From NCBI RefSeq assembly GCF_003352835.1, contig NZ_QLVD01000032.1, positions 1 to 64,000 on the forward strand: 64,000 nt of DNA, given 5' to 3'. The position numbers and the translations under genes were made by a program. Shown here piece by piece: positions 1 through 64,000 of this stretch. This DNA comes from Ornithinimicrobium murale (GTDB lineage: Bacteria > Actinomycetota > Actinomycetes > Actinomycetales > Dermatophilaceae). Under the pieces are notes generated by a model, which saw nothing but the letters and a program-made list of their open reading frames with translations, had not been told where the DNA came from and did not search any database. Each line of letters begins with the position of its first letter. The first letter of the stretch is position 1.

Positions 1-65
1 ATGCCCTTCCGGTTTGGGTGATACGTGCTCTAGACAAGTCGTATCTTCCCAGGTCAGAAGGGCAT
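1..65. repeat. Long interrupted hairpin upstream of the transfer operon
   Basis: Three nested pairs of arms line up: ATGCCCTTC (1-9) with GAAGGGCAT (57-65), TGGG (15-18) with CCCA (48-51), and GATACG (20-25) with CGTATC (40-45), closing on a 14-base loop. Nothing in it is coding. It lies about 90 bases before the first transfer gene, so it could be a structured leader, a terminator of an upstream gene or part of a transfer origin. The sequence alone does not decide. Confidence 0.5.
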
Positions 66-155
66 TTCTCGCTTTCCCACGCCGCTTCACCGGCTCACCC
101 GATCGGTGGATCCAGGCTTAGAGTCCCGCCGCCAGCAGCTGCGGGGTGACCTGGC

Positions 156-1010
156 ATGACGGGCACCGCAACCCGCCCGGTGGTCTCGGTCGATGAATTG
201 AAGCTGGCGTGGCACGCAGTTTGCGAGGGCCAGTTCCGCAGGAGCGGACCCGGGAGGGTTGCCCGACCCACGACTGGCCACGTGGCCGACGTCTCGGAGG
301 GGCAAGCTTGGGAAGCCGGTCCCGGAGAGCAGGCGATGGTGGTCCTGGGATGTGAGGGGTCCTGCGGTGCCAGTACCCTGGCGGTGGCTGTGGCCATGGC
401 CACCGAAGGGACAGCGCGGGTCATAGAGGGGTGCTCGGCGGCAACCTCCGGGCTGGCCGAAGCGTGTACCGCGGAACTTGGGATAGCCGGGTCGTGGCGG
501 CGGGGCACCCGTGAGCAGGTGGTCATCGAGCGGGTGGCCGAGGCGCTCATCCACCCGGGACAGACCCCCCTGCCGGCCGAACCAGACCGCCAGGTCCCGC
601 TGACTGTCGTCGACCCGGGATGGCCCGCGGCGACCGTACTCAGCACCCAAGGGTGGATGAGTCACCTGGTCCTCTCCGGAGTTCCCGTGGTGCTGGTGGC
701 CAGGGCCACGGTGCCCGGGATACGACGCCTGGAGACCGTGCTGCACATGATCCCCGGCGGCACGGTCCAGGGGGCAGTCCTCGGGCCGCGCGTGAAGAAG
801 TGGCCCCAGGCGGTGACGCACAGCGTCGGGCCGAAGGTCAGTTCTCTGCTGAAAGCAGGGGGCCTGGTCACGGTGCCAGTGGACCGGCACCTGGCAGCGA
901 CCGGGCTGAACCCGGAGAAACAGCTACCGAGCGGGGTGCTGCGAACCGCACAGGCACTGACTCACATCTCAGTTGGCGAAAGAGCAACACACGAAGGAGA
1001 CACAGCATGA
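156..1010 (+). CDS. ParA/MinD-like ATPase-fold protein of the conjugation cluster
   Basis: This 284-residue protein has a deviant Walker-A-like segment, GCEGSCGASTLAVAVA (about residues 64-79), matching the KGGxGKT region of ParA/MinD or CpaE-like proteins. Both lysines are missing, so ATP hydrolysis is doubtful. The middle is hydrophobic and beta-rich (LTVVDPGW; LSGVPVVLVARATVPG), as in a Rossmann-type P-loop core. No membrane segment or signal peptide is seen. It opens the transfer operon, and its TGA overlaps the ATG of the next gene. ParA-like proteins of this kind are common at the head of actinobacterial type IV secretion loci; a role in positioning the machinery is inference. Confidence 0.65.
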   Translation: MTGTATRPVVSVDELKLAWHAVCEGQFRRSGPGRVARPTTGHVADVSEGQAWEAGPGEQAMVVLGCEGSCGASTLAVAVAMATEGTARVIEGCSAATSGLAEACTAELGIAGSWRRGTREQVVIERVAEALIHPGQTPLPAEPDRQVPLTVVDPGWPAATVLSTQGWMSHLVLSGVPVVLVARATVPGIRRLETVLHMIPGGTVQGAVLGPRVKKWPQAVTHSVGPKVSSLLKAGGLVTVPVDRHLAATGLNPEKQLPSGVLRTAQALTHISVGERATHEGDTA

Positions 1011-1372
1011 TCACGTTCGGAGGAACCGCGAGCACCGTGGTGAACGAGGCGATGGTTCTGCCCGCCAGAGTGTGCCCGGTAGCTCCACCAGGAGCCCAGG
1101 CACATGTCGACACCATCCTCGGGTATGTGCTGTGGGGGGTCGGGATCTGTTTCATTGTCGGGATCATCCTGGGGATCGCGGCGTTTGTCGGAGGTCGGTT
1201 CTTCGGGATGCGGCACGCCTCGACGGCAGGGGTGCTCAGCGTGGTGCTGGTGTTCATCGCGGTCATCGCCTACTTCGTGGCCCCCTCCATCCTCGACGCC
1301 ATGATGGGTGACGGGTGCGTTGTGTCCGCGCCGCTGCTCATCGAACAGCTCTCGACGTCACTGAGCATCTGA
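1007..1372 (+). CDS. Small membrane protein, possible VirB2-like subunit
   Basis: The ATG at 1007 overlaps the previous stop (ATGA) and follows a good GAAGGAGA ribosome site at 993-1000, which fixes this start rather than the longer open frame. The 121-residue product has two hydrophobic helices (ILGYVLWGVGICFIVGIILG and a later segment around GVLSVVLVFIAVIAYFVA) joined by a short basic loop containing GRFFGMR. The N-terminus is a short exported-looking region. Two-helix proteins in this position, just upstream of VirB6, often correspond to VirB2/TrbC pilins. There is no sequence signature to prove that. Confidence 0.7.
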   Translation: MITFGGTASTVVNEAMVLPARVCPVAPPGAQAHVDTILGYVLWGVGICFIVGIILGIAAFVGGRFFGMRHASTAGVLSVVLVFIAVIAYFVAPSILDAMMGDGCVVSAPLLIEQLSTSLSI

Positions 1373-1390
1373 GTAGTTGGGGTCTGTGCG

Positions 1391-2254
1391 ATGAGGTGGT
1401 CTCCAGTCCATCGGCGGGAGCGTCAGGAAGTCGACCCCTGGAACCGGGGAAAACTCCTCATACTCCTGGGTGTGCTCGTGGCCGGTGGTCTCGTGGTGGT
1501 GCTGGGCATCGGGTTGGCGGTCTACTACGCCGTGCAGCCATCAGAGGCTGACCAGAGCGCGAGCGAAGCACCTGCACAAGCACCAGTGCCGACGACCCCC
1601 GCAGGTGACCTGGGCACGGTGCGCGGCGAAGACCATCGCGACAAGGTGGCTTCCGCGCCGATGGCCACAGCCCACCCCTCAGACATCCGGCCCACCGAAC
1701 CCGCCACTGTCGTGGCCGACACGATCGAGGTGCCCGCGGCAACGGAAACCGGGCCGGCAGACATCCCGACAGGATTCCCGGCCACCCCCGAGGGCGCGGT
1801 TGGACAGCTGGCGGCGATCGATGTGGCGGTGCTGCACGCCATGGACGTCAGGCAAGCAGGCGAGGTCTATGACGCGTGGGCTCTTCCCGGGGGTGTCGGC
1901 GCCGGTCAGTGGGTGATGACCGAAAACGTGGTGGCTTTCCTCGGGGCGACGAGCAACAGCGCGGCCAAGCCGGCGACAACGACGGTGGTGGCAAAACCAG
2001 CGGCAGCACAGATCAAGGGTGTAGACGGTTCTGAATGGGTGGTGGTCTGTGTCCTGCTCGAGGTGCGGGCCACGGTGAAACAGGACGCCCAGATCGGGTA
2101 CGGCCACTGTGAACGGATGCAGTGGGAGGCCACTCAGGGCCGGTGGATGATCGCGCCGGGCGAGCCTCCCGTGCAGGCACCTTCGACGTGGCCAGGTAGC
2201 GCGGCGGCGGTCAACGCCGGCTGGCAGACATGGGTGGAGGCGTGGGATCGATGA
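1391..2254 (+). CDS. Single-pass membrane protein of the type IV secretion system, VirB8/TcpC-like position
   Basis: The 287-residue product has a basic N-terminus, one membrane helix (about residues 22-48) and a Pro/Ala/Thr-rich linker. An outside domain of about 130 residues follows, containing a segment starting AVLHAMDVRQAGEVYDAW and ending AVNAGWQTWVEAWDR. This architecture (one helix plus an extracellular NTF2-sized domain) is that of VirB8/TcpC scaffold proteins, but I see no diagnostic motif. The gene lies between a small membrane protein and VirB6, and its TGA overlaps the next ATG, so the genes are translationally coupled. Confidence 0.65.
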   Translation: MRWSPVHRRERQEVDPWNRGKLLILLGVLVAGGLVVVLGIGLAVYYAVQPSEADQSASEAPAQAPVPTTPAGDLGTVRGEDHRDKVASAPMATAHPSDIRPTEPATVVADTIEVPAATETGPADIPTGFPATPEGAVGQLAAIDVAVLHAMDVRQAGEVYDAWALPGGVGAGQWVMTENVVAFLGATSNSAAKPATTTVVAKPAAAQIKGVDGSEWVVVCVLLEVRATVKQDAQIGYGHCERMQWEATQGRWMIAPGEPPVQAPSTWPGSAAAVNAGWQTWVEAWDR

Positions 2255-3822
2255 TCCGCACTTCGTGGTGGGACTACATCAACCCGTTCAAGTACCTGGG
2301 GGACGCCGCAGGAAAGGTCGTCGCAGACGGGTGGACCGCTGCCATGTTGGGCCTGTGGAACGCCGGGCTGTGGCTGCTGCGGACGGTGATGGGGTGGGTC
2401 GACGGCTTCCTGACCCCCGACCTGAGCATGGACGGCCCGGCGGGGCTGATCTACCAGACCACCTTCTGGATGGCAGGTGCGCTCGTGCTCCTCATGCTGA
2501 TGACACAGCTGGGGCTGGCCGCGTTCCGCCGGGACGGCCGACTGCTCGGGCAAGCACTGGTTGGGGTCGGCCAGTTCATGATGGTGTGGGTCGCAGTCAT
2601 CACCTGGTGCGCCGCGGTGGTGCTCGCGGCCAGCGGCCTCACCAAGGGCCTGATGAAGGCTCTGCTCGGTGTCGACATGTGGTCGGCATGGAACCCGTGG
2701 GGTGGCTTCAGTACCGAGGACATCACGGACGGGACGTTGGCGACAGTCCTCGGATTCATGGGCCTGGTCCTGTGGATCAGCGGCCTCGGATTCTTGATCA
2801 TCATGCTGGCCCGAAGCGGAGCGCTGGTCGTCCTCGCAGCCACGGCACCGATCGCAGCAGGGGGACTGGTCTCCGACATCGGCAGGACCTGGTTCTGGAA
2901 GAGCGCCCGCTGGTTCCACGCCGGGGCGCTCACCCCGGTCCTGATCGTTCTCGTGATCGGAATCGGGGTCCAGCTGACCGCTGGCGTAGTGAACGAGGCC
3001 ACGCCGAGCGAGACCGGCCTACCCACAGAGGTGGGAATGGCGCTGATCGGGGTCATCCTCATCCTGATCGCCTGCTTCTCACCGCTGGCACTGTTCAAAC
3101 TGCTGGCGTTCATTGACCCCAGCACCTCCTCCGGCGCCGCTGTGCGGGCCGGAGTGCAGCAGCAGGGCGGGGTCAAGAACCTCTTCCGCCGTCAAGGGGC
3201 GGAATCCTCCTCGGGGCAGGCGAGCCAAAGCAACCAGCTGGGCCAAGCGCAGGGGGAGAGCGGCGCCGAGAGCGCCACCACCGGCCGGTTCAGCCAGGCC
3301 GGTAGCGGCCAGTCGACCGGCGGGGCCGGTGGCAGCGGAGCTGGAAGTGGTGCCTCTGCCGGTGGTGGTGCTGCGGCAGGTGGCCGCGCGGCGGGAGCTG
3401 CGGGTGTCGCGGGCGGAGTGGTCGGCGGGGTGGTTGGTGGACTGGCGGCCCTGTATGGCGGCATGAAGTCAGTGGGAGTCAAGGGCGCCTCGATCGGCGC
3501 CGACGTGACCAACCAGGCGGGCATGGGTCACGGTTCCTACTACCCGGACATCGGTAGTGGTGAGCAGAGGCGACGGAACCACCCCCGGCGGCAGCCAGAT
3601 CAGGGGGAGGCCGACGCCCGGCGGCAGGACGGCTCGAGTGAGACAGGTGTGGATCCAGGGACGTTGCCGACCTCGCCGCGGCAGGTGCCCAGCCCACCGG
3701 TTCCCGGTGGTGGAAGCAACGGACCGGGTGCCGGGGCGGCTGGTGGTGGCGGCAAGGGCGGCGGTGCCGGCGGTCCTGGACGTGGTGGTCCCGGCGGGCC
3801 GCCCGCCGGTGGCGGCAAGTGA
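2251..3822 (+). CDS. VirB6/TrbL-like polytopic channel protein
   Basis: The start at 2251 (ATGA overlap with the previous stop, preceded by GGAGG at 2236-2240) is preferred over an in-frame ATG at 2230. The 523-residue product has about six hydrophobic helices in the first 290 residues (for example FWMAGALVLLMLMTQLGLAAF and MALIGVILILIACFSPLALF). A very long Gly/Ala/Ser/Pro-rich tail follows, with further Gly-rich hydrophobic stretches. VirB6/TrbL proteins form the inner-membrane part of the DNA transfer channel. The membrane core plus low-complexity tail, and the location before the SCO6880 gene, fit the actinobacterial form. Confidence 0.75.
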   Translation: MIRTSWWDYINPFKYLGDAAGKVVADGWTAAMLGLWNAGLWLLRTVMGWVDGFLTPDLSMDGPAGLIYQTTFWMAGALVLLMLMTQLGLAAFRRDGRLLGQALVGVGQFMMVWVAVITWCAAVVLAASGLTKGLMKALLGVDMWSAWNPWGGFSTEDITDGTLATVLGFMGLVLWISGLGFLIIMLARSGALVVLAATAPIAAGGLVSDIGRTWFWKSARWFHAGALTPVLIVLVIGIGVQLTAGVVNEATPSETGLPTEVGMALIGVILILIACFSPLALFKLLAFIDPSTSSGAAVRAGVQQQGGVKNLFRRQGAESSSGQASQSNQLGQAQGESGAESATTGRFSQAGSGQSTGGAGGSGAGSGASAGGGAAAGGRAAGAAGVAGGVVGGVVGGLAALYGGMKSVGVKGASIGADVTNQAGMGHGSYYPDIGSGEQRRRNHPRRQPDQGEADARRQDGSSETGVDPGTLPTSPRQVPSPPVPGGGSNGPGAGAAGGGGKGGGAGGPGRGGPGGPPAGGGK

Positions 3823-3835
3823 TGGAGGTTAAGGC

Positions 3836-5341
3836 ATGACGGTGTATGACGATTACCAGCGTGATCGCGTCGGGTGGTTCTTCGGGCTCTCCGGGTGGCA
3901 GTTCAGCGCGCTGGCCCTGGGCAGCCTGCCGGTCTTTTGGAGCGTGAGCCGGGAGGCATGGAGCGCGGTCGGGATCTTCGCCCTGGTCTGGGCGGCTGTG
4001 TTCCTGCTGGTGGTGGTCCCGGTGAAAGGCCGGTCCGCTACCGGGTGGCTGACCGCGAGCACAGCGTTCGCGGTCGGGGGCCTACGCGGGTGGACGCGGT
4101 TCCGCAGCAAGGCCAGCAAGGGAGCCGTGGAAGACCTGGGGCGGGTCGATCTGCCGGGGGTCCTGCAGGGCGTCGAGATTCACGACGGGCCACCGCATGC
4201 CCCGACCCAGGACCGAGTCGCGGTGATCCAGGACCACGGCACACGGACCTGGTCGGTGACCGCGGCGGTGGTGCACCCGGGCGTGGGGATGATGGACGGT
4301 CGAGAACGGCACGATCAGGGCTTGGCGCTGACCGAGCTGCTCGATGCGTGCGCGCGGACCGAACTGATCGATGAGGTCCTGATTATGGTGCGCACAGTGC
4401 CAGACGACGGCGCCGAGCGGGCCGAGTATGTGCGCACGCACGCCAGCCCGAGCGCGCCGGCGTTGTCCCGGCAGATCAATGCCGAGATGGGGGAGTGGTT
4501 GACCAGGGCGTCGGTGCGAACCGAGGAGTTCTTCACGATCTGCGTCCCGGAGTCCCGGCTCGGACGTGAAGCACGGGAGCACGGTGGAGGGGTCATTGGC
4601 CGCGCCCGCGTGCTGTACGAGCTGATGGCCGAGGTGGAGTCACACCTGAGCGGCGGCCTGGACATGGGAACGGTGAACTGGCTGACCTCGCCAGAACTGG
4701 CGTTGGCCTGTCGCACGGGCTTCGCGCCGGGAGACCGGGCCAGCGTCATCGCGGCCGTGGCCGAGCGGGAGACCAACCCTGACGTCGAGGCCGACATCCC
4801 GTGGGCGATGGCCGGTCCCTCCGGCAGTGATCAGGGGATGCGGCACTACAGCCACGACGCGTGGAACTCGGTGTCGGTCACCGTGCGACTGCCCGAGCGA
4901 GGAGCGGTGATCGGTGCCCTCGCGCCGGTGCTGACCCCCTCGGAGGTGGGGGAGCGGCGGTCCTTGGTGGTGGCCTACCCGCTGGTGGACCAGCGCAAGG
5001 CCGACCGGCAGACCCAGAACTCCGAGTTCGCCTCCGGCATCGGGGCCGGCTTGCGCGCGCGGGCGGGGATCCACACCAGGGCACGGCAGCGTAACGCGGA
5101 GGCCAAGGCAGAGCAGATGGACGCCAAGTTGGCTCGGGGAAACGCGATGATCGTGCCGTATGCGGTGGCAACGGTCACCGTGCCCAAGACGCTGTCGGCG
5201 CCCGAGGCGGGGCGGCGACTGGATGCCTCGGTGCGTCGAGCCGGGTTCGCTCCGATGCGGCTGGACATCGCCCATGGTGCCGCGTTCGCGGCGTCGACGA
5301 TTCCGTTGGGGTCGTGCTTGAGCCGCAGGGGTGAGCGGTGA
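3836..5341 (+). CDS. SCO6880-family type IV secretion protein (VirB3/VirB4 N-terminal-like)
   Basis: The 501-residue product begins with two membrane helices (LSGWQFSALALGSLPVFW and VGIFALVWAAVFLLVVVPV), the PrgI/VirB3-like part. It continues as a soluble domain like the N-terminal domain of VirB4 proteins. It matches the SCO6880 family found in actinobacterial conjugation clusters. It has no Walker motifs; the ATPase half is encoded by the next gene, so VirB4 appears split. A ribosome site (GATGGAGG) precedes the ATG at 3836. The gene ends in a TGATG overlap with the ATPase gene, which implies equal expression of the two halves. Confidence 0.8.
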   Translation: MTVYDDYQRDRVGWFFGLSGWQFSALALGSLPVFWSVSREAWSAVGIFALVWAAVFLLVVVPVKGRSATGWLTASTAFAVGGLRGWTRFRSKASKGAVEDLGRVDLPGVLQGVEIHDGPPHAPTQDRVAVIQDHGTRTWSVTAAVVHPGVGMMDGRERHDQGLALTELLDACARTELIDEVLIMVRTVPDDGAERAEYVRTHASPSAPALSRQINAEMGEWLTRASVRTEEFFTICVPESRLGREAREHGGGVIGRARVLYELMAEVESHLSGGLDMGTVNWLTSPELALACRTGFAPGDRASVIAAVAERETNPDVEADIPWAMAGPSGSDQGMRHYSHDAWNSVSVTVRLPERGAVIGALAPVLTPSEVGERRSLVVAYPLVDQRKADRQTQNSEFASGIGAGLRARAGIHTRARQRNAEAKAEQMDAKLARGNAMIVPYAVATVTVPKTLSAPEAGRRLDASVRRAGFAPMRLDIAHGAAFAASTIPLGSCLSRRGER

Positions 5342-6852
5342 TGGTGCGGCGAGGAGGCTCCGGTCGGGACATGGGGCGGCTACTGAGTGACTTCGGGCAC
5401 GAACTGCCCCGGGTGGCCCGGGTCGAGAAGCCAGCCACGGCGCCACGGGTGTTCCGGTACGCGCAGCGGCGCGGGGCGCGGCGAAACGGTGCGGGTTGGG
5501 CGCCGGCGGTTGCGCCGGTGTCCCCCTGGCGGATGACGACCGACCAGGCGCCGGTGCTCTGGCCGTTCATCGCCCCACCGGGACTACCACCCACGGGTGC
5601 GCAGGTGGGTATCAACCAGCTCTCCGGTGGTGCGTTCAACTTCGACCCGCACGGGTGGGTGCTGGATGAGTCGGTGCAGGTCACCAACCCGAACGTGATC
5701 CAAATGGGCAAGCCGGGTACCCAGAAGTCGACCACGGTGAAGTGCTCGGCACTGCGGATGATGGAGTACGGGTACCGGTTGCTGATCCTGGGGGACATCA
5801 AGGACGAGTACGTCGATGTGTGCCGGGCACTGGGCCAAGAACCATTCGAGGTCGGCATCGGACTGCCGGCGCGGATCAACCCTCTGGATTTCGGGCCCTT
5901 GCGGCAAGGGTGGGAACGACTGGACCGGCAGGAGATCGAGCGGCGGTCCCAGATCGTGTTCTCTCGCTGGCTGACCCTGGTCGGGGGGTTGGTCGGCAGC
6001 CAGCAGGTGGGTGACCGGCGGGTGCCGTTCGGGCCGACCGAGGAGCGGGTCGTGGAGGCGGCGCTGCGCGAACTGACCGGGTACGCCTCAGCGCAGAGCA
6101 CCCTCACCGAGACGACGATCCCGCAGTTGTGGGACCTGATCGATAACCCGCCCAAGGCGCTGATTGAAGCCTGCCGGTATGAGTCGGAGGCGCACTTCTT
6201 CAACGACACCCGGCTGTTGCGGGACTCGTTGAGTGGGCTGGTGCGGGGCGCTCTGGCGGGGCTCTTCGATAACCACACCACGATCGACGTCGACTGGGCC
6301 GCGCCGATCCAGAGCCTGAGCCTGTCCAGGTTGAGGCAGTTGGGAGAGGAAGCTGTCGGGGTCGCCCTGCTGTGCGTGAACTCCTGGGGACGTGGGATGC
6401 GAGAGCTGGCCATCCCCGGCGACCTGCGGATCGTGGTGCGCGATGAGTCGTGGATGCAGATGCGGCTGGGACCTGCGGCGGTGAAGTCGTTCGACGCGGA
6501 CCTGAGGCTGTCCCGCACCGATGGCGAGTTGCAGTGGGCTGTGATGCACAAACCATCGGACCCGCTCTCGGCCGGCGACGCCGGGTCGCAGGCATGGAAC
6601 ATCGCCAAGGACCTCATCAACCTGGCTGACATCAAGATCCTGCACGGGCAGGACCCGAAGATCGCCAACGAGCTGGAACAGATCCTGGAGCTGGGGCCGA
6701 TCGTGCGCGACCTGGTGACCGGGTGGGCCAGGCGCGGACCGGGCCGGGCGGTCTGGATGGTCGGAGAACAAGCGTTCAAGGTCCAGATGGTGCGCCACCC
6801 GTTGGAGGTTGCCCTGACGAACACCAACCAGGCACTCGAAAAGGCCGGGTGA
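5341..6852 (+). CDS. VirB4-type conjugative ATPase (motor domain)
   Basis: The 503-residue P-loop ATPase has a Walker A region GKPGTQKSTT at about residues 123-132 and a Walker B-like LRIVVRDESW near residue 360. The usual glycine before the P-loop lysine is Gln here, a variation worth noting. The block VMHKPSD and the C-terminal HGQDPKIANELEQIL resemble the sensor and arginine-finger regions of VirB4/TraC ATPases. The start is either the GTG at 5338 or the ATG at 5341, which shares bases with the preceding stop. It should energise pilus/channel assembly together with the upstream SCO6880 protein. Confidence 0.85.
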   Translation: MVRRGGSGRDMGRLLSDFGHELPRVARVEKPATAPRVFRYAQRRGARRNGAGWAPAVAPVSPWRMTTDQAPVLWPFIAPPGLPPTGAQVGINQLSGGAFNFDPHGWVLDESVQVTNPNVIQMGKPGTQKSTTVKCSALRMMEYGYRLLILGDIKDEYVDVCRALGQEPFEVGIGLPARINPLDFGPLRQGWERLDRQEIERRSQIVFSRWLTLVGGLVGSQQVGDRRVPFGPTEERVVEAALRELTGYASAQSTLTETTIPQLWDLIDNPPKALIEACRYESEAHFFNDTRLLRDSLSGLVRGALAGLFDNHTTIDVDWAAPIQSLSLSRLRQLGEEAVGVALLCVNSWGRGMRELAIPGDLRIVVRDESWMQMRLGPAAVKSFDADLRLSRTDGELQWAVMHKPSDPLSAGDAGSQAWNIAKDLINLADIKILHGQDPKIANELEQILELGPIVRDLVTGWARRGPGRAVWMVGEQAFKVQMVRHPLEVALTNTNQALEKAG

Positions 6853-6859
6853 GGGGAAC

Positions 6860-8401
6860 GTGAAGACCGTAGGGCTGATCGTGCTAGCCGTGATGGCCGT
6901 GTTGGTCGGAGCCCCCGTGCTCACCGCCGTCGGGTTGATGGCGGTCGGTACCCCGGCGGCCGGTGAGGTCATCAGGGCCAAACCGTGTGAGGGCAACCCC
7001 CTGTCGCAGCACTGGCGTGCCCCGTTTGAGCAGGAGTACACGATCGCGACCGAGTTCGGGCAGAGCCGCCAGACTGGCGGACCGCCCCTGGAGGGAGTGG
7101 ACCTTCTCTCGGCGCAACAGCCCGGCGAGGTCGTCGCGGCCGCGCGCGGAGTGGTCACCTCCACCGCGACGCAGGACAGCGGCGCGAAGGCAATCGAGAT
7201 TGACCACGCACACGGCATCACCACCCGCTACGTGCACCTTGGCCAGATCAAGGAGGGCCTCACCGACGGTTCCAAGGTGAGCATCGGGCAGCCGCTGGGT
7301 ACCGAGGGCGGCACCGGCACCACCGCGGGGACCCTGCTCCACTTCCAAGTGCTCGTCGAGGACGTCCTGACAGACCCGGTGCAGTTCATGCGGGAACGGG
7401 GAACACCGCTGAACGGTGCTGCCGCGGACCAGTGGATCGCCCTGGACGTCGGCGACAAGGTCCTAGAGGGAGGCGTCGGGTTCGAGCTCCCCGAGCCCGG
7501 CGAGCCACGCAAGGACTCGCTGACCAACCCGGCACTGAGCGTGCCAGCCGACATCGAAGTACTGTACGAGCAGGCGGGGGAGGACTACGGGATCCCGGGC
7601 ACGCTGCTGGCGGGGATCGGGATGACCGAGACTGCCCATGGCCGCAACACGGCCGAATCGCCGGTCGGGGCACTGGGGCTGATGCAGTTCATGCCGGAGA
7701 CGTTCGCAGCATTCGGGGTCGACGGAGACGGCGATGGGATCGCGGACATCCGCAACGACGCGGACTCGATCTTCTCTGCCGCGAACTACCTGACGATCTC
7801 GGGTGTGCAGAACGGCCCTGACGGGGTGCGCGAAGCCCTATATGCCTACAACCAGGCCGACTGGTACGTCAACGACGTCCTCTTCTATGCGCACGAGTAC
7901 GGCGGCGGGATCGTCATCGGTGACCCGATCATCTGTGATGACCCGGTCAACCCCGGAAACCCCGAACTGCCACCGCTGACGAACGAGCGCATCGAGAGGA
8001 TGTTTGCCCGAGCCCAACTGGAACTTGGTGACCCGTACGTCCTGGGAGCCGAGGGACCCAACGCCTGGGACTGCTCCAGTTTTTCCCGGATGGCCTTCGC
8101 CGAGATTGGGATCACGATGCCACGCACCGCGAGGGCACAACGTGACTGGCTGGCCTCGGGTAACGGCTTCCGGGTGCCGCTGGGCAAGGAACGGCCCGGA
8201 GACCTGGTGTTCTGGGACTCCTACCGGGGACCGAACGAGATCGGTCACGTGATGATCGTCTGGGACCCGGCAAACATGTCGACCATCGAGGCGAAGATCC
8301 CCCGGGTCAGTCACGGCGACTACACCGCCGGGATCGACAAGAACATCTTCGAGATCTGGCGAGTGGGCAATATCGCCGACGACCCTGAGGGCGTGACCTG
8401 A
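6860..8401 (+). CDS. VirB1-like cell-wall hydrolase: M23-like, lytic transglycosylase and NlpC/P60 domains
   Basis: GTG start after GAGGGG. Residues 1-35 are a membrane anchor or signal. Residues 60-180 are an M23-like LytM fold, but the zinc site looks broken: LEGVDLL stands where HxGxD is expected and LLHFQV stands for HLHFxV. Residues 225-345 match the MltB/SLT-type transglycosylase core, with GIGMTETAHG (putative catalytic Glu) and GALGLMQFMPETF. Residues 375-500 are NlpC/P60, with the catalytic Cys in AWDCSSFSRMAF and the His in IGHVMIVWDP. It would open peptidoglycan for the transfer channel. It overlaps the next gene by TGATG. Confidence 0.85.
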   Translation: MKTVGLIVLAVMAVLVGAPVLTAVGLMAVGTPAAGEVIRAKPCEGNPLSQHWRAPFEQEYTIATEFGQSRQTGGPPLEGVDLLSAQQPGEVVAAARGVVTSTATQDSGAKAIEIDHAHGITTRYVHLGQIKEGLTDGSKVSIGQPLGTEGGTGTTAGTLLHFQVLVEDVLTDPVQFMRERGTPLNGAAADQWIALDVGDKVLEGGVGFELPEPGEPRKDSLTNPALSVPADIEVLYEQAGEDYGIPGTLLAGIGMTETAHGRNTAESPVGALGLMQFMPETFAAFGVDGDGDGIADIRNDADSIFSAANYLTISGVQNGPDGVREALYAYNQADWYVNDVLFYAHEYGGGIVIGDPIICDDPVNPGNPELPPLTNERIERMFARAQLELGDPYVLGAEGPNAWDCSSFSRMAFAEIGITMPRTARAQRDWLASGNGFRVPLGKERPGDLVFWDSYRGPNEIGHVMIVWDPANMSTIEAKIPRVSHGDYTAGIDKNIFEIWRVGNIADDPEGVT

Positions 8402-8871
8402 TGTCCACCAACAGACCACTGCAACGGGACCGCCGCGCTGACCCCTACCCGTGGACCTGGGAAATCCCCGTGGGCGCGATCATCGCCGCCGCCCTCCTGC
8501 TGATCCTGGGGGTGCACGTGGGACGCGGGCTGGCATGGCTGCTCTCCGGCCACGGGTGGGCCTGGCCGGGACAACTGGACCTGATCACCACCCTGCCGGC
8601 AGTGCTCGGAGGCGATGCACACGCTGGTCTCGCTGAGACAACGGCAGGCGGACCCGGGGCCGGGTGGGTGCGCGTCTGGGTCATCGTCACCGAACTGGTC
8701 ATCGTGGTGCTGCTGGGCGTGGCGACCTGGTACGGACTGGGGAGGTGGGGGCCTGGACGAGTCCACGGGGTGGCGACCAAGCCTGAGACCCAGCAGACCC
8801 TGGGGGTGGGCCGCCTCCGCAGGATCAAAGCCGTGGTGCGTCCCGACCTGTATGGAAAGGAACGGGAATGA
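8401..8871 (+). CDS. Two-helix membrane protein coupled to VirD4
   Basis: The 156-residue protein has two hydrophobic helices (VGAIIAAALLLILGVHVG and WVIVTELVIVVLLGVATWYGL) and a basic cytosolic tail ending in KAVVRPDLYGKERE. The following VirD4 protein lacks the usual N-terminal membrane helices, and the two genes overlap by four bases. This protein probably supplies the membrane anchor of the coupling protein. That is inference from gene order and domain complementarity; no family name is recognised. Confidence 0.7.
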   Translation: MSTNRPLQRDRRADPYPWTWEIPVGAIIAAALLLILGVHVGRGLAWLLSGHGWAWPGQLDLITTLPAVLGGDAHAGLAETTAGGPGAGWVRVWVIVTELVIVVLLGVATWYGLGRWGPGRVHGVATKPETQQTLGVGRLRRIKAVVRPDLYGKERE

Positions 8872-10331
8872 GGCGACACAACCGATTCGAACCGACAGAC
8901 GTCGGGTGGCAGCTAGGGACTTCCTACCAGCCTCGCGGGGGGAGCCTGTGGGTGCCATGGGACCGCACCACCGGGGTGATCGGCCCGCAGGGCTCCGGTA
9001 AGACCCTGGATCTCCTGACTCCAGCGCTGCTGCAGGCACCCGGTGCCGCCCTCGTCACTCTCACAAAGGTTGAAGACCTCCTGTTGACGTTGACGGCACG
9101 TTCGGCCGACGAACGTCCCATTGCAGTGCTCGACCCCTTCGGTCTGGCCCCTGGGGTACCGGAGTTGGTGTGGGACCCGATCGCCGGATGCGTCGACCCG
9201 ATGGTGGCCGAACGCCGAGCCAAAGCCTTCACCGCAGGCACCGTGAAAGGGGCAGTGCACGGCGGGACCGGAGACGACGCCGCCCGGTTCTACGCAGCTG
9301 AAGCATCCAAGGTGATCCAAGCCTATTTCCACGCCGCGGCCCTCACCGGCCAGCACCTAGAACAGGTGCTCACCTGGGTAGCCAATCCGCTAGCAGCAAG
9401 CGACCCCGGAGAGATCCTGCGTGAGCACCCACATAGCGCACCGTTCTGGTACGGCTTGCTCGAGGGCGCCCTGCGCGGAGATGACAGGACCGCCGGCAAC
9501 ACGATCACCACCATGCAGCAATCCATGGCCCTGTTCTTCCAGGCAGACATCCGCGGCCGGTGCGTCCCCGGCCCCGGCCGCCCGGCGACCAACCTGGAAG
9601 ACGTCATCGCCCAGAACGGGACCATCTACCTGCTCGGCCGGGAAGACCCCTACGCTTCCGCGTCACCGCTGATGACAGCGGTCGCCGAACAAGTCCTCGA
9701 CACCGCACTGAAACTGGGCAACGCCTCCCGGTGGGGCAAACTATGCCCACCCATGCTGGCCTGCCTGGATGAACTGCCATCGACGGCACCATTGCCCACG
9801 CTACGGACCCGTATGGCCAACGAACGCGCGCTGGGCATCTCATTCATCTGGGCCGCGCAGACCCGAGCCCAACTGAACTCGATCTTCGGCGAACAGGAAG
9901 CCCGGGCAGTGTTCGGGCTGACCAACGTCACCGTCCTCTTCGGCGGATCCAAAGACGTCCAGTTCAACCAGGAAATATCCGACCTCCTCGGACCCGTGCG
10001 GGTAGCCAGGAACAGCTGGCAGACCGGCAAGCGGGGCGGTCGCACCACCTCCGGAGAGGACATCCCCATCGTGAGCGCCGCCGAGGTGCGGCGCCTACCC
10101 GAACGGCAAGCCCTCGTCGTCCCAGAGAACGCGGGACCGGTGATCGCCAAGGTGCACCGCTGCATCGACGGCAAGACCGGCAAGGTGTTGCTCACGGAGC
10201 AGCAACAGATGCGTATGCACCTGGAGACCCGACGCCACCACACCATCAGCCCGCAGGCGCGCCAAACAGCCGCACTCGTCGAAGCCAGGCGCCTCGGTCT
10301 GGCCCGTCACGAAGAAAAGTCCTACCGGTGA
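8868..10331 (+). CDS. VirD4/TraG-type coupling protein
   Basis: The 487-residue soluble ATPase has a perfect Walker A, GPQGSGKT (residues 39-46), and a Walker B-like MLACLDELPS near residue 300. It also has the coupling-protein block starting GISFIWAAQTRAQL and the motif LFGGSKD. Coupling proteins bring the relaxase-DNA complex to the secretion channel. The N-terminal membrane helices normal for the family are absent, and the preceding two-helix protein may replace them. Its end overlaps the next gene by GTGA. Confidence 0.88.
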   Translation: MRRHNRFEPTDVGWQLGTSYQPRGGSLWVPWDRTTGVIGPQGSGKTLDLLTPALLQAPGAALVTLTKVEDLLLTLTARSADERPIAVLDPFGLAPGVPELVWDPIAGCVDPMVAERRAKAFTAGTVKGAVHGGTGDDAARFYAAEASKVIQAYFHAAALTGQHLEQVLTWVANPLAASDPGEILREHPHSAPFWYGLLEGALRGDDRTAGNTITTMQQSMALFFQADIRGRCVPGPGRPATNLEDVIAQNGTIYLLGREDPYASASPLMTAVAEQVLDTALKLGNASRWGKLCPPMLACLDELPSTAPLPTLRTRMANERALGISFIWAAQTRAQLNSIFGEQEARAVFGLTNVTVLFGGSKDVQFNQEISDLLGPVRVARNSWQTGKRGGRTTSGEDIPIVSAAEVRRLPERQALVVPENAGPVIAKVHRCIDGKTGKVLLTEQQQMRMHLETRRHHTISPQARQTAALVEARRLGLARHEEKSYR

Positions 10332-10963
10332 GCACCCAAACCACCCACCTGGCTCAACCCCTGGTGGCTCCGTTCCCGCAGATCGGGCCAGCGATGCTGG
10401 TGGCCTACCAGGACCTGAACATCGCCGGGGGCCTGGAAGGAACGAAGGAACAGCAAAAGGCGCTCGGCGACCCATCCCGGCTACCCAGGCCCTGGGACGT
10501 GACCACGTGCACGATGCCGCACCTGCGCAGGGAGGTCTGGCAGTGGCTGGAACAAGTCGTGAACTGGCTGAACCACGAGTTCGTCTGGGACGTCGCCACC
10601 AGCATCCCCGCGTGCTGGCCACGACACCCGCACCTTGTGCACGAGATCGGTGTCATCGCCGATCAGCGGCGCCGGGCAGGCCTACACGTGGACAGCGACG
10701 CACTGGAGGAGTGGCACCGGTACTGCCTGCCGGCGTTCACCGACCGGATGCGGACCCGCCTGAAGTCCCACTGCGAAGAAGGCCATCAACCCTGGCCCTC
10801 CAGAGGCCGCTACAACCGACACGCCAACGAAGCCAGCACCGTCGAGCGAACTCGCCTCTACGAAGCTGACGTAACGGCAACCACAGAGATACGCAGCGAA
10901 CCGTCCTCCCGCCCACGCCTGGGAGTGGTCGACCTGACCACCGGGGAGGTCACCGACCGCTAA
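10328..10963 (+). CDS. Conserved hypothetical protein at the end of the transfer operon
   Basis: GTG start in a 4-bp overlap with virD4. The 211-residue protein has a conserved-looking central block, VWQWLEQVVNWLNHEFVWDV, followed by CWPRHPHLVHEIGVIADQRRRAG. It ends with a short VVDLTTGEVTDR tail. The W/P/H-rich centre recalls the DUF4913-like proteins common in actinobacterial mobile elements, but I am not certain of the family. It has no membrane helix. Cotranscription suggests an accessory role in transfer. Confidence 0.65.
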   Translation: MSTQTTHLAQPLVAPFPQIGPAMLVAYQDLNIAGGLEGTKEQQKALGDPSRLPRPWDVTTCTMPHLRREVWQWLEQVVNWLNHEFVWDVATSIPACWPRHPHLVHEIGVIADQRRRAGLHVDSDALEEWHRYCLPAFTDRMRTRLKSHCEEGHQPWPSRGRYNRHANEASTVERTRLYEADVTATTEIRSEPSSRPRLGVVDLTTGEVTDR

Positions 10964-11245
10964 CCCAGGTCAGCAGGGATGCTGGTGTACTTCTCACCGT
11001 GGTTGGCGTGGCCGGCCCTAAGGTGCGCAGCGTACCGAAGACCACCCGATCGGTGTTGTTGACCCAGGTGAAGGTTGTGAACTGTTCGAAAAAACTAGTA
11101 TTCAGTTACCCTGGGTTTGCCGAAACAACCGGTGTTTTGGGCCGAGTCACCTGCGGGCCGTGCCTTGCTGCGAGTGGTATCGGGAAGTGCGACTCCGAGC
11201 CAAAGTCAAGTCCTCAGAAGTCGTAGGTAGGACTAGCGTTTGAGT

Positions 11246-12172
11246 ATGACGGTCCATCTTTTCGCGCTGAGTCCCGACAGTCAGTTCTTGCATGCCAGTG
11301 ACCGGTGGCTCACTGACAGTCGATCCAAGCGGCGAATGGACGACTTAGCGAACAAAGTCGTCGCGGTGCTGGCGGATGATGCACTCTTCACGATTGGGTC
11401 CACGGGCCACGCCTACATCGGAGAAACACCCATCGATGTTGCGATCGTCGAGGCCATCCTTGGGACTGACGTGTGGGACAAGGCATCATTCGTCGGTCGC
11501 CCACCGAACCCTGACCCTCGATACATGTCGCTTGGAAAGATCAGGAAGCGCATCACGGAACACCTCACGTCCCGCACCGCACGGATCCCCGGTTGGTTCG
11601 TGCAACTTGGGATCTCCGGCTTCCACCGGCGCCGACAACTCAGCATTCCGTTTATGTGGGACCTGCAGATCACGCATGGCAACGCATCGTTGCGCGAGTT
11701 GTCAACCGAGAAGGTCCGCTACTCGAATCGCACTTCGACGTGGACCATCGGATCGGGACGGTACTTCTTCCAGAACGAGTTCCAGCGCCTCCTGCGTGAA
11801 CCCAATGTGTTGATAAACGATGCCGCAGTCCTCGCAGGCCGCTATACCGCATCGCAGGAGCCGACCGTAGGGCCAGACGTCATGCTCGTCGAAGGCGTCA
11901 TCCGCGGCGATTCCGCTGGGCTGCGTGTGCAGTACCGACCGGCCATTGAAGGGTTATCGGTCCAGGTCTACGGCAGCCTGATTCCAGAGATGTACACCCC
12001 GTGGATCGTTACTCCAAACGGCAGTACCTCGCCCAGCGTGGTCGTCGGCCAGACCCAGAGTGTCGGTGGCTTGCAGGTGGAAGTGCTTCCTCCGCCCGGC
12101 GCACCACCAATTGACGGCGACGTCGCGCTCATTGTGGCTCCCATCCCGCGCCCTGGATCCAGGGGGCGCTGA
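11246..12172 (+). CDS. Orphan protein with an Ntn-hydrolase/proteasome-like N-terminus
   Basis: The 308-residue product (ATG at 11246; a TTG two codons earlier is possible) begins TVHLFALSPDSQFLHASDRWLTD and continues with NKVVAVLADDALFTIGSTGHAYIG. The beta-strand pattern with a Thr at position 2, the ASDR-type turn and the GSTG turn resembles the first sandwich strands of Ntn hydrolases such as HslV/proteasome beta. The remainder (about residues 90-308) is unrecognised. Its G+C and codon use are visibly lower than in the flanking transfer genes, and it sits alone between the transfer operon and the resolvase/methylase block, so it is probably recent cargo. The function is unknown. Confidence 0.6.
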   Translation: MTVHLFALSPDSQFLHASDRWLTDSRSKRRMDDLANKVVAVLADDALFTIGSTGHAYIGETPIDVAIVEAILGTDVWDKASFVGRPPNPDPRYMSLGKIRKRITEHLTSRTARIPGWFVQLGISGFHRRRQLSIPFMWDLQITHGNASLRELSTEKVRYSNRTSTWTIGSGRYFFQNEFQRLLREPNVLINDAAVLAGRYTASQEPTVGPDVMLVEGVIRGDSAGLRVQYRPAIEGLSVQVYGSLIPEMYTPWIVTPNGSTSPSVVVGQTQSVGGLQVEVLPPPGAPPIDGDVALIVAPIPRPGSRGR

Positions 12173-12274
12173 TGGTCGCCGCTTCTCACATTCCTCGGAA
12201 CGAAGGATCTGAGGGCGACGGGCACAGGACTGTGATCATTCGGCGTGGTTCCCGAACTGCCGACAACACCTGAG

Positions 12275-12300
12275 GCGTTGGGGTACACCCCAACGCAACA
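12275..12300. repeat. Perfect 22-bp palindrome with 2-bp core, candidate serine-recombinase site (copy A)
   Basis: The arm GCGTTGGGGT (12275-12284) is followed by the dinucleotide AC and by the exact reverse complement of the arm (12287-12296), then AACA. A 2-bp core between symmetric arms is the layout of serine recombinase crossover sites. The serine resolvase gene starts 83 bases downstream. A related copy occurs at 58473, with the same downstream CGTTT-CCCTG block at identical spacing. Confidence 0.55.
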
Positions 12301-12378
12301 GTCAGCGATGAGACGTTTTCCCTGGTGCGCCAAGTCTACTTCCCGGCTTTTGCAACACATGCGTGCAAGGGCCTAGAC

Positions 12379-12992
12379 ATGGCGCAACACAGTGGGCAGC
12401 GGATCGGATACGCGCGGGTGTCGAGCACCGACCAGAACCTCGCTCGGCAGATCGCCACGCTCGACGCGGTGCACCGGTTGTTCGAGGAGAAGCAGTCCGG
12501 CTCCCGGCGCGACGGCCGTACCTCGCTGGCCGAAATGATCGCCTACGCCCGCAAGGGGACACCGTGGTCGTCTCCTCGATGGACCGGCTCGCACGCTCAG
12601 TCGTGGACCTGAACCAGACCGTGGGAGAGCTGGTCGCCAAGGGCGTGGTCGTCGAGTTCATCACCGAGCGGGTCGCCTTCCGCCCCGGCGCCACCGACGC
12701 CTTCGCCGAGTTCCAGCTCAACATCATGGCCTCCTCCGCCCAGTTCGAACGCGCCATCGCCAAGGAACGGCAAGCCGAGGGCATCCGCGTCGCGAAGGCC
12801 CGCGGCGTCTACACCGGCAGAGCCCGCAAGCTGACGGCCGCGCAACTGACCGAGGCGCGCGAGCTGATCGCAACCGGGGTGCCCAAGGCCCAAATGGCAC
12901 GCCGGCTCGGCGTCGACAGATCGACCCTGCACCGAGCGCTCATCGCTGTGCAGAGGACTTCGGACAATCGTGCAGCCGACTTCGGACATTGA
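12379..12992 (+). pseudogene. Serine recombinase (resolvase/invertase family), frameshifted
   Basis: The N-terminal part from the ATG at 12379 reads RIGYARVSSTDQNLARQI, the catalytic-serine block of Tn3-type resolvases. At the G run 12555-12558 the frame is lost. One base back, the protein continues GDTVVVSSMDRLARSVVDL, then the E-helix region and a C-terminal helix-turn-helix ending GVDRSTLHRALIA. Restoring one G gives a full-length protein of about 204 residues of normal family size. So the gene is either a fresh pseudogene, a sequencing error in a homopolymer, or (less likely) a frameshifting gene. The candidate site at 12275 lies just upstream. Confidence 0.8.
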
Positions 12993-13156
12993 CAAAAACT
13001 GCAGGTTCGGGTCCGGTTGACTACCGCCGGGTGCACAACACCGGACGCGAACACTTCGGGCTCCACGGCGGGCGCAAGTGAGAGCCGGGTGACTCCGCCG
13101 GGGCGCTCACGGCTAGTCTTGCCATGCGTTCGGCACACGAGGAGATGCGAGGGAGC

Positions 13157-14341
13157 ATGGCGAACAAGGACCTGGGAGCTGCCAAGAAGGCCAAGCAGGA
13201 CGAGTTCTACACCCAGTGGGCCGACATCGAGCGCGAGATGAACGCCTACCTGGAGTATGACGCAAACGTCTTCCGTGGCAAGACGATCCTCCTGCCATGC
13301 GACGACCCTGAGTGGTCCAACTTCACCAAGTTCCTCGCCCTGCACTTCGCCGACTTCGGCCTGAAGAAGCTGATCTCGACCTCCTACGCGCCCAACAGCA
13401 ACGCCGGAGCGGCCTTTTACACCCCGACCCTGTTCGAGACCGACGACCCGGCGTACGACGAGGGCAAGTCGCTTGAACGCGGTCGCGTCTTCACCCTCAC
13501 CCCCGAGGATGTCTCCGGTGACGGGCGCGTGGACATCGACGACCTGAAGTGGGAATACCTCGACGGTGACGGCGACTTCCGCTCCGCCGAGGTCACCGCC
13601 ATGCGCGATGAGGCCGACATGGTTATCACGAACCCGCCGTTCAGCCTCTTCCGCACCTTCATGGCATGGCTTGGCGCTGGCGACGTGCGGTTCTCTGTGA
13701 TCGGCAACAGCAATGCCATCACGTACAGCCAGATTTTCCCGCTGATCAAGGAGAACCGGGTGTGGAAGGGCGCGACAGCCAACACCACCGACATGGTCTT
13801 CGGGGTTCCGAAGGGCTTCCCACTCAAGGACGCCGATCGCGCGAAGGCCGAACGCATGGGCTACCCGTCGACGGCCGAGTACGACTTCACGAGACTCGGC
13901 AATTCATGCTGGTTCACCAACATCGAGCACGGCCGCCGACATGAACCGCTGCAGTTGATGACCATGGCTGACAACCTCAGGTTCAACAAGAAGCTCATCA
14001 AGGGTCTCGACGGCGGTGACGGGTACCAGAGGTACGACAACTTCGATGCGATCGAGGTCCCGTACACCGATGCGATTCCCAGCGACTTCGACGGCGTGAT
14101 GGGTGTTCCGATCACGTTCCTGGACAAGTTCAATCCCGACCAGTTCGAGATCGTCGACCTCAGTCGTTATGCGAAGACGCAGGGCATGTCGAAGGAGTTC
14201 GTCGATGCGTACTACGCGTCTGGGCAGACCGGACAGATCAGCGAGGGTCACCCTGACCTCTGCTACTACAGCAACGCTGGGCGACCTGTTGTCCCCTATA
14301 TGCGAGTCCTGATCCGGAGAAGGGATACCCCGTCTTCATGA
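13157..14341 (+). CDS. EcoRI-family adenine-specific DNA methyltransferase
   Basis: The ATG at 13157 follows GAGGGAG; an in-frame ATG at 13124 lacks this. The 394-residue product has the N6-adenine methylase motif IV as [11 protein letters not shown] (about residues 154-164). It also has an N-terminal block [13 protein letters not shown] and the conserved [19 protein letters not shown] typical of the EcoRI methylase family. It transfers a methyl group from S-adenosylmethionine to adenine in DNA. No EcoRI-type nuclease is present. The next gene, overlapping by four bases, encodes a DUF262-HNH protein, so the pair probably acts together. Confidence 0.85.
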
Positions 14342-15516
14342 AGACCGATCTCAAGCAATACACGGTGGCCCAGGTCACTGAGGGCTTCGTCTACAACGAA
14401 CTCGAAGGCAAGGGCCTCTACGGGCTCGGTGGCACGCTCACGATCCAGCCGGAGTACCAGCGCAACTACATCTACGGCGACGGCAAGAAGGACGTCGCCG
14501 TCATCGACTCTCTGCTTAAGGGCTACCCGCTCGGGCTCATCTACTTCGTCGACACCAAGGACCCCTCCGGCCCGCACCTGGAGGTCCTCGATGGCCAGCA
14601 GCGCATCACCAGCGTCGGGCGATTCGTGACCGGCAAGTTCGCCATCATCCGCGACGGCAAGGAGCAGACCTTCTCTTCGCTGCCCAAGGAGGACCGTGAG
14701 CGCATCGAGAACAGCGAGCTGCTGGTCTATGTGTGCAGCGGCACCGAGGTCGAGATCAGGGACTGGTTCGAGACCATCAACATCGCCGGGGTGCCGCTCA
14801 ACAAGCAGGAGATTAACAACGCCCTCTACTCCGGGCCCTTTGTCACTGCGGCCAAGGCCGAGTTCTCGAACTCGCAGAACGCCCTCCAGCAGAAGTGGTC
14901 CCACTTCGTCAAGGGTGACCCCAAGCGGCAGGAGGTCCTCGAAGAGGCCCTCGACTGGGTCGCATCATCCAAGGGTCAGACGATCGACGGCTACATGGCT
15001 GCCCACCGCACCGACACCACCATCAACGAGCTGAAGGTCTACTTCACGACCGTCATCGACTGGATCGACAGCGTGTTCACCGCCTCGCCGGACAAGACCA
15101 TGCGCGGGATCGACTGGGGCCGACTCTACGAGAAGTACCACCACAAGTCCTACAACACTGCCACGATCGACGCAGACCTCCAGGACCTGCTCGATGACCC
15201 CGCTGTCGGCGACCGCAAGGGCATCTACGAGTACCTCCTCGACGGCAAGCAGGACACACGGATGCTCAACGTCCGCCTGTTCGACGCCCCGACCAAGAAG
15301 AAGGCCTACGCAGCGCAGACCACAAAGGCCAATGCCGACGGCACCTCGAACTGCCCGCTGTGCGCGCACGGCTTAAACGCCAACAAGGACCGGATCTACA
15401 AGTCGAACGAGATGGAGGCCGACCACGTGGCCGCATGGTCTAAGGGTGGGGAGTCCACCCTGCAGAACTGCGAGATGCTCTGCGTTCCGCACAACCGCTC
15501 TAAGGGCAACCGCTGA
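14338..15516 (+). CDS. DUF262 (GmrS-like) protein with C-terminal HNH nuclease domain
   Basis: The 392-residue product starts in an ATGA overlap with the methylase gene. Residues 35-100 carry the DUF262/ParB-Srx-like signature ([23 protein letters not shown]). The C-terminus (about 340-392) is an HNH nuclease: CPLC, then [13 protein letters not shown], then [18 protein letters not shown]262 proteins include GmrSD-type modification-dependent and SspE-type phosphorothioate-sensing nucleases, which use NTP through the DGQQR site. Tight coupling to a methylase suggests a restriction partner that discriminates by methylation. That function is inference; the domains are clear. Confidence 0.85.
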
Positions 15517-15600
15517 CCGGGTGGGCGACGCATTCCCCCAGGGCTGGTCGTTCACCCTTGAGGGGCCCCTTCGAGTTACTCCTGGCAGCAAGGAACGTCT

Positions 15601-15762
15601 CTAGTCGTCGCTCATGATGAGCCAGCGGGTGGGTAGCCGGTAGCCGGGGAGGTCTGCGTTATCGAGCCATCTGGTGACGGTGTGCGCGTCGACGCGCAGG
15701 TAGTGCGCGACGTCTTCGACCGTGAGTTGGTCTCGGTCGGTCCTCAGGATGCTGTTGTTCAT
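15601..15762 (-). CDS. Small excisionase/MerR-type helix-turn-helix protein
   Basis: A 53-residue frame starts at an ATG read leftwards from 15762, with GGGAG at proper spacing. It reads LTVEDVAHYLRVDAHTVTRWL and then LPGYRLPTRWLI, the helix-turn-helix plus wing of Xis-like (HTH_17) proteins that bind DNA at attachment sites or act as small regulators. It stands alone, downstream of and facing the relaxase gene, with a double hairpin directly upstream of its start. An excisionase for an element in this window or a transfer regulator are both possible. Confidence 0.75.
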   Translation of the reverse strand: MNNSILRTDRDQLTVEDVAHYLRVDAHTVTRWLDNADLPGYRLPTRWLIMSDD

Positions 15763-15777
15763 GGTGTGCTCCCAGGT

Positions 15778-15827
15778 CTATTGGTGTGACAACCTGTGAG
15801 AGCAGGTGGTGGCGTCCGAACCAATAG
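15778..15827. repeat. Nested inverted repeat upstream of the excisionase-like gene
   Basis: The outer arms CTATTGGT (15778-15785) and ACCAATAG (15820-15827) are perfect complements. Inside them ACCTG (15792-15796) pairs with CAGGT (15803-15807). The structure begins 16 bases upstream of the small HTH gene's start, so it is a candidate operator or recombination-directionality site. Confidence 0.45.
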
Positions 15828-15948
15828 CGGAGCCCCGCCAGGGCGGGCGGCGCCGTGTCAACCCGTAGGGACTGGAGGAGTGCAGTTTCGGCGCGAAATA
15901 GGCGCAGGGAGGGACGACCGGAGCGCGTGCCGAAAGTTCACGGGGGAG

Positions 15949-15966
15949 CGGCCCCTGCAGGGGGCC
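15949..15966 (-). terminator. GC-rich hairpin, possible terminator of the relaxase gene
   Basis: The sequence GGCCCCTGCAGGGGGCC at about 15950-15966 folds on itself with one extra G. It lies about 100 bases past the stop of the leftward relaxase gene. No T run follows, so it is only a possible intrinsic terminator. The remainder of 15763-16065 shows no gene. Confidence 0.3.
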
Positions 15967-16065
15967 TGACTCGGTGCTGGTCGTCTGCATCGTTGGCCGC
16001 TTGGTCGGCGCAACCCTTTGGCTCTAGTCGTTGCTTTCGAGCCCCTGTGGAGACCGCCGAGGGAG

Positions 16066-19000
16066 TCACCGGCCCCTGCTTGGGGACCGCCTGCGGGTCT
16101 GACTAGGAACGGACCGGCGCTGTTCTCGCGCCGACCGGCCAGCGGGCGAGGTGCGCAGCAGCGGTTGCGCAGGCTGACCCAGTGGTAGGTGTGTTTGCAG
16201 CCGGTGGCGCATTTCGAGGGCGGGCTCCGGCCCAAGGGGGTCGCGGGACACGAGTGCGCGGGCGGCCTTGGCCACGTCGTGCCCTTGCTCTTGCGCTGAT
16301 TGCATGACGGCCGCCAACGCGGGCCAGTCTGGTGCGTGCGGCAACCGTGGATCGAGGTCGGCGGCGAGGCCCGCCCACCGGGTGGTCTGCTCCTGAGGAT
16401 CGGCGGCAGACAGCCTCTGCCGGACCGTGTTGACCTCTTGGAGTGGCTTGCTGGCTGCCTTAAGCGGGTCGGTGTTCCAGACCTGGACCACAGCCGCCAC
16501 CGAGCGGGTGACCTGTTCTGTGGAGCGGCGCAGCCGGTTGCTGACCTGCTGGATGCCCGTGGCCCACGCGGTGCCTGGCCGGGCGGCCAGAACCTGGGCC
16601 GCATGTCGTTGCGCTTGGTGGGCAGGCAGGTTGGTTAGCCGCTCATCGAGCAACGTTTGACCCAGTGGGCGCGCCTGGAGCAGTACATCGTGCAGCCGGG
16701 CGGGCCCGTGCTCGGTGAGGATGCTGGCCGGGTCAGCGCCTTGCGGTAGCGGGGCCTGGGTGGGGTCGAGCCCGTGGGGAGTGAGCAACCAGTAGGCACG
16801 TTCGGCCGCGGCGGCGCCTGCCTGGTCGGCATCGGTAGCGACGATGGGGTTCATCTGCCCGCGGGCGATCTGGATGGCTTGGTCCTCGGTGAGGGAGGTG
16901 CCCAAGGGTGCGTAGCCGACGTGCGTGCCGTTGCTGGCCAGGGTGACTGCGATGGCGTCGATTGGACCCTCAACGAGGACTGGGATCGCCCACTCGTCGG
17001 CGACGGCGGGTCCGTACAGTTGGGCGGACTTGTCGAACAAGGGTGTAGCCGGGGTGTTGAGGTATTTGGGGCCAGACTTGTCTGCATCGGTGGCGTCGGG
17101 GTGGCGCCGGCCCACGAAGGCGAGCACGTCACCTTCGTGCACGATGGGGAATACGACTCGGTCGCGGAACCGGTCGATGACGTTGCCGTTGCGGGCGGTG
17201 GTGGCCACCCCGGTGGTGACCATTTCTTCATCGCTGATTCCGCGGCCGCGCAGGTGGTCGACCAGGTGGGTCCACCCAGCGGGTGCCTGCCCGGGGCGGA
17301 ACCGGGCGTCGCCGGTGATGTCCTGCCCCAGCCGGTCAACAAGATGCTGCTGGCCCCAGGAGCCGGGGAGCTGGGACTCATAGAACTCCAGTGACCACTG
17401 GTTGATCTGCACCATCCGCTCCCGCGAGACGGGAGACTCATCCCAGGCCGTGGCCCGGACGACCTGCCGTTCGATTGCTGCGTCCGGTTCGAGCACGGGA
17501 CCCATGGTCTGCCGGACGAGGGCAGCGAGTCCGAGGGATGCCACAGCGTTCTCCTCGAGCAGGTCGCTGCCTTCGGGGGTAGCGGCGTCGTACTCGGGGT
17601 CCGGTGGCTGCTGGTGAAACGGAACCGGTTCCTGGTCAGTCGGGCTCTGCCAGAGATCCTCCGACGGCTCAGCGTCGTCCTCGGGGTCTGGCGGTGGGGG
17701 GTCGTCGCCCGGTTCGGGGTGAAGCAGGGTGGCGGCCCGCCAAACCAGGACCTGGCACAGGTCATCGCTGCCGCTGGTGGCGTAGTCGTAGTCGGACGGG
17801 ATGTTCACCAGGTCTTCCAGGGAGTACCGCTCGCGCATCCCGCGCTCGACCGCGGTGATGAGCTGTGGCCACCAGTGGCTGCCGTGCACCTGTTGGGCCA
17901 GGTCCTGCCCCAACAGGTCTCCTAGCCGGTCGGCCCAGGCTGGATGCAGCGGGTGGCGCCCCTCGGTCGCGTCGCCCAGGTCGACCCCGGTGACGTGCTC
18001 GCTGATCCGCCACCACAGCGCTGAGACGGGGTGGTCATCGGGCAGCGGTCCTTCAGCAGCGGCTCGGTCCAGCATCGCGTCCGCGGGCAGCCCTGCCTGG
18101 TCGATCATTTGCAGGTGCTCGGCCAGCAGCGCAGTGAATGAGTCCTTGTGGGCCAACGGCACGTGCGCGGTGATGGCTTGGACCCAGGCGGTGAGTTCGG
18201 GGCTGACCTGCTCACCCAGACGGATGCTCAGCTTGCCCTGCCACCGGGACGCGGCCTTCTGCAGCTGCGGCCGGCCGGTGGGGCGGAGGTCCTGGGCTGG
18301 CACCCTGGTGGCGGCACGCCACACGGCGATATCGCCGACGAGACGGTCGGACGGGCGGCCGTGGCGGGCCCACACCGGTGTTCTCGTGGAGTCGGCGGCT
18401 GCGCCGTGGACCTGCTCGGCCAGGTCGCTGACCTGGTGGGCACGGGCATTCAGGTACGGACCCCAGGTGTGATGCTGGCTGAGTGCGTTGGGGATCGCCG
18501 GCGCCCAGGGGAGGGGACCGGTCCCGGCCCCACGGTGGCCGGTGTCATCCAGACGCCAGTCCAGGACGGCCGCACGGTCAGCGGCAGTGTCGAGTTCCCG
18601 GTTGCCAGCTGCTGCTTTGAGGGCGGCCAGCGGGTCGACGCCGTGGGCGCTGTGCAGCAACAGGTGGGCGCGTAGTGCCGGCCAGGCGGCCTCGTCGGTG
18701 AGGCCGGGGACAACCTGTTCGGCGTTGTCTTCGAGGGCCTTCACCATCCCGGCTGGGGCGGTGTCCTCGGCGGCGTAGTAGAGGGCGTCGACGTACCGTT
18801 CGGTGGCATCCGGTAGCCGTTCGGACGGGTCGTCCTGGCGGCGCAGCATGGTGCTGGCGGAGACCGAGGAGCCGTCCCGGGCCAGGATGTCCTCAAGCAG
18901 ATCTGTTGCGGTCGGTGGGTGCACCGCCTCGGCCCGGATCACGTTGTGCGGGTCACCATCGGAGGTAGTCGGCAGGTACAGGTGGTTGCCCTGCCCACCG

Positions 19001-21795
19001 CGGCTCAACATGGTGTACAGCTGCTGGCGGGTCAGGTCGCTGGTCGCTAGACCGTGGACGGTGTCTGTGCTGATGCCCTGGGCGGCGTGGATGGTGGAGG
19101 CGTAGCCCAGTTCGGTGTGATCGCGTACGTAGGCGGCCGGCAGGGTGATGTGTCTGCCGTTGCGGGTGTGTTGGACGGTCAAGGCGCCGCCGTGGTGGGT
19201 TTCCTTCACCGTCCACCGGTCGCCGTTCTTGACGAAGTCGGTGGGTGTGAGCCGCAGGGAGCGTTGGTTCTGGCGGGTGATGACCAGGTCTCCGACGCTG
19301 GCCCGGTTGCCGTCAGCGAGGGGAACGACCGGCCCATCGACCTGCTCGGTGTTCTGCAGCCGGTGAGCACGGGCGCGTTGGTTCAGTTCACTGGCGAGTT
19401 CGCGGGTCGGGGCCAGCATGATCGTGTCCTTGCCTGCCGCCCGGTCGGCGTGCCAGGCGGTGAAGACGTCGTCGGTGAGCATGGCCAGGTCTCCGACGTG
19501 GACCCTGCCGTTGTCCAGGTAGAACCCGAGGGCTTCGCCTCGGCCGTCCCGCAGAGCCAGGGTCGCACCTGCCTCCGCGGGATCGGTGAAGCGCATCAGC
19601 TCGGACAGGTGCGAGGCACCGTGGGTGGCTTGGATGTCGCGGAGCACACCACCGGCGCCGATCGCAGCCAACTGCTGGTCATCTCCCACGAGGCGGACGC
19701 TGCCGCCACGATCAGTGACGAACCCGATCGCGGCGTCCAGGGAAATGGTGTCGGCCATCCCGGCTTCGTCGATCACCACGAGGGTCTTGGGGCCGATGGT
19801 TTCGGCCCAGTCGGGCAGGTCGTTCTTGCCGGACAGGCCCCATGTGAGTTTGGCCAGGGTGTCGGTGCTGGCGCCGATCTGTTCGCGCAGCACCGCGGCG
19901 GCTCCCGCGGATGGTGCCAGCCCGACCACGGTGCCACCCCCCTCTGTCCACGCCTTGGAGAGGGCTTGCATGGCGGTGGTTTTGCCTGACCCAGCCGGGG
20001 CGATCGCCAGGGCCAGACGTGCGGGGCTGGTGGCCATTTGAGAGACCAGGAGCGACTGTCCTGCGTTCAGGGTGATGCCGTTGGCGGTGCTTTCCAGCAG
20101 AGTCACGTCGACCGCGGACTGGGGTGCGGTGAAGCCGTCAAAGCGACCGGCCATCGCCACAATCCGATGTTCGGCGTCGAGCACGGTCTGTGAGGTGAAC
20201 AGGTCCGCACCGGCGACGGAGTAGACGCTGGCGCCGTCGGCGCGGCGCAATTGGTCCGGCTCGGTGATGCCGTCACGGGAGGCTGTCAGGGCGACGCAGC
20301 GGCCCTGGAGGACCTCAGAGACGATCAGGTCAACGGCCTTCTCTGCCTGCTCCGGGACGATGTTGGCCGATCGCACCTGGCGCTGGGCCTCGGCGCGGAC
20401 GTGCCACACCTGCCAGGTCGAGCGACGTGACTGCATCGCCTCCAGCACCGTGTCAGCCGTCTGGTAGACCCAGGCGGTGTCGGCGACCTGGCCAGGGCCC
20501 GGCGCCTGGTGGCGGACGTGGGTGAGCATGCGGGACAGGCCTTCCTCCCCCAGGACGTCCAGTGCCTCGGCGTGCCAGGCCTCTCGCTGCTGCGCCAGGG
20601 TCCGGGGTTCGTGCTTGGCTTCCCTGGTCTCCAAGGTGGCTTGCTGGGCCAGTTGCACCGACTCGATCGCCGTGGGTGGCCGCCCGTGGTCGGCCTGGAA
20701 GCCGGCGGCCAGCTCCCCGGTGCGCTCCTGGATGCTGACCCGCCGGGAAGACCACCGCTGATTCAGTGCGACGTCAACACCGTCGATCTCACGGATCGGA
20801 CGCTTGCCAGGGGATAGGTCGGCACGCTCGGTGAACCGCAGCCCCATCGTCGCGCGGAGCCGCCGCTCGATGGAGGTGTTGTAGGTCTCCGAGGCTGTGA
20901 CGGTGGCCTTGTACAGGATCCGGGCGTCGACGCTCAGCCACCGTCCGTCCTCGGCTGTCTGCACCTTATTGGCCACGGCCACATGAGTGTGCAGATCCGG
21001 GTCACCGGCGCGGGAGTCACGGTGGGTGAACGCGGCCGCGACCAGGCCCCGGGTGTCGACCTGACGGACACCGTTGGTGCCGGTCCGGGTGTACAGGCCG
21101 TGGTTCTCGAGGAAAGACAGCGCGTCCTGCACTGCTCCTTGGTGGGCGAGCTCGATGGCTGCTGCGGTGGGTTCGTCGGCGACCGCCCACAATGCTGAGA
21201 TGCTCTTGACCGGGGAGAAGGTGAGGTCGAAACCGGCGACCGCAGTGGTCCGGGGCCGGGAGTATTTGGCGATCTGCCCGGACAACTCGCGGGCATCACG
21301 CGGCTCACGGCCGAACTCGTCCCGGAACAGTTCTCCTCCGACCTCGGTGCGGATCCGTGCGCGCTCCTCGTCGGGAATGGGCGCATCGACCGGTTGGGCA
21401 TGCTGCGTGTTGTAGGCCTGGACCGCGCCGGCGACCCGACGCCGGAACTCATCGACGTCACCGGTAAACACCTTGAACGGGGTGCCCAGCCGGGTGACGT
21501 CTTGTATCTCCCGGTTGCTGGCCCCCCGCTCCTCGAGCGCTGCTCGGCGCTGCTCGGCAAGAGGGTGGTGACCGGATCCGAACAGGGCCTGCATCTGCTC
21601 GGCAGTGACCACGTCGCCGGCGTCCAGCCCGTCGATGCCAGCCATGCCGGATCCGATCCACTGCCCGGGGGTCTCGCCGCGCTCGGTGTAGTAGGTCGCC
21701 AGACCGGAGTGGCCTTTCTCCGTGACATCCTGCGCGGCGACCTGCCGGGTCAGGTAGTCATATCCCGACCCGGCAGTGAGCTTGTGGATGCTCAT
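16066..21795 (-). CDS. traA: TraA-type MobF relaxase fused to helicase and primase
   Basis: The start at 21795 follows AGGGGG; a longer frame begins at 21831. The 1909-residue protein begins MSIHKLTAGSGYDYLTRQV, with the relaxase tyrosines at Y12/Y14. The metal-binding His triad is in FTHRDSRAGDPDLHTHVAV (about residues 257-273). A RecD2/TraI-type helicase follows, with Walker A IAPAGSGKTT (near 600), VVIDEAGM (near 690) and motif VI-like ASTIHAAQGIS. The C-terminal third carries DnaG-like zinc-less primase/TOPRIM features: VEGPIDAIAV and IVATDADQAG. It would nick oriT, unwind the transferred strand and possibly prime it in the recipient. Confidence 0.93.
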   Translation of the reverse strand: MSIHKLTAGSGYDYLTRQVAAQDVTEKGHSGLATYYTERGETPGQWIGSGMAGIDGLDAGDVVTAEQMQALFGSGHHPLAEQRRAALEERGASNREIQDVTRLGTPFKVFTGDVDEFRRRVAGAVQAYNTQHAQPVDAPIPDEERARIRTEVGGELFRDEFGREPRDARELSGQIAKYSRPRTTAVAGFDLTFSPVKSISALWAVADEPTAAAIELAHQGAVQDALSFLENHGLYTRTGTNGVRQVDTRGLVAAAFTHRDSRAGDPDLHTHVAVANKVQTAEDGRWLSVDARILYKATVTASETYNTSIERRLRATMGLRFTERADLSPGKRPIREIDGVDVALNQRWSSRRVSIQERTGELAAGFQADHGRPPTAIESVQLAQQATLETREAKHEPRTLAQQREAWHAEALDVLGEEGLSRMLTHVRHQAPGPGQVADTAWVYQTADTVLEAMQSRRSTWQVWHVRAEAQRQVRSANIVPEQAEKAVDLIVSEVLQGRCVALTASRDGITEPDQLRRADGASVYSVAGADLFTSQTVLDAEHRIVAMAGRFDGFTAPQSAVDVTLLESTANGITLNAGQSLLVSQMATSPARLALAIAPAGSGKTTAMQALSKAWTEGGGTVVGLAPSAGAAAVLREQIGASTDTLAKLTWGLSGKNDLPDWAETIGPKTLVVIDEAGMADTISLDAAIGFVTDRGGSVRLVGDDQQLAAIGAGGVLRDIQATHGASHLSELMRFTDPAEAGATLALRDGRGEALGFYLDNGRVHVGDLAMLTDDVFTAWHADRAAGKDTIMLAPTRELASELNQRARAHRLQNTEQVDGPVVPLADGNRASVGDLVITRQNQRSLRLTPTDFVKNGDRWTVKETHHGGALTVQHTRNGRHITLPAAYVRDHTELGYASTIHAAQGISTDTVHGLATSDLTRQQLYTMLSRGGQGNHLYLPTTSDGDPHNVIRAEAVHPPTATDLLEDILARDGSSVSASTMLRRQDDPSERLPDATERYVDALYYAAEDTAPAGMVKALEDNAEQVVPGLTDEAAWPALRAHLLLHSAHGVDPLAALKAAAGNRELDTAADRAAVLDWRLDDTGHRGAGTGPLPWAPAIPNALSQHHTWGPYLNARAHQVSDLAEQVHGAAADSTRTPVWARHGRPSDRLVGDIAVWRAATRVPAQDLRPTGRPQLQKAASRWQGKLSIRLGEQVSPELTAWVQAITAHVPLAHKDSFTALLAEHLQMIDQAGLPADAMLDRAAAEGPLPDDHPVSALWWRISEHVTGVDLGDATEGRHPLHPAWADRLGDLLGQDLAQQVHGSHWWPQLITAVERGMRERYSLEDLVNIPSDYDYATSGSDDLCQVLVWRAATLLHPEPGDDPPPPDPEDDAEPSEDLWQSPTDQEPVPFHQQPPDPEYDAATPEGSDLLEENAVASLGLAALVRQTMGPVLEPDAAIERQVVRATAWDESPVSRERMVQINQWSLEFYESQLPGSWGQQHLVDRLGQDITGDARFRPGQAPAGWTHLVDHLRGRGISDEEMVTTGVATTARNGNVIDRFRDRVVFPIVHEGDVLAFVGRRHPDATDADKSGPKYLNTPATPLFDKSAQLYGPAVADEWAIPVLVEGPIDAIAVTLASNGTHVGYAPLGTSLTEDQAIQIARGQMNPIVATDADQAGAAAAERAYWLLTPHGLDPTQAPLPQGADPASILTEHGPARLHDVLLQARPLGQTLLDERLTNLPAHQAQRHAAQVLAARPGTAWATGIQQVSNRLRRSTEQVTRSVAAVVQVWNTDPLKAASKPLQEVNTVRQRLSAADPQEQTTRWAGLAADLDPRLPHAPDWPALAAVMQSAQEQGHDVAKAARALVSRDPLGPEPALEMRHRLQTHLPLGQPAQPLLRTSPAGRSAREQRRSVPSQTRRRSPSRGR

Positions 21796-21847
21796 CGTCA
21801 CACCCCCTAAGTCACTCGCGAGGGCCGTCACCTCGCGTGAGGAAAAG

Positions 21848-21866
21848 AGTAGAATAGAAAGAATAG
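21848..21866. promoter_or_regulatory. AT-rich motif shared with the DUF932 gene upstream region, plus inverted repeat
   Basis: AGTAGAATAGAAAGAATAG here matches, in reverse complement and with one change, bases 28768-28786. Right beside it the arms ACTGGT (21868-21873) and ACCAGT (21890-21895) form a hairpin. This is the upstream region of the relaxase gene, where a promoter, operator or oriT is expected. Confidence 0.5.
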
Positions 21867-21955
21867 TACTGGTGGACAGCCCTATTAGAACCAGTCCTTA
21901 TAGCCGGTTCGAAGTTGCAGGCGGCAGGTCAGGCTTCCGGCTGTGGGGCGGTTGT

Positions 21956-22552
21956 TCAGAGTCCGAATGCGCCGCCGCTGACGAGGATGGCTATGCCGAG
22001 GCCGATCAGGACGATCGGGAAGAGCACGTGTTCCCACCGCTCGAGCACCTCGGCGATAGGCCTACGGGTCGCGACATACCTGGCGAGCAGGACCAGCACG
22101 CCGACGAGCAGCAGGAACACGACGCAGAAGAGGACCACGGTTGCCGTGCTGACGTTCAGGAACACCGGGACGTAGACGCCGATGTTGTCTCCACCGTTGG
22201 CGAAGGTGACGGCGGCGACAGTCAGGATGCCGACCTTCTTGCCCTCGACCTTTTCGTCGTCGTCGTCACCGTCGCCTCGCCATGCCTGCCAGGCCGCCCA
22301 GATACCGAGCGCCAGGGGAATGAGTCCGAAGTACGGAATGGCGCTTGAGGGCAGGACGAGCCCGGCTCCCCAGGCGACCAGCAACGCAGCAGCGAGGATG
22401 CCTGCGAACCCCAGGTACTGCCCCAGCGCGATCCTGGCGGTGGTGCCCCTTTGGCCGGCGCCTCGGGCGAAGAACAGGGAAAGAATGATGATGTCATCGA
22501 TGTTGGTGGCCATGAACAGCCCGATCGCCTGCAGGACCGTGGTGAGGATCAC
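21956..22552 (-). CDS. cadD: CadD-family cadmium resistance transporter
   Basis: The 198-residue protein has about five to six membrane helices. The family hallmark ATNIDDIIILSLFFA comes in the first helix, and a mirror motif, TVAAVTFANGGDNIGVYVPVF, in the middle; the acidic residues in both are thought to handle the metal. An acidic loop (DGDDDDEKVEG) separates the halves. CadD proteins give cadmium resistance by export. Its start overlaps the end of the cmtR-type regulator gene, so the two form one unit. Confidence 0.88.
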   Translation of the reverse strand: MILTTVLQAIGLFMATNIDDIIILSLFFARGAGQRGTTARIALGQYLGFAGILAAALLVAWGAGLVLPSSAIPYFGLIPLALGIWAAWQAWRGDGDDDDEKVEGKKVGILTVAAVTFANGGDNIGVYVPVFLNVSTATVVLFCVVFLLLVGVLVLLARYVATRRPIAEVLERWEHVLFPIVLIGLGIAILVSGGAFGL

Positions 22553-22899
22553 CGGTTGACCTCACAGCTGGCGATCGGGCACTGGGGATCCAGGCACGGG
22601 GCGTCCTCGTTCACGGCGAGAGTCACCTCGACCAGGGCGAGCAGCGCGTTGGTGAGGTGCGGGTCGGCGATCGCGTAGAGGGTCTGACGTCCCTGCGGTT
22701 CGGCCACGACGATGCCGCAGTCACGCAGACAGGTCAGGTGGTTGGACACGTTGGGCCGCGTCAGGCCGAGGTCCTGGGCAAGGCTAGCGGGATAGGCAGG
22801 CCGTTCGAGCAGCGACAGCAGGATCCGAGCCCGCGTCGGATCTGCCAGGGCCCGGCCGATCCGATGCATCGCGTCCAGCCTGGAGGAAGTAGTCAGCAC
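22549..22899 (-). CDS. cmtR: CmtR-type Cd/Pb-sensing ArsR-family repressor
   Basis: Counting from the GTG at 22899 gives a 116-residue winged-helix protein. Its cysteines at 57 and 61 (NHLTCLRDCG) and 102 (APCLDP) fall exactly on the metal ligands known for mycobacterial CmtR. This both identifies the sensor and selects this start over the ATG 16 codons upstream. It should repress cadD until Cd(II) or Pb(II) binds. A palindrome lies just upstream of the start, at 22906-22917. Confidence 0.9.
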   Translation of the reverse strand: MLTTSSRLDAMHRIGRALADPTRARILLSLLERPAYPASLAQDLGLTRPNVSNHLTCLRDCGIVVAEPQGRQTLYAIADPHLTNALLALVEVTLAVNEDAPCLDPQCPIASCEVNR

Positions 22900-22905
22900 G
22901 GGCTG

Positions 22906-22917
22906 AACTATACAGTT
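22906..22917. promoter_or_regulatory. cmtR: Candidate CmtR operator
   Basis: AACT-ATAC-AGTT forms a short dyad directly upstream of the cmtR GTG, inside the last codons of the preceding recombinase-like gene. A regulator start overlapped by its own operator is usual for ArsR-family repressors. Confidence 0.45.
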
Positions 22918-24428
22918 TGTGCTGAACCGTCCGTGAGGTCGGTGCAACGGGAAGTCACATCAGCTTCAGCGTCGGAGGTGGGCGTCGCGTTGGGCGGTGT
23001 AGGCGCTCCAGTCTCGTGAGGCAGGGCGGCCCACCGGGTGGCGGTGTTGGGGGCCAGGCCGAGCACCTCTGCCAGGATCGGGGTGGGCATGCTCGCGGCG
23101 AGCTGGAACATGGCGGCGTTGCGGGCGGCCAGCGGTTGGATGCCGCGTTCGACGAGCTGGCTGCGGACGTTCTCGGTGGCCAGGTGCTTGCCCGGGATAC
23201 CGCCGGGGAAGAGCCACTTGTCGGGCCGGCTGGCATAGGAGGCTTGCCCGCGATGGGTGAGGTGGGTGCGCACTAGATGGTCCAGGGGGTCGGGCAGCTC
23301 GATGGGGTAGGTGTCGAACGTGGCCCGGGTGATGCCGTCGGTGGTGACGGTGATCTGGTCGGCGCGCATGCGGCACACGCGGGCCAGGGGTTGGGCGTAG
23401 AGCAGCACGAAGAGGCCGGCGATGCGGGTGTAGAGGCGGATCGTGTCATCGTGCAGGAGCAGTTGGACGTGCGTCCATCTGTCCTCGTCGGCGAGGGTGA
23501 CGGCCGGTTGCAGGTCGGGCCGCTTGGGTGGGGACAGTTCCTGGCCTAGGTCGGTGGCCTCGCACCAGGTCAGGAACGGTCTCAGCGCGGTGGCGCGGGA
23601 GCGGTGTTGGTGGGCGTACCGGTCCAGGTCGTCCTGGGTGAGGTCAGCCAGGCCGATGTGGTGCTCGGTCAGCCACCCTAGGAATCGGGCGGTGACGACG
23701 ATGGTGGCACGGGCCGCGGAGATGGCTCCGTGGGTCAAGGTCCCGCGCTGTTCCTTGCGGCGCAGTCGCCGCAGGACCTGCCAGCGGGCGAATCGGTTGA
23801 GCACTTCTGCGTGTTCGTCCGGAAGCGTGCTCAGGAGCTGGTTGAGCCATGGGGTGACGCGCTCGAGTTCGGCGTGGAAGGGCGGTAGGACCCCGAGGGC
23901 GGCGAGGAGGTCGCGCAGGTAGTTGTTGGTCTTGTTCGTGGGCATGGCCTCGAAGGCGGCGTGGGAGATCTCGATGTCGCCGCGGGCCATCGCGGCCAGG
24001 ACGGATGGGCCGGTGGAGCGGGTGAGCCAGTACAGGGTGGTCTGTGGCCGTGGTCCGCAGACCAGGGCCTCGTGCACCGGCCGGAGCTGGGGGCGGATGC
24101 CACCGTCGGGGCTGGACAGCAGCGTGGTGGCCTTCTCCTCCAGGGCGCAGTGTCCGCACAGCCGGCCCCACGGGGAGTCTTCCCGCCCGCAGGCGGTGCA
24201 GGCGTAGACGGCCTCGTTGCCGGTGCAGGTCGCGCACGACGGCCGGCGGTCGGCGTCGTAGAAGGCCAGCACCCTGATGTTCGCGCAGCCGGCGCAGGGT
24301 TGGGCGGTCCGGGCGAAGCGGAGGGTGCAGCGTTGGCAGACCGGTTGTTCCAGGACGATCCGGGTGCAGCGTTCGTGTCGGCCACAGTGTGCGCAGTCCT
24401 GGCGTGGCAGTCGCGGCCGTGGGCTCAT
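22908..24428 (-). CDS. Second Tn554-like integrase protein with N-terminal zinc ribbons
   Basis: The 506-residue protein begins with about five CxxC pairs (CAHCGRHERC, CQRC, CAGC, CATC, CTACGRED, CGHC), a zinc-ribbon array. A tyrosine-recombinase-like body follows (SAM-like region near 230-310, then a catalytic-like region ending in LGLAPNTATRWAALPHE). The final catalytic Tyr context is not recognisable (W in its place), so it may be an inactive partner subunit, as in multi-recombinase Tn554-type systems. Its ATG overlaps the stop of the XRE gene. Confidence 0.75.
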   Translation of the reverse strand: MSPRPRLPRQDCAHCGRHERCTRIVLEQPVCQRCTLRFARTAQPCAGCANIRVLAFYDADRRPSCATCTGNEAVYACTACGREDSPWGRLCGHCALEEKATTLLSSPDGGIRPQLRPVHEALVCGPRPQTTLYWLTRSTGPSVLAAMARGDIEISHAAFEAMPTNKTNNYLRDLLAALGVLPPFHAELERVTPWLNQLLSTLPDEHAEVLNRFARWQVLRRLRRKEQRGTLTHGAISAARATIVVTARFLGWLTEHHIGLADLTQDDLDRYAHQHRSRATALRPFLTWCEATDLGQELSPPKRPDLQPAVTLADEDRWTHVQLLLHDDTIRLYTRIAGLFVLLYAQPLARVCRMRADQITVTTDGITRATFDTYPIELPDPLDHLVRTHLTHRGQASYASRPDKWLFPGGIPGKHLATENVRSQLVERGIQPLAARNAAMFQLAASMPTPILAEVLGLAPNTATRWAALPHETGAPTPPNATPTSDAEADVTSRCTDLTDGSAQTV

Positions 24429-24760
24429 CCGTCCTCGGGCGGGCGGCGGACCCGGGCCCGGATCGGGCGCAGGTCACCGATCCCCGGACCGCTGTCCCCG
24501 GTGCCTGTCTTGGCGGTCTGGTCCTCGAGGACGGTGGGAACCAGCAGGTCGTTGGGTTCGCAGTCGAGGATGTCGCACAGGGCGGCCAGGACGTCCATGT
24601 TCAGCCGTTGCGGGGTGCGGGCCACGAGCCGGTAGACGTGCTCGCGGGACAGGTGCACGCCCCGTTCGGCCAGCAGCGGGACGAGGTCGGAGGTCTGGTA
24701 CATGCCGTGGCTGGCCATCACCTGGCGCAGGTGCCATCCCATGGCGGTGCGGACGGTCAT
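24425..24760 (-). CDS. Small XRE-family helix-turn-helix protein of the transposon
   Basis: The ATG at 24760 follows AGGAGG and overlaps the stop of the integrase gene; the longer open frame upstream is a shadow of that gene. The 111-residue product reads LAERGVHLSREHVYRLVA and MDVLAALCDILDCEPNDLLVP, a Cro/C1-type fold with the typical 'low-copy repressor' ending of the HTH_26 kind. It lies between two recombinase genes and overlaps both, so it probably regulates or helps transposition. Confidence 0.8.
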   Translation of the reverse strand: MTVRTAMGWHLRQVMASHGMYQTSDLVPLLAERGVHLSREHVYRLVARTPQRLNMDVLAALCDILDCEPNDLLVPTVLEDQTAKTGTGDSGPGIGDLRPIRARVRRPPEDG

Positions 24761-25884
24761 GACAGGTCCTCCTGATCGGTGGGTGCGTAGACGCGGGTCA
24801 GCGCAGCCTTGAGCGTCTTGTCCTTGAAGTCGTTGCTGACCGAGGCGTAGATCGCGGTGGTCGAGGCGTAGGCGTGGCCGACCTGTTCCTGGACGAATCG
24901 TTCGGGGTAGCCGAACTCGATCAGGTGGGTCACGTAGGAGTGCCGCAGGCAGTGCAGCGACAGCGCCTGGTCCAGGCCTACCTGCTCGCGCACGTCGGCG
25001 AAGCGGGCGTCGAAGTGGCGCAGCGAGACCCGGGAGAGCCGCTCGGTCACCCACAGGGCTGGCTGGCCGGGTGCCTTGAACAGCGGCCGTGCCTGCTCGA
25101 CCCATTGCCGCATGCCCTCGATGGCCCAGTCGAACTCCGGCACCGCCAGGACCGTGCGACGGCGCGGAACGCCACCGCGGACGGCCTTGCCGTAGCGGAC
25201 GTGGACCGAGCCGTAAGTGCCCCACCTGGGCACGTGCGGGTTGGGTCGTAGGTCGGCCACGTCCAGGCGGCACAGCTCGTTGCGGCGCAGCCCGAACGCG
25301 TAGGCCGTCTTGAAGACCTGCGCGTCCCGCAAGGCGCTGAGCGCCCCCTTGCGGCCCGAGGACGCGGCCCGTTCGACCTGGGCGTCCAGGTGGTCGAAGA
25401 GATCCTGCAACTCTGCGTAGGTCAGCGGGCGCCGTGCCGGGCGGCCCTCGTACTCGTTCAGGTGTGCCACCGTGTTCCACTCGTGACAAACCTGGGAGGG
25501 CACGGCGGCGAACCGGTCGCGGCACTCCTTCAGCCAACCGTAACGAGCGTCGGTGACGTAGTCGCAGAACATCCGCAAGGCCAGGTGGTATCCGCGGATC
25601 GTGGGGGGTGCTCGGGCACCGGGTCCGCTGGCCAGGGACACAGTGAAGTCTTCTACGTCACCCGGTCCCCACGCCCATGGGTAGGAGTCGGCGAACTCGC
25701 TGAACCGGCGCACCAGTCGCGCTCGGTCGGTGACCGTCTTGCTCCCCAGAAGTCGGGACTGCTGCTGTCGTCCCCACCCTGTCAGCATGGCCTCGAAGAC
25801 GGCACTCTCCTCGTTCAGAAGAGCGATCCCCGCGACGAGGAGCAGTCCTGCCGAGCCCGGCACATCGACCATCAGGACCGCCAT
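24757..25884 (-). CDS. Tyrosine recombinase (TnpA-like), catalytically complete
   Basis: Counting from the ATG at 25884 gives 375 residues. The frame is open to 26049, so the start is uncertain. Catalytic residues are all visible: R200 or R201 in AYAFGLRRNEL, H311 and R314 in LSLHCLRHSY, H337 in VGHAYASTTAIY and the nucleophile Y346. The first 120 residues form the core-binding domain. It should catalyse strand exchange for the Tn554-like element. The three genes overlap by four bases in a row. Confidence 0.85.
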   Translation of the reverse strand: MAVLMVDVPGSAGLLLVAGIALLNEESAVFEAMLTGWGRQQQSRLLGSKTVTDRARLVRRFSEFADSYPWAWGPGDVEDFTVSLASGPGARAPPTIRGYHLALRMFCDYVTDARYGWLKECRDRFAAVPSQVCHEWNTVAHLNEYEGRPARRPLTYAELQDLFDHLDAQVERAASSGRKGALSALRDAQVFKTAYAFGLRRNELCRLDVADLRPNPHVPRWGTYGSVHVRYGKAVRGGVPRRRTVLAVPEFDWAIEGMRQWVEQARPLFKAPGQPALWVTERLSRVSLRHFDARFADVREQVGLDQALSLHCLRHSYVTHLIEFGYPERFVQEQVGHAYASTTAIYASVSNDFKDKTLKAALTRVYAPTDQEDLS

Positions 25885-26173
25885 CCGCCGTTGCCGCAGA
25901 AGTAATATTGTTGCCTCTGACGTTACACCATGGATGGCGTCCCCTGGTCGGCGCATCAACCAGTGACGCGAGACCGGACTACGAATCCGCAGACCACCCT
26001 TCGCGTGTGACTTCTGACGCGATAATGCTCGCTTATTCCGGGAATGCAAGAGGTGTGTGGAACATGGGGTTGGTCGGTTTTGGTGGGGGAACGGGTCTGG
26101 CTGCGTGTTCGGCTGGTTGTCGGCGTGTGGCGCCGTGTTCTGGTGTCGGTCTGTGTGGTCGTGAAGGTGGCGT

Positions 26174-26199
26174 GTTCTGACATAGGGGAGTGTCAGAAC
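26174..26199. repeat. Perfect 9-bp inverted repeat upstream of a backbone gene
   Basis: GTTCTGACA (26174-26182) and TGTCAGAAC (26191-26199) flank an 8-base loop, about 50 bases before the preferred start at 26250. This could be an operator or a hairpin at the transposon/backbone border. Confidence 0.45.
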
Positions 26200-26249
26200 T
26201 GGTGGATATCAGGCGTGCTGGTCGCGTTCGGGAGGTAGGTGGTCAGGTC

Positions 26250-26630
26250 ATGGGTCAGTCGGTGAGGCAGGCGGCTCGTCGGGCGGCGCTTGATGTGAGG
26301 TCGCGGCGTCAGCGTGAGCGGGCGGAGCGTGAGAAGCGTCTAGAGGGCCTGGTGGTTGATGTGCTGGTGGCGCTGGGGGAGCGCGCTGATGCTGAGCGGC
26401 GTGCCGGGGTCGCGCTAGCGGCGCTGGTTGAGGCTGAGGGGCTGAGTGCCCGGGAGGCGGTCGACTGGTGTGATGGTCAGGTGAGCGCGCGGGAGGCCTC
26501 GCGGCTGCGGGCGGTGGCGCGAGACGCGGCGGCTGAGGAGACGGACGGAGCAGGCGACGGTGCAGCCGGCTCGTCGTCGGCGGCGGATGAGCCGGTGAGA
26601 GTAGATGCCGGCCCCACGGCTGAGCGCTGA
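26250..26630 (+). CDS. Arg/Glu-rich coiled-coil-like protein of actinobacterial plasmids
   Basis: The preferred start is ATG 26250, after GGAGG at 26231-26235; a GTG at 26190 lies inside an inverted repeat. The 126-residue product begins MGQSVRQAARRAALDVRSRR, has a charged helical centre and ends in an acidic Ala/Gly/Ser tail. The motif GLSAREAVDWCDGQVSAREASRLR looks like a helix-turn-helix-type or helical-pair module. Proteins with this start are widespread next to relaxase genes in actinobacteria; the function is not known to me. Confidence 0.65.
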   Translation: MGQSVRQAARRAALDVRSRRQRERAEREKRLEGLVVDVLVALGERADAERRAGVALAALVEAEGLSAREAVDWCDGQVSAREASRLRAVARDAAAEETDGAGDGAAGSSSAADEPVRVDAGPTAER

Positions 26631-27105
26631 GGGGCTGTCGGTCCTCGCGGGGTCGGTGGGTGATGCGGCGAGCCTGGCGCGTTACACGGGGAAGATCGTG
26701 CAGGTGCCCGGTAGTTCCTGTCTGTGGCGGACGGGTGCAGTCAGCGGGCGGGGGCATGGCCGGTTCTGGCTGGGGCATGACCGGGTGATCCTGGCGCACC
26801 GGTTCGCGTTCGCGGTAGCGCACGGGGTGGCTGCGCTCGGGCAGGAGCGCGTGCTTGGTCATCGCTGTGACAACCCGCTGTGTCAGCGGATCGGGCCGGG
26901 GCATGTCGTGGTCTCCTCGCCGCTACAGAATCGGCGGGAGTGGGCCAGCCGTCGCCACCTGCTGGGCAATCCGTTGACTGATCCACGGGGGGCGCGGAAA
27001 CGGGCGGTGCAGCTGCGGGACCTGGCGCGCCGCGACCCGGCGCGGGTCGCGGTGGACCTGGAGCAGCTGCGCCGCATCTCGGGGGAGCAACTGGCGTTGT
27101 GGTGA
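26605..27105 (+). CDS. HNH-like putative endonuclease
   Basis: The 166-residue protein overlaps the previous gene by 26 bases. It has CLWRTGAVSGRGHGRFWLG, HRFAFAVAHG and GHRCDNPLCQRIGPGHVVVSS, the layout of HNH_3-type proteins from phages and plasmids (a treble-clef fold with His and two Cys). It lacks an obvious second metal Cys pair. A role in DNA nicking or plasmid maintenance is only inferred. Confidence 0.7.
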   Translation: MPAPRLSAEGLSVLAGSVGDAASLARYTGKIVQVPGSSCLWRTGAVSGRGHGRFWLGHDRVILAHRFAFAVAHGVAALGQERVLGHRCDNPLCQRIGPGHVVVSSPLQNRREWASRRHLLGNPLTDPRGARKRAVQLRDLARRDPARVAVDLEQLRRISGEQLALW

Positions 27106-27157
27106 ACCGTTGCCGGACCCGGCCGGGGAAGGGTCGCTGGGTCGGGCAACGGTGGCT

Positions 27158-27274
27158 TTAGTCGTCTTCGTCGGCGCACCTGTCGCACACGAGGGCAGCG
27201 GGCGGTTGGTCGTCCATCCGGGCGCCGCACCGGGGACAGAACCCGACGTCTAGACCGTCAAAGTCCTCACTCAA
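27158..27274 (-). CDS. 38-residue zinc-ribbon protein
   Basis: A TTG start at 27274 lies in a TTGA overlap with the stop of the upstream gene, with GGAGGT at 7-base spacing. The product has CPRC and CDRC pairs separated by 18 residues and an acidic end (CADEDD). Small zinc ribbons like this are common plasmid accessory proteins of unknown function. Confidence 0.65.
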   Translation of the reverse strand: MSEDFDGLDVGFCPRCGARMDDQPPAALVCDRCADEDD

Positions 27275-27612
27275 GACGCGCACCTCCGCGCAAGGTGACT
27301 AGCGCCGCGAGTGTCCAGGCTGCGGGGTCTGGGGTGTCCTGCGTCATGGTGGCGCATCGTGGGGTGCGCGGGGACCACGGCGGTAACGCTTCCTCCACGC
27401 CGTAGGGGGTCGGGTCGGTGTGGACGATGCGCCGGCGTGGTGAGCGCGCTCATGGGGCCGATCAGCGCCCAGCCACAGCCGGGTGTGTGCACGCGCAGAT
27501 GGTCGGCACCACCGGGACCGGGCGCGTAGGGGACGAGGGTGCATCCAGCCTCGGTCAGGTGCCGGGTGACGTCCTGGGCGACCTGGAGGGCGAGATGTTG
27601 AGGGGTGGTCAT
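27271..27612 (-). CDS. Hypothetical plasmid protein
   Basis: The 113-residue product has a good AAGGAGG site before its ATG. The N-terminal 55 residues look folded: LALQVAQDVTRHLTEAG, then a segment ending VHTPGCGWALIGP. The C-terminal half is basic and His/Pro/Arg-rich. Its stop overlaps the TTG start of the zinc-ribbon gene, so the two are coupled. I do not recognise a family. Confidence 0.55.
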   Translation of the reverse strand: MTTPQHLALQVAQDVTRHLTEAGCTLVPYAPGPGGADHLRVHTPGCGWALIGPMSALTTPAHRPHRPDPLRRGGSVTAVVPAHPTMRHHDAGHPRPRSLDTRGASHLARRCAS

Positions 27613-27696
27613 GACGGGTGCCTCCTTCTGGTGGTGCGGGGGTGGCCCGGGCGGGGTCGGAGGGGAAGCGACCCCGCCCAGGCCTGTCTGTGGGGG

Positions 27697-28704
27697 TCAG
27701 ACCAGGGCGGCAGCAGCGCGCCAGGCGGTCTGCTTGATCCGGGTCGGTCCCTCGCTGGTGAGCAGCCGAGTAGCGCGGGCGGTGGCCGCGTCGGCCTTGT
27801 CACGCACTGGGGCGTGGTGGTCGACGTACTCGGTCACCACTTGGTAAGCGGCCCACGCGGTGCTGCGGATCCCTTCCTGTGTGTTGGCGTCGTGCCATAG
27901 CGCCGACAGAGTCGCCTGACGGTCGCGCTCGGCGTTCTTGGCCCGCTTCGACGCGTCTCGGTCCGTCGCGCCGAACACCTGGCCGATGATCGCCTGAAAC
28001 TGCGCCTCGGTCGTGGTGGTGTTCACCAGCGCCTCGGCCTCGCGCTCGAACTCCTCGACGTAGGCGAACGTCAGCCCGAGGGCCTCACGGGCCTGCTGCA
28101 CAGCGGCTTTGGCGTTGCGGGTGTGCCGGATCGACACGTGCGCGACGTTGTCCCGCAGCGCGGCGGCCTGGGTGTTCGCGCAGACGACGCGGACCGGGGT
28201 GAGGAGCAGCCGGAACGCGCTTGACCCGTCGTGGCTGTTCAGCGCCGCGATGTTCAGGTCGATCCGGTCGGTGCCGCCGACCATGATCGACCCCGGGAGA
28301 CGCATCGTCAGGAACACCTGACGGCCACCGCGCAGCGAACCGGCCGTCTCAAACACCGCGCCGGACTCCTCGGCAAGGGTGTTCAGGAACTCGGCGTGCT
28401 CCTCGTTCTGCAGCGGGGTGTATCCGGCACCGACCACGCCCAGGGCCTCGGCGGCGGCGGTGAATGGGTTCGTTCGCACGGTCGCGAAGCCGGGGGCGGG
28501 GATGCTGCTCACGCCGTCCTCGGTGACCTCGTTCGCGGTCAGTGGCACCTTGCGCACGTCCCAGCCGCCCAGGTGCCCCAGGGTCATGGCCTCCTCGGCG
28601 GTGAACGCGCGGTCTCGGACGGTCGTGCCCAGCCGGTGCCAGGCGTCCTGGCGTGCGTAGATCGCGGCGGCCTGGCCCTTGTAGGTCTCAATCTCGTGTG
28701 ACAT
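27697..28704 (-). CDS. DUF932 protein (phage/plasmid-like TIGR03299 type)
   Basis: The start MSHEIETYKG at 28704 is preceded by a GGAAGGAAA site. The 335-residue product matches the DUF932 family: the opening AWHRLGTTVRDRAFTAEEAM, the block SHDGSSAFRLLLTPVRVVCANT, and the C-terminal helical region with TTTTEAQFQAIIGQVF. DUF932 genes are regularly found on conjugative plasmids and phages; the molecular role is unknown. The upstream region carries the AT-rich motif shared with the relaxase promoter region. Confidence 0.85.
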   Translation of the reverse strand: MSHEIETYKGQAAAIYARQDAWHRLGTTVRDRAFTAEEAMTLGHLGGWDVRKVPLTANEVTEDGVSSIPAPGFATVRTNPFTAAAEALGVVGAGYTPLQNEEHAEFLNTLAEESGAVFETAGSLRGGRQVFLTMRLPGSIMVGGTDRIDLNIAALNSHDGSSAFRLLLTPVRVVCANTQAAALRDNVAHVSIRHTRNAKAAVQQAREALGLTFAYVEEFEREAEALVNTTTTEAQFQAIIGQVFGATDRDASKRAKNAERDRQATLSALWHDANTQEGIRSTAWAAYQVVTEYVDHHAPVRDKADAATARATRLLTSEGPTRIKQTAWRAAAALV

Positions 28705-28767
28705 CTCGCGGGTTTCCTTCCCTTTGTGTTGGTCCGTTCCGGTTGAGCGGATCAACTATTGCTGAGT

Positions 28768-28786
28768 CTATTCTTTCTGTTCTACT
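28768..28786. promoter_or_regulatory. Second copy of the shared AT-rich motif
   Basis: On the minus strand this reads AGTAGAACAGAAAGAATAG, 18 of 19 identical to 21848-21866. It lies about 65-80 bases before the DUF932 start. A shorter match (ATAGAACAGA) occurs at 30435-30444, upstream of the ParB-like gene. Confidence 0.5.
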
Positions 28787-28829
28787 GATGCCCGGAGTTA
28801 TCCACAAGGGGGAGAACTCCGGGCATCAG
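28785..28829. repeat. Perfect 15-bp stem-loop with a DnaA box at its loop
   Basis: CTGATGCCCGGAGTT (28785-28799) is followed after 15 bases by its exact reverse complement (28815-28829). TTATCCACA, the consensus DnaA box, covers 28798-28806, the top of the stem and the loop. It stands between the DUF932 promoter region and the end of the ParB-like gene. It may serve as a terminator for the ParB-like gene or as part of a replication origin. Confidence 0.6.
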
Positions 28830-28839
28830 TGGGGGAGGG

Positions 28840-30402
28840 TCAGGCCGCTGCCTCGTCGGCAGCCGTCGCGTCCGGCCGTGGTGACGTCTCGTGCTCCTGG
28901 CCTTCGGTGACCTCGCCCTGGTCTTGCGGCTCGGCCTCGGTGTCGCTGGCCTCCCTGGTCGGCTCTTGGGCTGTCTGCGCCTCGATCTCACTGGAGCCGT
29001 AGCCCCATTCGGTCATGGCCGACAGGATGCGCCGGTCCCAGGGGCCGGGGTTGCGCCAGGTGTGGACGTCGCTGGCCTTCTCCCAGGCGGCCAGGATCGC
29101 GGCCAGGGCGCGCATGGTGGCTGCCTTCGGGGTGGCGGGTTCGTGGGCCAGCCGGTCGCATTCCTGACTGTGGCCGTAGTACCCGCCCACCTCGACGCCG
29201 CGCAGTTCCTGCAGCATCGGGTGGTTGGTGCTCATCGCCTGGTTGAGCCAGTGCGGAGCGGTCAGCACTGCCTCACAGATCAGCGCCTCGGCTCCTTTGG
29301 GCGGGTTCTTGCGGGTCAGGAACGTTGCCAGCCACTCACGGCGCACGGTCTGCGCCGATCGCCACGCCTTGTTGTTCTCCACGACCTGGCGACGCTCGGC
29401 CCGCTTCGCCTCGGCGGCGGCCTCGGCCTGCTCCTCGTCCGGCTCATTGGTGCCTGAACTCTCCCGCAGCTGCTGGGCGTGGATCAGTCCGGCGGCCTCG
29501 GGGTCGGTGCACACCCACACCTGTCGGTAGACCCGCACGGCCTCGGGCTCGGCCACCTCGTCGTCCTGGTCGGCGGCTCCCTCGTCGTCCTGGTCCTCGG
29601 GTTCGGGGTAGTCCCAACCCTGCTGTAGCACCACGGCGGCGCCGGTGACCTGGGGCCAGTCCTCTTCGGGGATCGGCTTGCCCTCGCTGTCCCGCAGGTG
29701 GCGCATGCCCACCTGGTGCAGGTCGGGTGCTTCCTGCGGGTCGAGCACTGGCAGGCCTTCGGCACGTAGCCGCTCGATTTCCTGGGCCAGGGCGGCGGCG
29801 TCCTCGGCATCGTCCCGCAGCCGCTGGGCTTCGTGCTCGAGGGACCAGCCGAACTGTAGGGCGCGTGTCAGCCGCGCGACGGCGTCGTCGTCGCCGTCGA
29901 ACTCGGCCAGGATCGCGGCCTGATCCAAGGTCAGCGCCTCCTGGGTCATGGCCTCCTTGGCCGACTCGCTCCCGGCCACAGTCAGGGCGGCCTTCACCGT
30001 GGGGCGGGCGATGCCGGTGCGCTTGGCGATCTGTGCAGCGCTGACCCCGAGCAAGGCGAGTTGCTCCAACCCGTCACATACCTCGCGCTGATTCATCGCC
30101 TCCCGGTGCACGTTCTCGCTGATTTGGTCGGTGATCCGGTCGGCCTCGTCGGGGTGGGGCAGCACCCTGACCGGGACGGTGCCCGAAGGGGTGCCGACCT
30201 CGGTCGCGACTACGGTGCGGCGCTGCCCACGGAGCACCACCAGGTGGCCGTCCTCGTCGCGGTAGACGGTGATGACCTCCAGGACTCCGCGTGCCTTGAT
30301 GGACGCGGCGAACTCGCGGGCGTCGGGGTGGGTGTCGGTGCGGACGTTCGCGCCGACGGTCAACGTCGCGGGGTCCACCTCAATCAACTCAACATCAGAC
30401 AT
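28840..30402 (-). CDS. ParB/RepB-like protein (plasmid type)
   Basis: The preferred start is ATG 30402, with GGGAG 9 bases before it. The 520-residue protein begins with a ParB N-terminal nuclease-like domain (VRTDTHPDAREFAASIKARGVLEVITVYRDEDG, then VLRGQRRTVVA and ENVHREAMNQRE). An HTH region (LGVSAAQIAKRTGIARPTVKAAL) follows. A long acidic, Glu/Asp/Gln-rich C-terminal half has a conserved centre near WRSAQTVRREWLATFL. It probably binds plasmid DNA for partition or copy control. No ParA is directly adjacent. Confidence 0.85.
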   Translation of the reverse strand: MSDVELIEVDPATLTVGANVRTDTHPDAREFAASIKARGVLEVITVYRDEDGHLVVLRGQRRTVVATEVGTPSGTVPVRVLPHPDEADRITDQISENVHREAMNQREVCDGLEQLALLGVSAAQIAKRTGIARPTVKAALTVAGSESAKEAMTQEALTLDQAAILAEFDGDDDAVARLTRALQFGWSLEHEAQRLRDDAEDAAALAQEIERLRAEGLPVLDPQEAPDLHQVGMRHLRDSEGKPIPEEDWPQVTGAAVVLQQGWDYPEPEDQDDEGAADQDDEVAEPEAVRVYRQVWVCTDPEAAGLIHAQQLRESSGTNEPDEEQAEAAAEAKRAERRQVVENNKAWRSAQTVRREWLATFLTRKNPPKGAEALICEAVLTAPHWLNQAMSTNHPMLQELRGVEVGGYYGHSQECDRLAHEPATPKAATMRALAAILAAWEKASDVHTWRNPGPWDRRILSAMTEWGYGSSEIEAQTAQEPTREASDTEAEPQDQGEVTEGQEHETSPRPDATAADEAAA

Positions 30403-30488
30403 GTTGTTCAACTCCCTCTCATGGGTGTGGAATGGATAGAACAGAGTCTGTCAAGATTCGCACCCATACGGGGGCTGACCTGGGAAGA

Positions 30489-30497
30489 TGTGGACAA
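30489..30497 (-). promoter_or_regulatory. DnaA box (actinobacterial consensus)
   Basis: TGTGGACAA on the plus strand is the complement of TTGTCCACA, the DnaA box consensus in high-G+C actinobacteria. It lies in the gap between the ParB-like gene and the DUF3560 gene (30403-30689), which otherwise holds only short AT-rich promoter-like sequence. Confidence 0.55.
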
Positions 30498-30689
30498 CTC
30501 TCATGGTCGGGAACGGCGGCGGACGCGGGCGGCGCGGCACCTCCGTCTGGGCCAAAGTGGGGTAGAAACAAGAGGGGATGAACGCACAAAGACCGGGAAT
30601 GCAGGGTTGGTGTTAGGCGCCTGAGCAGTCCCGAGGGTGTCGGAAAAGACTTAGGGGTGGAGAGGATTTCCTGAGCTCCTGGAGGTGTC

Positions 30690-31538
30690 ATGTCGAATCT
30701 GGCGGTGACCCACACGTTTGAGGACGGCGCGTTGGTGCGCGGCACCCAGCGCAGCGACGGGGCGGGCGAGGTGCTCAAGCCACTCGGGTGGCGCTGGGGG
30801 AGGGGCTTGCGGGCCTGGTACCTGCCCTCGAGTCGAGAGCATGCCCCAGACCGAGGGCGGCTCACTCAGGCCATCGAGCAGCTCGGCCAGGTCGGGCACG
30901 CCGTTGAGGCGAGCGTGGTGGTCGCTCCCTCAGCCGGCTACGCCGCGGCCGAAGGCCGCTACATCGAGCGGCTCCAGGACGCGCGCGAAGCATTGATCGC
31001 CCGCGCCGACCGGCACGAATCCGCAGCCAACAGCGACAATCAGAGCACCGAACTGCGTTGGAGCGAGAGCCAAGCCGCGGCCGAAACAAGAGCGCGCGCG
31101 GGCCGCATCACCGAGCAGCTCAACAGTCGCAGGAGCCCAAGCGCCATCCGAGGTCGGATCGCCCATCTGCAGCGCGACGTCGCGGCTGGGCAGCGAACCC
31201 TGGACGCGCTCGAGCGCGCGGACGAGCGAGGCACTGACAAGTGGTGCCAGGTGCATGATCAACTGGAACTCGACCGAGGGCAGCTGGCCTACTGGCAGCA
31301 GACGAGCCAGGAGACGACACACGGCCCGGGCACGGTCATGCCCGGCGATCAGGTGCGGATCCGTGGCTACTGGCGGACGGTAATCCGCGTGAATGCCAAA
31401 AGCGTCACCGTCCAAGTCAACGGGTGGGGAAGCGGGCGCACCGCGTGGGCGGATGTGCAGGAACACCGAGCGGGTCACCCGGAACAGCCAGCGCCTCGCC
31501 CGCGCCGACCGAGCGCCAGACCGCGCCAACTCACCTAA
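30690..31538 (+). CDS. DUF3560 protein
   Basis: The ATG at 30690 follows GGAGGTG. The 282-residue product opens VTHTFEDGALVRGTQRSDGAGEVLKPLGWRWGRGL and has a DRGRLTQAIEQL block, the signature of DUF3560 proteins of actinobacterial plasmids. It then forms a long charged helical region and a small beta-rich C-terminal domain (MPGDQVRIRGYWRTVIRV, KOW-like). Its function is unknown. It lies between DnaA boxes, in the presumed replication/maintenance region. Confidence 0.75.
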   Translation: MSNLAVTHTFEDGALVRGTQRSDGAGEVLKPLGWRWGRGLRAWYLPSSREHAPDRGRLTQAIEQLGQVGHAVEASVVVAPSAGYAAAEGRYIERLQDAREALIARADRHESAANSDNQSTELRWSESQAAAETRARAGRITEQLNSRRSPSAIRGRIAHLQRDVAAGQRTLDALERADERGTDKWCQVHDQLELDRGQLAYWQQTSQETTHGPGTVMPGDQVRIRGYWRTVIRVNAKSVTVQVNGWGSGRTAWADVQEHRAGHPEQPAPRPRRPSARPRQLT

Positions 31539-31565
31539 AACCCCGAACTCTGACGCCCGGCGGTT

Positions 31566-31599
31566 TTGAGTACCTCGCCCGCCCTGTCGCTGCGCTAGG
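31566..31599 (-). repeat. Relic of a second DUF3560 gene (inverted copy)
   Basis: These 34 bases are the reverse complement of 30745-30778 inside the DUF3560 gene, with 31 matches. Read leftwards they encode RSDRAGEVLKTAG, which is closer to the family consensus than the intact neighbour. This appears to be a fossil of another DUF3560 gene in opposite orientation, rather than a functional repeat. Confidence 0.5.
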
Positions 31600-31601
31600 G
31601 C

Positions 31602-31610
31602 TTATCCACA
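31602..31610 (+). promoter_or_regulatory. DnaA box
   Basis: TTATCCACA, perfect consensus, directly beside the DUF3560 relic in the 230-base gap before the next gene. Confidence 0.5.
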
Positions 31611-31772
31611 AGATGCACGGGGATGCTGCCCTATGGTCGAAGATTTTCAGTAGGCTCCGCACTGAGAATAGGAACAACAGATTGGAAACGGTGGAGCCAT
31701 GGCCGACGTCGATCCGGTGTCAGAGCCGGTGACTAGCGTCCAGTGCGTGTGCACCCAGGACGGTGATCGCTC

Positions 31773-32252
31773 GTGACCCCTTCAGCCGCGGCCGATGAGG
31801 TCATTCCTACTGGAACGTACTGGGACCGGGAGACCTGGGACCTGGCCAGATCGGCCTACGTCGCAGACCTGGACACCGACCCCGATTCCCCAGACGCGTT
31901 CGTAGGTTGGCTCCACCGAGCCCTGGACCAACACGTCCAGCGAGGACCGGAAGGGCGCGCCGCCCTACAGATTCCGCCCGCACGGCGTCACCAGCAGGGG
32001 GAGCCGGCGGGACTGAGCAGGACCTACCCGCTGCACGCGAGCACGATCGATGCCCTCGAGGAGGCCATCATCCAAGACCGCCAGATAACCCGGCGGATGC
32101 TGAGCCGCTCTGGCTTCCTCCGGGAGGCCGTGATCGCCGCTGCCGGGCAAGCGCAGGCCAGACTCGCTGCTGGGGCCAACTTGCCGCCGGCTCCGGAGCG
32201 CCTGCCTAACCGTCCTGTCCGGCGATCGCATGGAGCCAAGGGCAGTGGCTGA
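31773..32252 (+). CDS. ParB C-terminal/ParG-like centromere-binding protein
   Basis: The GTG at 31773 overlaps the TGA of a possible 25-codon leader frame (31699-31776). The 159-residue protein has a disordered N-terminus. The C-terminal half TYPLHASTIDALEEAIIQDRQITRRMLSRSGFLREAVIAAA looks like a ribbon-helix-helix or short helical centromere-binding domain, as in small plasmid ParB proteins. The tail is basic and Pro-rich. It may partner the ParB-like protein or a ParA encoded outside the window. Confidence 0.55.
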   Translation: MTPSAAADEVIPTGTYWDRETWDLARSAYVADLDTDPDSPDAFVGWLHRALDQHVQRGPEGRAALQIPPARRHQQGEPAGLSRTYPLHASTIDALEEAIIQDRQITRRMLSRSGFLREAVIAAAGQAQARLAAGANLPPAPERLPNRPVRRSHGAKGSG

Positions 32253-32287
32253 ACTCGTGGGGGTCGACAAGAGCCCACGAGACGGGA

Positions 32288-32905
32288 ATGGAAGGGGTGA
32301 CCGGATCAATGAAGCAAGAGGACGAGGCGCGCCTGCTGCAGGACTCCGCTGGCGAGCTCCGCAGCCGGAAGCGTTACTGGCTCTGGGTTGGCGCGATCGC
32401 CATTGGAGTCTGCGCGGCTGTCGTCACCGCCAGCTTCCTGTGGGGCAGCAGTTACTCCGGTGTCGCAGCGTGGGCGACATGGATCCTCATGATGGTCAGC
32501 GTCCTGACCTTATTGGTTGCCGGCATCCTCTACCTGACCACTATGAGACGGCTCGACGGTGTCCGCTATCACCAGCGCGTGCTGGTCTACGCGCAACAGG
32601 AGACAGCGAGCCTGAGTCACGTGACTCAGGCTCGGCAGGAGGCCGGGAATGCTGTCGAGCAGAACCGGCGAGCGAACGTGCGGTACGGACTGGTCACGCT
32701 GGTCTTTCTGGGTGGCGCCATGATCGTCAACTTCACCACCGACAACGAGACCGCCAGGTGGGTGGCCTTGGTCCCCGCACTGCTGGGGATGATCACATTG
32801 GTGTGGGTCATGGATCGTGGGCTCAAAGCGCGAGTCCGGTACGACCTCGCCAACGCAAGGCGAGAGCGCCTGCGCGAGCAGCTGAACGCAGGTCAGGAGT
32901 GGTGA
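32288..32905 (+). CDS. Four-helix membrane protein, unknown
   Basis: The 205-residue protein (start 32288 or 32309) has helices at YWLWVGAIAIGVCAAVVTA, WATWILMMVSVLTLLVAGIL, YGLVTLVFLGGAMIV and VALVPALLGMITLVWV. A charged helix lies between the pairs (VYAQQETASLSHVTQARQEA), with basic ends. No family is recognised. It lies directly upstream of the AAA+ ATPase gene but is separated from it by that gene's own promoter. Confidence 0.6.
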   Translation: MEGVTGSMKQEDEARLLQDSAGELRSRKRYWLWVGAIAIGVCAAVVTASFLWGSSYSGVAAWATWILMMVSVLTLLVAGILYLTTMRRLDGVRYHQRVLVYAQQETASLSHVTQARQEAGNAVEQNRRANVRYGLVTLVFLGGAMIVNFTTDNETARWVALVPALLGMITLVWVMDRGLKARVRYDLANARRERLREQLNAGQEW

Positions 32906-32934
32906 CCGCAACGCACGCCGACGAGGCTTTAGAT

Positions 32935-32975
32935 AACTTTATACAACCAGCCTTCTATAAAGTGGTATAAGCGTC
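32935..32975 (+). promoter_or_regulatory. Probable leaderless promoter with operator-like repeat
   Basis: ACTTTATA (32935-32942) and TATAAAGT (32955-32962) are inverted repeats. A strong -10 element, TATAAG (32966-32971), ends five bases before the GTG at 32976, and no ribosome site is present. A -10 this close to the start codon marks a leaderless transcript, common in actinobacteria. The dyad may bind a repressor. Confidence 0.6.
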
Positions 32976-34325
32976 GTGGAGGGAAGCCTGTACACACCCG
33001 GGGCGGGGCACAGTCCGCCTGAGCTCGTCGGTCGGGACGCGCTGATCCAGGAGTGGCATCGAACCCTCAATAGCGTGGCCGCCCAGGGACGTGTCGCGGC
33101 CAGGGACATGCTGCTGACCGGCCCTCGCGGTGTGGGTAAAACCACGATGCTCACCGCGTATGGGCGCGCCGCGTCAGAGCAGGGTTTCGATGTGGTCAAC
33201 GTGCAGGCGATCCGGCACCACGAGTCTGTCGTTGACGCGCTAATCACCAAAGCACGCACCAAACTGGAGGACGGAGCGGGTGCCTGGGTCAAGGCCCGCA
33301 ACGCGGTGGAGCGGCTCAGTGGACTCAATGTAGGCGTGGCTGGTCTCAGCGTCGGGATTAGCACCCGAGACGACAGCACGGCCGCAGCCAGCCGCGTCAA
33401 CGACCCCGGTGCGATCGCTGCGGCGTTGGCCACTCTCTCCGACGCCATCCGCGAGGACCGGGGCAGCGGAGGGTTGTTGATCACGGTGGACGAACTGCAG
33501 GCCGCACACCCCAGTGATCTCACCCTGATCGCCGCGGCACTCCACCGCCTGAACGTGGACCACCCCACAGCGACGGTCACATTCGCCGCCAGCGGCTTAC
33601 CGCATACCCCGCAGGTCCTCACCGACGCCGGTGTGACCCACCCGGATCGGCTGTTCTTCCAGGACGATGTCCCGCTCACTCTCACTCCGGAGCAGGTCGA
33701 GTTGGCGGTTGCTGTTCCCGCGGGCCGCCGCGGCGTCAGCTGGCACCCCGACGCACTCCAAGCCATCACCAACGCCACCAACGGGTACCCAGCGCACGTG
33801 CAACTCTTCGCCGACGCGATCTGGCGGGTTGCCCCCGGCCCCCACCGGATCACTCTCGATGACGCCAAGACGGGTATCACCTCCGCAGTCCAGGAGGTGA
33901 ACAGGCGAACCCTCTCCCCTCGTTGGAACGGCCTAGCAGACCGCTCCATGGAGTACATGGCCGCCCTCGCGCTGCACGGGGGAGAGGCCACCACCAAGCA
34001 GTTGGCGACGACACTGGGCAGAACCGCCCCGAATCTGAGCATGGTCCGCCAGCGGCTCCTGGACCAGGGAGACATCTACGCTCCCGGCCGCGGGCAAGTC
34101 CGGATGGCAATGCCCCTGCTCGTGCCCTACGCACTGGCGCGCTACGAGGAGTCCCGAGCCCAGTCAGATACCCCGATCCTGAGTCTGGACCAGATGCGGG
34201 CGAATCAGGTCAGGGAACAGTCCCCATCGGAAAGGAGTGCCCCCGGGCTTTCGCGCGGAACGTTCGAACAGGGCCGGCAGGTCACCCCACCAAAGACGCC
34301 GCCTCATCGGGAACCGGGGCGCTGA
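32976..34325 (+). CDS. AAA+ ATPase with C-terminal winged helix (Orc1/Cdc6- or archaeal-ATPase-like)
   Basis: The 449-residue protein has LVGRDALIQEW at the front, Walker A LTGPRGVGKTT (near 47-57), Walker B LLITVDELQ (near 165-174) and sensor-like VTFAASGLPH. A lid region starts NGYPAHVQLFADAIW, and a winged-helix domain contains GGEATTKQLATTLGRTAPNLSMVRQRLLDQG. The C-terminus is disordered. This is the domain plan of Orc1/Cdc6 and of the orphan archaeal-type ATPases found on bacterial mobile elements. It may act in plasmid replication or as an NTPase sensor in defence; context favours the first. Confidence 0.75.
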   Translation: MEGSLYTPGAGHSPPELVGRDALIQEWHRTLNSVAAQGRVAARDMLLTGPRGVGKTTMLTAYGRAASEQGFDVVNVQAIRHHESVVDALITKARTKLEDGAGAWVKARNAVERLSGLNVGVAGLSVGISTRDDSTAAASRVNDPGAIAAALATLSDAIREDRGSGGLLITVDELQAAHPSDLTLIAAALHRLNVDHPTATVTFAASGLPHTPQVLTDAGVTHPDRLFFQDDVPLTLTPEQVELAVAVPAGRRGVSWHPDALQAITNATNGYPAHVQLFADAIWRVAPGPHRITLDDAKTGITSAVQEVNRRTLSPRWNGLADRSMEYMAALALHGGEATTKQLATTLGRTAPNLSMVRQRLLDQGDIYAPGRGQVRMAMPLLVPYALARYEESRAQSDTPILSLDQMRANQVREQSPSERSAPGLSRGTFEQGRQVTPPKTPPHREPGR

Positions 34326-34489
34326 CGGGTCAGGCGTACCGCACGCTCGCCTCGGTCAGCCAGGACCTGTGGCACCGAGCAGGTTCGTCCACCAGGTCCA
34401 GCCGGTCGGGTGTCGACGGCAGTAGTCGAATCGTCCGGCGCCATGACCTAGGAACCTACCTGCACAACTCGTCGCTACCCTCGACCTCT

Positions 34490-34720
34490 ATGGACGAGAT
34501 CGGCGCTACGGCCCGCCATAAACGTGCACTGCTCGACCGGGTAGAAGCTGCCGCCGGAGAACTCAGGTGTGCTGAAGCTCAGGTTCAGCACGCCCGCGAG
34601 ATCCGCGACCAGGCCGTTCGAGCCGCGGTGGGCGCGGGGGCCCACGGTGGCCAGGTGGCAGCTGCCGCCGAGATCAGCCGGGGCCTCGTCAGTCGGATCG
34701 TCAACGCCGCCCGAGGTTGA
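34490..34720 (+). CDS. Small helix-turn-helix-like protein
   Basis: A 76-residue frame from ATG 34490 reads KRALLDRVEAAAGELRCAEAQVQHAREIRDQAVRAA and ends QVAAAAEISRGLVSRIVNAA, a long helix followed by an HTH module. This is typical of small actinobacterial plasmid proteins. A TACCCT box (34475-34480) 9 bases before the ATG suggests a leaderless promoter. The longer upstream frame is a shadow of the ATPase gene. Confidence 0.6.
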   Translation: MDEIGATARHKRALLDRVEAAAGELRCAEAQVQHAREIRDQAVRAAVGAGAHGGQVAAAAEISRGLVSRIVNAARG

Positions 34721-34737
34721 GCGGGTTTGGGGCGGGG

Positions 34738-35004
34738 CTAAGCGAGAGACCCCGTCCCTTTAGCCCGCCTGATCCGTGGAGCACCGGGTCTACGAAGTGG
34801 CACGTCGGCCTCAGTTAAGGCACGTCGCACGGCCATCTGAGTTCGGTCCGTCAGCGCGGCCACTTCACGCAGCGACCGACCAGCCTGATACTCCGCCGCC
34901 ACGAACTGGATGAAGACTTGGCGCTGGGCAGGGGTCTGGTGCACTGTGCCGGTACCGCGGAACTGCGGAAGCGTCTGGGGGTAGCCACGCCCGGGATAAG
35001 CCAT
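34738..35004 (-). CDS. Small helix-turn-helix protein
   Basis: The 88-residue product is MAYPGRGYPQTLPQF, then QRQVFIQFVAAEYQAG and the HTH RSLREVAALTDRTQMAVRRALTEADVPLR, a resolvase-like C-terminal HTH. A TAGCCT box stands six bases before the ATG without a ribosome site, so the transcript is probably leaderless. It converges with the preceding gene. Confidence 0.65.
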   Translation of the reverse strand: MAYPGRGYPQTLPQFRGTGTVHQTPAQRQVFIQFVAAEYQAGRSLREVAALTDRTQMAVRRALTEADVPLRRPGAPRIRRAKGTGSLA

Positions 35005-35111
35005 GGCAGGAGGCTACTGACTAACAGCCGCGGGCCGCGTGTGGTGCTTTGGTGAGTCCCTCGTGCCGGTCGGCGTGGTCGTGGAGCTCAGGTCGACCGG
35101 CTTAGGGGCAC

Positions 35112-35684
35112 ATGAGCGACGAGAACTTCGTGACCTTGTATCACCACACCTCGCCCCAGGCTGCAGTGCAGATTCTGCAGGGTCGAAAGATGATGTCTAA
35201 CGCACCGGTGAACCGGCCGTGGGCGCACTTCTCCACGTGGCCAGACGGAAACGCGGCCGGAATGGCCGGCTACGGAGAAGCGATCGTGGAGGTGCGACTG
35301 CCACGGGAGCTCCTCGTCCCAGAAGACCGTTTCCACAGCGGTGAGGAGTTTTTCACGGTCCCCCTGGCGGACCTACGTCCAGAGCACTTCGTGAGCGCGC
35401 ACCTGCCGGAGCCGGCTCCTGAGGAGCGGGACCTGATGTGGCTGGCTGAGCAGATGCAGATCCAAAAGCGTGAGCTCGGGCCGTCCGCACCGAGCTACCA
35501 CTGGCACTCGGTCGTGGAGGCGCGGGGCTGGGAGCAGCCACGCTTGGACGGCGGACAAGGTGGCGTGCCCTACGGCTTCTGCGCCACCGATGGAGCCGGC
35601 CGACTGAGACGTGGTCAGCACATGCTCGAGCCAGGCGCGGGCAGCCAGGATGGCAAGTCGCAGGGTCGTGGTCTGGAGCGGTGA
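35112..35684 (+). CDS. HYD1/DarT-like ADP-ribosyltransferase-fold protein
   Basis: The N-terminal 95 residues (VTLYHHTSPQAAVQILQGRKMM, then WAHFSTWPDGNAAG and IVEVRLPREL) match the start of small ADP-ribosyltransferases of the HYD1 type: an H/Y-xT-S NAD-binding strand, then a glycine-rich turn. After about residue 130 the sequence becomes low-complexity (Gly/Gln/Arg), so the C-terminus may be decayed or read in the wrong frame. It could be a toxin or host-modifying enzyme. No adjacent antitoxin is recognised. Confidence 0.55.
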   Translation: MSDENFVTLYHHTSPQAAVQILQGRKMMSNAPVNRPWAHFSTWPDGNAAGMAGYGEAIVEVRLPRELLVPEDRFHSGEEFFTVPLADLRPEHFVSAHLPEPAPEERDLMWLAEQMQIQKRELGPSAPSYHWHSVVEARGWEQPRLDGGQGGVPYGFCATDGAGRLRRGQHMLEPGAGSQDGKSQGRGLER

Positions 35685-35756
35685 AGCGGTGAGTCCCACG
35701 GTGGGGTGAGTGAACGGGTGGTTCGCTGCCTTACGGGTTGAGACAGGAGGCCAGCG

Positions 35757-36089
35757 ATGGATCCGGACATCACGACGGAGCAGGCAGAAGCTCAGGTCCG
35801 CGAGGTGGTGCAGCAGGGGTATCGCCACTTCACCTCGCCACGATGGTCGCCATGGACGGCCGCGATGAGGAAGGCCAAGCCGAGGCCGCTGGCCTCGCCG
35901 GTGATCTGCAAGTCCATGATCAGGTCCCTTCTGGTGGTGCCTGCGGAGGTGCTGCCCTGTGGGGACATGGCGGCTGGGCTCGGGGTACGACCCGGGCTGC
36001 GCTTCGATCGGCCCACGCCTGCCGAAGCGGCAGCAGCGCGGTACCCAGCAGCGCCGGACCGCAAATCAGGGCAGCCACGACCTCGATAG
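35757..36089 (+). CDS. Doubtful small gene overlapping an opposite operon
   Basis: An ATG at 35757 follows a perfect AGGAGG, and the first 26 residues (MDPDITTEQAEAQVREVVQQGYRHFT) look like a protein start. The third codon positions are mostly G/C. After that the product becomes basic and unstructured, and it overlaps the leftward frames below. Either this gene is short or frameshifted, or the leftward genes are wrong. Confidence 0.3.
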   Translation: MDPDITTEQAEAQVREVVQQGYRHFTSPRWSPWTAAMRKAKPRPLASPVICKSMIRSLLVVPAEVLPCGDMAAGLGVRPGLRFDRPTPAEAAAARYPAAPDRKSGQPRPR

Positions 36090-36105
36090 CGATGGTGAGA
36101 CTCAT
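35920..36105 (-). CDS. Small one-helix membrane protein
   Basis: The ATG at 36105 has a strong GAGGAGGG site and overlaps the stop of the zinc-binding gene (ATGA). The 61-residue product starts with a membrane helix (LTIAIEVVAALICGPALLGTALLPL) followed by a basic Pro-rich tail. It is the third gene of a coupled leftward unit. Confidence 0.5.
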   Translation of the reverse strand: MSLTIAIEVVAALICGPALLGTALLPLRQAWADRSAARVVPRAQPPCPHRAAPPQAPPEGT

Positions 36106-36254
36106 GGCCGACCCTCCTCGGTTTCGGCCGGTTCACCAGCCGGTGGTTGCGTCGAGTTGTGCTGGCAGGGGCACGAGCGGTAGACACGCGCAGGGCGGGC
36201 GGCGTCCTCACAATCCAGTCTGTCGTGCGGGACACGGCACTTCTCGCAGATCAC
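36102..36254 (-). CDS. 50-residue Cys-rich zinc-binding protein
   Basis: A GTG start at 36254 overlaps the upstream stop (GTGA). The product reads VICEKCRVPHDRLDCED, then SCPCQHNS, giving Cys pairs CEKC and CPC plus a His, a likely zinc knuckle. Its end overlaps the next start. The exact chain of overlaps at both ends is the main evidence that it is real. Confidence 0.6.
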   Translation of the reverse strand: MICEKCRVPHDRLDCEDAARPARVYRSCPCQHNSTQPPAGEPAETEEGRP

Positions 36255-37123
36255 GGCTTCCCCATCCACCGGTGGCGCGTGGAAACCGTCGGGTCGTGGG
36301 TGAGGCGTTGGACGCGTCGCAAGGTCTCCGGTGTCCTCGATAGCAGTGTCAGTGCTCTCCCTAGGTCGCTTCCCAGGCCTGTCGCGCGCACGTACTGGTC
36401 GGCGAGGCGCTCACTGATGGCGCACCATCGGCGGCGCCACCACGGGGCGAGGTAACTCACGAGCACGATGGCGGCGATCGTCACCGCCATCGGATAGTGC
36501 CCGCTGAGCGCTGTTTGTGCGACGGCTACCGAGCCGACGATGAACCGTGCGTGCCAAGAGAAGGCGACCAACGGCTGGGTAACCGTGCTGCTCAACATCG
36601 TGTCTAGAACTCCTCGGATCACCGTCCAGGGCAGCGACCAGAACTCGATCGCCGGGTCACTACGGGTCAAGCCGTGACGCACGCGCCCGGCGGAGTGAGC
36701 GAGGAACGCCGCCACAGCCCGATCGTCGAGGGCGCCACGGGAGGTGGCCCACAGCAGGTCCTCCGTCATCAGGATGGAGCGGCGCCCGCTACCCCACGTG
36801 TCCCACCCCGTGCTGCCGGGGATGACGTAGAGGCGGCAGTCCGGTGGAAGAACTCCCAAGTCATGCAGCAGCTCGACCGCCGGCGCCACAGCGGCCGCCT
36901 CATCCGGGGTCACTGCCCTGCCACCGCGCAGCACTCGGACCGCGCGACCTTCCAACCCCCCGAACACCAGGATCAGCAGCACGAGAGGGCCAACGACAAA
37001 CAGGGGCAGCGCCAGCCACCCCGGCAGGACCAGCCCGATCATCCAGGTGAACACCGTGCTGGCGACCAGTCCCGGTGTCACCGCCAGGGCCTTCCGGCGT
37101 GCGAGCGTGCGCCGCTGCATCAT
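36251..37123 (-). CDS. M48-peptidase-like membrane protein lacking HExxH
   Basis: The start at ATG 37123 (MMQRRTLARR) follows GGGGAG; the frame is open upstream to 37186. The 290-residue product has two N-terminal helices, a soluble part and two more helices. FLAHSAGRVRHGL stands where M48 (HtpX/Ste24-like) proteases have FVLAHELGHxxxG: the second zinc His and the catalytic Glu are replaced. It is therefore probably a pseudo-enzyme or regulator. The upstream palindrome at 37149 may control it. Confidence 0.6.
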   Translation of the reverse strand: MMQRRTLARRKALAVTPGLVASTVFTWMIGLVLPGWLALPLFVVGPLVLLILVFGGLEGRAVRVLRGGRAVTPDEAAAVAPAVELLHDLGVLPPDCRLYVIPGSTGWDTWGSGRRSILMTEDLLWATSRGALDDRAVAAFLAHSAGRVRHGLTRSDPAIEFWSLPWTVIRGVLDTMLSSTVTQPLVAFSWHARFIVGSVAVAQTALSGHYPMAVTIAAIVLVSYLAPWWRRRWCAISERLADQYVRATGLGSDLGRALTLLSRTPETLRRVQRLTHDPTVSTRHRWMGKP

Positions 37124-37148
37124 CCTCACTCCCCTTTTCTGGGTGAAC

Positions 37149-37160
37149 TGCACTAGTGCA
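37149..37160. promoter_or_regulatory. Perfect 12-bp palindrome upstream of the M48-like gene
   Basis: TGCACTAGTGCA is fully self-complementary and lies 26 bases upstream of the M48-like gene start, a suitable position for an operator. Confidence 0.4.
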
Positions 37161-37258
37161 ATTGAAGTGGTTTCGGGAGTCTCCAACTCTGGATGCCGCT
37201 CTCACTGCCTTAGGTGTGTGACCCAGTGTGACCGACACCGCGGACACCCCGCAGGAAG

Positions 37259-37267
37259 TTATCCACA
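37259..37267 (+). promoter_or_regulatory. DnaA box
   Basis: TTATCCACA, perfect consensus, in the divergent gap (37124-37361) between the M48-like unit and the next rightward genes. Confidence 0.5.
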
Positions 37268-37361
37268 GGGCCCCCGAGACGACTGCTGTGCCGGCGGCCG
37301 ATGTGGATTCATGAGTGGACAAGGGGTCTTCGCACCGAAGACCGGAAGGAGGCAATCAGAG

Positions 37362-37697
37362 ATGAATGATGAGCAGGAGGGCGCCCACCTTCTGGCCGGC
37401 GTTGCCCGGCTACTTCGCCGAGCTTCGAGGCTGGCTGGGCAGCGACCGGTCGCAGAAGCCGAGGCGCTGGTCGCCGAGGACCTCGCGCTTGGCGCCTATC
37501 TGGCCTTCTGCGGCGTGTGTCAACTGCTGCCAGAGGGCTACGACGTCGAGGGCACCGAGCCGGGGGAGAGCGATCCGGCACTGCTGTTGCGGGCCGCGGA
37601 ACTGCTGCTGCGCCAGGTCCCTGTCGATGATCAGCTGGTCGGTCTCTCGAAGGTGGTTGCCGACGTGCGCGACCTCGTCCGCGAGGCCGCAGCGTGA
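37362..37697 (+). CDS. Helical hypothetical protein, partner of the following gene
   Basis: The ATG at 37362 follows AAGGAGG. The 111-residue protein is predicted almost entirely helical (HLLAGVARLLRRASRLAG, ALGAYLAFCGVCQLLPEGY and LLLRAAELLLRQVPVDDQ). No signature is recognised. Its stop overlaps the next GTG, so the two products are probably made in fixed ratio. Confidence 0.6.
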   Translation: MNDEQEGAHLLAGVARLLRRASRLAGQRPVAEAEALVAEDLALGAYLAFCGVCQLLPEGYDVEGTEPGESDPALLLRAAELLLRQVPVDDQLVGLSKVVADVRDLVREAAA

Positions 37698-39097
37698 ACA
37701 GCGCAGCACTCGGCGGTGTGGAGGACCCGGTGCTCCGAGCTGAACTTGCCAGTCGGCAATCCCTGCTTGAGCTCACGACCAACGCCGACGACGTGCTGCA
37801 CAGTTTCAGCGCGCTCGTCGACGCGGCAACCGACCTCTCGGCCCGAATGGCCCACCCCTCACAGGGGATCGACCACAGCATGGCGATCGCCAGGCTCGCG
37901 GAAATGACCAGAGCCGTGGTCGATCTCCCTTGGCCGGCGCCGACCCAGAAGCATCCCCACGTGCCCGCGCCGCGGCAACTCGATCAGGCTGCAAACCTGC
38001 TGCGCCAGGCCGCATGTGCCCAGCCGGAACAGCTATCAGCCGGCGCCGCCCAACGCGTCAGAGCACGCATGCTGCACACGGTGTACGTGGCCAGCCACTT
38101 CGTGGAGGTCTCGCTGCGTGAGGAAGTGCGCACGCAGATCAGCCGCGGCGAGAGACAACGGGCCGCGGGGGTCCAGGCGCTGCGGGACCGGGTATCGACG
38201 ATCGAACATGTCGCCAGCGCGGCCGTGAACGGCAGGCCACACCAGTGGAGCACTCCAGAGCCGGCGATGTCGCGGCTGTCCGCAGCGTTCGCAGAATGGG
38301 ACATCAAGGCGCACCGTGTCCTGGCGGGCTCGCCCACGGGCGCCACACTGGAGGCGATTGCGCTCACTCAGGCGCTGGCGACCAGAACTAGTGACACCCT
38401 GATCGGTGCCGCGATGGAAGCAGGGCATCTATCGCGGGATGCCTATCAGGACCGGCTTGGACCGGCACTGCGGGAGACTGCCCACCAGTGGTCAGCCTTG
38501 CGGGGGCACCTCTCGGAGTTCACCACTGCTCGCACGCTGCCGCCAGTCGAGCTGGTTAAGTCCAGTCAGAGCCTGCGGGCGGCCATGCGTGACGTGGTGC
38601 TCGATCGTGGCGCAACGGCCAGTGCGGCTACGATCGCTGCCCGCGTGGACGTGGTGCAGGCAGCGGGGCTAGCACGGCAGAGTATCGGGGCCGGAACCGA
38701 CCTTGCCCTGATGGCCCGGGACGTGGCCACCGGCAGCCACCAAATCAATGGCCCGGCAGCGGTGGTGAACCGTAAACTCAAGGAGTTCAACGCCCAACTG
38801 CAACCAGGAACGAGAAGGGATCCGCTGACCTACGGGCTCTCGGTGCGGGACCTGACCTTGGGACGTGACGTGATGGTCCCCTCGGTTCTGCGTACCCCGA
38901 TGGTCCAGTCTGCCGACCTCCTGGCACAGCACTCGATGGTCGCGCTCTCTGCCGCGGCCGGTGCCCGGACACCAGGTCTTCCCTCCGCCGGTGGGGCCAT
39001 TCTGGCTAAGGGTGTGAGCCAATCCCTGGGGCGAAGTGCTACGGAACGAACTTTACCGGCAATGGGGCGAGAGCTGGGGCCATCGGTGCCGCGCTGA
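37694..39097 (+). CDS. Large helical hypothetical protein
   Basis: The 467-residue, Ala/Arg/Leu-rich protein shows long amphipathic helices throughout and no membrane segment or P-loop. It contains repeated LxxAxxL patterns (SRQSLLELTTNADDVLHSFSALVDAATDL) and a C-terminal small-residue tail. It may be structural or a toxin/effector carried with its 111-residue partner, but I recognise no family. It is the last backbone gene before the decayed region. Confidence 0.6.
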   Translation: MNSAALGGVEDPVLRAELASRQSLLELTTNADDVLHSFSALVDAATDLSARMAHPSQGIDHSMAIARLAEMTRAVVDLPWPAPTQKHPHVPAPRQLDQAANLLRQAACAQPEQLSAGAAQRVRARMLHTVYVASHFVEVSLREEVRTQISRGERQRAAGVQALRDRVSTIEHVASAAVNGRPHQWSTPEPAMSRLSAAFAEWDIKAHRVLAGSPTGATLEAIALTQALATRTSDTLIGAAMEAGHLSRDAYQDRLGPALRETAHQWSALRGHLSEFTTARTLPPVELVKSSQSLRAAMRDVVLDRGATASAATIAARVDVVQAAGLARQSIGAGTDLALMARDVATGSHQINGPAAVVNRKLKEFNAQLQPGTRRDPLTYGLSVRDLTLGRDVMVPSVLRTPMVQSADLLAQHSMVALSAAAGARTPGLPSAGGAILAKGVSQSLGRSATERTLPAMGRELGPSVPR

Positions 39098-39122
39098 TCG
39101 GAGGGTGGTCCTCTGCGCCCCA

Positions 39123-39230
39123 CGCCCGCCCTGGCAACGCGGCAGCGCCGAGAACACCGGCGGCTGCCGCGTGAGCACTCCACCAAGGGCACCGATCTAT
39201 CCCATGGGTCCGGGCTCGACTTCATCGACG
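39123..39230 (+). pseudogene. IS30-type transposase fragment
   Basis: In one frame PPWQRGSAENTGG and in the next LPREHSTKGTDLS match the IS30 transposase block 'PWQRGxNENxNGLLRxxFPKGTDLS', with a frameshift between. Only about 35 codons remain and no inverted repeats are seen. Confidence 0.65.
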
Positions 39231-39239
39231 TCACCGCGC

Positions 39240-39682
39240 CGCCTGCAGGTTTTCCTGCTCGAACTGGGACACGGCTTCGCGTTCGTCGGGCGCCAGTTGC
39301 GTTTCGAGATCGGAGGGCATGAATGTTACATCGACCTGCTGTTCTTCCACATTCCACAGGGCCGTTACGTCGTAATCGAACGCAAGGTGGTCCGGTTTTC
39401 AGCCTGAGTACGCTGGCAAGCTCGACTTCAACGTCTCCTAGGTCGATGGCAACCTCCGCGCCCGCGACCGCCACGCCGCCACCGTCGGGGTCCTGCTGTG
39501 CGTTTACCGCAACGACAGCGTCGTGCGCTACTCGCTGGAGGGCACCAGCCAGCCCCTGGCGGTCGCTGACTCCACCTACGACACAAGGGCACTATCGAGC
39601 GGCGCGCATTTCCAGCGAGGCCGAGCTCACCGAGGCGGCCGGCGCAGCATTCGAGGACGTCGCCCACGCGAAGCAGTTCTAG
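39240..39682 (+). pseudogene. DUF1016/YhcG-type PDDEXK nuclease fragment, frameshifted
   Basis: VFLLELGHGFAFVGRQLRFEIGGHECYIDLLFFH and RYVVIERK match the nuclease core of DUF1016 proteins (the family's FLLELGxGFaFvG, then D...E.K). The usual PEYAGKLDF, VGVLLC and RYSLEGTSQPLAVA segments occur in changing frames over the next 200 bases, ending with ELTEAAGAAF. At least two frameshifts break it, and the N-terminal half is missing, replaced by the IS30 piece. Confidence 0.75.
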
Positions 39683-41094
39683 TCCTTGGCCCGGCCGGGG
39701 ATGGCGAAGCCTGCTACTAGGGCTGAGATGAGAGCCGCGATGGCTGCCACTGTGAATGCTGAGGCGTAGCCGGTGGTGGTCTGTGCGGCGAGGCTGGCGG
39801 CCGCGACGCTGGAGACCACCGCTGCGCCGAGTGAGGCTCCGAACTCGTGGAAGGTGGACAGCACCCCGGAGGCGATGCCGGCCTCGTGCGGTGCCACGTT
39901 TCCCAGGGCGGTGGCCGAAGCGACGACGAACAGGGTGCCGATGCCGGCTGCGCCGAGACTGATCCCGACCACGACCCCGAGGGTGCTGGTCCAGACGGCG
40001 GGGACGGCGAGCCCGATCGCGGCGACCGTGAGGCCGATGACGCCGAGGCTGCGGCCGCCGGTACGGCCGATGATCCGGCCGCCGGCGTTCGCTCCGGCCA
40101 TGGTGAACAGGGCCACCGGGAGGAACAACAGCCCGGTCATGAGCGGTCCGAGGTCCGCGAGGTCCTGGAGGTAGAAGGTACCGAGGAAGAACACTGCGAC
40201 CATAAGGGCAGTTGCGATGCCAATCACGAACACCCCGGCAGATACCGGTCGACGCAACAGCAACCTCAGGTCCATGAGCGGTGAGGCGACAGTGCGCTGA
40301 CGCAGCACGAACAGCAGGTAGCCGACGATCGCGGCCCCGAACAGGGCGAGGGTGCGCGGCTGAAGCCAGCCGGACTCCCCGGCGTCGATCATGGCATAGA
40401 TGGCGGTGCCGGTAGCTGCCGTGACTAGCAGGGCGCCGAGTACGTCGGCGCGATCACGGGTACCGGTGTCGACCGGCGGCAGGGCGGGGAGCACCTTGGT
40501 CAGCACGGCCACGACGATGATCCCGACCGGGACGTTGACCCAGAACACCCACGGCCACCCGGGACCGGCCGACAATAGTCCGCCGACCAGGACGCCGACG
40601 GCTGCGCCACCACCGCCGAGGGCCGACCAGATCCCGAGCGCACGGTTGCGCTCATCGCCCTCGAACAGACGAACCACTACTGACAGGGCGGCCGGGGACA
40701 GCATCGCGGCCCCCAGGCCCTGGCCGACGCGTCCGGCCAGGACGGTGAAGCCGTCCTGTGCTGCGCCGGTGGCGAGGGAGGCGATGGTGAAGACCACCAT
40801 GCCGGTGAAGATCAGGCGGCGTGGACCAATCAGGTCGGCGAGTCTTCCGCCGAGGAGCATCAATCCGCCGAAGGTGAGCGTGTAGGCGCTGACGACCCAG
40901 GTCAGGGTCTGCCGGCCCAGGTCGAGGTCGGCTCCCATCTGGGGCAGCGCGATCGCGACCACGGTGACATCAAGGATCAGCATGAACTGGGCGATCGCCA
41001 GGATGGTGAGCGCCTGCCAGCGTCGAGGGTAGGGGATGTTGGGACCCGGGGCGCCGGGAGTCGGTCCGGAGGTCTGGCTGGTGGAGGTCGTCAT
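39679..41094 (-). CDS. MFS drug exporter, DHA2 (14-helix) family
   Basis: The 471-residue protein has the DHA2 hallmarks: LDVTVVAIALPQMGADL in helix 1, GGRLADLIGPRR as motif A, and GALGGGGAAVGVLVGGLL-type glycine motif C in helix 5. Thirteen to fourteen helices can be counted. The family exports antibiotics, dyes or other small molecules by proton exchange. It is divergent from the TetR gene, which should repress it. A substrate cannot be predicted. Confidence 0.88.
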   Translation of the reverse strand: MTTSTSQTSGPTPGAPGPNIPYPRRWQALTILAIAQFMLILDVTVVAIALPQMGADLDLGRQTLTWVVSAYTLTFGGLMLLGGRLADLIGPRRLIFTGMVVFTIASLATGAAQDGFTVLAGRVGQGLGAAMLSPAALSVVVRLFEGDERNRALGIWSALGGGGAAVGVLVGGLLSAGPGWPWVFWVNVPVGIIVVAVLTKVLPALPPVDTGTRDRADVLGALLVTAATGTAIYAMIDAGESGWLQPRTLALFGAAIVGYLLFVLRQRTVASPLMDLRLLLRRPVSAGVFVIGIATALMVAVFFLGTFYLQDLADLGPLMTGLLFLPVALFTMAGANAGGRIIGRTGGRSLGVIGLTVAAIGLAVPAVWTSTLGVVVGISLGAAGIGTLFVVASATALGNVAPHEAGIASGVLSTFHEFGASLGAAVVSSVAAASLAAQTTTGYASAFTVAAIAALISALVAGFAIPGRAKD

Positions 41095-41132
41095 GACCCC
41101 TCCTTCCCATGAGGAGTTGAAAGTGAACAGTC

Positions 41133-41158
41133 GTGTACGGGTTATGTAACGGGTACAC
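41133..41158. promoter_or_regulatory. Candidate TetR operator between exporter and regulator genes
   Basis: GTGTAC (41133-41138) and GTACAC (41153-41158) are inverted half-sites, 14 bases apart, in the AT-rich divergent promoter region. Confidence 0.5.
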
Positions 41159-41196
41159 TAACTCATACATTCCTGTTCGAGTAAAGGTTGGTGCGC

Positions 41197-41844
41197 GTGA
41201 CGAATGGAGCGGTCTCAGCAAGCAGGCGCGCCGGGAGCCCGGGAGAAGGTGGGGCGGTCACCGCGGGGCAGACAGGACGCCGTCGCGCCGACGCTGTGCG
41301 GAATCAGGCCGCGATCCTGACGGCTACCCGCGGCACGTTGAGCGCCAACCCGGACGCGACGATGGCCCAGATCGCTCACGCGGCCGGCGTGGGCCGGGTC
41401 ACGCTGTACGGTCACTTCTCAAACCGGGCAGAGCTCATTGATGCCGCACTGGCCGATGTCCTGCATCGTGGCAACGGGGTGCTGGAACAGCTCGACCTCG
41501 ACGGGGATCCGCGTGAGGCGTTGGGACGGCTCGTCGTATCGAGCTGGAAACTCGTGGATGAGTCCCGCAGTCTCCTGGCCGCTGCACAGCGGGAACTGCC
41601 CGAGGGTCGCATCCGTGACCTTCACGGGGACCTCGAAGGACGGGTCCGACGGTTGTTAGAACGTGGCCAGCAGGAGGGGTTGTTTCGCGCGGACCTGCCC
41701 GTCGACTGGTTGTTGGCCACGATGCACGCGCTGATGCACGGCGCGGCCAACGAGATTGCTGCCGGACGACTCGAACCAGATGACGCGGGACCGATGCTGC
41801 GAGCAACTCTCCTGGGGGCCTACGCGCCGCCCGGAGATGCCTGA
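41197..41844 (+). CDS. TetR-family repressor
   Basis: GTG 41197 is chosen because AAAGG lies 9 bases before it; TTG 41188 and GTG 41191 are possible. The 215-residue protein has a TetR-type HTH: NQAAILTATRGTL, then TMAQIAHAAGVGRVTLYGHFSNRAELI. An all-helical ligand domain follows. It is divergent from the exporter gene with a dyad between them, so it most likely represses that gene and itself. Confidence 0.85.
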   Translation: MTNGAVSASRRAGSPGEGGAVTAGQTGRRRADAVRNQAAILTATRGTLSANPDATMAQIAHAAGVGRVTLYGHFSNRAELIDAALADVLHRGNGVLEQLDLDGDPREALGRLVVSSWKLVDESRSLLAAAQRELPEGRIRDLHGDLEGRVRRLLERGQQEGLFRADLPVDWLLATMHALMHGAANEIAAGRLEPDDAGPMLRATLLGAYAPPGDA

Positions 41845-41921
41845 GTCACACATTGGGCCCCGGCGCCGCCATCAAGCACGAAGTCAGGACGTGCCCGCCG
41901 AGGGGCGCCTCAGGTCCGCCC

Positions 41922-42479
41922 TCAGGTAAGTTGAATCGTGGTGAGGCACGTGGGATCGTCAGTTCCGGTCGAGACCGGAACCTGCCCAGTGCCTCCTTCT
42001 GCTGAGACGCGCAGCGTTCCCTGGAGATCACGGGGCAACCACAGGCCCACGAATCCGTTATCGAACGTGGTCAGTTCCTCATCGACCACCACATCGCCGA
42101 CCTCGTTGGTGACGGTGACTTGGACGTCCTCATTGCTCAACTCGCCCAGACAGGTGGTGAGGCTGTGGTAGTAGCACTCGTGGGTCTGGTTCATGTAGGG
42201 AGCGAACGAGAGGTAGAAGCGGTCTTCGGGAAGGTCGAGGCTCAGTTCTTCGGTCCCGGTCGAGAGCTGCAGTTCATCGACGCGGACTGATGCCATCAGG
42301 CCGGCTGGACGATCCTGGACGTCCAGCCGATCCAGGTGCTCGATGATCTCGGTCGCTTCCATCCCCACCAGGTTGTGCGAACTCAGGATCTCGTTGTCCG
42401 CATCGGGGGTCTGCGAGGAACAGCCGGCAACGACCATCAAACCAACAACAACAACTGCGAGAACGCGCAAGCGGGGCAA
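41922..42479 (-). CDS. cueP: CueP-family copper-binding lipoprotein
   Basis: A signal peptide with lipobox VVAGC (Cys at residue 20) is followed by a CueP domain: FAPYMNQTHECYYHSLTTCLGEL carries the Cys/His pattern of CueP. It continues ELSNEDVQVTVTNEVGDVVVDEEL. CueP is known in Salmonella as a periplasmic copper store and donor; here it would sit on the outer face of the membrane. It is divergent from the DUF305 gene, and a two-half-site regulator box lies between them. Confidence 0.88.
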   Translation of the reverse strand: MPRLRVLAVVVVGLMVVAGCSSQTPDADNEILSSHNLVGMEATEIIEHLDRLDVQDRPAGLMASVRVDELQLSTGTEELSLDLPEDRFYLSFAPYMNQTHECYYHSLTTCLGELSNEDVQVTVTNEVGDVVVDEELTTFDNGFVGLWLPRDLQGTLRVSAEGGTGQVPVSTGTDDPTCLTTIQLT

Positions 42480-42641
42480 CAGAACACCTTCTCCTAGGAA
42501 CGCGGACCGATCCCATGTGGCCCGAGGGGTGGGGCCGGGCGGTCGGTCCGATCTTCACCGGACTACGGGGCCTGTCACGGCCCGGGCGGAACGGCCATCA
42601 ACACGCTAACCCACGCCGCCGGTCGACCACTCACCCGTTCC

Positions 42642-42657
42642 ATGAAGAGTTGGTGAA
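42642..42657. promoter_or_regulatory. Response-regulator box 1
   Basis: ATGAA (42642-42646) and GTGAA (42653-42657), six bases apart, are on the other strand TTCAC-N6-TTCAT. The 11-bp period and sequence match boxes at 47720 and 57051. It lies in the cueP/DUF305 divergent gap (42480-42739). Confidence 0.5.
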
Positions 42658-42739
42658 GGTCTGGACGTCAGTGCGGTCGGTGCCTGTTTCGCCCTGTTGA
42701 CTCGGGAGTGACCCCAACCGCCGATGAAGAAGGATCCCC

Positions 42740-43366
42740 GTGAAGTTTGCACGCCGCGTGAGCACCGCCGCAGTCGCTGGCCTCCTCACCCTTGGCCTCA
42801 CCGCATGCGGCGAGAGCGCCGAGGATGAAGCCGCATCCCCGGCTCCCACCTCTACTGCTGGGGCCACGACGACCGGACCCGATGCCGCCGTGGACCAGAC
42901 ACACAATCAGGCCGACACCGAGTTCGCCCAGATGATGATCGTCCACCACGAAGGGGCCATCGACATGGCCGACCTCGCGATCGAGAACGCGGCCGCCGAG
43001 CAGGTGCGCACCCTGGCGGAGGACATCTCCGCCGCCCAGGGACCAGAGATCGAGGAGATGACCTCCTGGCTCCAGGCCTGGGGCGAGGACACCGCCCCGG
43101 AACACGGTGGCATGCAGATGGACGGCATGGAGATGGACGGGATGAGCCAGGAGGAGGCCATGACCGAGCTTGGGTCGCTATCAGGCGCCGAGTTCGACCA
43201 GCGGTTCCTGGAGTTGATGATCGAGCACCACCTGGGCGCGGTAGAGATGGCCGAGGCTGAGTTGGAGAATGGCGAGAACCCGCAGGCGCTCGAGCTCGCC
43301 GAGCAGATCATCGAGGACCAGCAGGCCGAAATCTCTGAGATGGAGCAGCTCCTCGCAGGTTCCTGA
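42740..43366 (+). CDS. DUF305 copper-resistance lipoprotein
   Basis: GTG start. Residues 1-23 form a lipoprotein signal (LTLGLTACGES). Two DUF305 half-repeats follow, FAQMMIVHHEGAIDMADLAIEN and FLELMIEHHLGAVEMAEAEL, each with a paired-His motif. A Met/Gly/His-rich linker (HGGMQMDGMEMDGM) between them is a plausible Cu(I) ligand cluster. DUF305 proteins regularly accompany copper resistance genes; their exact reaction is unknown. Confidence 0.85.
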   Translation: MKFARRVSTAAVAGLLTLGLTACGESAEDEAASPAPTSTAGATTTGPDAAVDQTHNQADTEFAQMMIVHHEGAIDMADLAIENAAAEQVRTLAEDISAAQGPEIEEMTSWLQAWGEDTAPEHGGMQMDGMEMDGMSQEEAMTELGSLSGAEFDQRFLELMIEHHLGAVEMAEAELENGENPQALELAEQIIEDQQAEISEMEQLLAGS

Positions 43367-43540
43367 CATCCCCTAGCCGCTGGGCTCTCTTGTTTGCCCA
43401 CCGTGCTGCGGGCTGCGGGCTGCGGGCTGCGACGGAGCGTTCTTGACGAGCCCATGCCCCTGGCCACGGAAAGCCCTGGGTTCTCCAGTGATTACCTACC
43501 CTGGCGAAGGGCATCACGAAGGATGGCGTACGCTGCTGAA

Positions 43541-43555
43541 TACCCTATCCGGGTA
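43541..43555. promoter_or_regulatory. CsoR operator 1
   Basis: TACCC-TATCC-GGGTA, upstream of the tlpA-like to ccsB genes, has the same half-sites and 5-base spacer as the box before copZ. This is the usual CsoR site architecture. The gap 43367-43648 also holds a short tandem GGGCTGC repeat near 43412-43432. Confidence 0.65.
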
Positions 43556-43648
43556 AGGGTAGGCAGGTAGAGAGGGAGTATTCCGATACTGATGAACCAA
43601 GAGCCAGATTTTGCGCAGCAACCGGGATGACCTGGCGGTGACTTCTCC

Positions 43649-44251
43649 GTGAGTTCTGCCCGCTTCAGAGCCGCTGTGGTCGGCACCTTCCTCGCGGCCC
43701 TGGTGCTTGCCGGTTGTAGCGACGGGTCTGGCATCAGCGACCAGGCGCGCCAGGGGGACCAGAAGGGCTACATCGCTGGTGACGGCACGATCCAGGCGTT
43801 GACGCCCGAGCAGCGCGAGACCGTGATCACGTTGGAGGGGACCACGTTGGAGGATGAGACATGGTCCTCGGCCAAGCACCTCGGTGAAGTCGTGGTGATC
43901 AATGTGTGGGGTTCGTGGTGCGGGCCATGCATTGAGGAAGCGCCCGATCTGGTGCAGGTGGCCGCCGAGCTGGACGAGGCCGGTGCGTCGGTGCAGTTCA
44001 TCGGTGTCAATAGTCGCGACTCGAGCGCCAGCGCCCTGGCCTTTCAGGAGGCCTACGACGTCCCCTACCCCTCGCTGCAGGACGACGGCGGCCGCACGCG
44101 TGCCCAGCTCGGTGCCCTAGCGGTCGCGACCCCGTCGACCATCCTGCTGGATGGGCAAGGCAGGGTGGCCGCTCGGGTGAGCGGTCCAATCGACGACGCG
44201 ACCCTGCACGGCTTGGTTGAGGACGTCCTTCGGAGCGAGCCGGCCCGATGA
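43649..44251 (+). CDS. TlpA/ResA-like thioredoxin lipoprotein
   Basis: GTG start. A lipoprotein signal (ALVLAGCSDG) and a thioredoxin fold with redox site WGSWCGPCIEEAP (near residues 89-101) and cis-Pro ATPSTILLD are visible. TlpA/ResA proteins reduce apocytochrome haem-site cysteines outside the membrane. The gene overlaps ccdA and is followed by resB and ccsB, completing a system II cytochrome c maturation set. In this context it may also reduce copper-protein thiols. Confidence 0.88.
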   Translation: MSSARFRAAVVGTFLAALVLAGCSDGSGISDQARQGDQKGYIAGDGTIQALTPEQRETVITLEGTTLEDETWSSAKHLGEVVVINVWGSWCGPCIEEAPDLVQVAAELDEAGASVQFIGVNSRDSSASALAFQEAYDVPYPSLQDDGGRTRAQLGALAVATPSTILLDGQGRVAARVSGPIDDATLHGLVEDVLRSEPAR

Positions 44252-44994
44252 GTGAGATCGTCTTCACCGGACCGTTGGTACTAGCGGCCAGCATCGCGGC
44301 GCTGGCCGGGCTGGTCTCTTTCGCCTCCCCCTGCGTGCTGCCGCTGGTCCCGGGCTATCTCGGGTACCTGTCCGGAATGACCTCGCACGAGTCCGCCGTG
44401 TCCGTGCGTGCACGGTGGCGTCTCGTGGTGGGGGCGGTCCTGTTCGTGGCGGGCTTCTCAGTCGTCTTCCTCACGATGAGTGTGGTCATCTCCTCCCTCG
44501 GACTGGTGCTGGTGCAGCATCAGGGTTTGTTGCTGCGTGTTGGTGGCGTGATTGTGCTGGCCCTCGGAGTGGTGATGCTGTGGCAGCCCAGCGGAGGGGT
44601 CTCGGTGCGTTGGCGCCCGGCTGCTGGGCTGAGCGGTGCCCCGCTGCTCGGAGTGGTCTTCGGGCTCGGCTTCTCCGCATGCACCGGTCCGGCCCTGGCC
44701 GCGATCCAGACGTTGGGAACCTCGATCTTGCCCGCAGACGGTGCGGTCACCCGGGCGGTGGTGCTCGGGGTTGCCTACTGCGTTGGATTGGGACTGCCGT
44801 TCGTCCTGGTCGCTGCGGGGATGGGATGGGTGAGTCGCTGGTCCCGGTGGCTTCGAGACCACCACCTAGTGGTGCAGCGGGTCGGTGGCGGGTTGTTCGC
44901 CCTCCTCGGGGCGCTGATGGTGCTCGGTGTCTGGGCCGAGGCGATGGCGTGGGTCCAAACCCGCTTGACCAGCAACTTTACGACGGTCATCTGA
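44248..44994 (+). CDS. ccdA: CcdA thiol-disulfide transporter
   Basis: The 248-residue, six-helix protein has the two membrane cysteine motifs SFASPCVLPLVPGY and FSACTGPALAAIQTLG expected for CcdA. It carries electrons from cytosolic thioredoxin to the TlpA-like protein. The ATGA overlap with tlpA supports joint translation. Confidence 0.9.
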   Translation: MSEIVFTGPLVLAASIAALAGLVSFASPCVLPLVPGYLGYLSGMTSHESAVSVRARWRLVVGAVLFVAGFSVVFLTMSVVISSLGLVLVQHQGLLLRVGGVIVLALGVVMLWQPSGGVSVRWRPAAGLSGAPLLGVVFGLGFSACTGPALAAIQTLGTSILPADGAVTRAVVLGVAYCVGLGLPFVLVAAGMGWVSRWSRWLRDHHLVVQRVGGGLFALLGALMVLGVWAEAMAWVQTRLTSNFTTVI

Positions 44995-44995
44995 T

Positions 44996-46639
44996 ATGGC
45001 CAGCATGCAGGCACCGGAACGGCTCGAGTCCGGCTACCCCAAAGACCGCACGACTTTGGGCGGTCCCCGGCTCGGCCCACTGGGCTGGGCACGTTGGGCC
45101 TGGCGACAGCTCACCAGTATGCGCACCGCCATCTACCTGCTTCTGCTGCTAGCTGCCGCGTCCTTCCCCGGCTCGATCTTCCCGCAGCGCTCGGTCGACC
45201 CGGTGCAGGTGCGCACCTTCTTCGAGAGCAACCCCGATCTGGCGCCATGGCTGGACCGGTTGTTCCTCTTCGATGTCTTCTCCTCGCCGTGGTTCGCCTC
45301 CATCTATCTGCTGCTGATGATCAGCCTGATCGGCTGCATCATTCCGCGGATGGGCCAGCACTGGAAGTCAGTTCGAGCCCAGCCACCACGGGCACCCCGT
45401 CGCCTGAACCGGCTGTTGGCCAAGGCTGGCGGCACCGTCGCGGCCGACCCACACGAGGTCTTGAGCGCCGCGCGTGCCGCGCTGGCAGCCAAGGGCTACC
45501 GGGTGCGCGCCGACGAGGAGGACCTATGGGTCACCGGTGAGAAGGGCTACCTGAAGGAGACAGGCAATCTGCTCTTCCACGTAGCCCTGCTGGGGGTGAT
45601 CGTCGCCTTCGCCGGCGGTCACCTGTTCGGCTGGCGGGGGGAGATCATCCTCAAGGAGGAGCAGTCGTGGACGGCCCATCCCGGTGCCTTTGACACACTC
45701 AACTTCAGCCCACTGGCCGATGAGAGTGACATTCCCACATTCACGGTGCAGCTCAACGAACTCGACGTGGCCTTCGAGAGTCAGAGCGAGGGCGCCCAGT
45801 TCGGGCAACCACGCAAGTTCGACGGCTTGGTGACCGTCGAGGCCCCCGGCCAGGAGCCGGAGCAGCAGGAGTTCGCAGTAAACCACCCGATCTCGGTCGC
45901 GGGGGATTCGATCTTCCTGCTCGGCAACGGCTACGCCCCCATCGTGACCGTTCGCGACCCCGACGGGGCGATCCTCTACTCCGAGGCTGTGACCTTCCTG
46001 CCCCAGGACAACAACTACGCCAGCGAAGGTGCCATCAAGGTCACCGGCCGAGAGCCTGGGCTCGGTCTGGTCGGCGGCTTCCTACCCACCCTGCAGGTTG
46101 ATCCCGAGGTCGGGATGACGTCCTCCTTCCCGGGCCTGGTCGACCCAGCGCTGGCCCTGACGGTTTTCGAGGGGGACCTGTTTCCCGACGGGCGCGCGCA
46201 GTCGGTCTTCAGCATCGACACCGACCAGATGACCCAGCTCACCAAAGAAAACGGGGACCCCGTCGCGATGCTGATCCGACCGGGAGAGTACTTCGAGCTG
46301 TCCGACGGCACCACGGTGGAGTTTGAGAGTGTCATTCGCTGGGCCGGGCTGCTGGTGCGTCACGACCCCGGCCGGATGCCAGCCCTGGGCTTCGCGATCG
46401 CCGCCACAATCGGGCTGGCACTGATGCTCGGCATCAAACGGCGACGGATCTACGTCCGGATCGACCGCGAACACCCCACCACTGCTCCGGTGCGGACGGT
46501 AGTGAGCGTCGCTGGCCAGCCCAAGGGCAGCGATCCAGGACTCCAGGTCGCCGTCGACGACGTCTTGAACCGGATCGCCACCGCCACCAGTAACCGGACC
46601 ACCACTGAACTTCACCGTGCAGATGAGGACACCGTATGA
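44996..46639 (+). CDS. resB: ResB/Ccs1 cytochrome c maturation protein
   Basis: The 547-residue protein has three N-terminal helices (TAIYLLLLLAAASFPGSIFPQ, then SIYLLLMISLIGCIIPR and LLFHVALLGVIVAFAGGH). A large extracellular domain and a last helix (GFAIAATIGLALMLGI) follow. This is the standard ResB plan. With CcsB it moves haem across the membrane and attaches it to c-type cytochromes. Confidence 0.9.
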   Translation: MASMQAPERLESGYPKDRTTLGGPRLGPLGWARWAWRQLTSMRTAIYLLLLLAAASFPGSIFPQRSVDPVQVRTFFESNPDLAPWLDRLFLFDVFSSPWFASIYLLLMISLIGCIIPRMGQHWKSVRAQPPRAPRRLNRLLAKAGGTVAADPHEVLSAARAALAAKGYRVRADEEDLWVTGEKGYLKETGNLLFHVALLGVIVAFAGGHLFGWRGEIILKEEQSWTAHPGAFDTLNFSPLADESDIPTFTVQLNELDVAFESQSEGAQFGQPRKFDGLVTVEAPGQEPEQQEFAVNHPISVAGDSIFLLGNGYAPIVTVRDPDGAILYSEAVTFLPQDNNYASEGAIKVTGREPGLGLVGGFLPTLQVDPEVGMTSSFPGLVDPALALTVFEGDLFPDGRAQSVFSIDTDQMTQLTKENGDPVAMLIRPGEYFELSDGTTVEFESVIRWAGLLVRHDPGRMPALGFAIAATIGLALMLGIKRRRIYVRIDREHPTTAPVRTVVSVAGQPKGSDPGLQVAVDDVLNRIATATSNRTTTELHRADEDTV

Positions 46640-47664
46640 CTGACCCGCACCTGGCCCTGGCCAGCGACATCGCCATCTGGGCCAGCCTGGCCGTGCTCGC
46701 GCTGGCCCTCATCTCCTTCTCGGCACACCTGGCGGTCACTGGGGCTGCCAGGGAGCGCCCCGCCACCGTCAAATTCGCACAGAAGGTCCGCGTAGGGGCC
46801 GACACCGATCCTCAGACGGCATCCATAGATGCCCACGATATTGACGCTACGGAGCCAACCGGGCCGACCGGCGTGGCGGTCGAGCCACCCACCCTTAGTC
46901 ACCCCACCGAGGTCACCCGCCGTTGGGGCGTCATCGGAGTGCAGCTGACCTGGCTGGCGACCTTCGGTGTCGTCGGCGGCACGACACTGCGTGGCCTGTC
47001 GGTGCAGCGTTGGCCACTGGGCAACATGTATGAGTTCGCGATCGTCGCCGCATCCTTCGCCCTGATCGTCTTCTCCACGTGGAGTCTGAAGCGTGACCGG
47101 ATGTGGCTGGGGCCGTTCGTGGTGCTCCCGGTCATGGTTGTCCTCATCGCCGGGAAGATCTGGTACACCGAGGCCTCCCAGCTCATGCCCGCCCTGGATA
47201 ACACCATGTGGCTGTCCATCCACGTCACACTGGCCACGCTGTCCGTGGCCCTGTTCGTCATCGGGGCCGCCCTCGGCGTCGCCTTCTTGCTGCGCGACTC
47301 GGCCGATAAAAAGAACCGAGTCCGAGGCTGGCTGGCCGGTCTACCCGATGCAGACAAATTGGAGGCGATGACCTACGGGATCCACATCTTCGCCTTCCCG
47401 CTGTGGACGTTCACTCTCATCACCGGTGCGATCTGGGCGGAGGTGGCCTGGGGCCGCTACTGGGGCTGGGACCCCAAAGAGATCTGGACGTTCATCATCT
47501 GGGTCGTCTACGCCGCCTACCTGCACTCCCGCGCCACCAGCGGCTGGACCAAGCGACAGGCAACCTATGTGGCACTCCTGGGCATGCTGTGCGTCGTCTT
47601 CAACTACACCGTCGTCAACCTGCTCATCACCGGCCTGCACTCTTACTCTGGGGTTGCCACCTGA
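46636..47664 (+). CDS. ccsB: CcsB/ResC cytochrome c maturation protein
   Basis: The 342-residue, eight-helix protein has the haem-handling WxWD motif in ITGAIWAEVAWGRYWGWDPKEIW. Conserved flanking His residues are in MWLSIHVTLATLS and AYLHSR. It overlaps resB by ATGA. Together with ResB it is the system II cytochrome c synthase. Confidence 0.92.
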   Translation: MTDPHLALASDIAIWASLAVLALALISFSAHLAVTGAARERPATVKFAQKVRVGADTDPQTASIDAHDIDATEPTGPTGVAVEPPTLSHPTEVTRRWGVIGVQLTWLATFGVVGGTTLRGLSVQRWPLGNMYEFAIVAASFALIVFSTWSLKRDRMWLGPFVVLPVMVVLIAGKIWYTEASQLMPALDNTMWLSIHVTLATLSVALFVIGAALGVAFLLRDSADKKNRVRGWLAGLPDADKLEAMTYGIHIFAFPLWTFTLITGAIWAEVAWGRYWGWDPKEIWTFIIWVVYAAYLHSRATSGWTKRQATYVALLGMLCVVFNYTVVNLLITGLHSYSGVAT

Positions 47665-47719
47665 AGACTCACGCCGCGCAGTGGTGGGACAGCACCATCG
47701 GCGTCCTCACGACAGTGCC

Positions 47720-47735
47720 TTCATGAAATCTTCAT
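47720..47735. promoter_or_regulatory. Response-regulator box 2 with degenerate CsoR-like site nearby
   Basis: TTCAT (47720-47724) and TTCAT (47731-47735), six bases apart, lie about 105 bases before the Csp3-like gene. At 47743-47759 a degenerate CCC-N5-GGG (ATCCCC-TGTGC-GGGTG) resembles a weak CsoR site. Confidence 0.5.
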
Positions 47736-47841
47736 CGTCAGGTATCCCCTGTGCGGGTGCAGGCGCCCCCCGTCCGCCGTAGCGTGAAGAATTGGAAAGC
47801 CTCGGTGCTGATGGCCAACGCCGAGCAGGATGGAGGAAGAG

Positions 47842-48243
47842 ATGAGAACCGCCGAGATGATGAATGCATATCCTGCACAGATCAACCTCGACCGGGAGCT
47901 GCTCGCCAGAGTCGTAGACACAGTGATGGCCTGTTCTCAAGCGTGCACCGCCTGCGCGGACGCTTGCCTGAGTGAGGACATGGTCGCTGACCTGGGTAAG
48001 TGCATCAGGTCCGACTTGGACTGCGCTGACATCTGCGACACAACTGCCCGCGTCCTATCCCGACACACCGGCTATGACGCGAACCTCACCCGAGCCCAGG
48101 TGCAGGCCTGCGCCCAGGCGTGCAAGTCCTGTGGGGATGAGTGTGCCCGCCATGCGGAGATGCACGAGCACTGCCGCATCTGTGCAGAGGCATGCCGGGC
48201 CTGCGAGCAAGCCTGTGACGAACTGCTTGCCACCATCCGCTGA
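47842..48243 (+). CDS. Csp3-like cysteine-rich copper storage protein
   Basis: The start at 47842 follows GGAGGAAGAG; an ATG four codons earlier is less likely. The 133-residue, four-helix protein has 16 cysteines in CxxxC and CxxC spacing (for example MACSQACTACADAC and CAQACKSCGDECARH) plus His residues. This is the Csp/DUF326 pattern that packs many Cu(I) ions inside a helix bundle. No signal peptide is present, so it is cytosolic (Csp3 type). Confidence 0.9.
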   Translation: MRTAEMMNAYPAQINLDRELLARVVDTVMACSQACTACADACLSEDMVADLGKCIRSDLDCADICDTTARVLSRHTGYDANLTRAQVQACAQACKSCGDECARHAEMHEHCRICAEACRACEQACDELLATIR

Positions 48244-48547
48244 CCTAAGTCCGCCGATCGAGAACCATCCTCTGATCTGAGCCTGGTGGCTCGGACGTCG
48301 TGCAAGCGGCGCGGCCTTCAACCAGCACCCGCTCCGCTTTCCACGGTCGTCTGACCGGCCCCCCACCACATTGTTCGTGGGCCTAGCAGACACGTTGACA
48401 TGGTCATCGCGCCCATGCACGCGATGGCTTTTGTCCCTCATGGGGGCCGCGCCAAAGACGCACCCATGCATCCCCTCGTCCCCACCGGCCGCGCACAGGG
48501 TCACCAACCCACGCGCAACGGAGGTAGGAAAATCCAGCCTTTGCGTC

Positions 48548-48564
48548 ATACCCTATACGGGTAT
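48548..48564. promoter_or_regulatory. CsoR operator 2, upstream of copZ
   Basis: ATACCC-TATAC-GGGTAT is a perfect CsoR-type dyad, 40 bases before the CopZ start. The rest of the gap 48244-48547 shows no gene. Confidence 0.75.
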
Positions 48565-48604
48565 AAGGTGTCTGGACTGATGAAGAACGGAAAGGACATC
48601 AAAG

Positions 48605-48817
48605 ATGAGTAACACCCAGACCTATGCCGTGACCGGGATGACTTGCGGGCACTGCGAGTCCGCCGTGCGCGAGGAGATCTCCCAGATCCCTGGCATCGAG
48701 CAGATCGACGTCAGCGCCTCGACCGGGACGCTTGCGATTACCGCAGACGGCCCTGTTGACGACGCTGCGGTGATCGCAGCGGTGGATGAGGCCGGGTACC
48801 AGGCAGCGCGGAACTGA
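48605..48817 (+). CDS. copZ: CopZ-type copper chaperone
   Basis: The 70-residue heavy-metal-associated domain has the site GMTCGHCESAV. It carries Cu(I) in the cytosol and delivers it to the copper ATPase. It is the first gene after the strong CsoR box, followed at once by the His-rich exported protein and copA. Confidence 0.93.
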   Translation: MSNTQTYAVTGMTCGHCESAVREEISQIPGIEQIDVSASTGTLAITADGPVDDAAVIAAVDEAGYQAARN

Positions 48818-48819
48818 CC

Positions 48820-49860
48820 ATGCGTGCCCCAGCCAGACTCGGCCTCTACGGGCTGACCTTGGTGACCGTGTTCGCCGTGGCGTTCGCCACGGCGGGCGCG
48901 GTCGTCCCGGATGGGGTCGTGGAGTCCTGGTCGGAGCAGACCGGCGATCACGCGGGGGACCACGCAGGAGGCAGTGACGCAGGAGGTAACGACATGGGGA
49001 CCCCTCACCCAGGCAGCGCGACCACTGACACCGGACTGTCTCTGGCTGCGGACGGCTACCGGCTGACCGGTGTCACCGCACCATCGACGGTGGGGGAGGA
49101 GCAGGAGCTCGCCCTCACGATCGAAGGTCCGGACAGTCAACCGGTGAGCGACTTTGACTTGTCCCACGAGAAGGAGTTGCACCTGATCGTGGTCCGCACT
49201 GACGGTGCCGGATTCCGTCATGTGCACCCGCAACGCGACGCCCAGGGCCAGTGGTCCATCCCGTGGCAGTGGCCTCAGGCGGGCAGTCACCGCGTGTATG
49301 CCGAGTTCGTGCCCACCGCGACCGGTGAGGACATCACCCTCTCGACCGTGGTGCAGGTCGGCGGGGACTTCTCCCCTCAGCAGGCGGACGAACCCGCCAG
49401 GACGGCCCGCACCGACGGATACGAGGTCGAGATCGAGGGAGACCTGGCCGCCGGTGAGTCTTCCACGCTGACGGTCCGGGTCACCCGCGATGGCGAGCCG
49501 GTGACCACGCTGGAGCCCTACCTGGGTGCCTACGGTCACCTGGTCGCGCTGCGCGAGGGGGACCTGGCGTACCTGCACGTGCACCCGCGCGGCGAGGAGC
49601 CCCAGCCTGGTCAGACGTCAGGCCCGGAGGTGGCTTTCGAGGTGAGCGCCCCGACACCGGGCCGGTACCTGCTCTACCTGGACTTCCAGGTCGCCGGAGA
49701 AGTGCGCACCGCCCCGTTCGTCCTGGACACGATGACTAATCACAACGCCGGGTCCGGCGATGAGGGCCCCACCACCGGCGAAGCGCCCACCGCCACTGAC
49801 ACGGACCCGGAGGATGGCACCAGACACGAGGACGGAGACGATCATGATCACGACGGGTGA
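48820..49860 (+). CDS. His-rich exported protein, possible copper-handling
   Basis: An N-terminal membrane helix/signal ([23 protein letters not shown]) is followed by an acidic His-rich linker. Two beta-rich domains follow, with [17 protein letters not shown] and [17 protein letters not shown], paired H-x-H motifs suited to Cu binding. The tail ends [10 protein letters not shown]. Proteins of this type lie beside copper ATPases in actinobacteria. Its last codons overlap the start of copA. Confidence 0.75.
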
Positions 49861-52168
49861 ACCCACCACGTCGAGCACTATCGAGCTGCAGATTGGTGGC
49901 ATGACGTGCGCCTCGTGCGCGATGCGGGTCGAGAAGAAGCTGAACAAGGTCGATGGCGTGACCGCGAGCGTCAACTACGCCACCGAGAAGGCGCGGGTCA
50001 CCGCACCTGAGGGCTACGACCCCCGCGAGCTGATCGCTGTGGTGGAGAAGACCGGGTACACCGCTGCCCTACCGGCCCCACCCAAGAAGGCCTCGGGAGA
50101 GATGGTCGGGGAGGGTGGCTCGGCCGAGGATGCCGAGTTGCGTGGCCTGCGTCACCGCGTCATTGGCGCCGCGGTCCTGGCGGTGCCGGTGATCGCGATG
50201 GCGATGATCCCTGCCCTGCAGTTCGACTACTGGGGGTTCGCCTCGCTCGTGCTCGCTGCCCCGGTGGTCGTGTGGGCCGGCTGGCCGTTCCACAAGGCCG
50301 CCTGGGTCAACTTCAGGCACGGCGCGGCGACGATGGACACGCTCATCTCGGTGGGCACGACCGCTGCCCTGGCATGGTCGGTCGTGGCGCTGTTCTTCGG
50401 TACCGCCGGCCAGCCCGGCGTGGTCCACCCGTTCGAGCTGACCGTCTCCCGGTCTGAGGGCCTGGGCAATATCTATCTGGAGGTCGCGGCCGGGGTCATC
50501 ACGTTCGTGCTGCTGGGTCGGTACTTTGAGAAGCGCTCCAAGCGCCGCGCCGGGGCCGCCTTGCGCGCCCTGCTCGAGCTCGGCGCCAAGGAGGTCGCGG
50601 TCTTGCGTGATGGGCGGGAGCAGCGCATCCCGGTCGAGGAGTTGAGTGTCGGGGACGAGTTCGTGGTGCGCCCCGGTGAGAAGATCGCGACCGACGGGAT
50701 CATCGTCTCTGGCACCAGCGCGATCGACGCCTCCATGCTGACCGGCGAGTCGGTGCCGGTTGAGGTCGCAGAGGGTGACGCGGTGACCGGTGCGACGGTT
50801 AACGCCGGCGGGCGACTGGTCGTCGAAGCGACCCGGATCGGCTCGGACACCCAACTGGCCCAGATGGCCACCCTGGTCGAGGAGGCACAGTCGGGAAAGG
50901 CCGAGATTCAACGCCTGGCCGATCGGGTGTCCGGGGTCTTCGTGCCGATCGCGATCGCGATCGCCGTTGCCACGCTCGGGGCGTGGATCGGTGCGGGCTT
51001 CCCGCTCAGTGCCGGTTTCACCGCTGCGGTGGCGGTGCTGATCATCGCCTGCCCATGCGCCCTCGGGCTTGCTACCCCGACAGCGCTGCTGGTCGGCACC
51101 GGCCGCGGCGCGCAGATGGGCGTGCTCATCAAGGGCCCTGAGGTGTTGGAGTCCACCCGGCGGATCGACACGATCGTGCTGGACAAGACCGGCACCGTCA
51201 CCACCGGCAAGATGACGCTGCTCGACGCCGTCCCGGCAGCAGGGGTCGACCGGAAGGAGCTGCTGCGCCTGGCCGGCGCGCTCGAGGACGCCTCCGAGCA
51301 CCCGATCGCCCAGGCCATCGCCAAGGGCGCCACCGCCGAGGCCGGTGACCTGCCGGTCCCGGAGTCTTTTGAGAACGTCGAAGGCCTGGGTGTGCAAGGG
51401 GTCATCGAGGGCCACGCGGTCCTGGTCGGCCGCGAATCGCTGCTACAGGAGTGGTCCCAGCACCTCGATGGCCACCTGGCCGGGATTAAGCGGGAGGCCG
51501 AGGCCCAGGGCAGAACCGCCGTCGCGGTCGGCTGGGACGGGGCCGCGCGCGGGATCCTGGTCGTGGCCGATGAGGTCAAGCCCACCAGCGCGGAAGCAAT
51601 CGCCCAGTTCAAGGAGCTCGGACTCACCCCGGTGCTGCTCACCGGTGACAACCAGACCGTGGCACAGCAGGTCGCCGCTGAGGTCGGGATCGAGCAGGTG
51701 ATCGCCGAGGTCCTGCCCAAGGACAAGGTCGACGTCGTCGCCCGGTTGCAGGCCGAGGGCAAGACCGTCGCGATGGTTGGCGACGGTGTCAACGACGCCC
51801 CGGCGCTGGCCCAGGCCAACCTGGGACTGGCGATGGGCACCGGCACCGACGTGGCCATCGAAGCCGCCGACATCACGTTGGTCCGTGGCGACCTGCGGGC
51901 TGCCGCCGACGCGATCCGGCTCTCCCGACGGACGCTGCGGACAATCAAGACGAACCTGTTCTGGGCCTTTGCCTACAACTCCGCAGCGATCCCGTTGGCC
52001 GCCTTCGGGTTGCTCAACCCGATGCTCGCCGGTGCGGCGATGGCCTTCTCCAGTGTCTTCGTCGTCTCTAACAGCCTGCGGTTGCGGACGTTCACATCGA
52101 AGGCCGCCGCGCCCGCCGGAGCGATGGCCTCCACCACCGCCTCCGCCCGCGTTGCTACACCAGCGTGA
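49844..52168 (+). CDS. copA: Copper-exporting P1B-1 ATPase, CPC type
   Basis: The ATG at 49844 overlaps the end of the previous gene. The 774-residue protein has one N-terminal metal domain ([16 protein letters not shown]), eight helices, the transport motif ACPCALG and phosphorylation site DKTGTVTTG. It also has the SEHPIA hinge and [11 protein letters not shown]. This is the CopA Cu(I) export type. It is fed by CopZ and lies in the same transcription unit. Confidence 0.95.
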
Positions 52169-52193
52169 GAACACACCGATGAAAGGAACCAAG

Positions 52194-52466
52194 ATGACCA
52201 CCCACCACCATGACCACGATCACGACACCGGCGCGGCCTCCGGCGCGGGGTCCTGCGGCGGGCACGCACCCTCCGCGGATGACCTGGCCCAAGTCGGCGC
52301 ACAGGACATCGCCGAGTGCCCCGTTATGGTCGGCACCACCGTCATCAAGGCCCAGGCCGAAGACGCCGGCCTGTACCGCGACTACCTGGGCACCCGTTAC
52401 TGGCTGTGCTGTGACTCCTGCGGTCCCCTTTTCGACGCCGACCCCGACCGTTACACGGCCGCATAG
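52194..52466 (+). CDS. YHS-domain protein with His-rich head
   Basis: ATG 52194 with AAAGGA. The 90-residue product has HHHDHDHDTG and a central YHS-like domain (ECPVMVGTTVIKAQAEDAGLYRDYLGTRYWLCCDSCGPLFDADPDRY) with Cys pairs. YHS proteins bind metals and often follow copper ATPase genes, sometimes as a detached domain. It probably buffers or delivers copper in the cytosol. Confidence 0.8.
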   Translation: MTTHHHDHDHDTGAASGAGSCGGHAPSADDLAQVGAQDIAECPVMVGTTVIKAQAEDAGLYRDYLGTRYWLCCDSCGPLFDADPDRYTAA

Positions 52467-52546
52467 ACACCCGCGAGCACAAACCCCCACCGCAGGAGCC
52501 CCACACGCGGCACGGACTCACTCCATGACAGGTATGCGATAGGAAC

Positions 52547-54736
52547 ATGACCATGCGCCACGACCAGAACCACGGCCCTGACCGCGCCGATGATCACCAC
52601 GGCGGCCCAGGTCAGCACGGTGAGCATGCTCACCACGCAGAACAGATGGTTGATGACCCCGACCACGCGCACGGTGACCATGACGCCAACGGCGCGCACG
52701 GGTCACATGGTGAATCAGGTCATGGTGGTCACGCCGGTCATGGTGATCACGTGGGACAGTTCCGGCGACTGTTCTGGATCATGCTGGTCCTGGCCGTGCC
52801 GGTCGTGGGATTCAACGACATGTTCGCCGACCTCCTGGGGTATGACCTGCCCGCCGGCGGGTGGGACTGGTGGGTCTCTCCCGTGCTGGGGACAGTCATG
52901 TACGCCTGGGGCGGCCAGCCGTTCCTGACCGGCGCGGTGGAAGAGATCCGCACCCGCAAGCCCGGCATGATGCTGCTGATCGGCTTGGCCATCACGGTGG
53001 CCTTCCTGGCCTCGTGGGGCGCCAGCCTGCGCGTCCTCGATCACGAGCTGAACTTCTGGTGGGAACTTGCGCTGCTGGTGGTCATCATGCTGTTGGGCCA
53101 CTGGATCGAGATGCGTTCCCTGGCCCAGACCACCTCGGCCCTGGACTCCCTGGCGGCACTGCTGCCCGATGAGGCCGAGAAGGTCAGCGGCGAGGACATA
53201 GTCAAGGTGGCCCCGGGCGATCTGGTCGTCGGGGACGTCGTGCTGGTCCGCCCCGGTGGGTCGGTCCCCGCAGACGGGCGGATCGTCGACGGCTCGGCGA
53301 GTATGGATGAGTCGATGGTGACCGGTGAGTCCAAGACCGTCCGGCGCGGGAACGGTGAGCAGGTGGTCGCCGGGACCGTGGCCACCGACTCTGGGCTGCG
53401 GGTTGAGGTCACGGCCATCGGTGAGGACACCGCCATAGCCGGCATCCAAAAGCTGGTCGCCGATGCCCAGGCCTCCTCCTCACGCGCCCAGCGGATCGCC
53501 GACAAGGCCGCGGCGTGGCTGTTCTGGTTTGCCCTGGGTGCCGCGGTGGTCACCGCGACCATCTGGTCGCTGATAGGTCTGCCGGACTCGGCGGTCGTGC
53601 GCACCATCACCGTGCTGGTGATCGCCTGCCCGCACGCCCTCGGTCTGGCGATCCCGCTCGTGGTGTCCATCGCGACCGAACGTGCCGCCCGGGGCGGGGT
53701 CCTCATCAAGGACCGCCTCGCACTGGAATCGATGCGCACGGTCGACGCCGTGCTCTTCGACAAGACCGGCACGCTGACCAGGGGCGAGCCCACCGTCACC
53801 GGCGTCGAACCCGTGACTGGGCGCGAGGAGGAGGAGGTGCTGGCCCTGGCCGCGGCAGCAGAGTCCGATAGTGAGCACCCGCTGGCCAAGGCGATCCTCG
53901 GCGCGGCCCGCAACCGGGAGTTGACAGTGTCCTCCGCCTCAGACTTCTCCTCCTCCCCGGCAGTCGGGGTCAAGGCCAGCGTCAACGGGACAGTCATCGA
54001 GGTGGGGGGTCCCTATCTGCTGGAGCAGCACGGTGCCAGCGAGCTGCCGGTCGCCGAGGACTGGCGGGCCCAGGGTGCGATCATCCTGCACGTCCTGGCC
54101 GGCGGTGAGGTGATCGGCGCGCTGCGCCTGGCCGATGAGATCCGCCCGGAGTCCCAGGCTGCGGTCGACGCGCTCCACGCTGCTGGCGCTCAGGTCGTGA
54201 TGATCACCGGCGACGCCCAGGCCGTGGCCGACACCGTCGCCAAGGAACTGGGCATCGACCGGGTCTTCGCCGGGGTACGTCCGCAGGACAAGGCCGCCAA
54301 GGTCGCCGAACTCCAGGACGAGGGGCGCAAGGTCGCCATGGTCGGCGACGGTGTCAACGACGCCCCGGCCCTGGCCCAGGCCGATGTCGGCATCGCCATC
54401 GGCGCCGGCACCGACGTGGCGATCGCCTCCGCCGGGGTGATCCTGGCCTCCTCGGACCCACGCTCGGTCCTCTCCGTCACTGAGCTCTCGCGTGCGAGCT
54501 ACCGGAAGATGAAGCAGAACCTGTGGTGGGCCGCCGGCTACAACCTCATCTCCGTACCGCTGGCCGCGGGCGTCCTAGCACCGATCGGGTTCGTCCTGCC
54601 GATGAGCATCGGCGCCATCCTCATGTCCGCTTCCACCGTTGTGGTCGCCCTCAACGCCCAGCTGCTGCGCCGACTCGACCTGACACCGGCGCAGAGCGCC
54701 AAGACCTTCCTCGACCAGCAGCAGGTCAGCCAGTGA
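52547..54736 (+). CDS. copB: Copper P1B ATPase, CPH (CopB) type
   Basis: The 729-residue protein has a very His-rich N-terminus (about 20 His in the first 70 residues) in place of a CxxC domain. The transport motif is ACPHALGLAIP, with phosphorylation site DKTGTLTRG, SEHPLAK and [14 protein letters not shown]-type pumps (CopB) handle Cu(II)/Cu(I) or silver. Having both CPC and CPH pumps in one operon suggests cover of different copper states or loads. Confidence 0.93.
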   Translation: MTMRHDQNHGPDRADDHHGGPGQHGEHAHHAEQMVDDPDHAHGDHDANGAHGSHGESGHGGHAGHGDHVGQFRRLFWIMLVLAVPVVGFNDMFADLLGYDLPAGGWDWWVSPVLGTVMYAWGGQPFLTGAVEEIRTRKPGMMLLIGLAITVAFLASWGASLRVLDHELNFWWELALLVVIMLLGHWIEMRSLAQTTSALDSLAALLPDEAEKVSGEDIVKVAPGDLVVGDVVLVRPGGSVPADGRIVDGSASMDESMVTGESKTVRRGNGEQVVAGTVATDSGLRVEVTAIGEDTAIAGIQKLVADAQASSSRAQRIADKAAAWLFWFALGAAVVTATIWSLIGLPDSAVVRTITVLVIACPHALGLAIPLVVSIATERAARGGVLIKDRLALESMRTVDAVLFDKTGTLTRGEPTVTGVEPVTGREEEEVLALAAAAESDSEHPLAKAILGAARNRELTVSSASDFSSSPAVGVKASVNGTVIEVGGPYLLEQHGASELPVAEDWRAQGAIILHVLAGGEVIGALRLADEIRPESQAAVDALHAAGAQVVMITGDAQAVADTVAKELGIDRVFAGVRPQDKAAKVAELQDEGRKVAMVGDGVNDAPALAQADVGIAIGAGTDVAIASAGVILASSDPRSVLSVTELSRASYRKMKQNLWWAAGYNLISVPLAAGVLAPIGFVLPMSIGAILMSASTVVVALNAQLLRRLDLTPAQSAKTFLDQQQVSQ

Positions 54737-54789
54737 CCAGCCCACCCGGCCAGGTCGTGACCCCACCCTCACCAGACAGGAGCATTCAG

Positions 54790-55104
54790 ATGACCACCGA
54801 GGCCACACCACACACGGAGGCCACGCACGGCTACATCAGCGACAAGGCCCGCTACCTGGCCCGCCTCAAGCGCATCGAAGGGCAGGCTCGAGGAATCCAC
54901 CGGATGGTCGATGAGGACACCTACTGCATCGACATCCTCACCCAGATCAGCGCACTCACCTCGGCCTTGGAGAACGTCGCGCTCGGACTGCTCGATGACC
55001 ACCTCAAGCACTGCGTCGTCGGCGCCGCAAAAGCCGGTGGACCCGAGGCAGAGCAGAAAATCAACGAGGCCTCACAAGCCATCGCCCGACTGGTCAAGTC
55101 CTAA
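54790..55104 (+). CDS. csoR: CsoR copper-sensing repressor
   Basis: ATG 54790 after AGGAG. The 104-residue helical protein has C46, H71 and C75. The C-x24-H-x3-C spacing is exactly that of the CsoR copper site, and it has the family's RLKRIEGQARGIHRMV opening. It should release the TACCC-N5-GGGTA boxes at 43541 and 48548 when Cu(I) binds. Confidence 0.93.
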   Translation: MTTEATPHTEATHGYISDKARYLARLKRIEGQARGIHRMVDEDTYCIDILTQISALTSALENVALGLLDDHLKHCVVGAAKAGGPEAEQKINEASQAIARLVKS

Positions 55105-55112
55105 AGCGGCCC

Positions 55113-55901
55113 ATGACAGCTGACCTGCCGCCCCCTGACCTGCAACCTCCTGGCCGGCGCGGCCCCGGCCGGGGCTTTCGGGTGCTCGTGGTCGATGACG
55201 AGAAGCCCCTGGCCGAGGTCGTTGCCCGGTACTTGCTCAGGGACGGCTACGAGGTCACGGTTGTCCATGATGGCCCGACAGCCTTGGAGCGGTCTCGCGG
55301 GTTGGACCCCGACGTCGTCATCCTCGACCTGGGACTACCCGGCCTGGACGGCCTGGAGGTCTGCCGCGGGCTGCGTGAGTTCTCGGACTGTTACATCGTG
55401 ATGCTCACTGCACGAGCCGAGGAGCCGGACACGCTGGCCGGGTTGCGCGCGGGGGCCGATGACTACATGACGAAGCCGTTCAGCCCGCGCGAACTGGTGG
55501 CGCGGGTCCAGGTGATGTTGCGGCGGCCGCGACAGCAGCAGGCTAAGGAGCCACCGGCAGGCACCCGGCCGATGGTCTTCGGCCCAATGAGGATTGACGG
55601 CTCGGCCCGCGAGGTCCACCTGGATGGCGGTCGTGTGGTGCTGACCCGCACTGAGTTCGACGTCCTGCAGGCGTTGGCCGCGCGGGCGGGTCAGGCATTG
55701 ACTCGCCGCCAGATTATCGATGGTGTCTGGGGAGAGGCGTGGGTTGGTGATGAGCAACTGGTCGACGTCCACGTTGCCCACCTGCGGCGCAAACTGGGCG
55801 ACCCCGCCAGCAGCCCACGATTCATACATACGGTGAGAGGGGTGGGCTACCGGCTGGACGTCGAACAGGCCACCTCGTGGGAAGGGGAGGGTCGGCGGTG
55901 A
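55113..55901 (+). CDS. OmpR-family response regulator
   Basis: The 262-residue product has a receiver domain (VVDDEKPLAE, VVILDLGLPG with phosphoacceptor Asp, YMTKPFSP) and a winged-helix DNA-binding domain (VVLTRTEFDVLQALAARAG, then VDVHVAHLRRKLGD). Its start is 8 bases after csoR, and its end overlaps the kinase gene. A direct-repeat box (TTCAY-N6-TTCAT) found three times in this island fits the tandem binding of OmpR-type regulators. Copper or envelope stress is the likely signal. Confidence 0.9.
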   Translation: MTADLPPPDLQPPGRRGPGRGFRVLVVDDEKPLAEVVARYLLRDGYEVTVVHDGPTALERSRGLDPDVVILDLGLPGLDGLEVCRGLREFSDCYIVMLTARAEEPDTLAGLRAGADDYMTKPFSPRELVARVQVMLRRPRQQQAKEPPAGTRPMVFGPMRIDGSAREVHLDGGRVVLTRTEFDVLQALAARAGQALTRRQIIDGVWGEAWVGDEQLVDVHVAHLRRKLGDPASSPRFIHTVRGVGYRLDVEQATSWEGEGRR

Positions 55902-57010
55902 GCCTTCGAGAACACCTGCGGACAACTGGTCTGGTGACCAGGCTCCTGATAGCGCAGGGGCTGGTCGTCCTGGTCGGACTTGCGACGATCCTCCTTGTCA
56001 CTGAGATCGTGGGTCTCGCCCTGTTTCGCGAGCACATGGTGTTGGCTGGCCACGAGAACCCGGACGAGGAGGCCATCCACGTCGAGGAGGCGTTCCGTTC
56101 CGCGATCACGGTCGCCCTGGTGGTGGCCCTGGCTGCTGCCCTGGTGGTCGCGTTAGCCGCCAGTTACTACCTCACCAGGCGGGTGGCGCGGCTGGTGCGA
56201 GGGGTAGCAGAGGCGGCGTCCACCATCGCTGCCGGTGACTATGAGGCCCGGGTGCGAACCCCGGCCCTGGGACCGGAGTTCAAGGTCCTGGCCGATTCGT
56301 TCAACCAGATGGCGGGCCGACTCGCGGATACCGAGACCACCCGCCGGCAGTTGCTGGGAGACCTCGCCCATGAGATGCGCACCCCCATCGCCACCCTTGA
56401 TGCCTACCTGGAGGGCACCGAGGATGGCGTGACTCAACTGGACCCGCCGACCGTGGAGATGCTCCGCGGACAGACCCAACGGCTCGCACGGTTGGCCGAA
56501 GACATCAGCACCGTCTCGCGCATCGAAGAAAACCACTTGAAGCTGGCTCGAGAACCGGTGCACCTCGGACGTCTCCTCGAGCGAGCCATCACCGCCCACG
56601 AGGCGGTCTACGCGGCTAAAGGTGTTCGACTCGCGAGAGACGTGAAGCAGGACCTGCCCGCGGTATCTGCTGACCCGGATCGGTTGGGGCAGGTGATGAC
56701 GAACCTGCTAGACAACGCTCTTCGCCATACTCCCGAGGGTGGGGTGGTCACACTTGCGGCCCAGCCCACCGGGGGACGGGTTGTGGTGACACTCTCCGAC
56801 TCAGGTGACGGCATCCCTGTCGAGGCTCTCGACCATGTTCTGGAACGGTTCTACCGTGTCGACACGGCCCGCGATCGGCAGCGTGGCGGCTCCGGGGTGG
56901 GGTTGACGATCGCCCGCGGCATCGTCAAGGCCCACGGCGGAGACCTCTCGATCACCAGCCCCGGCCCGGGTCACGGAACAACCGTCACCTGGTGGGTCCC
57001 GATCGAATAG
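55898..57010 (+). CDS. Sensor histidine kinase
   Basis: The GTG at 55898 overlaps the regulator stop and follows GGAGG. Two membrane helices (LLIAQGLVVLVGLATILLVTEIVG; a second near AITVALVVALAAALVVALAA) flank a short sensor loop. A HAMP domain, the H-box LLGDLAHEMRTPIATLDAY and the ATP domain (LLDNALRHTPEGG, DSGDGIP, GGSGVGLTIARGIV) follow. The short external loop (about 40 residues with HMV and HENPDEE) could sense metal directly. Confidence 0.9.
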   Translation: MSLREHLRTTGLVTRLLIAQGLVVLVGLATILLVTEIVGLALFREHMVLAGHENPDEEAIHVEEAFRSAITVALVVALAAALVVALAASYYLTRRVARLVRGVAEAASTIAAGDYEARVRTPALGPEFKVLADSFNQMAGRLADTETTRRQLLGDLAHEMRTPIATLDAYLEGTEDGVTQLDPPTVEMLRGQTQRLARLAEDISTVSRIEENHLKLAREPVHLGRLLERAITAHEAVYAAKGVRLARDVKQDLPAVSADPDRLGQVMTNLLDNALRHTPEGGVVTLAAQPTGGRVVVTLSDSGDGIPVEALDHVLERFYRVDTARDRQRGGSGVGLTIARGIVKAHGGDLSITSPGPGHGTTVTWWVPIE

Positions 57011-57050
57011 ACCCAGCGCTCCAAGCACGGGCTGAGACTGCGAGGCCTTT

Positions 57051-57066
57051 ATGAAGGTTCCATGAA
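57051..57066. promoter_or_regulatory. Response-regulator box 3
   Basis: ATGAA (57051-57055) and ATGAA (57062-57066), six bases apart (TTCAT-N6-TTCAT on the other strand), lie right after the kinase gene and before the riboswitch. Confidence 0.5.
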
Positions 57067-57149
57067 GATCGGCCAGGATTCGGTTCTGATGCGCATCCCC
57101 CGGAGTCCTGGCCGTTACCGTTTTGTTACCTACCTGTCCCTGGGTGGGT

Positions 57150-57336
57150 CTCGGGCGTTCGCCGAATCTTGTCAGCGCTCCGGGTCGAATGAGACGTCCG
57201 TATGACAAGAGCGGGGGACCCACCAGCGGAGCGCAAGACGTTCCTTGGGGCCAAGGGCTGACTCAACCCCCTGGGTCAGCGCCGGGCAACTCCAGCCCGA
57301 GCCCGACAGCTAACCCCGCAGGCGCCGGAGAGGTTA
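57150..57336 (+). ncRNA. ydaO/yuaA (c-di-AMP) riboswitch
   Basis: The conserved blocks of the c-di-AMP riboswitch occur in order: GCCGAATC (57171), GCGGGGGACCCACC, CCAAGGGCTGACTCA, GGGCAACTCCAGCCCGA and GACAGCTAACCCCGCAGGCG. They end about 10 bases before the NlpC/P60 start. In actinobacteria this riboswitch controls wall hydrolases, so c-di-AMP probably sets expression of the next gene. Confidence 0.85.
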
Positions 57337-57344
57337 TCCCCGTG

Positions 57345-58268
57345 ATGAAACGACGTTTGCCCGGGCGCCACCGCGCTGCCCTGAACCTGCCCTGCCCCCT
57401 ATCCGGAACCGCCGCTGTGGCAGCATCCGGGTTGCTTGTCGCCGCGACGATCGGCGCCGCAGCTCCGGCTGCACCGGCAAGCCCGATCACTACCGTCGAT
57501 GCTGTCAGCAACGACCAGCTCTCGGTGTCGCAGGGAGCCCAGGTCGTGAACCTGACTGCTGATAGTTGGTCGAGCCTGGTTGAGACACTGAAGGTTGCCT
57601 CCGACGACTTGGAGAGCGATCTTCCAGTCAAGGCAGTCCCAGCCCCACCCGCCGAAGATGGTCAGCACACCCACTTCGGTGACCTCGGCTTCACCGGGGT
57701 CACCCCTGAACCAGAACCGGAAACTCCGGTCGAGACCGCCACCGACGACACCTGGGGCGCCAGTGGCGAGACCTTGGACGGTGCCGGAGTCTCCGCTGGA
57801 AGCTCACGCGTTGAGGGCCAGTCGGCCAGCCGGTCAGAGGCCAGGCCGGAAGCACCGGCCGAGCCAGTCGCCCCTGAGGCGCCGGCGGCGGCAGGTCAGG
57901 GAGGCGAGGGGGCCATCGCCTGGGCCCAGGCCAACCTGGGACTGCCCTACAGCTGGGGCTCCAAGAGTGGCGGTGCCTATGACTGCTCCGGCTTCACCAC
58001 AGCAGCCTTCCGTGCTGCTGGAATCAACATCCCGCACGGGAGCGAGGCGCAGTACCACGCCACAAACCGTGTCTCACTCTCGCAGATCCAACGTGGCGAC
58101 CTGCTGTTCTACAGCGACAACGGTTCCGCATCTGGCATCTTCCACGTAGCGATCTACCTCGGGGACGGGCAGGTCATCCACTCCCTTCGCGACTGGTCCA
58201 GTTGGGACGGCTCCAAGATCAACGGCATCAACTACGCCTCCGGATTGATGGGAGCCGGTCGCCCCTGA
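57345..58268 (+). CDS. Secreted NlpC/P60 cell-wall hydrolase
   Basis: The ATG at 57345 follows GGAGAGG; the longer frame covers the riboswitch. The 307-residue protein has a signal peptide (AAVAASGLLVAATIGAAAPAAPA), a long acidic/Pro-rich linker and a C-terminal NlpC/P60 domain. The catalytic Cys is in GGAYDCSGFTTAAF and the His in GIFHVAIYLGDG. It cuts peptide stems of peptidoglycan. Unlike its neighbours it looks like a chromosomal housekeeping gene placed behind the copper island. Confidence 0.88.
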   Translation: MKRRLPGRHRAALNLPCPLSGTAAVAASGLLVAATIGAAAPAAPASPITTVDAVSNDQLSVSQGAQVVNLTADSWSSLVETLKVASDDLESDLPVKAVPAPPAEDGQHTHFGDLGFTGVTPEPEPETPVETATDDTWGASGETLDGAGVSAGSSRVEGQSASRSEARPEAPAEPVAPEAPAAAGQGGEGAIAWAQANLGLPYSWGSKSGGAYDCSGFTTAAFRAAGINIPHGSEAQYHATNRVSLSQIQRGDLLFYSDNGSASGIFHVAIYLGDGQVIHSLRDWSSWDGSKINGINYASGLMGAGRP

Positions 58269-58330
58269 GTCCCCCGGGAACGGCCGGGCAGCACCGCGCA
58301 ACAGCGTCATGGATTCACGGAAACCGGTCG

Positions 58331-58368
58331 TCGACAGGATCAGGGGCGCGCGTCCCTTATCCTGTCGA
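58331..58368 (+). terminator. Strong hairpin after the NlpC/P60 gene
   Basis: TCGACAGGAT (58331-58340) and ATCCTGTCGA (58359-58368) pair perfectly, with an inner AGGG/CCCT pair. It lies about 60 bases after the stop. No T run follows, so terminator function is probable but not certain. Confidence 0.5.
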
Positions 58369-58472
58369 GCGCTCCCGTTGCAGTGCACGCCGCCCAAGGC
58401 GAGTCAGGCCTCGCGGCTTTGTAGATGTTCAAGACCAGTGGAATAGCGCGTAGTCACCGAAGGGCACGTGTC

Positions 58473-58498
58473 GCGTTGGGGTGCACCCCACTGCAACA
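58473..58498. repeat. Candidate recombinase-associated site, copy B
   Basis: GCGTTGGGGT with a GC core and ACCCCACTGC then AACA is 23 of 26 identical to 12275-12300. The downstream CGTTT-CCCTG block sits at the same distance in both. Here the right arm carries two changes and the core differs (GC instead of AC). Confidence 0.5.
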
Positions 58499-58646
58499 CC
58501 CCTGCGCGCGGCGTTTCCCCTGTTGCTGTGACTTCGTCCGCTAAATGGCGGTGTTCTGTTGATGCTCCGTGGCGGCCCCCATGGGCGATAGCTGGGGCGG
58601 CTCGCGTCCCGTAAGCCGATCCCCTTGCGGCAACGCCAGCGCCGGG

Positions 58647-59321
58647 TCACCCGTACGTCGGCGCCTGCGGCCAGCCCTCCGGGCTGTCCTCCCAGTCCTG
58701 CTGACGGCCGTAGACGCTGCGGTCCATGATGTGGGCGACAGGCAGGGTCGCCTCAGTGCCGCGCGCGGTGGTCATGTAGGTCAGGTAGGGCTTGCCGTCC
58801 TTGAGTAGGTAGTAGGAGTAGCCGGGCAGCTGCCCCTCCTCGCCGTTCTCGTCGGTCTGGGTCCACCCCCAGTCGTAGTGGTAGGTGGTGTCGTACGAGG
58901 ACACCCACCGGTGGTCCCAGGTCCGCTTGGCGCGCCAGTCCTCAAGCTTGGCCACCGGCGCCTGCGAGACCATCGCGAAGGCGATGCCCTCGTCGGTCAG
59001 CCGCTCCATGTTGGCTGGGAGGTTGTCGACCGCCCAGGTGCAGCTCGGGCAGCCCTCATCCCAGTCGGGGCCGAACATCACGTTCTGCACGAGCAGCAGA
59101 TACTTTTCGCCGAAAAGCTCGGACAGCCGCACTGGGCCGTCGGCATCGGTGAAGGTGTAGTCCGCCACCTCCACCATGGGAAGGCGGCGGCGACTGGCCG
59201 AGACCCGGTCGTCGTGCCGGGTGACCTCCTTCTCCGCCGCGACCTGCTCGGCGAGGGCCTCGTCGAAGCGGGCTCGGTCGACGACCGTGGGGGCGGCCGT
59301 GGGCTGGGTGAGCTTCGTCAT
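58647..59321 (-). CDS. DUF899 thioredoxin-like protein
   Basis: The start at 59321 follows AGGAGA. The 224-residue protein matches the DUF899 family: VEVADYTFTDADGPVRLSELFG, a redox-like CPSC in DEGCPSCTWAVDNL, then a segment beginning SSYDTTYHYDWGW. Members are predicted cytosolic dithiol proteins of unknown substrate. It is alone, with no nearby partner. Confidence 0.88.
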   Translation of the reverse strand: MTKLTQPTAAPTVVDRARFDEALAEQVAAEKEVTRHDDRVSASRRRLPMVEVADYTFTDADGPVRLSELFGEKYLLLVQNVMFGPDWDEGCPSCTWAVDNLPANMERLTDEGIAFAMVSQAPVAKLEDWRAKRTWDHRWVSSYDTTYHYDWGWTQTDENGEEGQLPGYSYYLLKDGKPYLTYMTTARGTEATLPVAHIMDRSVYGRQQDWEDSPEGWPQAPTYG

Positions 59322-60270
59322 GTTGCGTCTCCTGTCGTGACAGCTGGTACTCGGGCGTCGCCTCGAGTGCTGACTGGCGCCAAGGCCAGAACTCATCGAT
59401 TCGGATGACACTTCCGTGTCAACCTTGCCATCAGCAGCGCTCGCCGAGCAAGGGGTGCACCCCGCCGCGTCGTTAGCAGTCCAGTCCGTTCGATAGACGA
59501 ACCCCAAACGGGAACGCCGCAGGTCAGCGAGAGCATCCCTGTTCGGGTGTCCCATAAGACCCGCCCGAGATGAAGCCCGGTGAAGGGGCGCTGAGTGGGC
59601 ACGGCCGAGGAGATCCAAACCGGGGTGCGAGGTGACGGCCGCGCGCGTGCGCGTCCCGTCGGCCGCCACGGTTCGGTCTTGTCGGCCGACGCTCCACCAA
59701 CGGTGGATAGCCATCCTCACTAGTGCATGATCATGCCAACCAACAAGGGCACGCTCATCGGCAGAGGGCGAAACACGAGCCTTGCGCGGCGCATCGGTGA
59801 GGGTCTGCCCTCGCTTCATCGGACCACCACGCGCGACGACGTCCCATCGACGAACGCCTATGCCCACATAGAAGTGGGCGTTGCGACAAGTTCGCTGCAT
59901 CTCGACACCACCGTGCAACGTTCAGCGCATCTCGACATCCGCCCATGACCTCGCGGGGTTCGCCCGGCCGGGCGTGATCGTGGAAATCGACGCCCTCGCC
60001 GTCGTCGTCTGAACCAAGCCAGCGCGTGAGGTCCCGCGTGCCGTCAGGACCACCCAGACGTCTCCGTCCGCTCACGGATGAGTCGGTCCACCCCCACCGA
60101 GGAGTGTGCGCAGCCCGAACGTGTAGGCGCGGCCCGGATCTGAGGGTGCGCCATACTGTTGGCCAGCCGCCAGGCCGATGCGCGAGGCCAGGGGACATCC
60201 TCGTCATCCAGTGAGCAGGGTCCTCCACCGCCGACCTGTGGCACCACCTCCGGCACGCGTGGACGGCGAG
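59322..60270. other. About 950 bases without a recognisable gene
   Basis: Open frames here (for example leftward from 60594) are read-through of the broken toxin frame or low-complexity Arg/Pro shadows. No promoter, hairpin or known relic stands out. Codon usage is unstructured, which suggests decayed DNA. Confidence 0.5.
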
Positions 60271-60274
60271 CCAG

Positions 60275-60594
60275 TCACCCGTCGAGCCGGTGCCTCCAGT
60301 GCCCGGGACGCTGCCTGTCGTGATGGTAGGCGAGGAGAACGAGGTCGTCGCCGTCGACGAGGTAGACGATGCTGTAGGGGAAGCCCCTGACCCGCGTCGT
60401 CCGCGGGACCGGGGTGCGCCCTTCGAGGCCAGGGTAGGGTCGCCCAGAGTCCGGCCACGCGAGGACGTGAGCGAGACTGGCCTCGACCGCGTCCAGCAGT
60501 TCGACGGCCAGCAGTCGACGCTTGTCCGCGTACCGTCAACAGCCGCGTCGATTTCAGCTGCCGCGTCAACGTGCTCGCGGACGCGCAGCCTCAC
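60275..60594 (-). pseudogene. RelE/ParE-type toxin, single-base frameshift
   Basis: A GTG at 60594 overlaps the antitoxin stop (GTGA) and starts RLRVREHVDAAAEIDAAVD. A base missing near 60534 then shifts the frame. In the next frame YADKRRLLAVELLDAVEA, VPRTTRVRGFPYSIVYLVDGDDLVLLAYHHDR and PGHWRHRLDG complete a ParE/RelE fold ending at 60275. Restoring one base (GAC-TGG-TAC) yields 106 residues. It is either inactivated or a sequencing error. Confidence 0.8.
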
Positions 60595-60842
60595 CGCTCA
60601 CGCGCAGCCAGCCGCGCTCTGAGCTCGGCGAAGTGCTCGCCCGCGTCAACTAAATGTGCGTCGCCGCTAGTGTGCTCGGTCGCCCGTCGATCAACCTCGG
60701 CGAGCCAGGCAGTATCAGTGTTCGCCCGGTCCATATCGGCTGCGTCATGCAGACTCAGCAGGCCGCGCTCGATGACGGCTGCGCGCTCGTCGGGAGACAG
60801 CGCGAGCAGCGCTCGCTCGACCTCTGCGACCTCGGGTGCCAT
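60591..60842 (-). CDS. Addiction-module antitoxin (PF09720-like)
   Basis: The 83-residue protein APEVAEVERALLALSPDERAAVIERGLLSL, ending WLAEVDRRATE..EHFAELRARL, matches 'addiction module component' antitoxins paired with ParE/RelE toxins. It precedes the toxin frame by a GTGA overlap, the usual order. Confidence 0.85.
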   Translation of the reverse strand: MAPEVAEVERALLALSPDERAAVIERGLLSLHDAADMDRANTDTAWLAEVDRRATEHTSGDAHLVDAGEHFAELRARLAARER

Positions 60843-61580
60843 GTGGGCAGTCTACCCGGACCGGCGCTGGGCAGGGATCCGGCGAACCCGAGGTCGCCGC
60901 CGACTGCGTCGTGGACCTTGTCCGACCCCACTGTCTGTCCTCGGGGTGCTCGTTCCGGTCGAGGATCACCTGCGACGGGCGGCCGAGCGCGCACGTGCGG
61001 GGGCGATGGTCTCCCGATCGCTGACGGGTCCCACTCTGCCCGTGCGGCAGCCCAGCGAACCCTCGGTCGAGGGTCTGGCTTGGGCCACGTCGACCACGGC
61101 CTGGTCGTTGGCGTCGACCTGCTGGAAGGCGAGGGCCGCGAGCTCGTGCTCCAGCAGGGTTGGCTGTTGTCGTCCTCACTGGGCCATGGTTGGCACCCTC
61201 AGAACCGCACGTCCTCAACGCCCTCATCCGGTGGCAGCGCCGTCGTGGAGTCCAACGCGGAGCTTCGATCCACATCACGCGAGCGCGATGGACCCTTGCG
61301 CACAGCCCGGCCGAGAGACTGATCCACGGGGGAGTGTTCCGGGTAGAAGACGGGCAGCCGGCGGGTCCCGGTGGACGCCGTCCTCCTCGATCCGAGCGTG
61401 TGCGTGGGTCGAGCGGTCGGCCCAAAAACGTCCAACTATCCTGTCGATTCAACGGTCTGGGGGTCTGGGGGCGACTGGCCCCGACTGGAGCCGTCGGCGG
61501 GTGGAAAGAGGATTTGACCTGCTAGGCTGTGGTGAAAGTTGACGTCGCCTGTGGGCGTGCCGGGGCGGCGTCTGGCTCCT
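60843..61580. other. About 740 bases without a supported gene
   Basis: Long frames exist on both strands but all are Arg/Pro/Ser-rich with no domain. No hairpin or repeat is evident. It is probably non-coding or eroded. Confidence 0.45.
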
Positions 61581-61589
61581 GTGCTGAGA

Positions 61590-61631
61590 TTACGGATCAG
61601 AAGGTTGCAGGTTCGAATCCTGCCGGGCGCG
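61590..61631 (+). other. 3' half of tRNA-Arg(ACG): core attachment-site sequence
   Basis: Bases read as anticodon loop TTACGGA (anticodon ACG), stem TCAGA, variable AGGTT, T arm GCAGG-TTCGAAT-CCTGC, acceptor CGGGCGC and discriminator G. The 5' half is absent: the bases before it do not form an anticodon 5' stem, D arm or acceptor. Such 3' halves are att cores of tRNA-integrating elements. The integrase starts 143 bases downstream. Confidence 0.85.
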
Positions 61632-61774
61632 CTCTGTGTCGACACCGACGCTATGCGCCCTGGCCAGCGCCGACGGGTCTGGACCTCACGTCCTGTGGGT
61701 CTCCTCCCTGCGAGATGGTCGTCCCTCATCCCTTGATAGATCCCTTGATTGCGCGAGCGGTGGGATGATGGGGG

Positions 61775-63022
61775 ATGGTTCAGCGCCAGAGCCGGACATC
61801 CTCGGACCCGCCTCGGCGTCGCCGGGGCAGCGGCAGCCAGCGGGAGCGCCGCCCGGGAATCTGGGAGGTCCGTGTCCCGGCCCCGCCGGACCCCGTCAGC
61901 GGCCGGACGCGGCAGGTGTCGGTCACCGTGCACGGCACCCGGGCCGATGCCGACGCCGCTCGGGTCCAGTTGCTCACCACGGCGCCGGCGGCGACGGGCA
62001 AGGGGCTGACGGTTGCCGGCCTGCTCGAGGCGTGGCTGGCGGCCGAGCACCCGTGGAAGCCATCCACCCGGGCCAGTCACCGGTCGGTGGCATGCGCCCT
62101 GGCCGCGGACCCGATCGGCCTGGAGGACGCTGCCGGGTTGAGGCCAGCGCTGGTGCGGGCGGCGATGTCCCGGTGGCAGGCGAACGGGGGCACCGTGTCC
62201 GTGACCGGGGGCCGGTTCCGGGTGCTGCGCTCGGCCCTGTCCTGGGCCTGGGATGAACGGATCCTCCCCGAGCAGCCGTTGCGGGGCATGCGCGGCCCGG
62301 CCCGGGTGCCGCCGCGGCGCCCGCTGCCCGACGCCGCGGTTCGGGCCCTGATCCGCACCGCCGAGGGCGCCGTCCTGGAGACCCACGCCAACCACCGGCC
62401 CGACCGGGTGGCCTCGGCGGGCCGGCTGCACCGGGCCGAGCAGGACCTGCTCCTGGTGCGTCTGGCCGCGGACACCGGCGCCCGCCGCGGCGAGCTCGCT
62501 GCCCTGCGGATCGGCGACGTGACCGGGCGGGTCCTGGCCATCGAACGGGCCGTGTCCGCCGGGCAGCTCACCTTGCCGAAGTCCGGACACGGCCGCGTCC
62601 TGACCCCCGGGTCCTCCACCGCGCACCTGTGGCACCACCTGCAGCACGCCTGGGCGGCCCGGGCCGGTGAACCCCTCGGGCCGTGGCTGTTCAGCCCCGA
62701 CCCGGGCCACCACCACAGGGTGGGTGCCGAGGTGCTGGGGAACCGCTTCGCCCGGCTCCGCGAGGGCGCCGGTGTCCCGGACGCCACGCTGCATCGGCTC
62801 CGGCACTCGGTCGCGACCTTCCTGGTCGCCCGCGGTCAGATCCTCGCCGCCCAGGCGCGCCTGGGCCACGCCGATGCCGCCACCACCCTGCGCGAGTACT
62901 CCCACGCCCTCCCGCTGACCGACGGCGACGTCGCGAACGCCATCGACACCCACCTCCACCAGCCCGAAGCCGGCGACCACACCGCACCCAGCAGAACAGG
63001 CGGGCGCCAACAACCCACCTGA
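61775..63022 (+). CDS. int: Tyrosine integrase of a tRNA-Arg-targeting element
   Basis: The 415-residue protein has an arm-binding start (GIWEVRVPAP...VTVHGTRADADAA), a core-binding domain (LTVAGLLEAWLAAEHPWKPSTRASHRSV) and a complete catalytic set: R in DTGARRGELAALR, H and R in LHRLRHSVATFL, H in RLGHADAATTLREYSHALP with the nucleophile Tyr. It reads away from the half-tRNA and probably integrates at tRNA-Arg(ACG). Confidence 0.9.
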   Translation: MVQRQSRTSSDPPRRRRGSGSQRERRPGIWEVRVPAPPDPVSGRTRQVSVTVHGTRADADAARVQLLTTAPAATGKGLTVAGLLEAWLAAEHPWKPSTRASHRSVACALAADPIGLEDAAGLRPALVRAAMSRWQANGGTVSVTGGRFRVLRSALSWAWDERILPEQPLRGMRGPARVPPRRPLPDAAVRALIRTAEGAVLETHANHRPDRVASAGRLHRAEQDLLLVRLAADTGARRGELAALRIGDVTGRVLAIERAVSAGQLTLPKSGHGRVLTPGSSTAHLWHHLQHAWAARAGEPLGPWLFSPDPGHHHRVGAEVLGNRFARLREGAGVPDATLHRLRHSVATFLVARGQILAAQARLGHADAATTLREYSHALPLTDGDVANAIDTHLHQPEAGDHTAPSRTGGRQQPT

Positions 63023-63314
63023 AAAGTGCCGCCGTCCGGGATGCCCAGCCGAGGGGAGACAAGCACTGTTCTCAGTGATGGTCACTGGCCCCGCCGTATT
63101 CCTTGAGCAGAACCGAGGACCCACGGGCGAGCCGCGGCAGAACCACCGCAGGGCCCGGAGCTCCCCCGGCGCGGATGGCGTTTCCGGGGGACCCGCGGCC
63201 CGCTGCCGCTGCCCACCTACGACCACGCCATCGCCCTCACCGCCGTAGACCCGCTGTCGTACAGCGGCGACCCAACGGCCGGATCTGTCGAATTGAGTCC
63301 GTTCTGCAACCGGT

Positions 63315-64000
63315 TCAGCGCAGCAACTCGCATGCAGTGCTGCAGGTCGCACGCCAAAGCTCGGGATCAGTGGCCCAGAAGTCGTGAGGCACGTCGGCCA
63401 CCACATCGAACGCCCCTCCAGGGACCAGCAGGGCGAGTTGTTGCAGTGGCCAGTTCGGCCGGATGTCGCCACCGGCCGCGATGAAACGCATAGGGACCGT
63501 GCTGTCGGCAAGGGTTCGCCACAGCATGGGTTCATGGATCCAGTCCTTGAAGGATCCCCAGAGTGCGGCGTGCACCTCGGGGACCTAGTCGATGTCGATC
63601 TTCGGCCCGTTCTTCTTCCCTGCCTCGTAGGCTGCGGACCATTCGCGATCGCGGTGCAGCCCGTGACCGGCTACGCCGACCACGCCCCTAACCCGGTCAG
63701 GATGATCAAGGGCGTAGCGCACGGCGAGATCTGAACCCAAGGAATGCCCCAGCACGATCCATGCCTCGATGTCGAGGGCCCGGCGCACAGCCTCCAGGTC
63801 CGCGATCGCACGCGTCATGCCGTGGGGACCGCCGACTGAGCGCGACACTCCCCTCGGGTCTGGAAACCAGCATCGGAAGCCAACCGGTGCCAGCGCCTCG
63901 TCCGCGAGGTAGTGCACGCAACCAGGGCCACCCGACAGGACGACCACATCAGGTCCAGCGCCGCACGTCTCCACGTGGAGTTGTGCCCCGTCATCGGTGG
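63315..64000 (-). pseudogene. Alpha/beta-hydrolase (proline-iminopeptidase-like), in-frame amber stop; 5' end outside window
   Basis: The first part (from beyond 64000 to 63588) has VVLSGGPGCVHYLA (oxyanion HGGPG-like), GHSLGSDLAVRYA (nucleophile Ser) and DPRGVSRS. A TAG at 63585-63587 interrupts the same frame. It then continues VHAALWGSFKDWIHEPMLW and VVADVPHDFWATDPELW (catalytic His region) to 63315. Both parts are needed for a normal hydrolase, so it is a pseudogene or an error. The gap 63023-63314 holds nothing recognised. Confidence 0.75.

Follow-up and report, generated by a model that had tools for sequence, protein, structure and literature searches.

Two overlapping genes for an EcoRI-family methylase and a DUF262-HNH protein

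The window analysed here, a stretch of 64,000 nucleotides from Ornithinimicrobium murale, carries two plus-strand genes joined by an ATGA stop-start overlap (14338..14341). The upstream gene, M (13157..14341), codes for an EcoRI-family adenine-specific DNA methyltransferase of 394 aa, and the downstream gene, R (14338..15516), for a protein of 392 aa with a DUF262 (GmrSD_N) NTPase-like domain, a helical middle and a C-terminal HNH domain. A sequence-only reading of this DNA had described a methylase with an NPPF motif that ends in an ATGA overlap with a gene encoding DGQQR and an HNH domain, and both the sequence and the Pfam matches confirmed it.

The Pfam family EcoRI_methylase (PF13651) covered residues 6-388 of M (E 2.1e-112), and M was also matched by the PADLOC model MTase_II (PDLC03297, E 2.5e-82), which covers the methylases of EcoRI systems as well. 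Homology thus assigns M to the EcoRI-family N6-adenine methylases. All four residues of its NPPF motif (N159, P160, P161 and F162) were invariant in 36 aligned Ms. The start at 13157 was favoured over an in-frame ATG at 13124, which would lengthen M by 11 aa, on the basis of the starts of homologues and of GAGGGAG just upstream. M of the window is 39 percent identical to an M.EcoRI from an E. coli plasmid; for the Ms of loci L070, L042 and L101 the identity to M.EcoRI is 58-59 percent. The structure model of M had a pLDDT of 81; Foldseek gave zero matches to it at E up to 0.001, a profile search for a solved EcoRI-family methylase structure gave 0 matches, and no NCBIfam model matched M or R at E up to 0.01. 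We also noticed in M a 12-residue loop (residues 118-129, window 13508-13543) with a pattern that resembles a dockerin/EF-hand calcium loop. The pattern was present in 16 of 56 Ms partnered by DUF262 proteins, in 1 of 4 with neither R nor EcoRI as partner, and in 0 of 4 partnered by EcoRI.

In R, the Pfam family GmrSD_N/DUF262 (PF03235) matched residues 36-164 (E 1e-20) and HNH (PF01844) residues 354-392 (E 3.2e-6), with a weak match to HNH_5 (PF14279). The usual partner domain of DUF262 is DUF1524 (PF07510), for which R gave no Pfam match at E up to 0.01, and R was not matched by the EcoRI nuclease family (PF02963) either. The absence of an EcoRI-type nuclease, as claimed earlier, held for all 16 window proteins scanned with Pfam, none of which matched PF02963. 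The PADLOC model REase_II (PDLC03418, 'Type II restriction enzyme') matched R over residues 11-391 (E 1.3e-89); NsnA, PD-T4-2 and others were weaker PADLOC matches.

The DGQQR motif, known for NTP hydrolysis in DUF262 proteins, occupies residues 85-89 of R (14590..14604, plus strand), and all its five residues were invariant in 48 aligned Rs, as were P38, Q41 and R42. R of the window reads LDGQQR, which we counted as agreeing with the (I/V)DGQQR pattern of the GmrSD family. In the HNH module (15352..15513, plus strand), C339, D362, H363, N377, N386 and K389 were invariant, and C342 and C382 were conserved in at least 90 percent of the same 48 Rs. From these invariant motifs and from what is known of the families it follows that R is a predicted nuclease with an NTP-binding DUF262 pocket. 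Type II enzymes are defined by cleavage that is independent of nucleotide hydrolysis, and an NTPase of the DUF262 type is, to our knowledge, unusual among them. The invariance of DGQQR suggests that R depends on NTP, and R is probably an uncommon, nucleotide-driven kind of nuclease.

Fold comparison and the possible reading of the methyl mark by R

The AlphaFold2 model of R (pLDDT 88, pTM 0.67) was searched for similar folds. Taken as shared domain folds, of which those with Z < 8 may reflect a common arrangement, the best matches for residues ~1-150 were BrxU (Z 9.8, rmsd 3.1, 129 residues) and SspE (Z 7.8, 131 residues), with ParB/Noc-type CTPases below both (Z ~6.5); residues ~308-392 matched the HNH nucleases TasH, McrA, a Geobacter nicking HNH and the Cas9 HNH (Z 4-6.4), and DndI aligned loosely to residues 5-312 (Z 5.7, 212 residues, rmsd 6.3). 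The matches chiefly cover the parts that flank the helical middle (residues ~167-310).

This ranking of folds would suit an enzyme of the SspE/DndI kind, in which the DUF262 domain of R binds N6-methyladenine (m6A), and the mark stimulates NTP hydrolysis, detaches R from self DNA and activates nicking of an unmarked invader. Such a pair would be the base-methylation counterpart of the phosphorothioate systems. According to the portions available of two reports, SspE and DndI are nucleases of the DUF262-HNH type that work with a partner modifying DNA, and the mark enhances their NTPase: replacement R87A within the DGQQR of DndI ended ATP hydrolysis and made phage defence weaker, the ATPase of DndI was stimulated by phosphorothioate DNA, and SspE hydrolyses GTP in order to come off marked self DNA and to activate nicking (PMC11662687, PMC9646914). 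For Dazbog, a review likewise states, in the part available, that DUF262 likely recognises methylated DNA (PMC10952713). These precedents make an m6A-reading R plausible, and the invariant DGQQR and the retention of R with M in most loci (see below) are in line with it. However, the C-terminal domain of R is an HNH domain of PF01844 and not DUF1524, and classical blocking of the nuclease by methylation is simpler and explains the same genomics in fewer steps. We regard the reader as unlikely; it overlaps the explanation that we prefer, a Type II-like restriction-modification system, and differs from it in how self is recognised.

Pairing of the two genes across genomes

The survey of R drew on one genome per prokaryote species and used short R peptides as queries, which favours Rs near that of the window. 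It gave 78 R-like loci, spread over many bacterial phyla and present in some archaea too, with 35-71 percent identity in the best segment. When these loci were searched by tblastn with a panel of Ms, M adjoined R on the same strand in 73 of the 78, in agreement with the earlier proposal of a conserved two-gene unit resembling a restriction-modification system. In four of the five other loci (L014, L031, L050 and L061) the R match reaches to, or to within ~150 bases of, the end of its contig, and the fifth (L079) is a lone HNH fragment. Every full-length R with upstream sequence in this set has an M, which fits toxicity of R without M.

The converse search started from M. PF13651 was matched in 3 of 31 genomes of the genus and in 10 of 346 of the phylum (the own genome included in both), and in 17 of 296, 5 of 398 and 9 of 398 genomes (17, 4 and 8 above the cut-off) around three centres in other phyla, which going by the locus names are Bacteroidota, Pseudomonadota and Bacillota. 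R lay downstream of 32 of the 37 complete EcoRI-family Ms from these four phyla that had at least 1 kb of downstream sequence (9/10, 14/18, 3/3 and 6/6 in the individual sample sets). Two of the 37 carry the EcoRI nuclease, upstream of M in each case (L102, PF02963 E 3.8e-140; L103, nuclease end, E 4e-89), and three (L087, L109 and L112) had neither R nor EcoRI within the 1.5 kb examined. Left out of this tally were the own copy (L082), the centres chosen for having the pair (L094, L123 and L132), same-place duplicates (L092, L093, L115, L116, L121 and L136), Ms that covered less than 80 percent of the query M closest to them (L091, L114, L117, L119, L120 and L134), one M located where its contig ends (L100) and rows in which tblastn detected no M (L110, L126 and L135); among the incomplete Ms omitted, only L119 has an R beside it. 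The co-occurrence check proposed with the sequence-only reading was thus run from both genes, and rare pairing was not seen. The usual partner of the EcoRI-family methylase in the sampled genomes is the DUF262-HNH protein, and EcoRI is the exception.

The spacing of the two genes was compared in 103 pairs, the window included, with the starts of M and R set by alignment to the window's proteins. Since 42 of the 103 pairs share the exact 4-base overlap and 93 have a spacing of -15 to +30 bases, the coupling is not a matter of chance; a 1-base overlap was found in 5. The distance matrices of M and R were correlated over 55 pairs (r 0.68), and 0 of 2000 permutations reached this value, the highest being 0.21.

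Some loci depart from the simple arrangement. Among the spacing outliers, a Fic-family gene (L007:4422-4967) and a BRO-N gene (L142:5378-6229), both in Bacteroidales, lie between M and R, and in L065 this position is taken by a protein without a Pfam match. Two or more EcoRI-family Ms surround a single R in L044:1697-5678 and L128:388-3659; more than one methylase is also a known feature of systems whose sites are asymmetric.

A short or disrupted M stands beside a full-length R, away from contig ends, in L006, L041, L066, L108 and L119, most of which are metagenome bins, where assembly may explain some of the cases. In L006 the M is broken by an insertion element (3293-4482, with a minus-strand transposase named by eye) and R is of full length. 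The opposite combination, a short R beside a full-length M, was seen in L058 and L098, and a third case, L076, has masked bases. Short Ms thus outnumber short Rs, which is not as predicted for a nuclease that is lethal without M, and in view of the five short or disrupted Ms we draw no firm conclusion on the toxicity of R without M.

Two further explanations can be weighed against the pairing. Because DUF262 is the N-terminal domain of GmrSD and BrxU is the top fold match, R could be an independent Type IV enzyme directed at modified phage DNA, with M a mere neighbour. The constancy of the neighbour in both counts, the correlated divergence, the coupled frames and the lack of DUF1524 make this very improbable, and we rejected it on the fixed pairing. 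The relatives of DUF262 include modification-dependent enzymes, as far as the available part of the literature describes them, and the sequence-only reading had accordingly offered the alternative of a nuclease directed at DNA marked by its partner methylase (m6A-dependent restriction). For an operon made up of M and R this would be self-destructive, since the co-travelling pair would attack its own host, unless the mark only regulates R, as in SspE. We rejected it too on the fixed pairing, and consider it the least credible of all the explanations.

Methylase tree and the relationship to EcoRI

A tree was built from 66 Ms under LG+G4, with the long row L109 dropped and the root placed at the midpoint. 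The four EcoRI-partnered Ms grouped together (100/100), with the DUF262-partnered M of L070 joined to their branch (100/98), among 56 DUF262-partnered Ms; a quick tree of 67 Ms agreed. The tree leans towards the DUF262-HNH layout as the older form under the midpoint root, with a root on the EcoRI branch also possible. In the unrooted tree the EcoRI-partnered Ms make up one side of a branch and all the DUF262-partnered Ms the other, and we infer the direction of change. The simplest history is that the EcoRI methylase may have come from a DUF262-HNH system, the nuclease being replaced and the gene order reversed. Doubtful, to our mind, is the joint proposal that R is an NTP-driven reader of N6-methyladenine self marks and that the layout of M with DUF262-HNH is the older one, from which EcoRI arose by a nuclease swap.

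In addition to these partners, an EcoRI-family M fused to a C5-cytosine methylase was observed on a plasmid of L. plantarum (L141:2180-5806), and an EcoRI-family M in a Lachnospiraceae phage (L144:609-4110) carries the annotation of a single long DNA methyltransferase. Behind both long Ms lie two genes, of ~290 and 165 aa, without a Pfam match, which could be a third type of restriction partner.

Mobile context

The pair is located between a TraG/VirD4-like coupling protein (8868..10331, plus strand; Pfam PF12696 and PF02534), which recurs in the genus and forms the left edge of a cargo hotspot, and a MobF relaxase-helicase with a DnaG/Toprim region (16066..21831, minus strand; NCBIfam MobF E 1e-68; Pfam TrwC, AAA_30, DNAG_N and Toprim), which forms the right edge. 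At 1921 aa the MobF protein is very large and resembles a relaxase-helicase-primase fusion (DnaG-N plus Toprim). A cargo hotspot had been proposed earlier, and the comparison within the genus supported it: the backbone repeats, with a differing 3.8-50 kb between the coupling-protein and relaxase blocks among the matches listed. Some part of 5001-23000 was matched in 29 of the 31 genus genomes, own included, also among the matches listed. Read by eye from the matches listed, with block ends that differ by up to ~2 kb, the gaps were 3.8 kb in G027, 5.2 kb in G015, 8.3 and 20.5 kb in G028, 13.8 kb in G006, 14.6 kb in G024, 14.9 and 49.9 kb in G029, 16.8 kb in G014, 19.4 kb in G001 and 41.5 kb in G021; a second element of the own genome has a gap of 22.3 kb, versus ~6 kb in the window. 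Of the 31 genomes, just three matched PF13651 (the own genome, G006 and G019), and in G006 the methylase lies outside the gap. The M-R pair is one of many cargoes of this conjugative-element hotspot.

The neighbourhood holds several other features. The serine resolvase gene upstream of the pair (12325-12992) seems split between two reading frames, with the N-terminal part at 12325-12612 and the rest at 12363-12992, as a result of a broken gene or of a sequencing error. A 310-aa ORF in the cargo stretch (11240-12172) was left unmatched by Pfam, NCBIfam, PADLOC and PHROGs (E up to 0.01). A cadmium resistance transporter (Pfam Cad, 21956-22552) adjoins the relaxase, and 21544-23000, or parts of it, appeared in several genus members as stretches of 87-96 percent identity among the matches listed.

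Outside the genus, megablast with the first 25 kb of the window found two Pimelobacter plasmids that match the coupling protein and the relaxase, in two pieces making up 7 percent of the 25 kb, and five plasmids that match at M or R only, from Yimella (75 percent over R), Pseudarthrobacter, Arthrobacter, Gordonia amicalis and Rhodococcus antarcticus. Both M and R were present in the phage records of Flavobacterium phage laban6-1, MT838873 and MT835503. Three mycobacteriophage records matched M without a match to R, and in the one inspected no nuclease was annotated right beside M; an M without R in these phages fits a protective mark.

The presence of the pair on small plasmids, conjugative elements and phages with differing backbones is also what one would expect of a selfish stabilisation module, in which a cell that loses the element is harmed because R goes on acting on DNA that has lost its mark, phage defence being secondary. 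The short or disrupted Ms beside full-length Rs speak against such a module. It would use the same biochemistry as a restriction-modification system, is not exclusive of it and is not separable from it by sequence; as the main role of the pair we hold it possible but clearly less likely than not.

GAATTC and the target site

The window contains 0 GAATTC sites, versus 5.7 expected from dinucleotide shuffles, which at first sight resembles avoidance through restriction. The site is rare throughout the genus, with 17-197 copies in each of 31 genomes, whether or not they carry the system, and 62 in the own genome. Against a fourth-order Markov expectation, the observed/expected ratio in 356 kb of the own genome was 1.05 (rank 43 of 54 palindromes), and in 200 kb each of G019 and G006 it was 1.14 and 1.03; the five control genomes, at 80 kb each, had too few expected sites to judge. 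Avoidance of GAATTC by the host was therefore ruled out, and no target site was deduced from the counts.

A pair in Prevotella intermedia ATCC 25611 offers a comparison. In the part of the report available, Pin25611FORF1345P and its methylase appear as a Type II pair whose predicted site is GAATTC, with an EcoRI-like methylase gene of 972 bp followed, after 71 bases, by a nuclease gene of 1104 bp; no GAATTC methylation was detected in the methylome, and the authors call the system inactive (PMC5608340). From its size and gene order alone, we infer that this nuclease belongs with the R family. GAATTC or a relative of it may be the site of some members.

Proposed function and comparison with known systems

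In our judgement M and R quite probably form a self-contained, mobile Type II-like restriction-modification system that includes the NTPase module of GmrSD, BrxU and SspE, its activity being predicted. M would mark a short site in the DNA of the host and of the element, and R would cut or nick DNA whose copies of the site lack the mark. By analogy with BrxU, SspE and DndI, the HNH domain could be gated by DUF262 as it binds or hydrolyses NTP. With M read first and R coupled behind it, the protective enzyme would precede the nuclease on entry into a new cell. Self and non-self could be told apart in two ways: methylation may simply block R, or R may read m6A and leave marked DNA, as SspE does with phosphorothioate. 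Within this explanation about two thirds of our confidence goes to the plain block. The co-occurrence in both directions, the coupled spacing, the co-divergence, the invariant motifs, the varied plasmids, phages and elements and the PADLOC Type II assignment of both proteins argue for a restriction-modification system; the Prevotella pair without GAATTC methylation (in the portion of that report available), the five short or disrupted Ms set against two short Rs, the DUF262 NTPase, unusual for Type II, and the lack of GAATTC avoidance by the host argue against it.

The pair has the methylase family PF13651 in common with the EcoRI system, and an EcoRI nuclease, matched by PF02963 or so annotated, stood beside such methylases in the same scans. 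R, however, is unrelated to EcoRI and lies downstream of M, whereas the EcoRI nuclease is encoded upstream. A separate methyltransferase and nuclease side by side, as in Type II systems, are found here, and PDLC03297 and PDLC03418, whose models are themselves predictions, describe the same predicted family as M and R. With the Type IV enzymes GmrSD and BrxU, R shares DUF262 with DGQQR, and BrxU is the best fold match of its residues 3-150, but R carries HNH PF01844 in place of DUF1524 and has a methylase next door; GmrSD acts without a cognate methylase, whereas M, judged by adjacency, accompanies R at 73/78 loci. The SspABCD-SspE and DndBCDE-DndI systems, as portrayed in the sections available, resemble R in having a DUF262 and His-Me-finger nuclease that works with a modification of self DNA. 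They differ in that several proteins make a phosphorothioate mark, whereas here a single base methylase is present and R lacks DUF1524. No dnd or ssp families were found among the window proteins scanned with Pfam, NCBIfam and PADLOC, and the partner of R is the PF13651 methylase.

In the open-access literature we found no description of an EcoRI-family methylase with a DUF262-HNH nuclease, no experiment on an R-type nuclease, and no joint occurrence of 'EcoRI methylase' and 'DUF262'. The papers that mention DUF262, EcoRI and methylase do not, in the portions available, describe the M-R pair; one figure legend among these excerpts lists DUF262, HNH and C5 methylase among prophage genes. Machnicka 2015 deals with DUF262 in combination with DUF1524; of the restriction genes in the neighbourhood it gives those of Type I as the commonest, and EcoRI goes unmentioned in the text (PMC4619093). 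Type II nucleases, according to the accessible part of a major review, are mostly PD-(D/E)XK, HNH and GIY-YIG variations, with a few others (PMC4081073). The M-R family is already known as a prediction, from PADLOC and the Prevotella table, and is less novel than the sequence-only reading implied; we rate the locus as a Type II variant whose nuclease is uncommon rather than as a new category.

If our explanation is correct, the pair would link the nucleotide-gated Type IV enzymes and the phosphorothioate-reading nucleases with ordinary methylation-based restriction. It is small, occurs on plasmids and phages and would be easily assayed. The origin of EcoRI would also become testable, as its methylase family is mostly paired with R in the sampled genomes.
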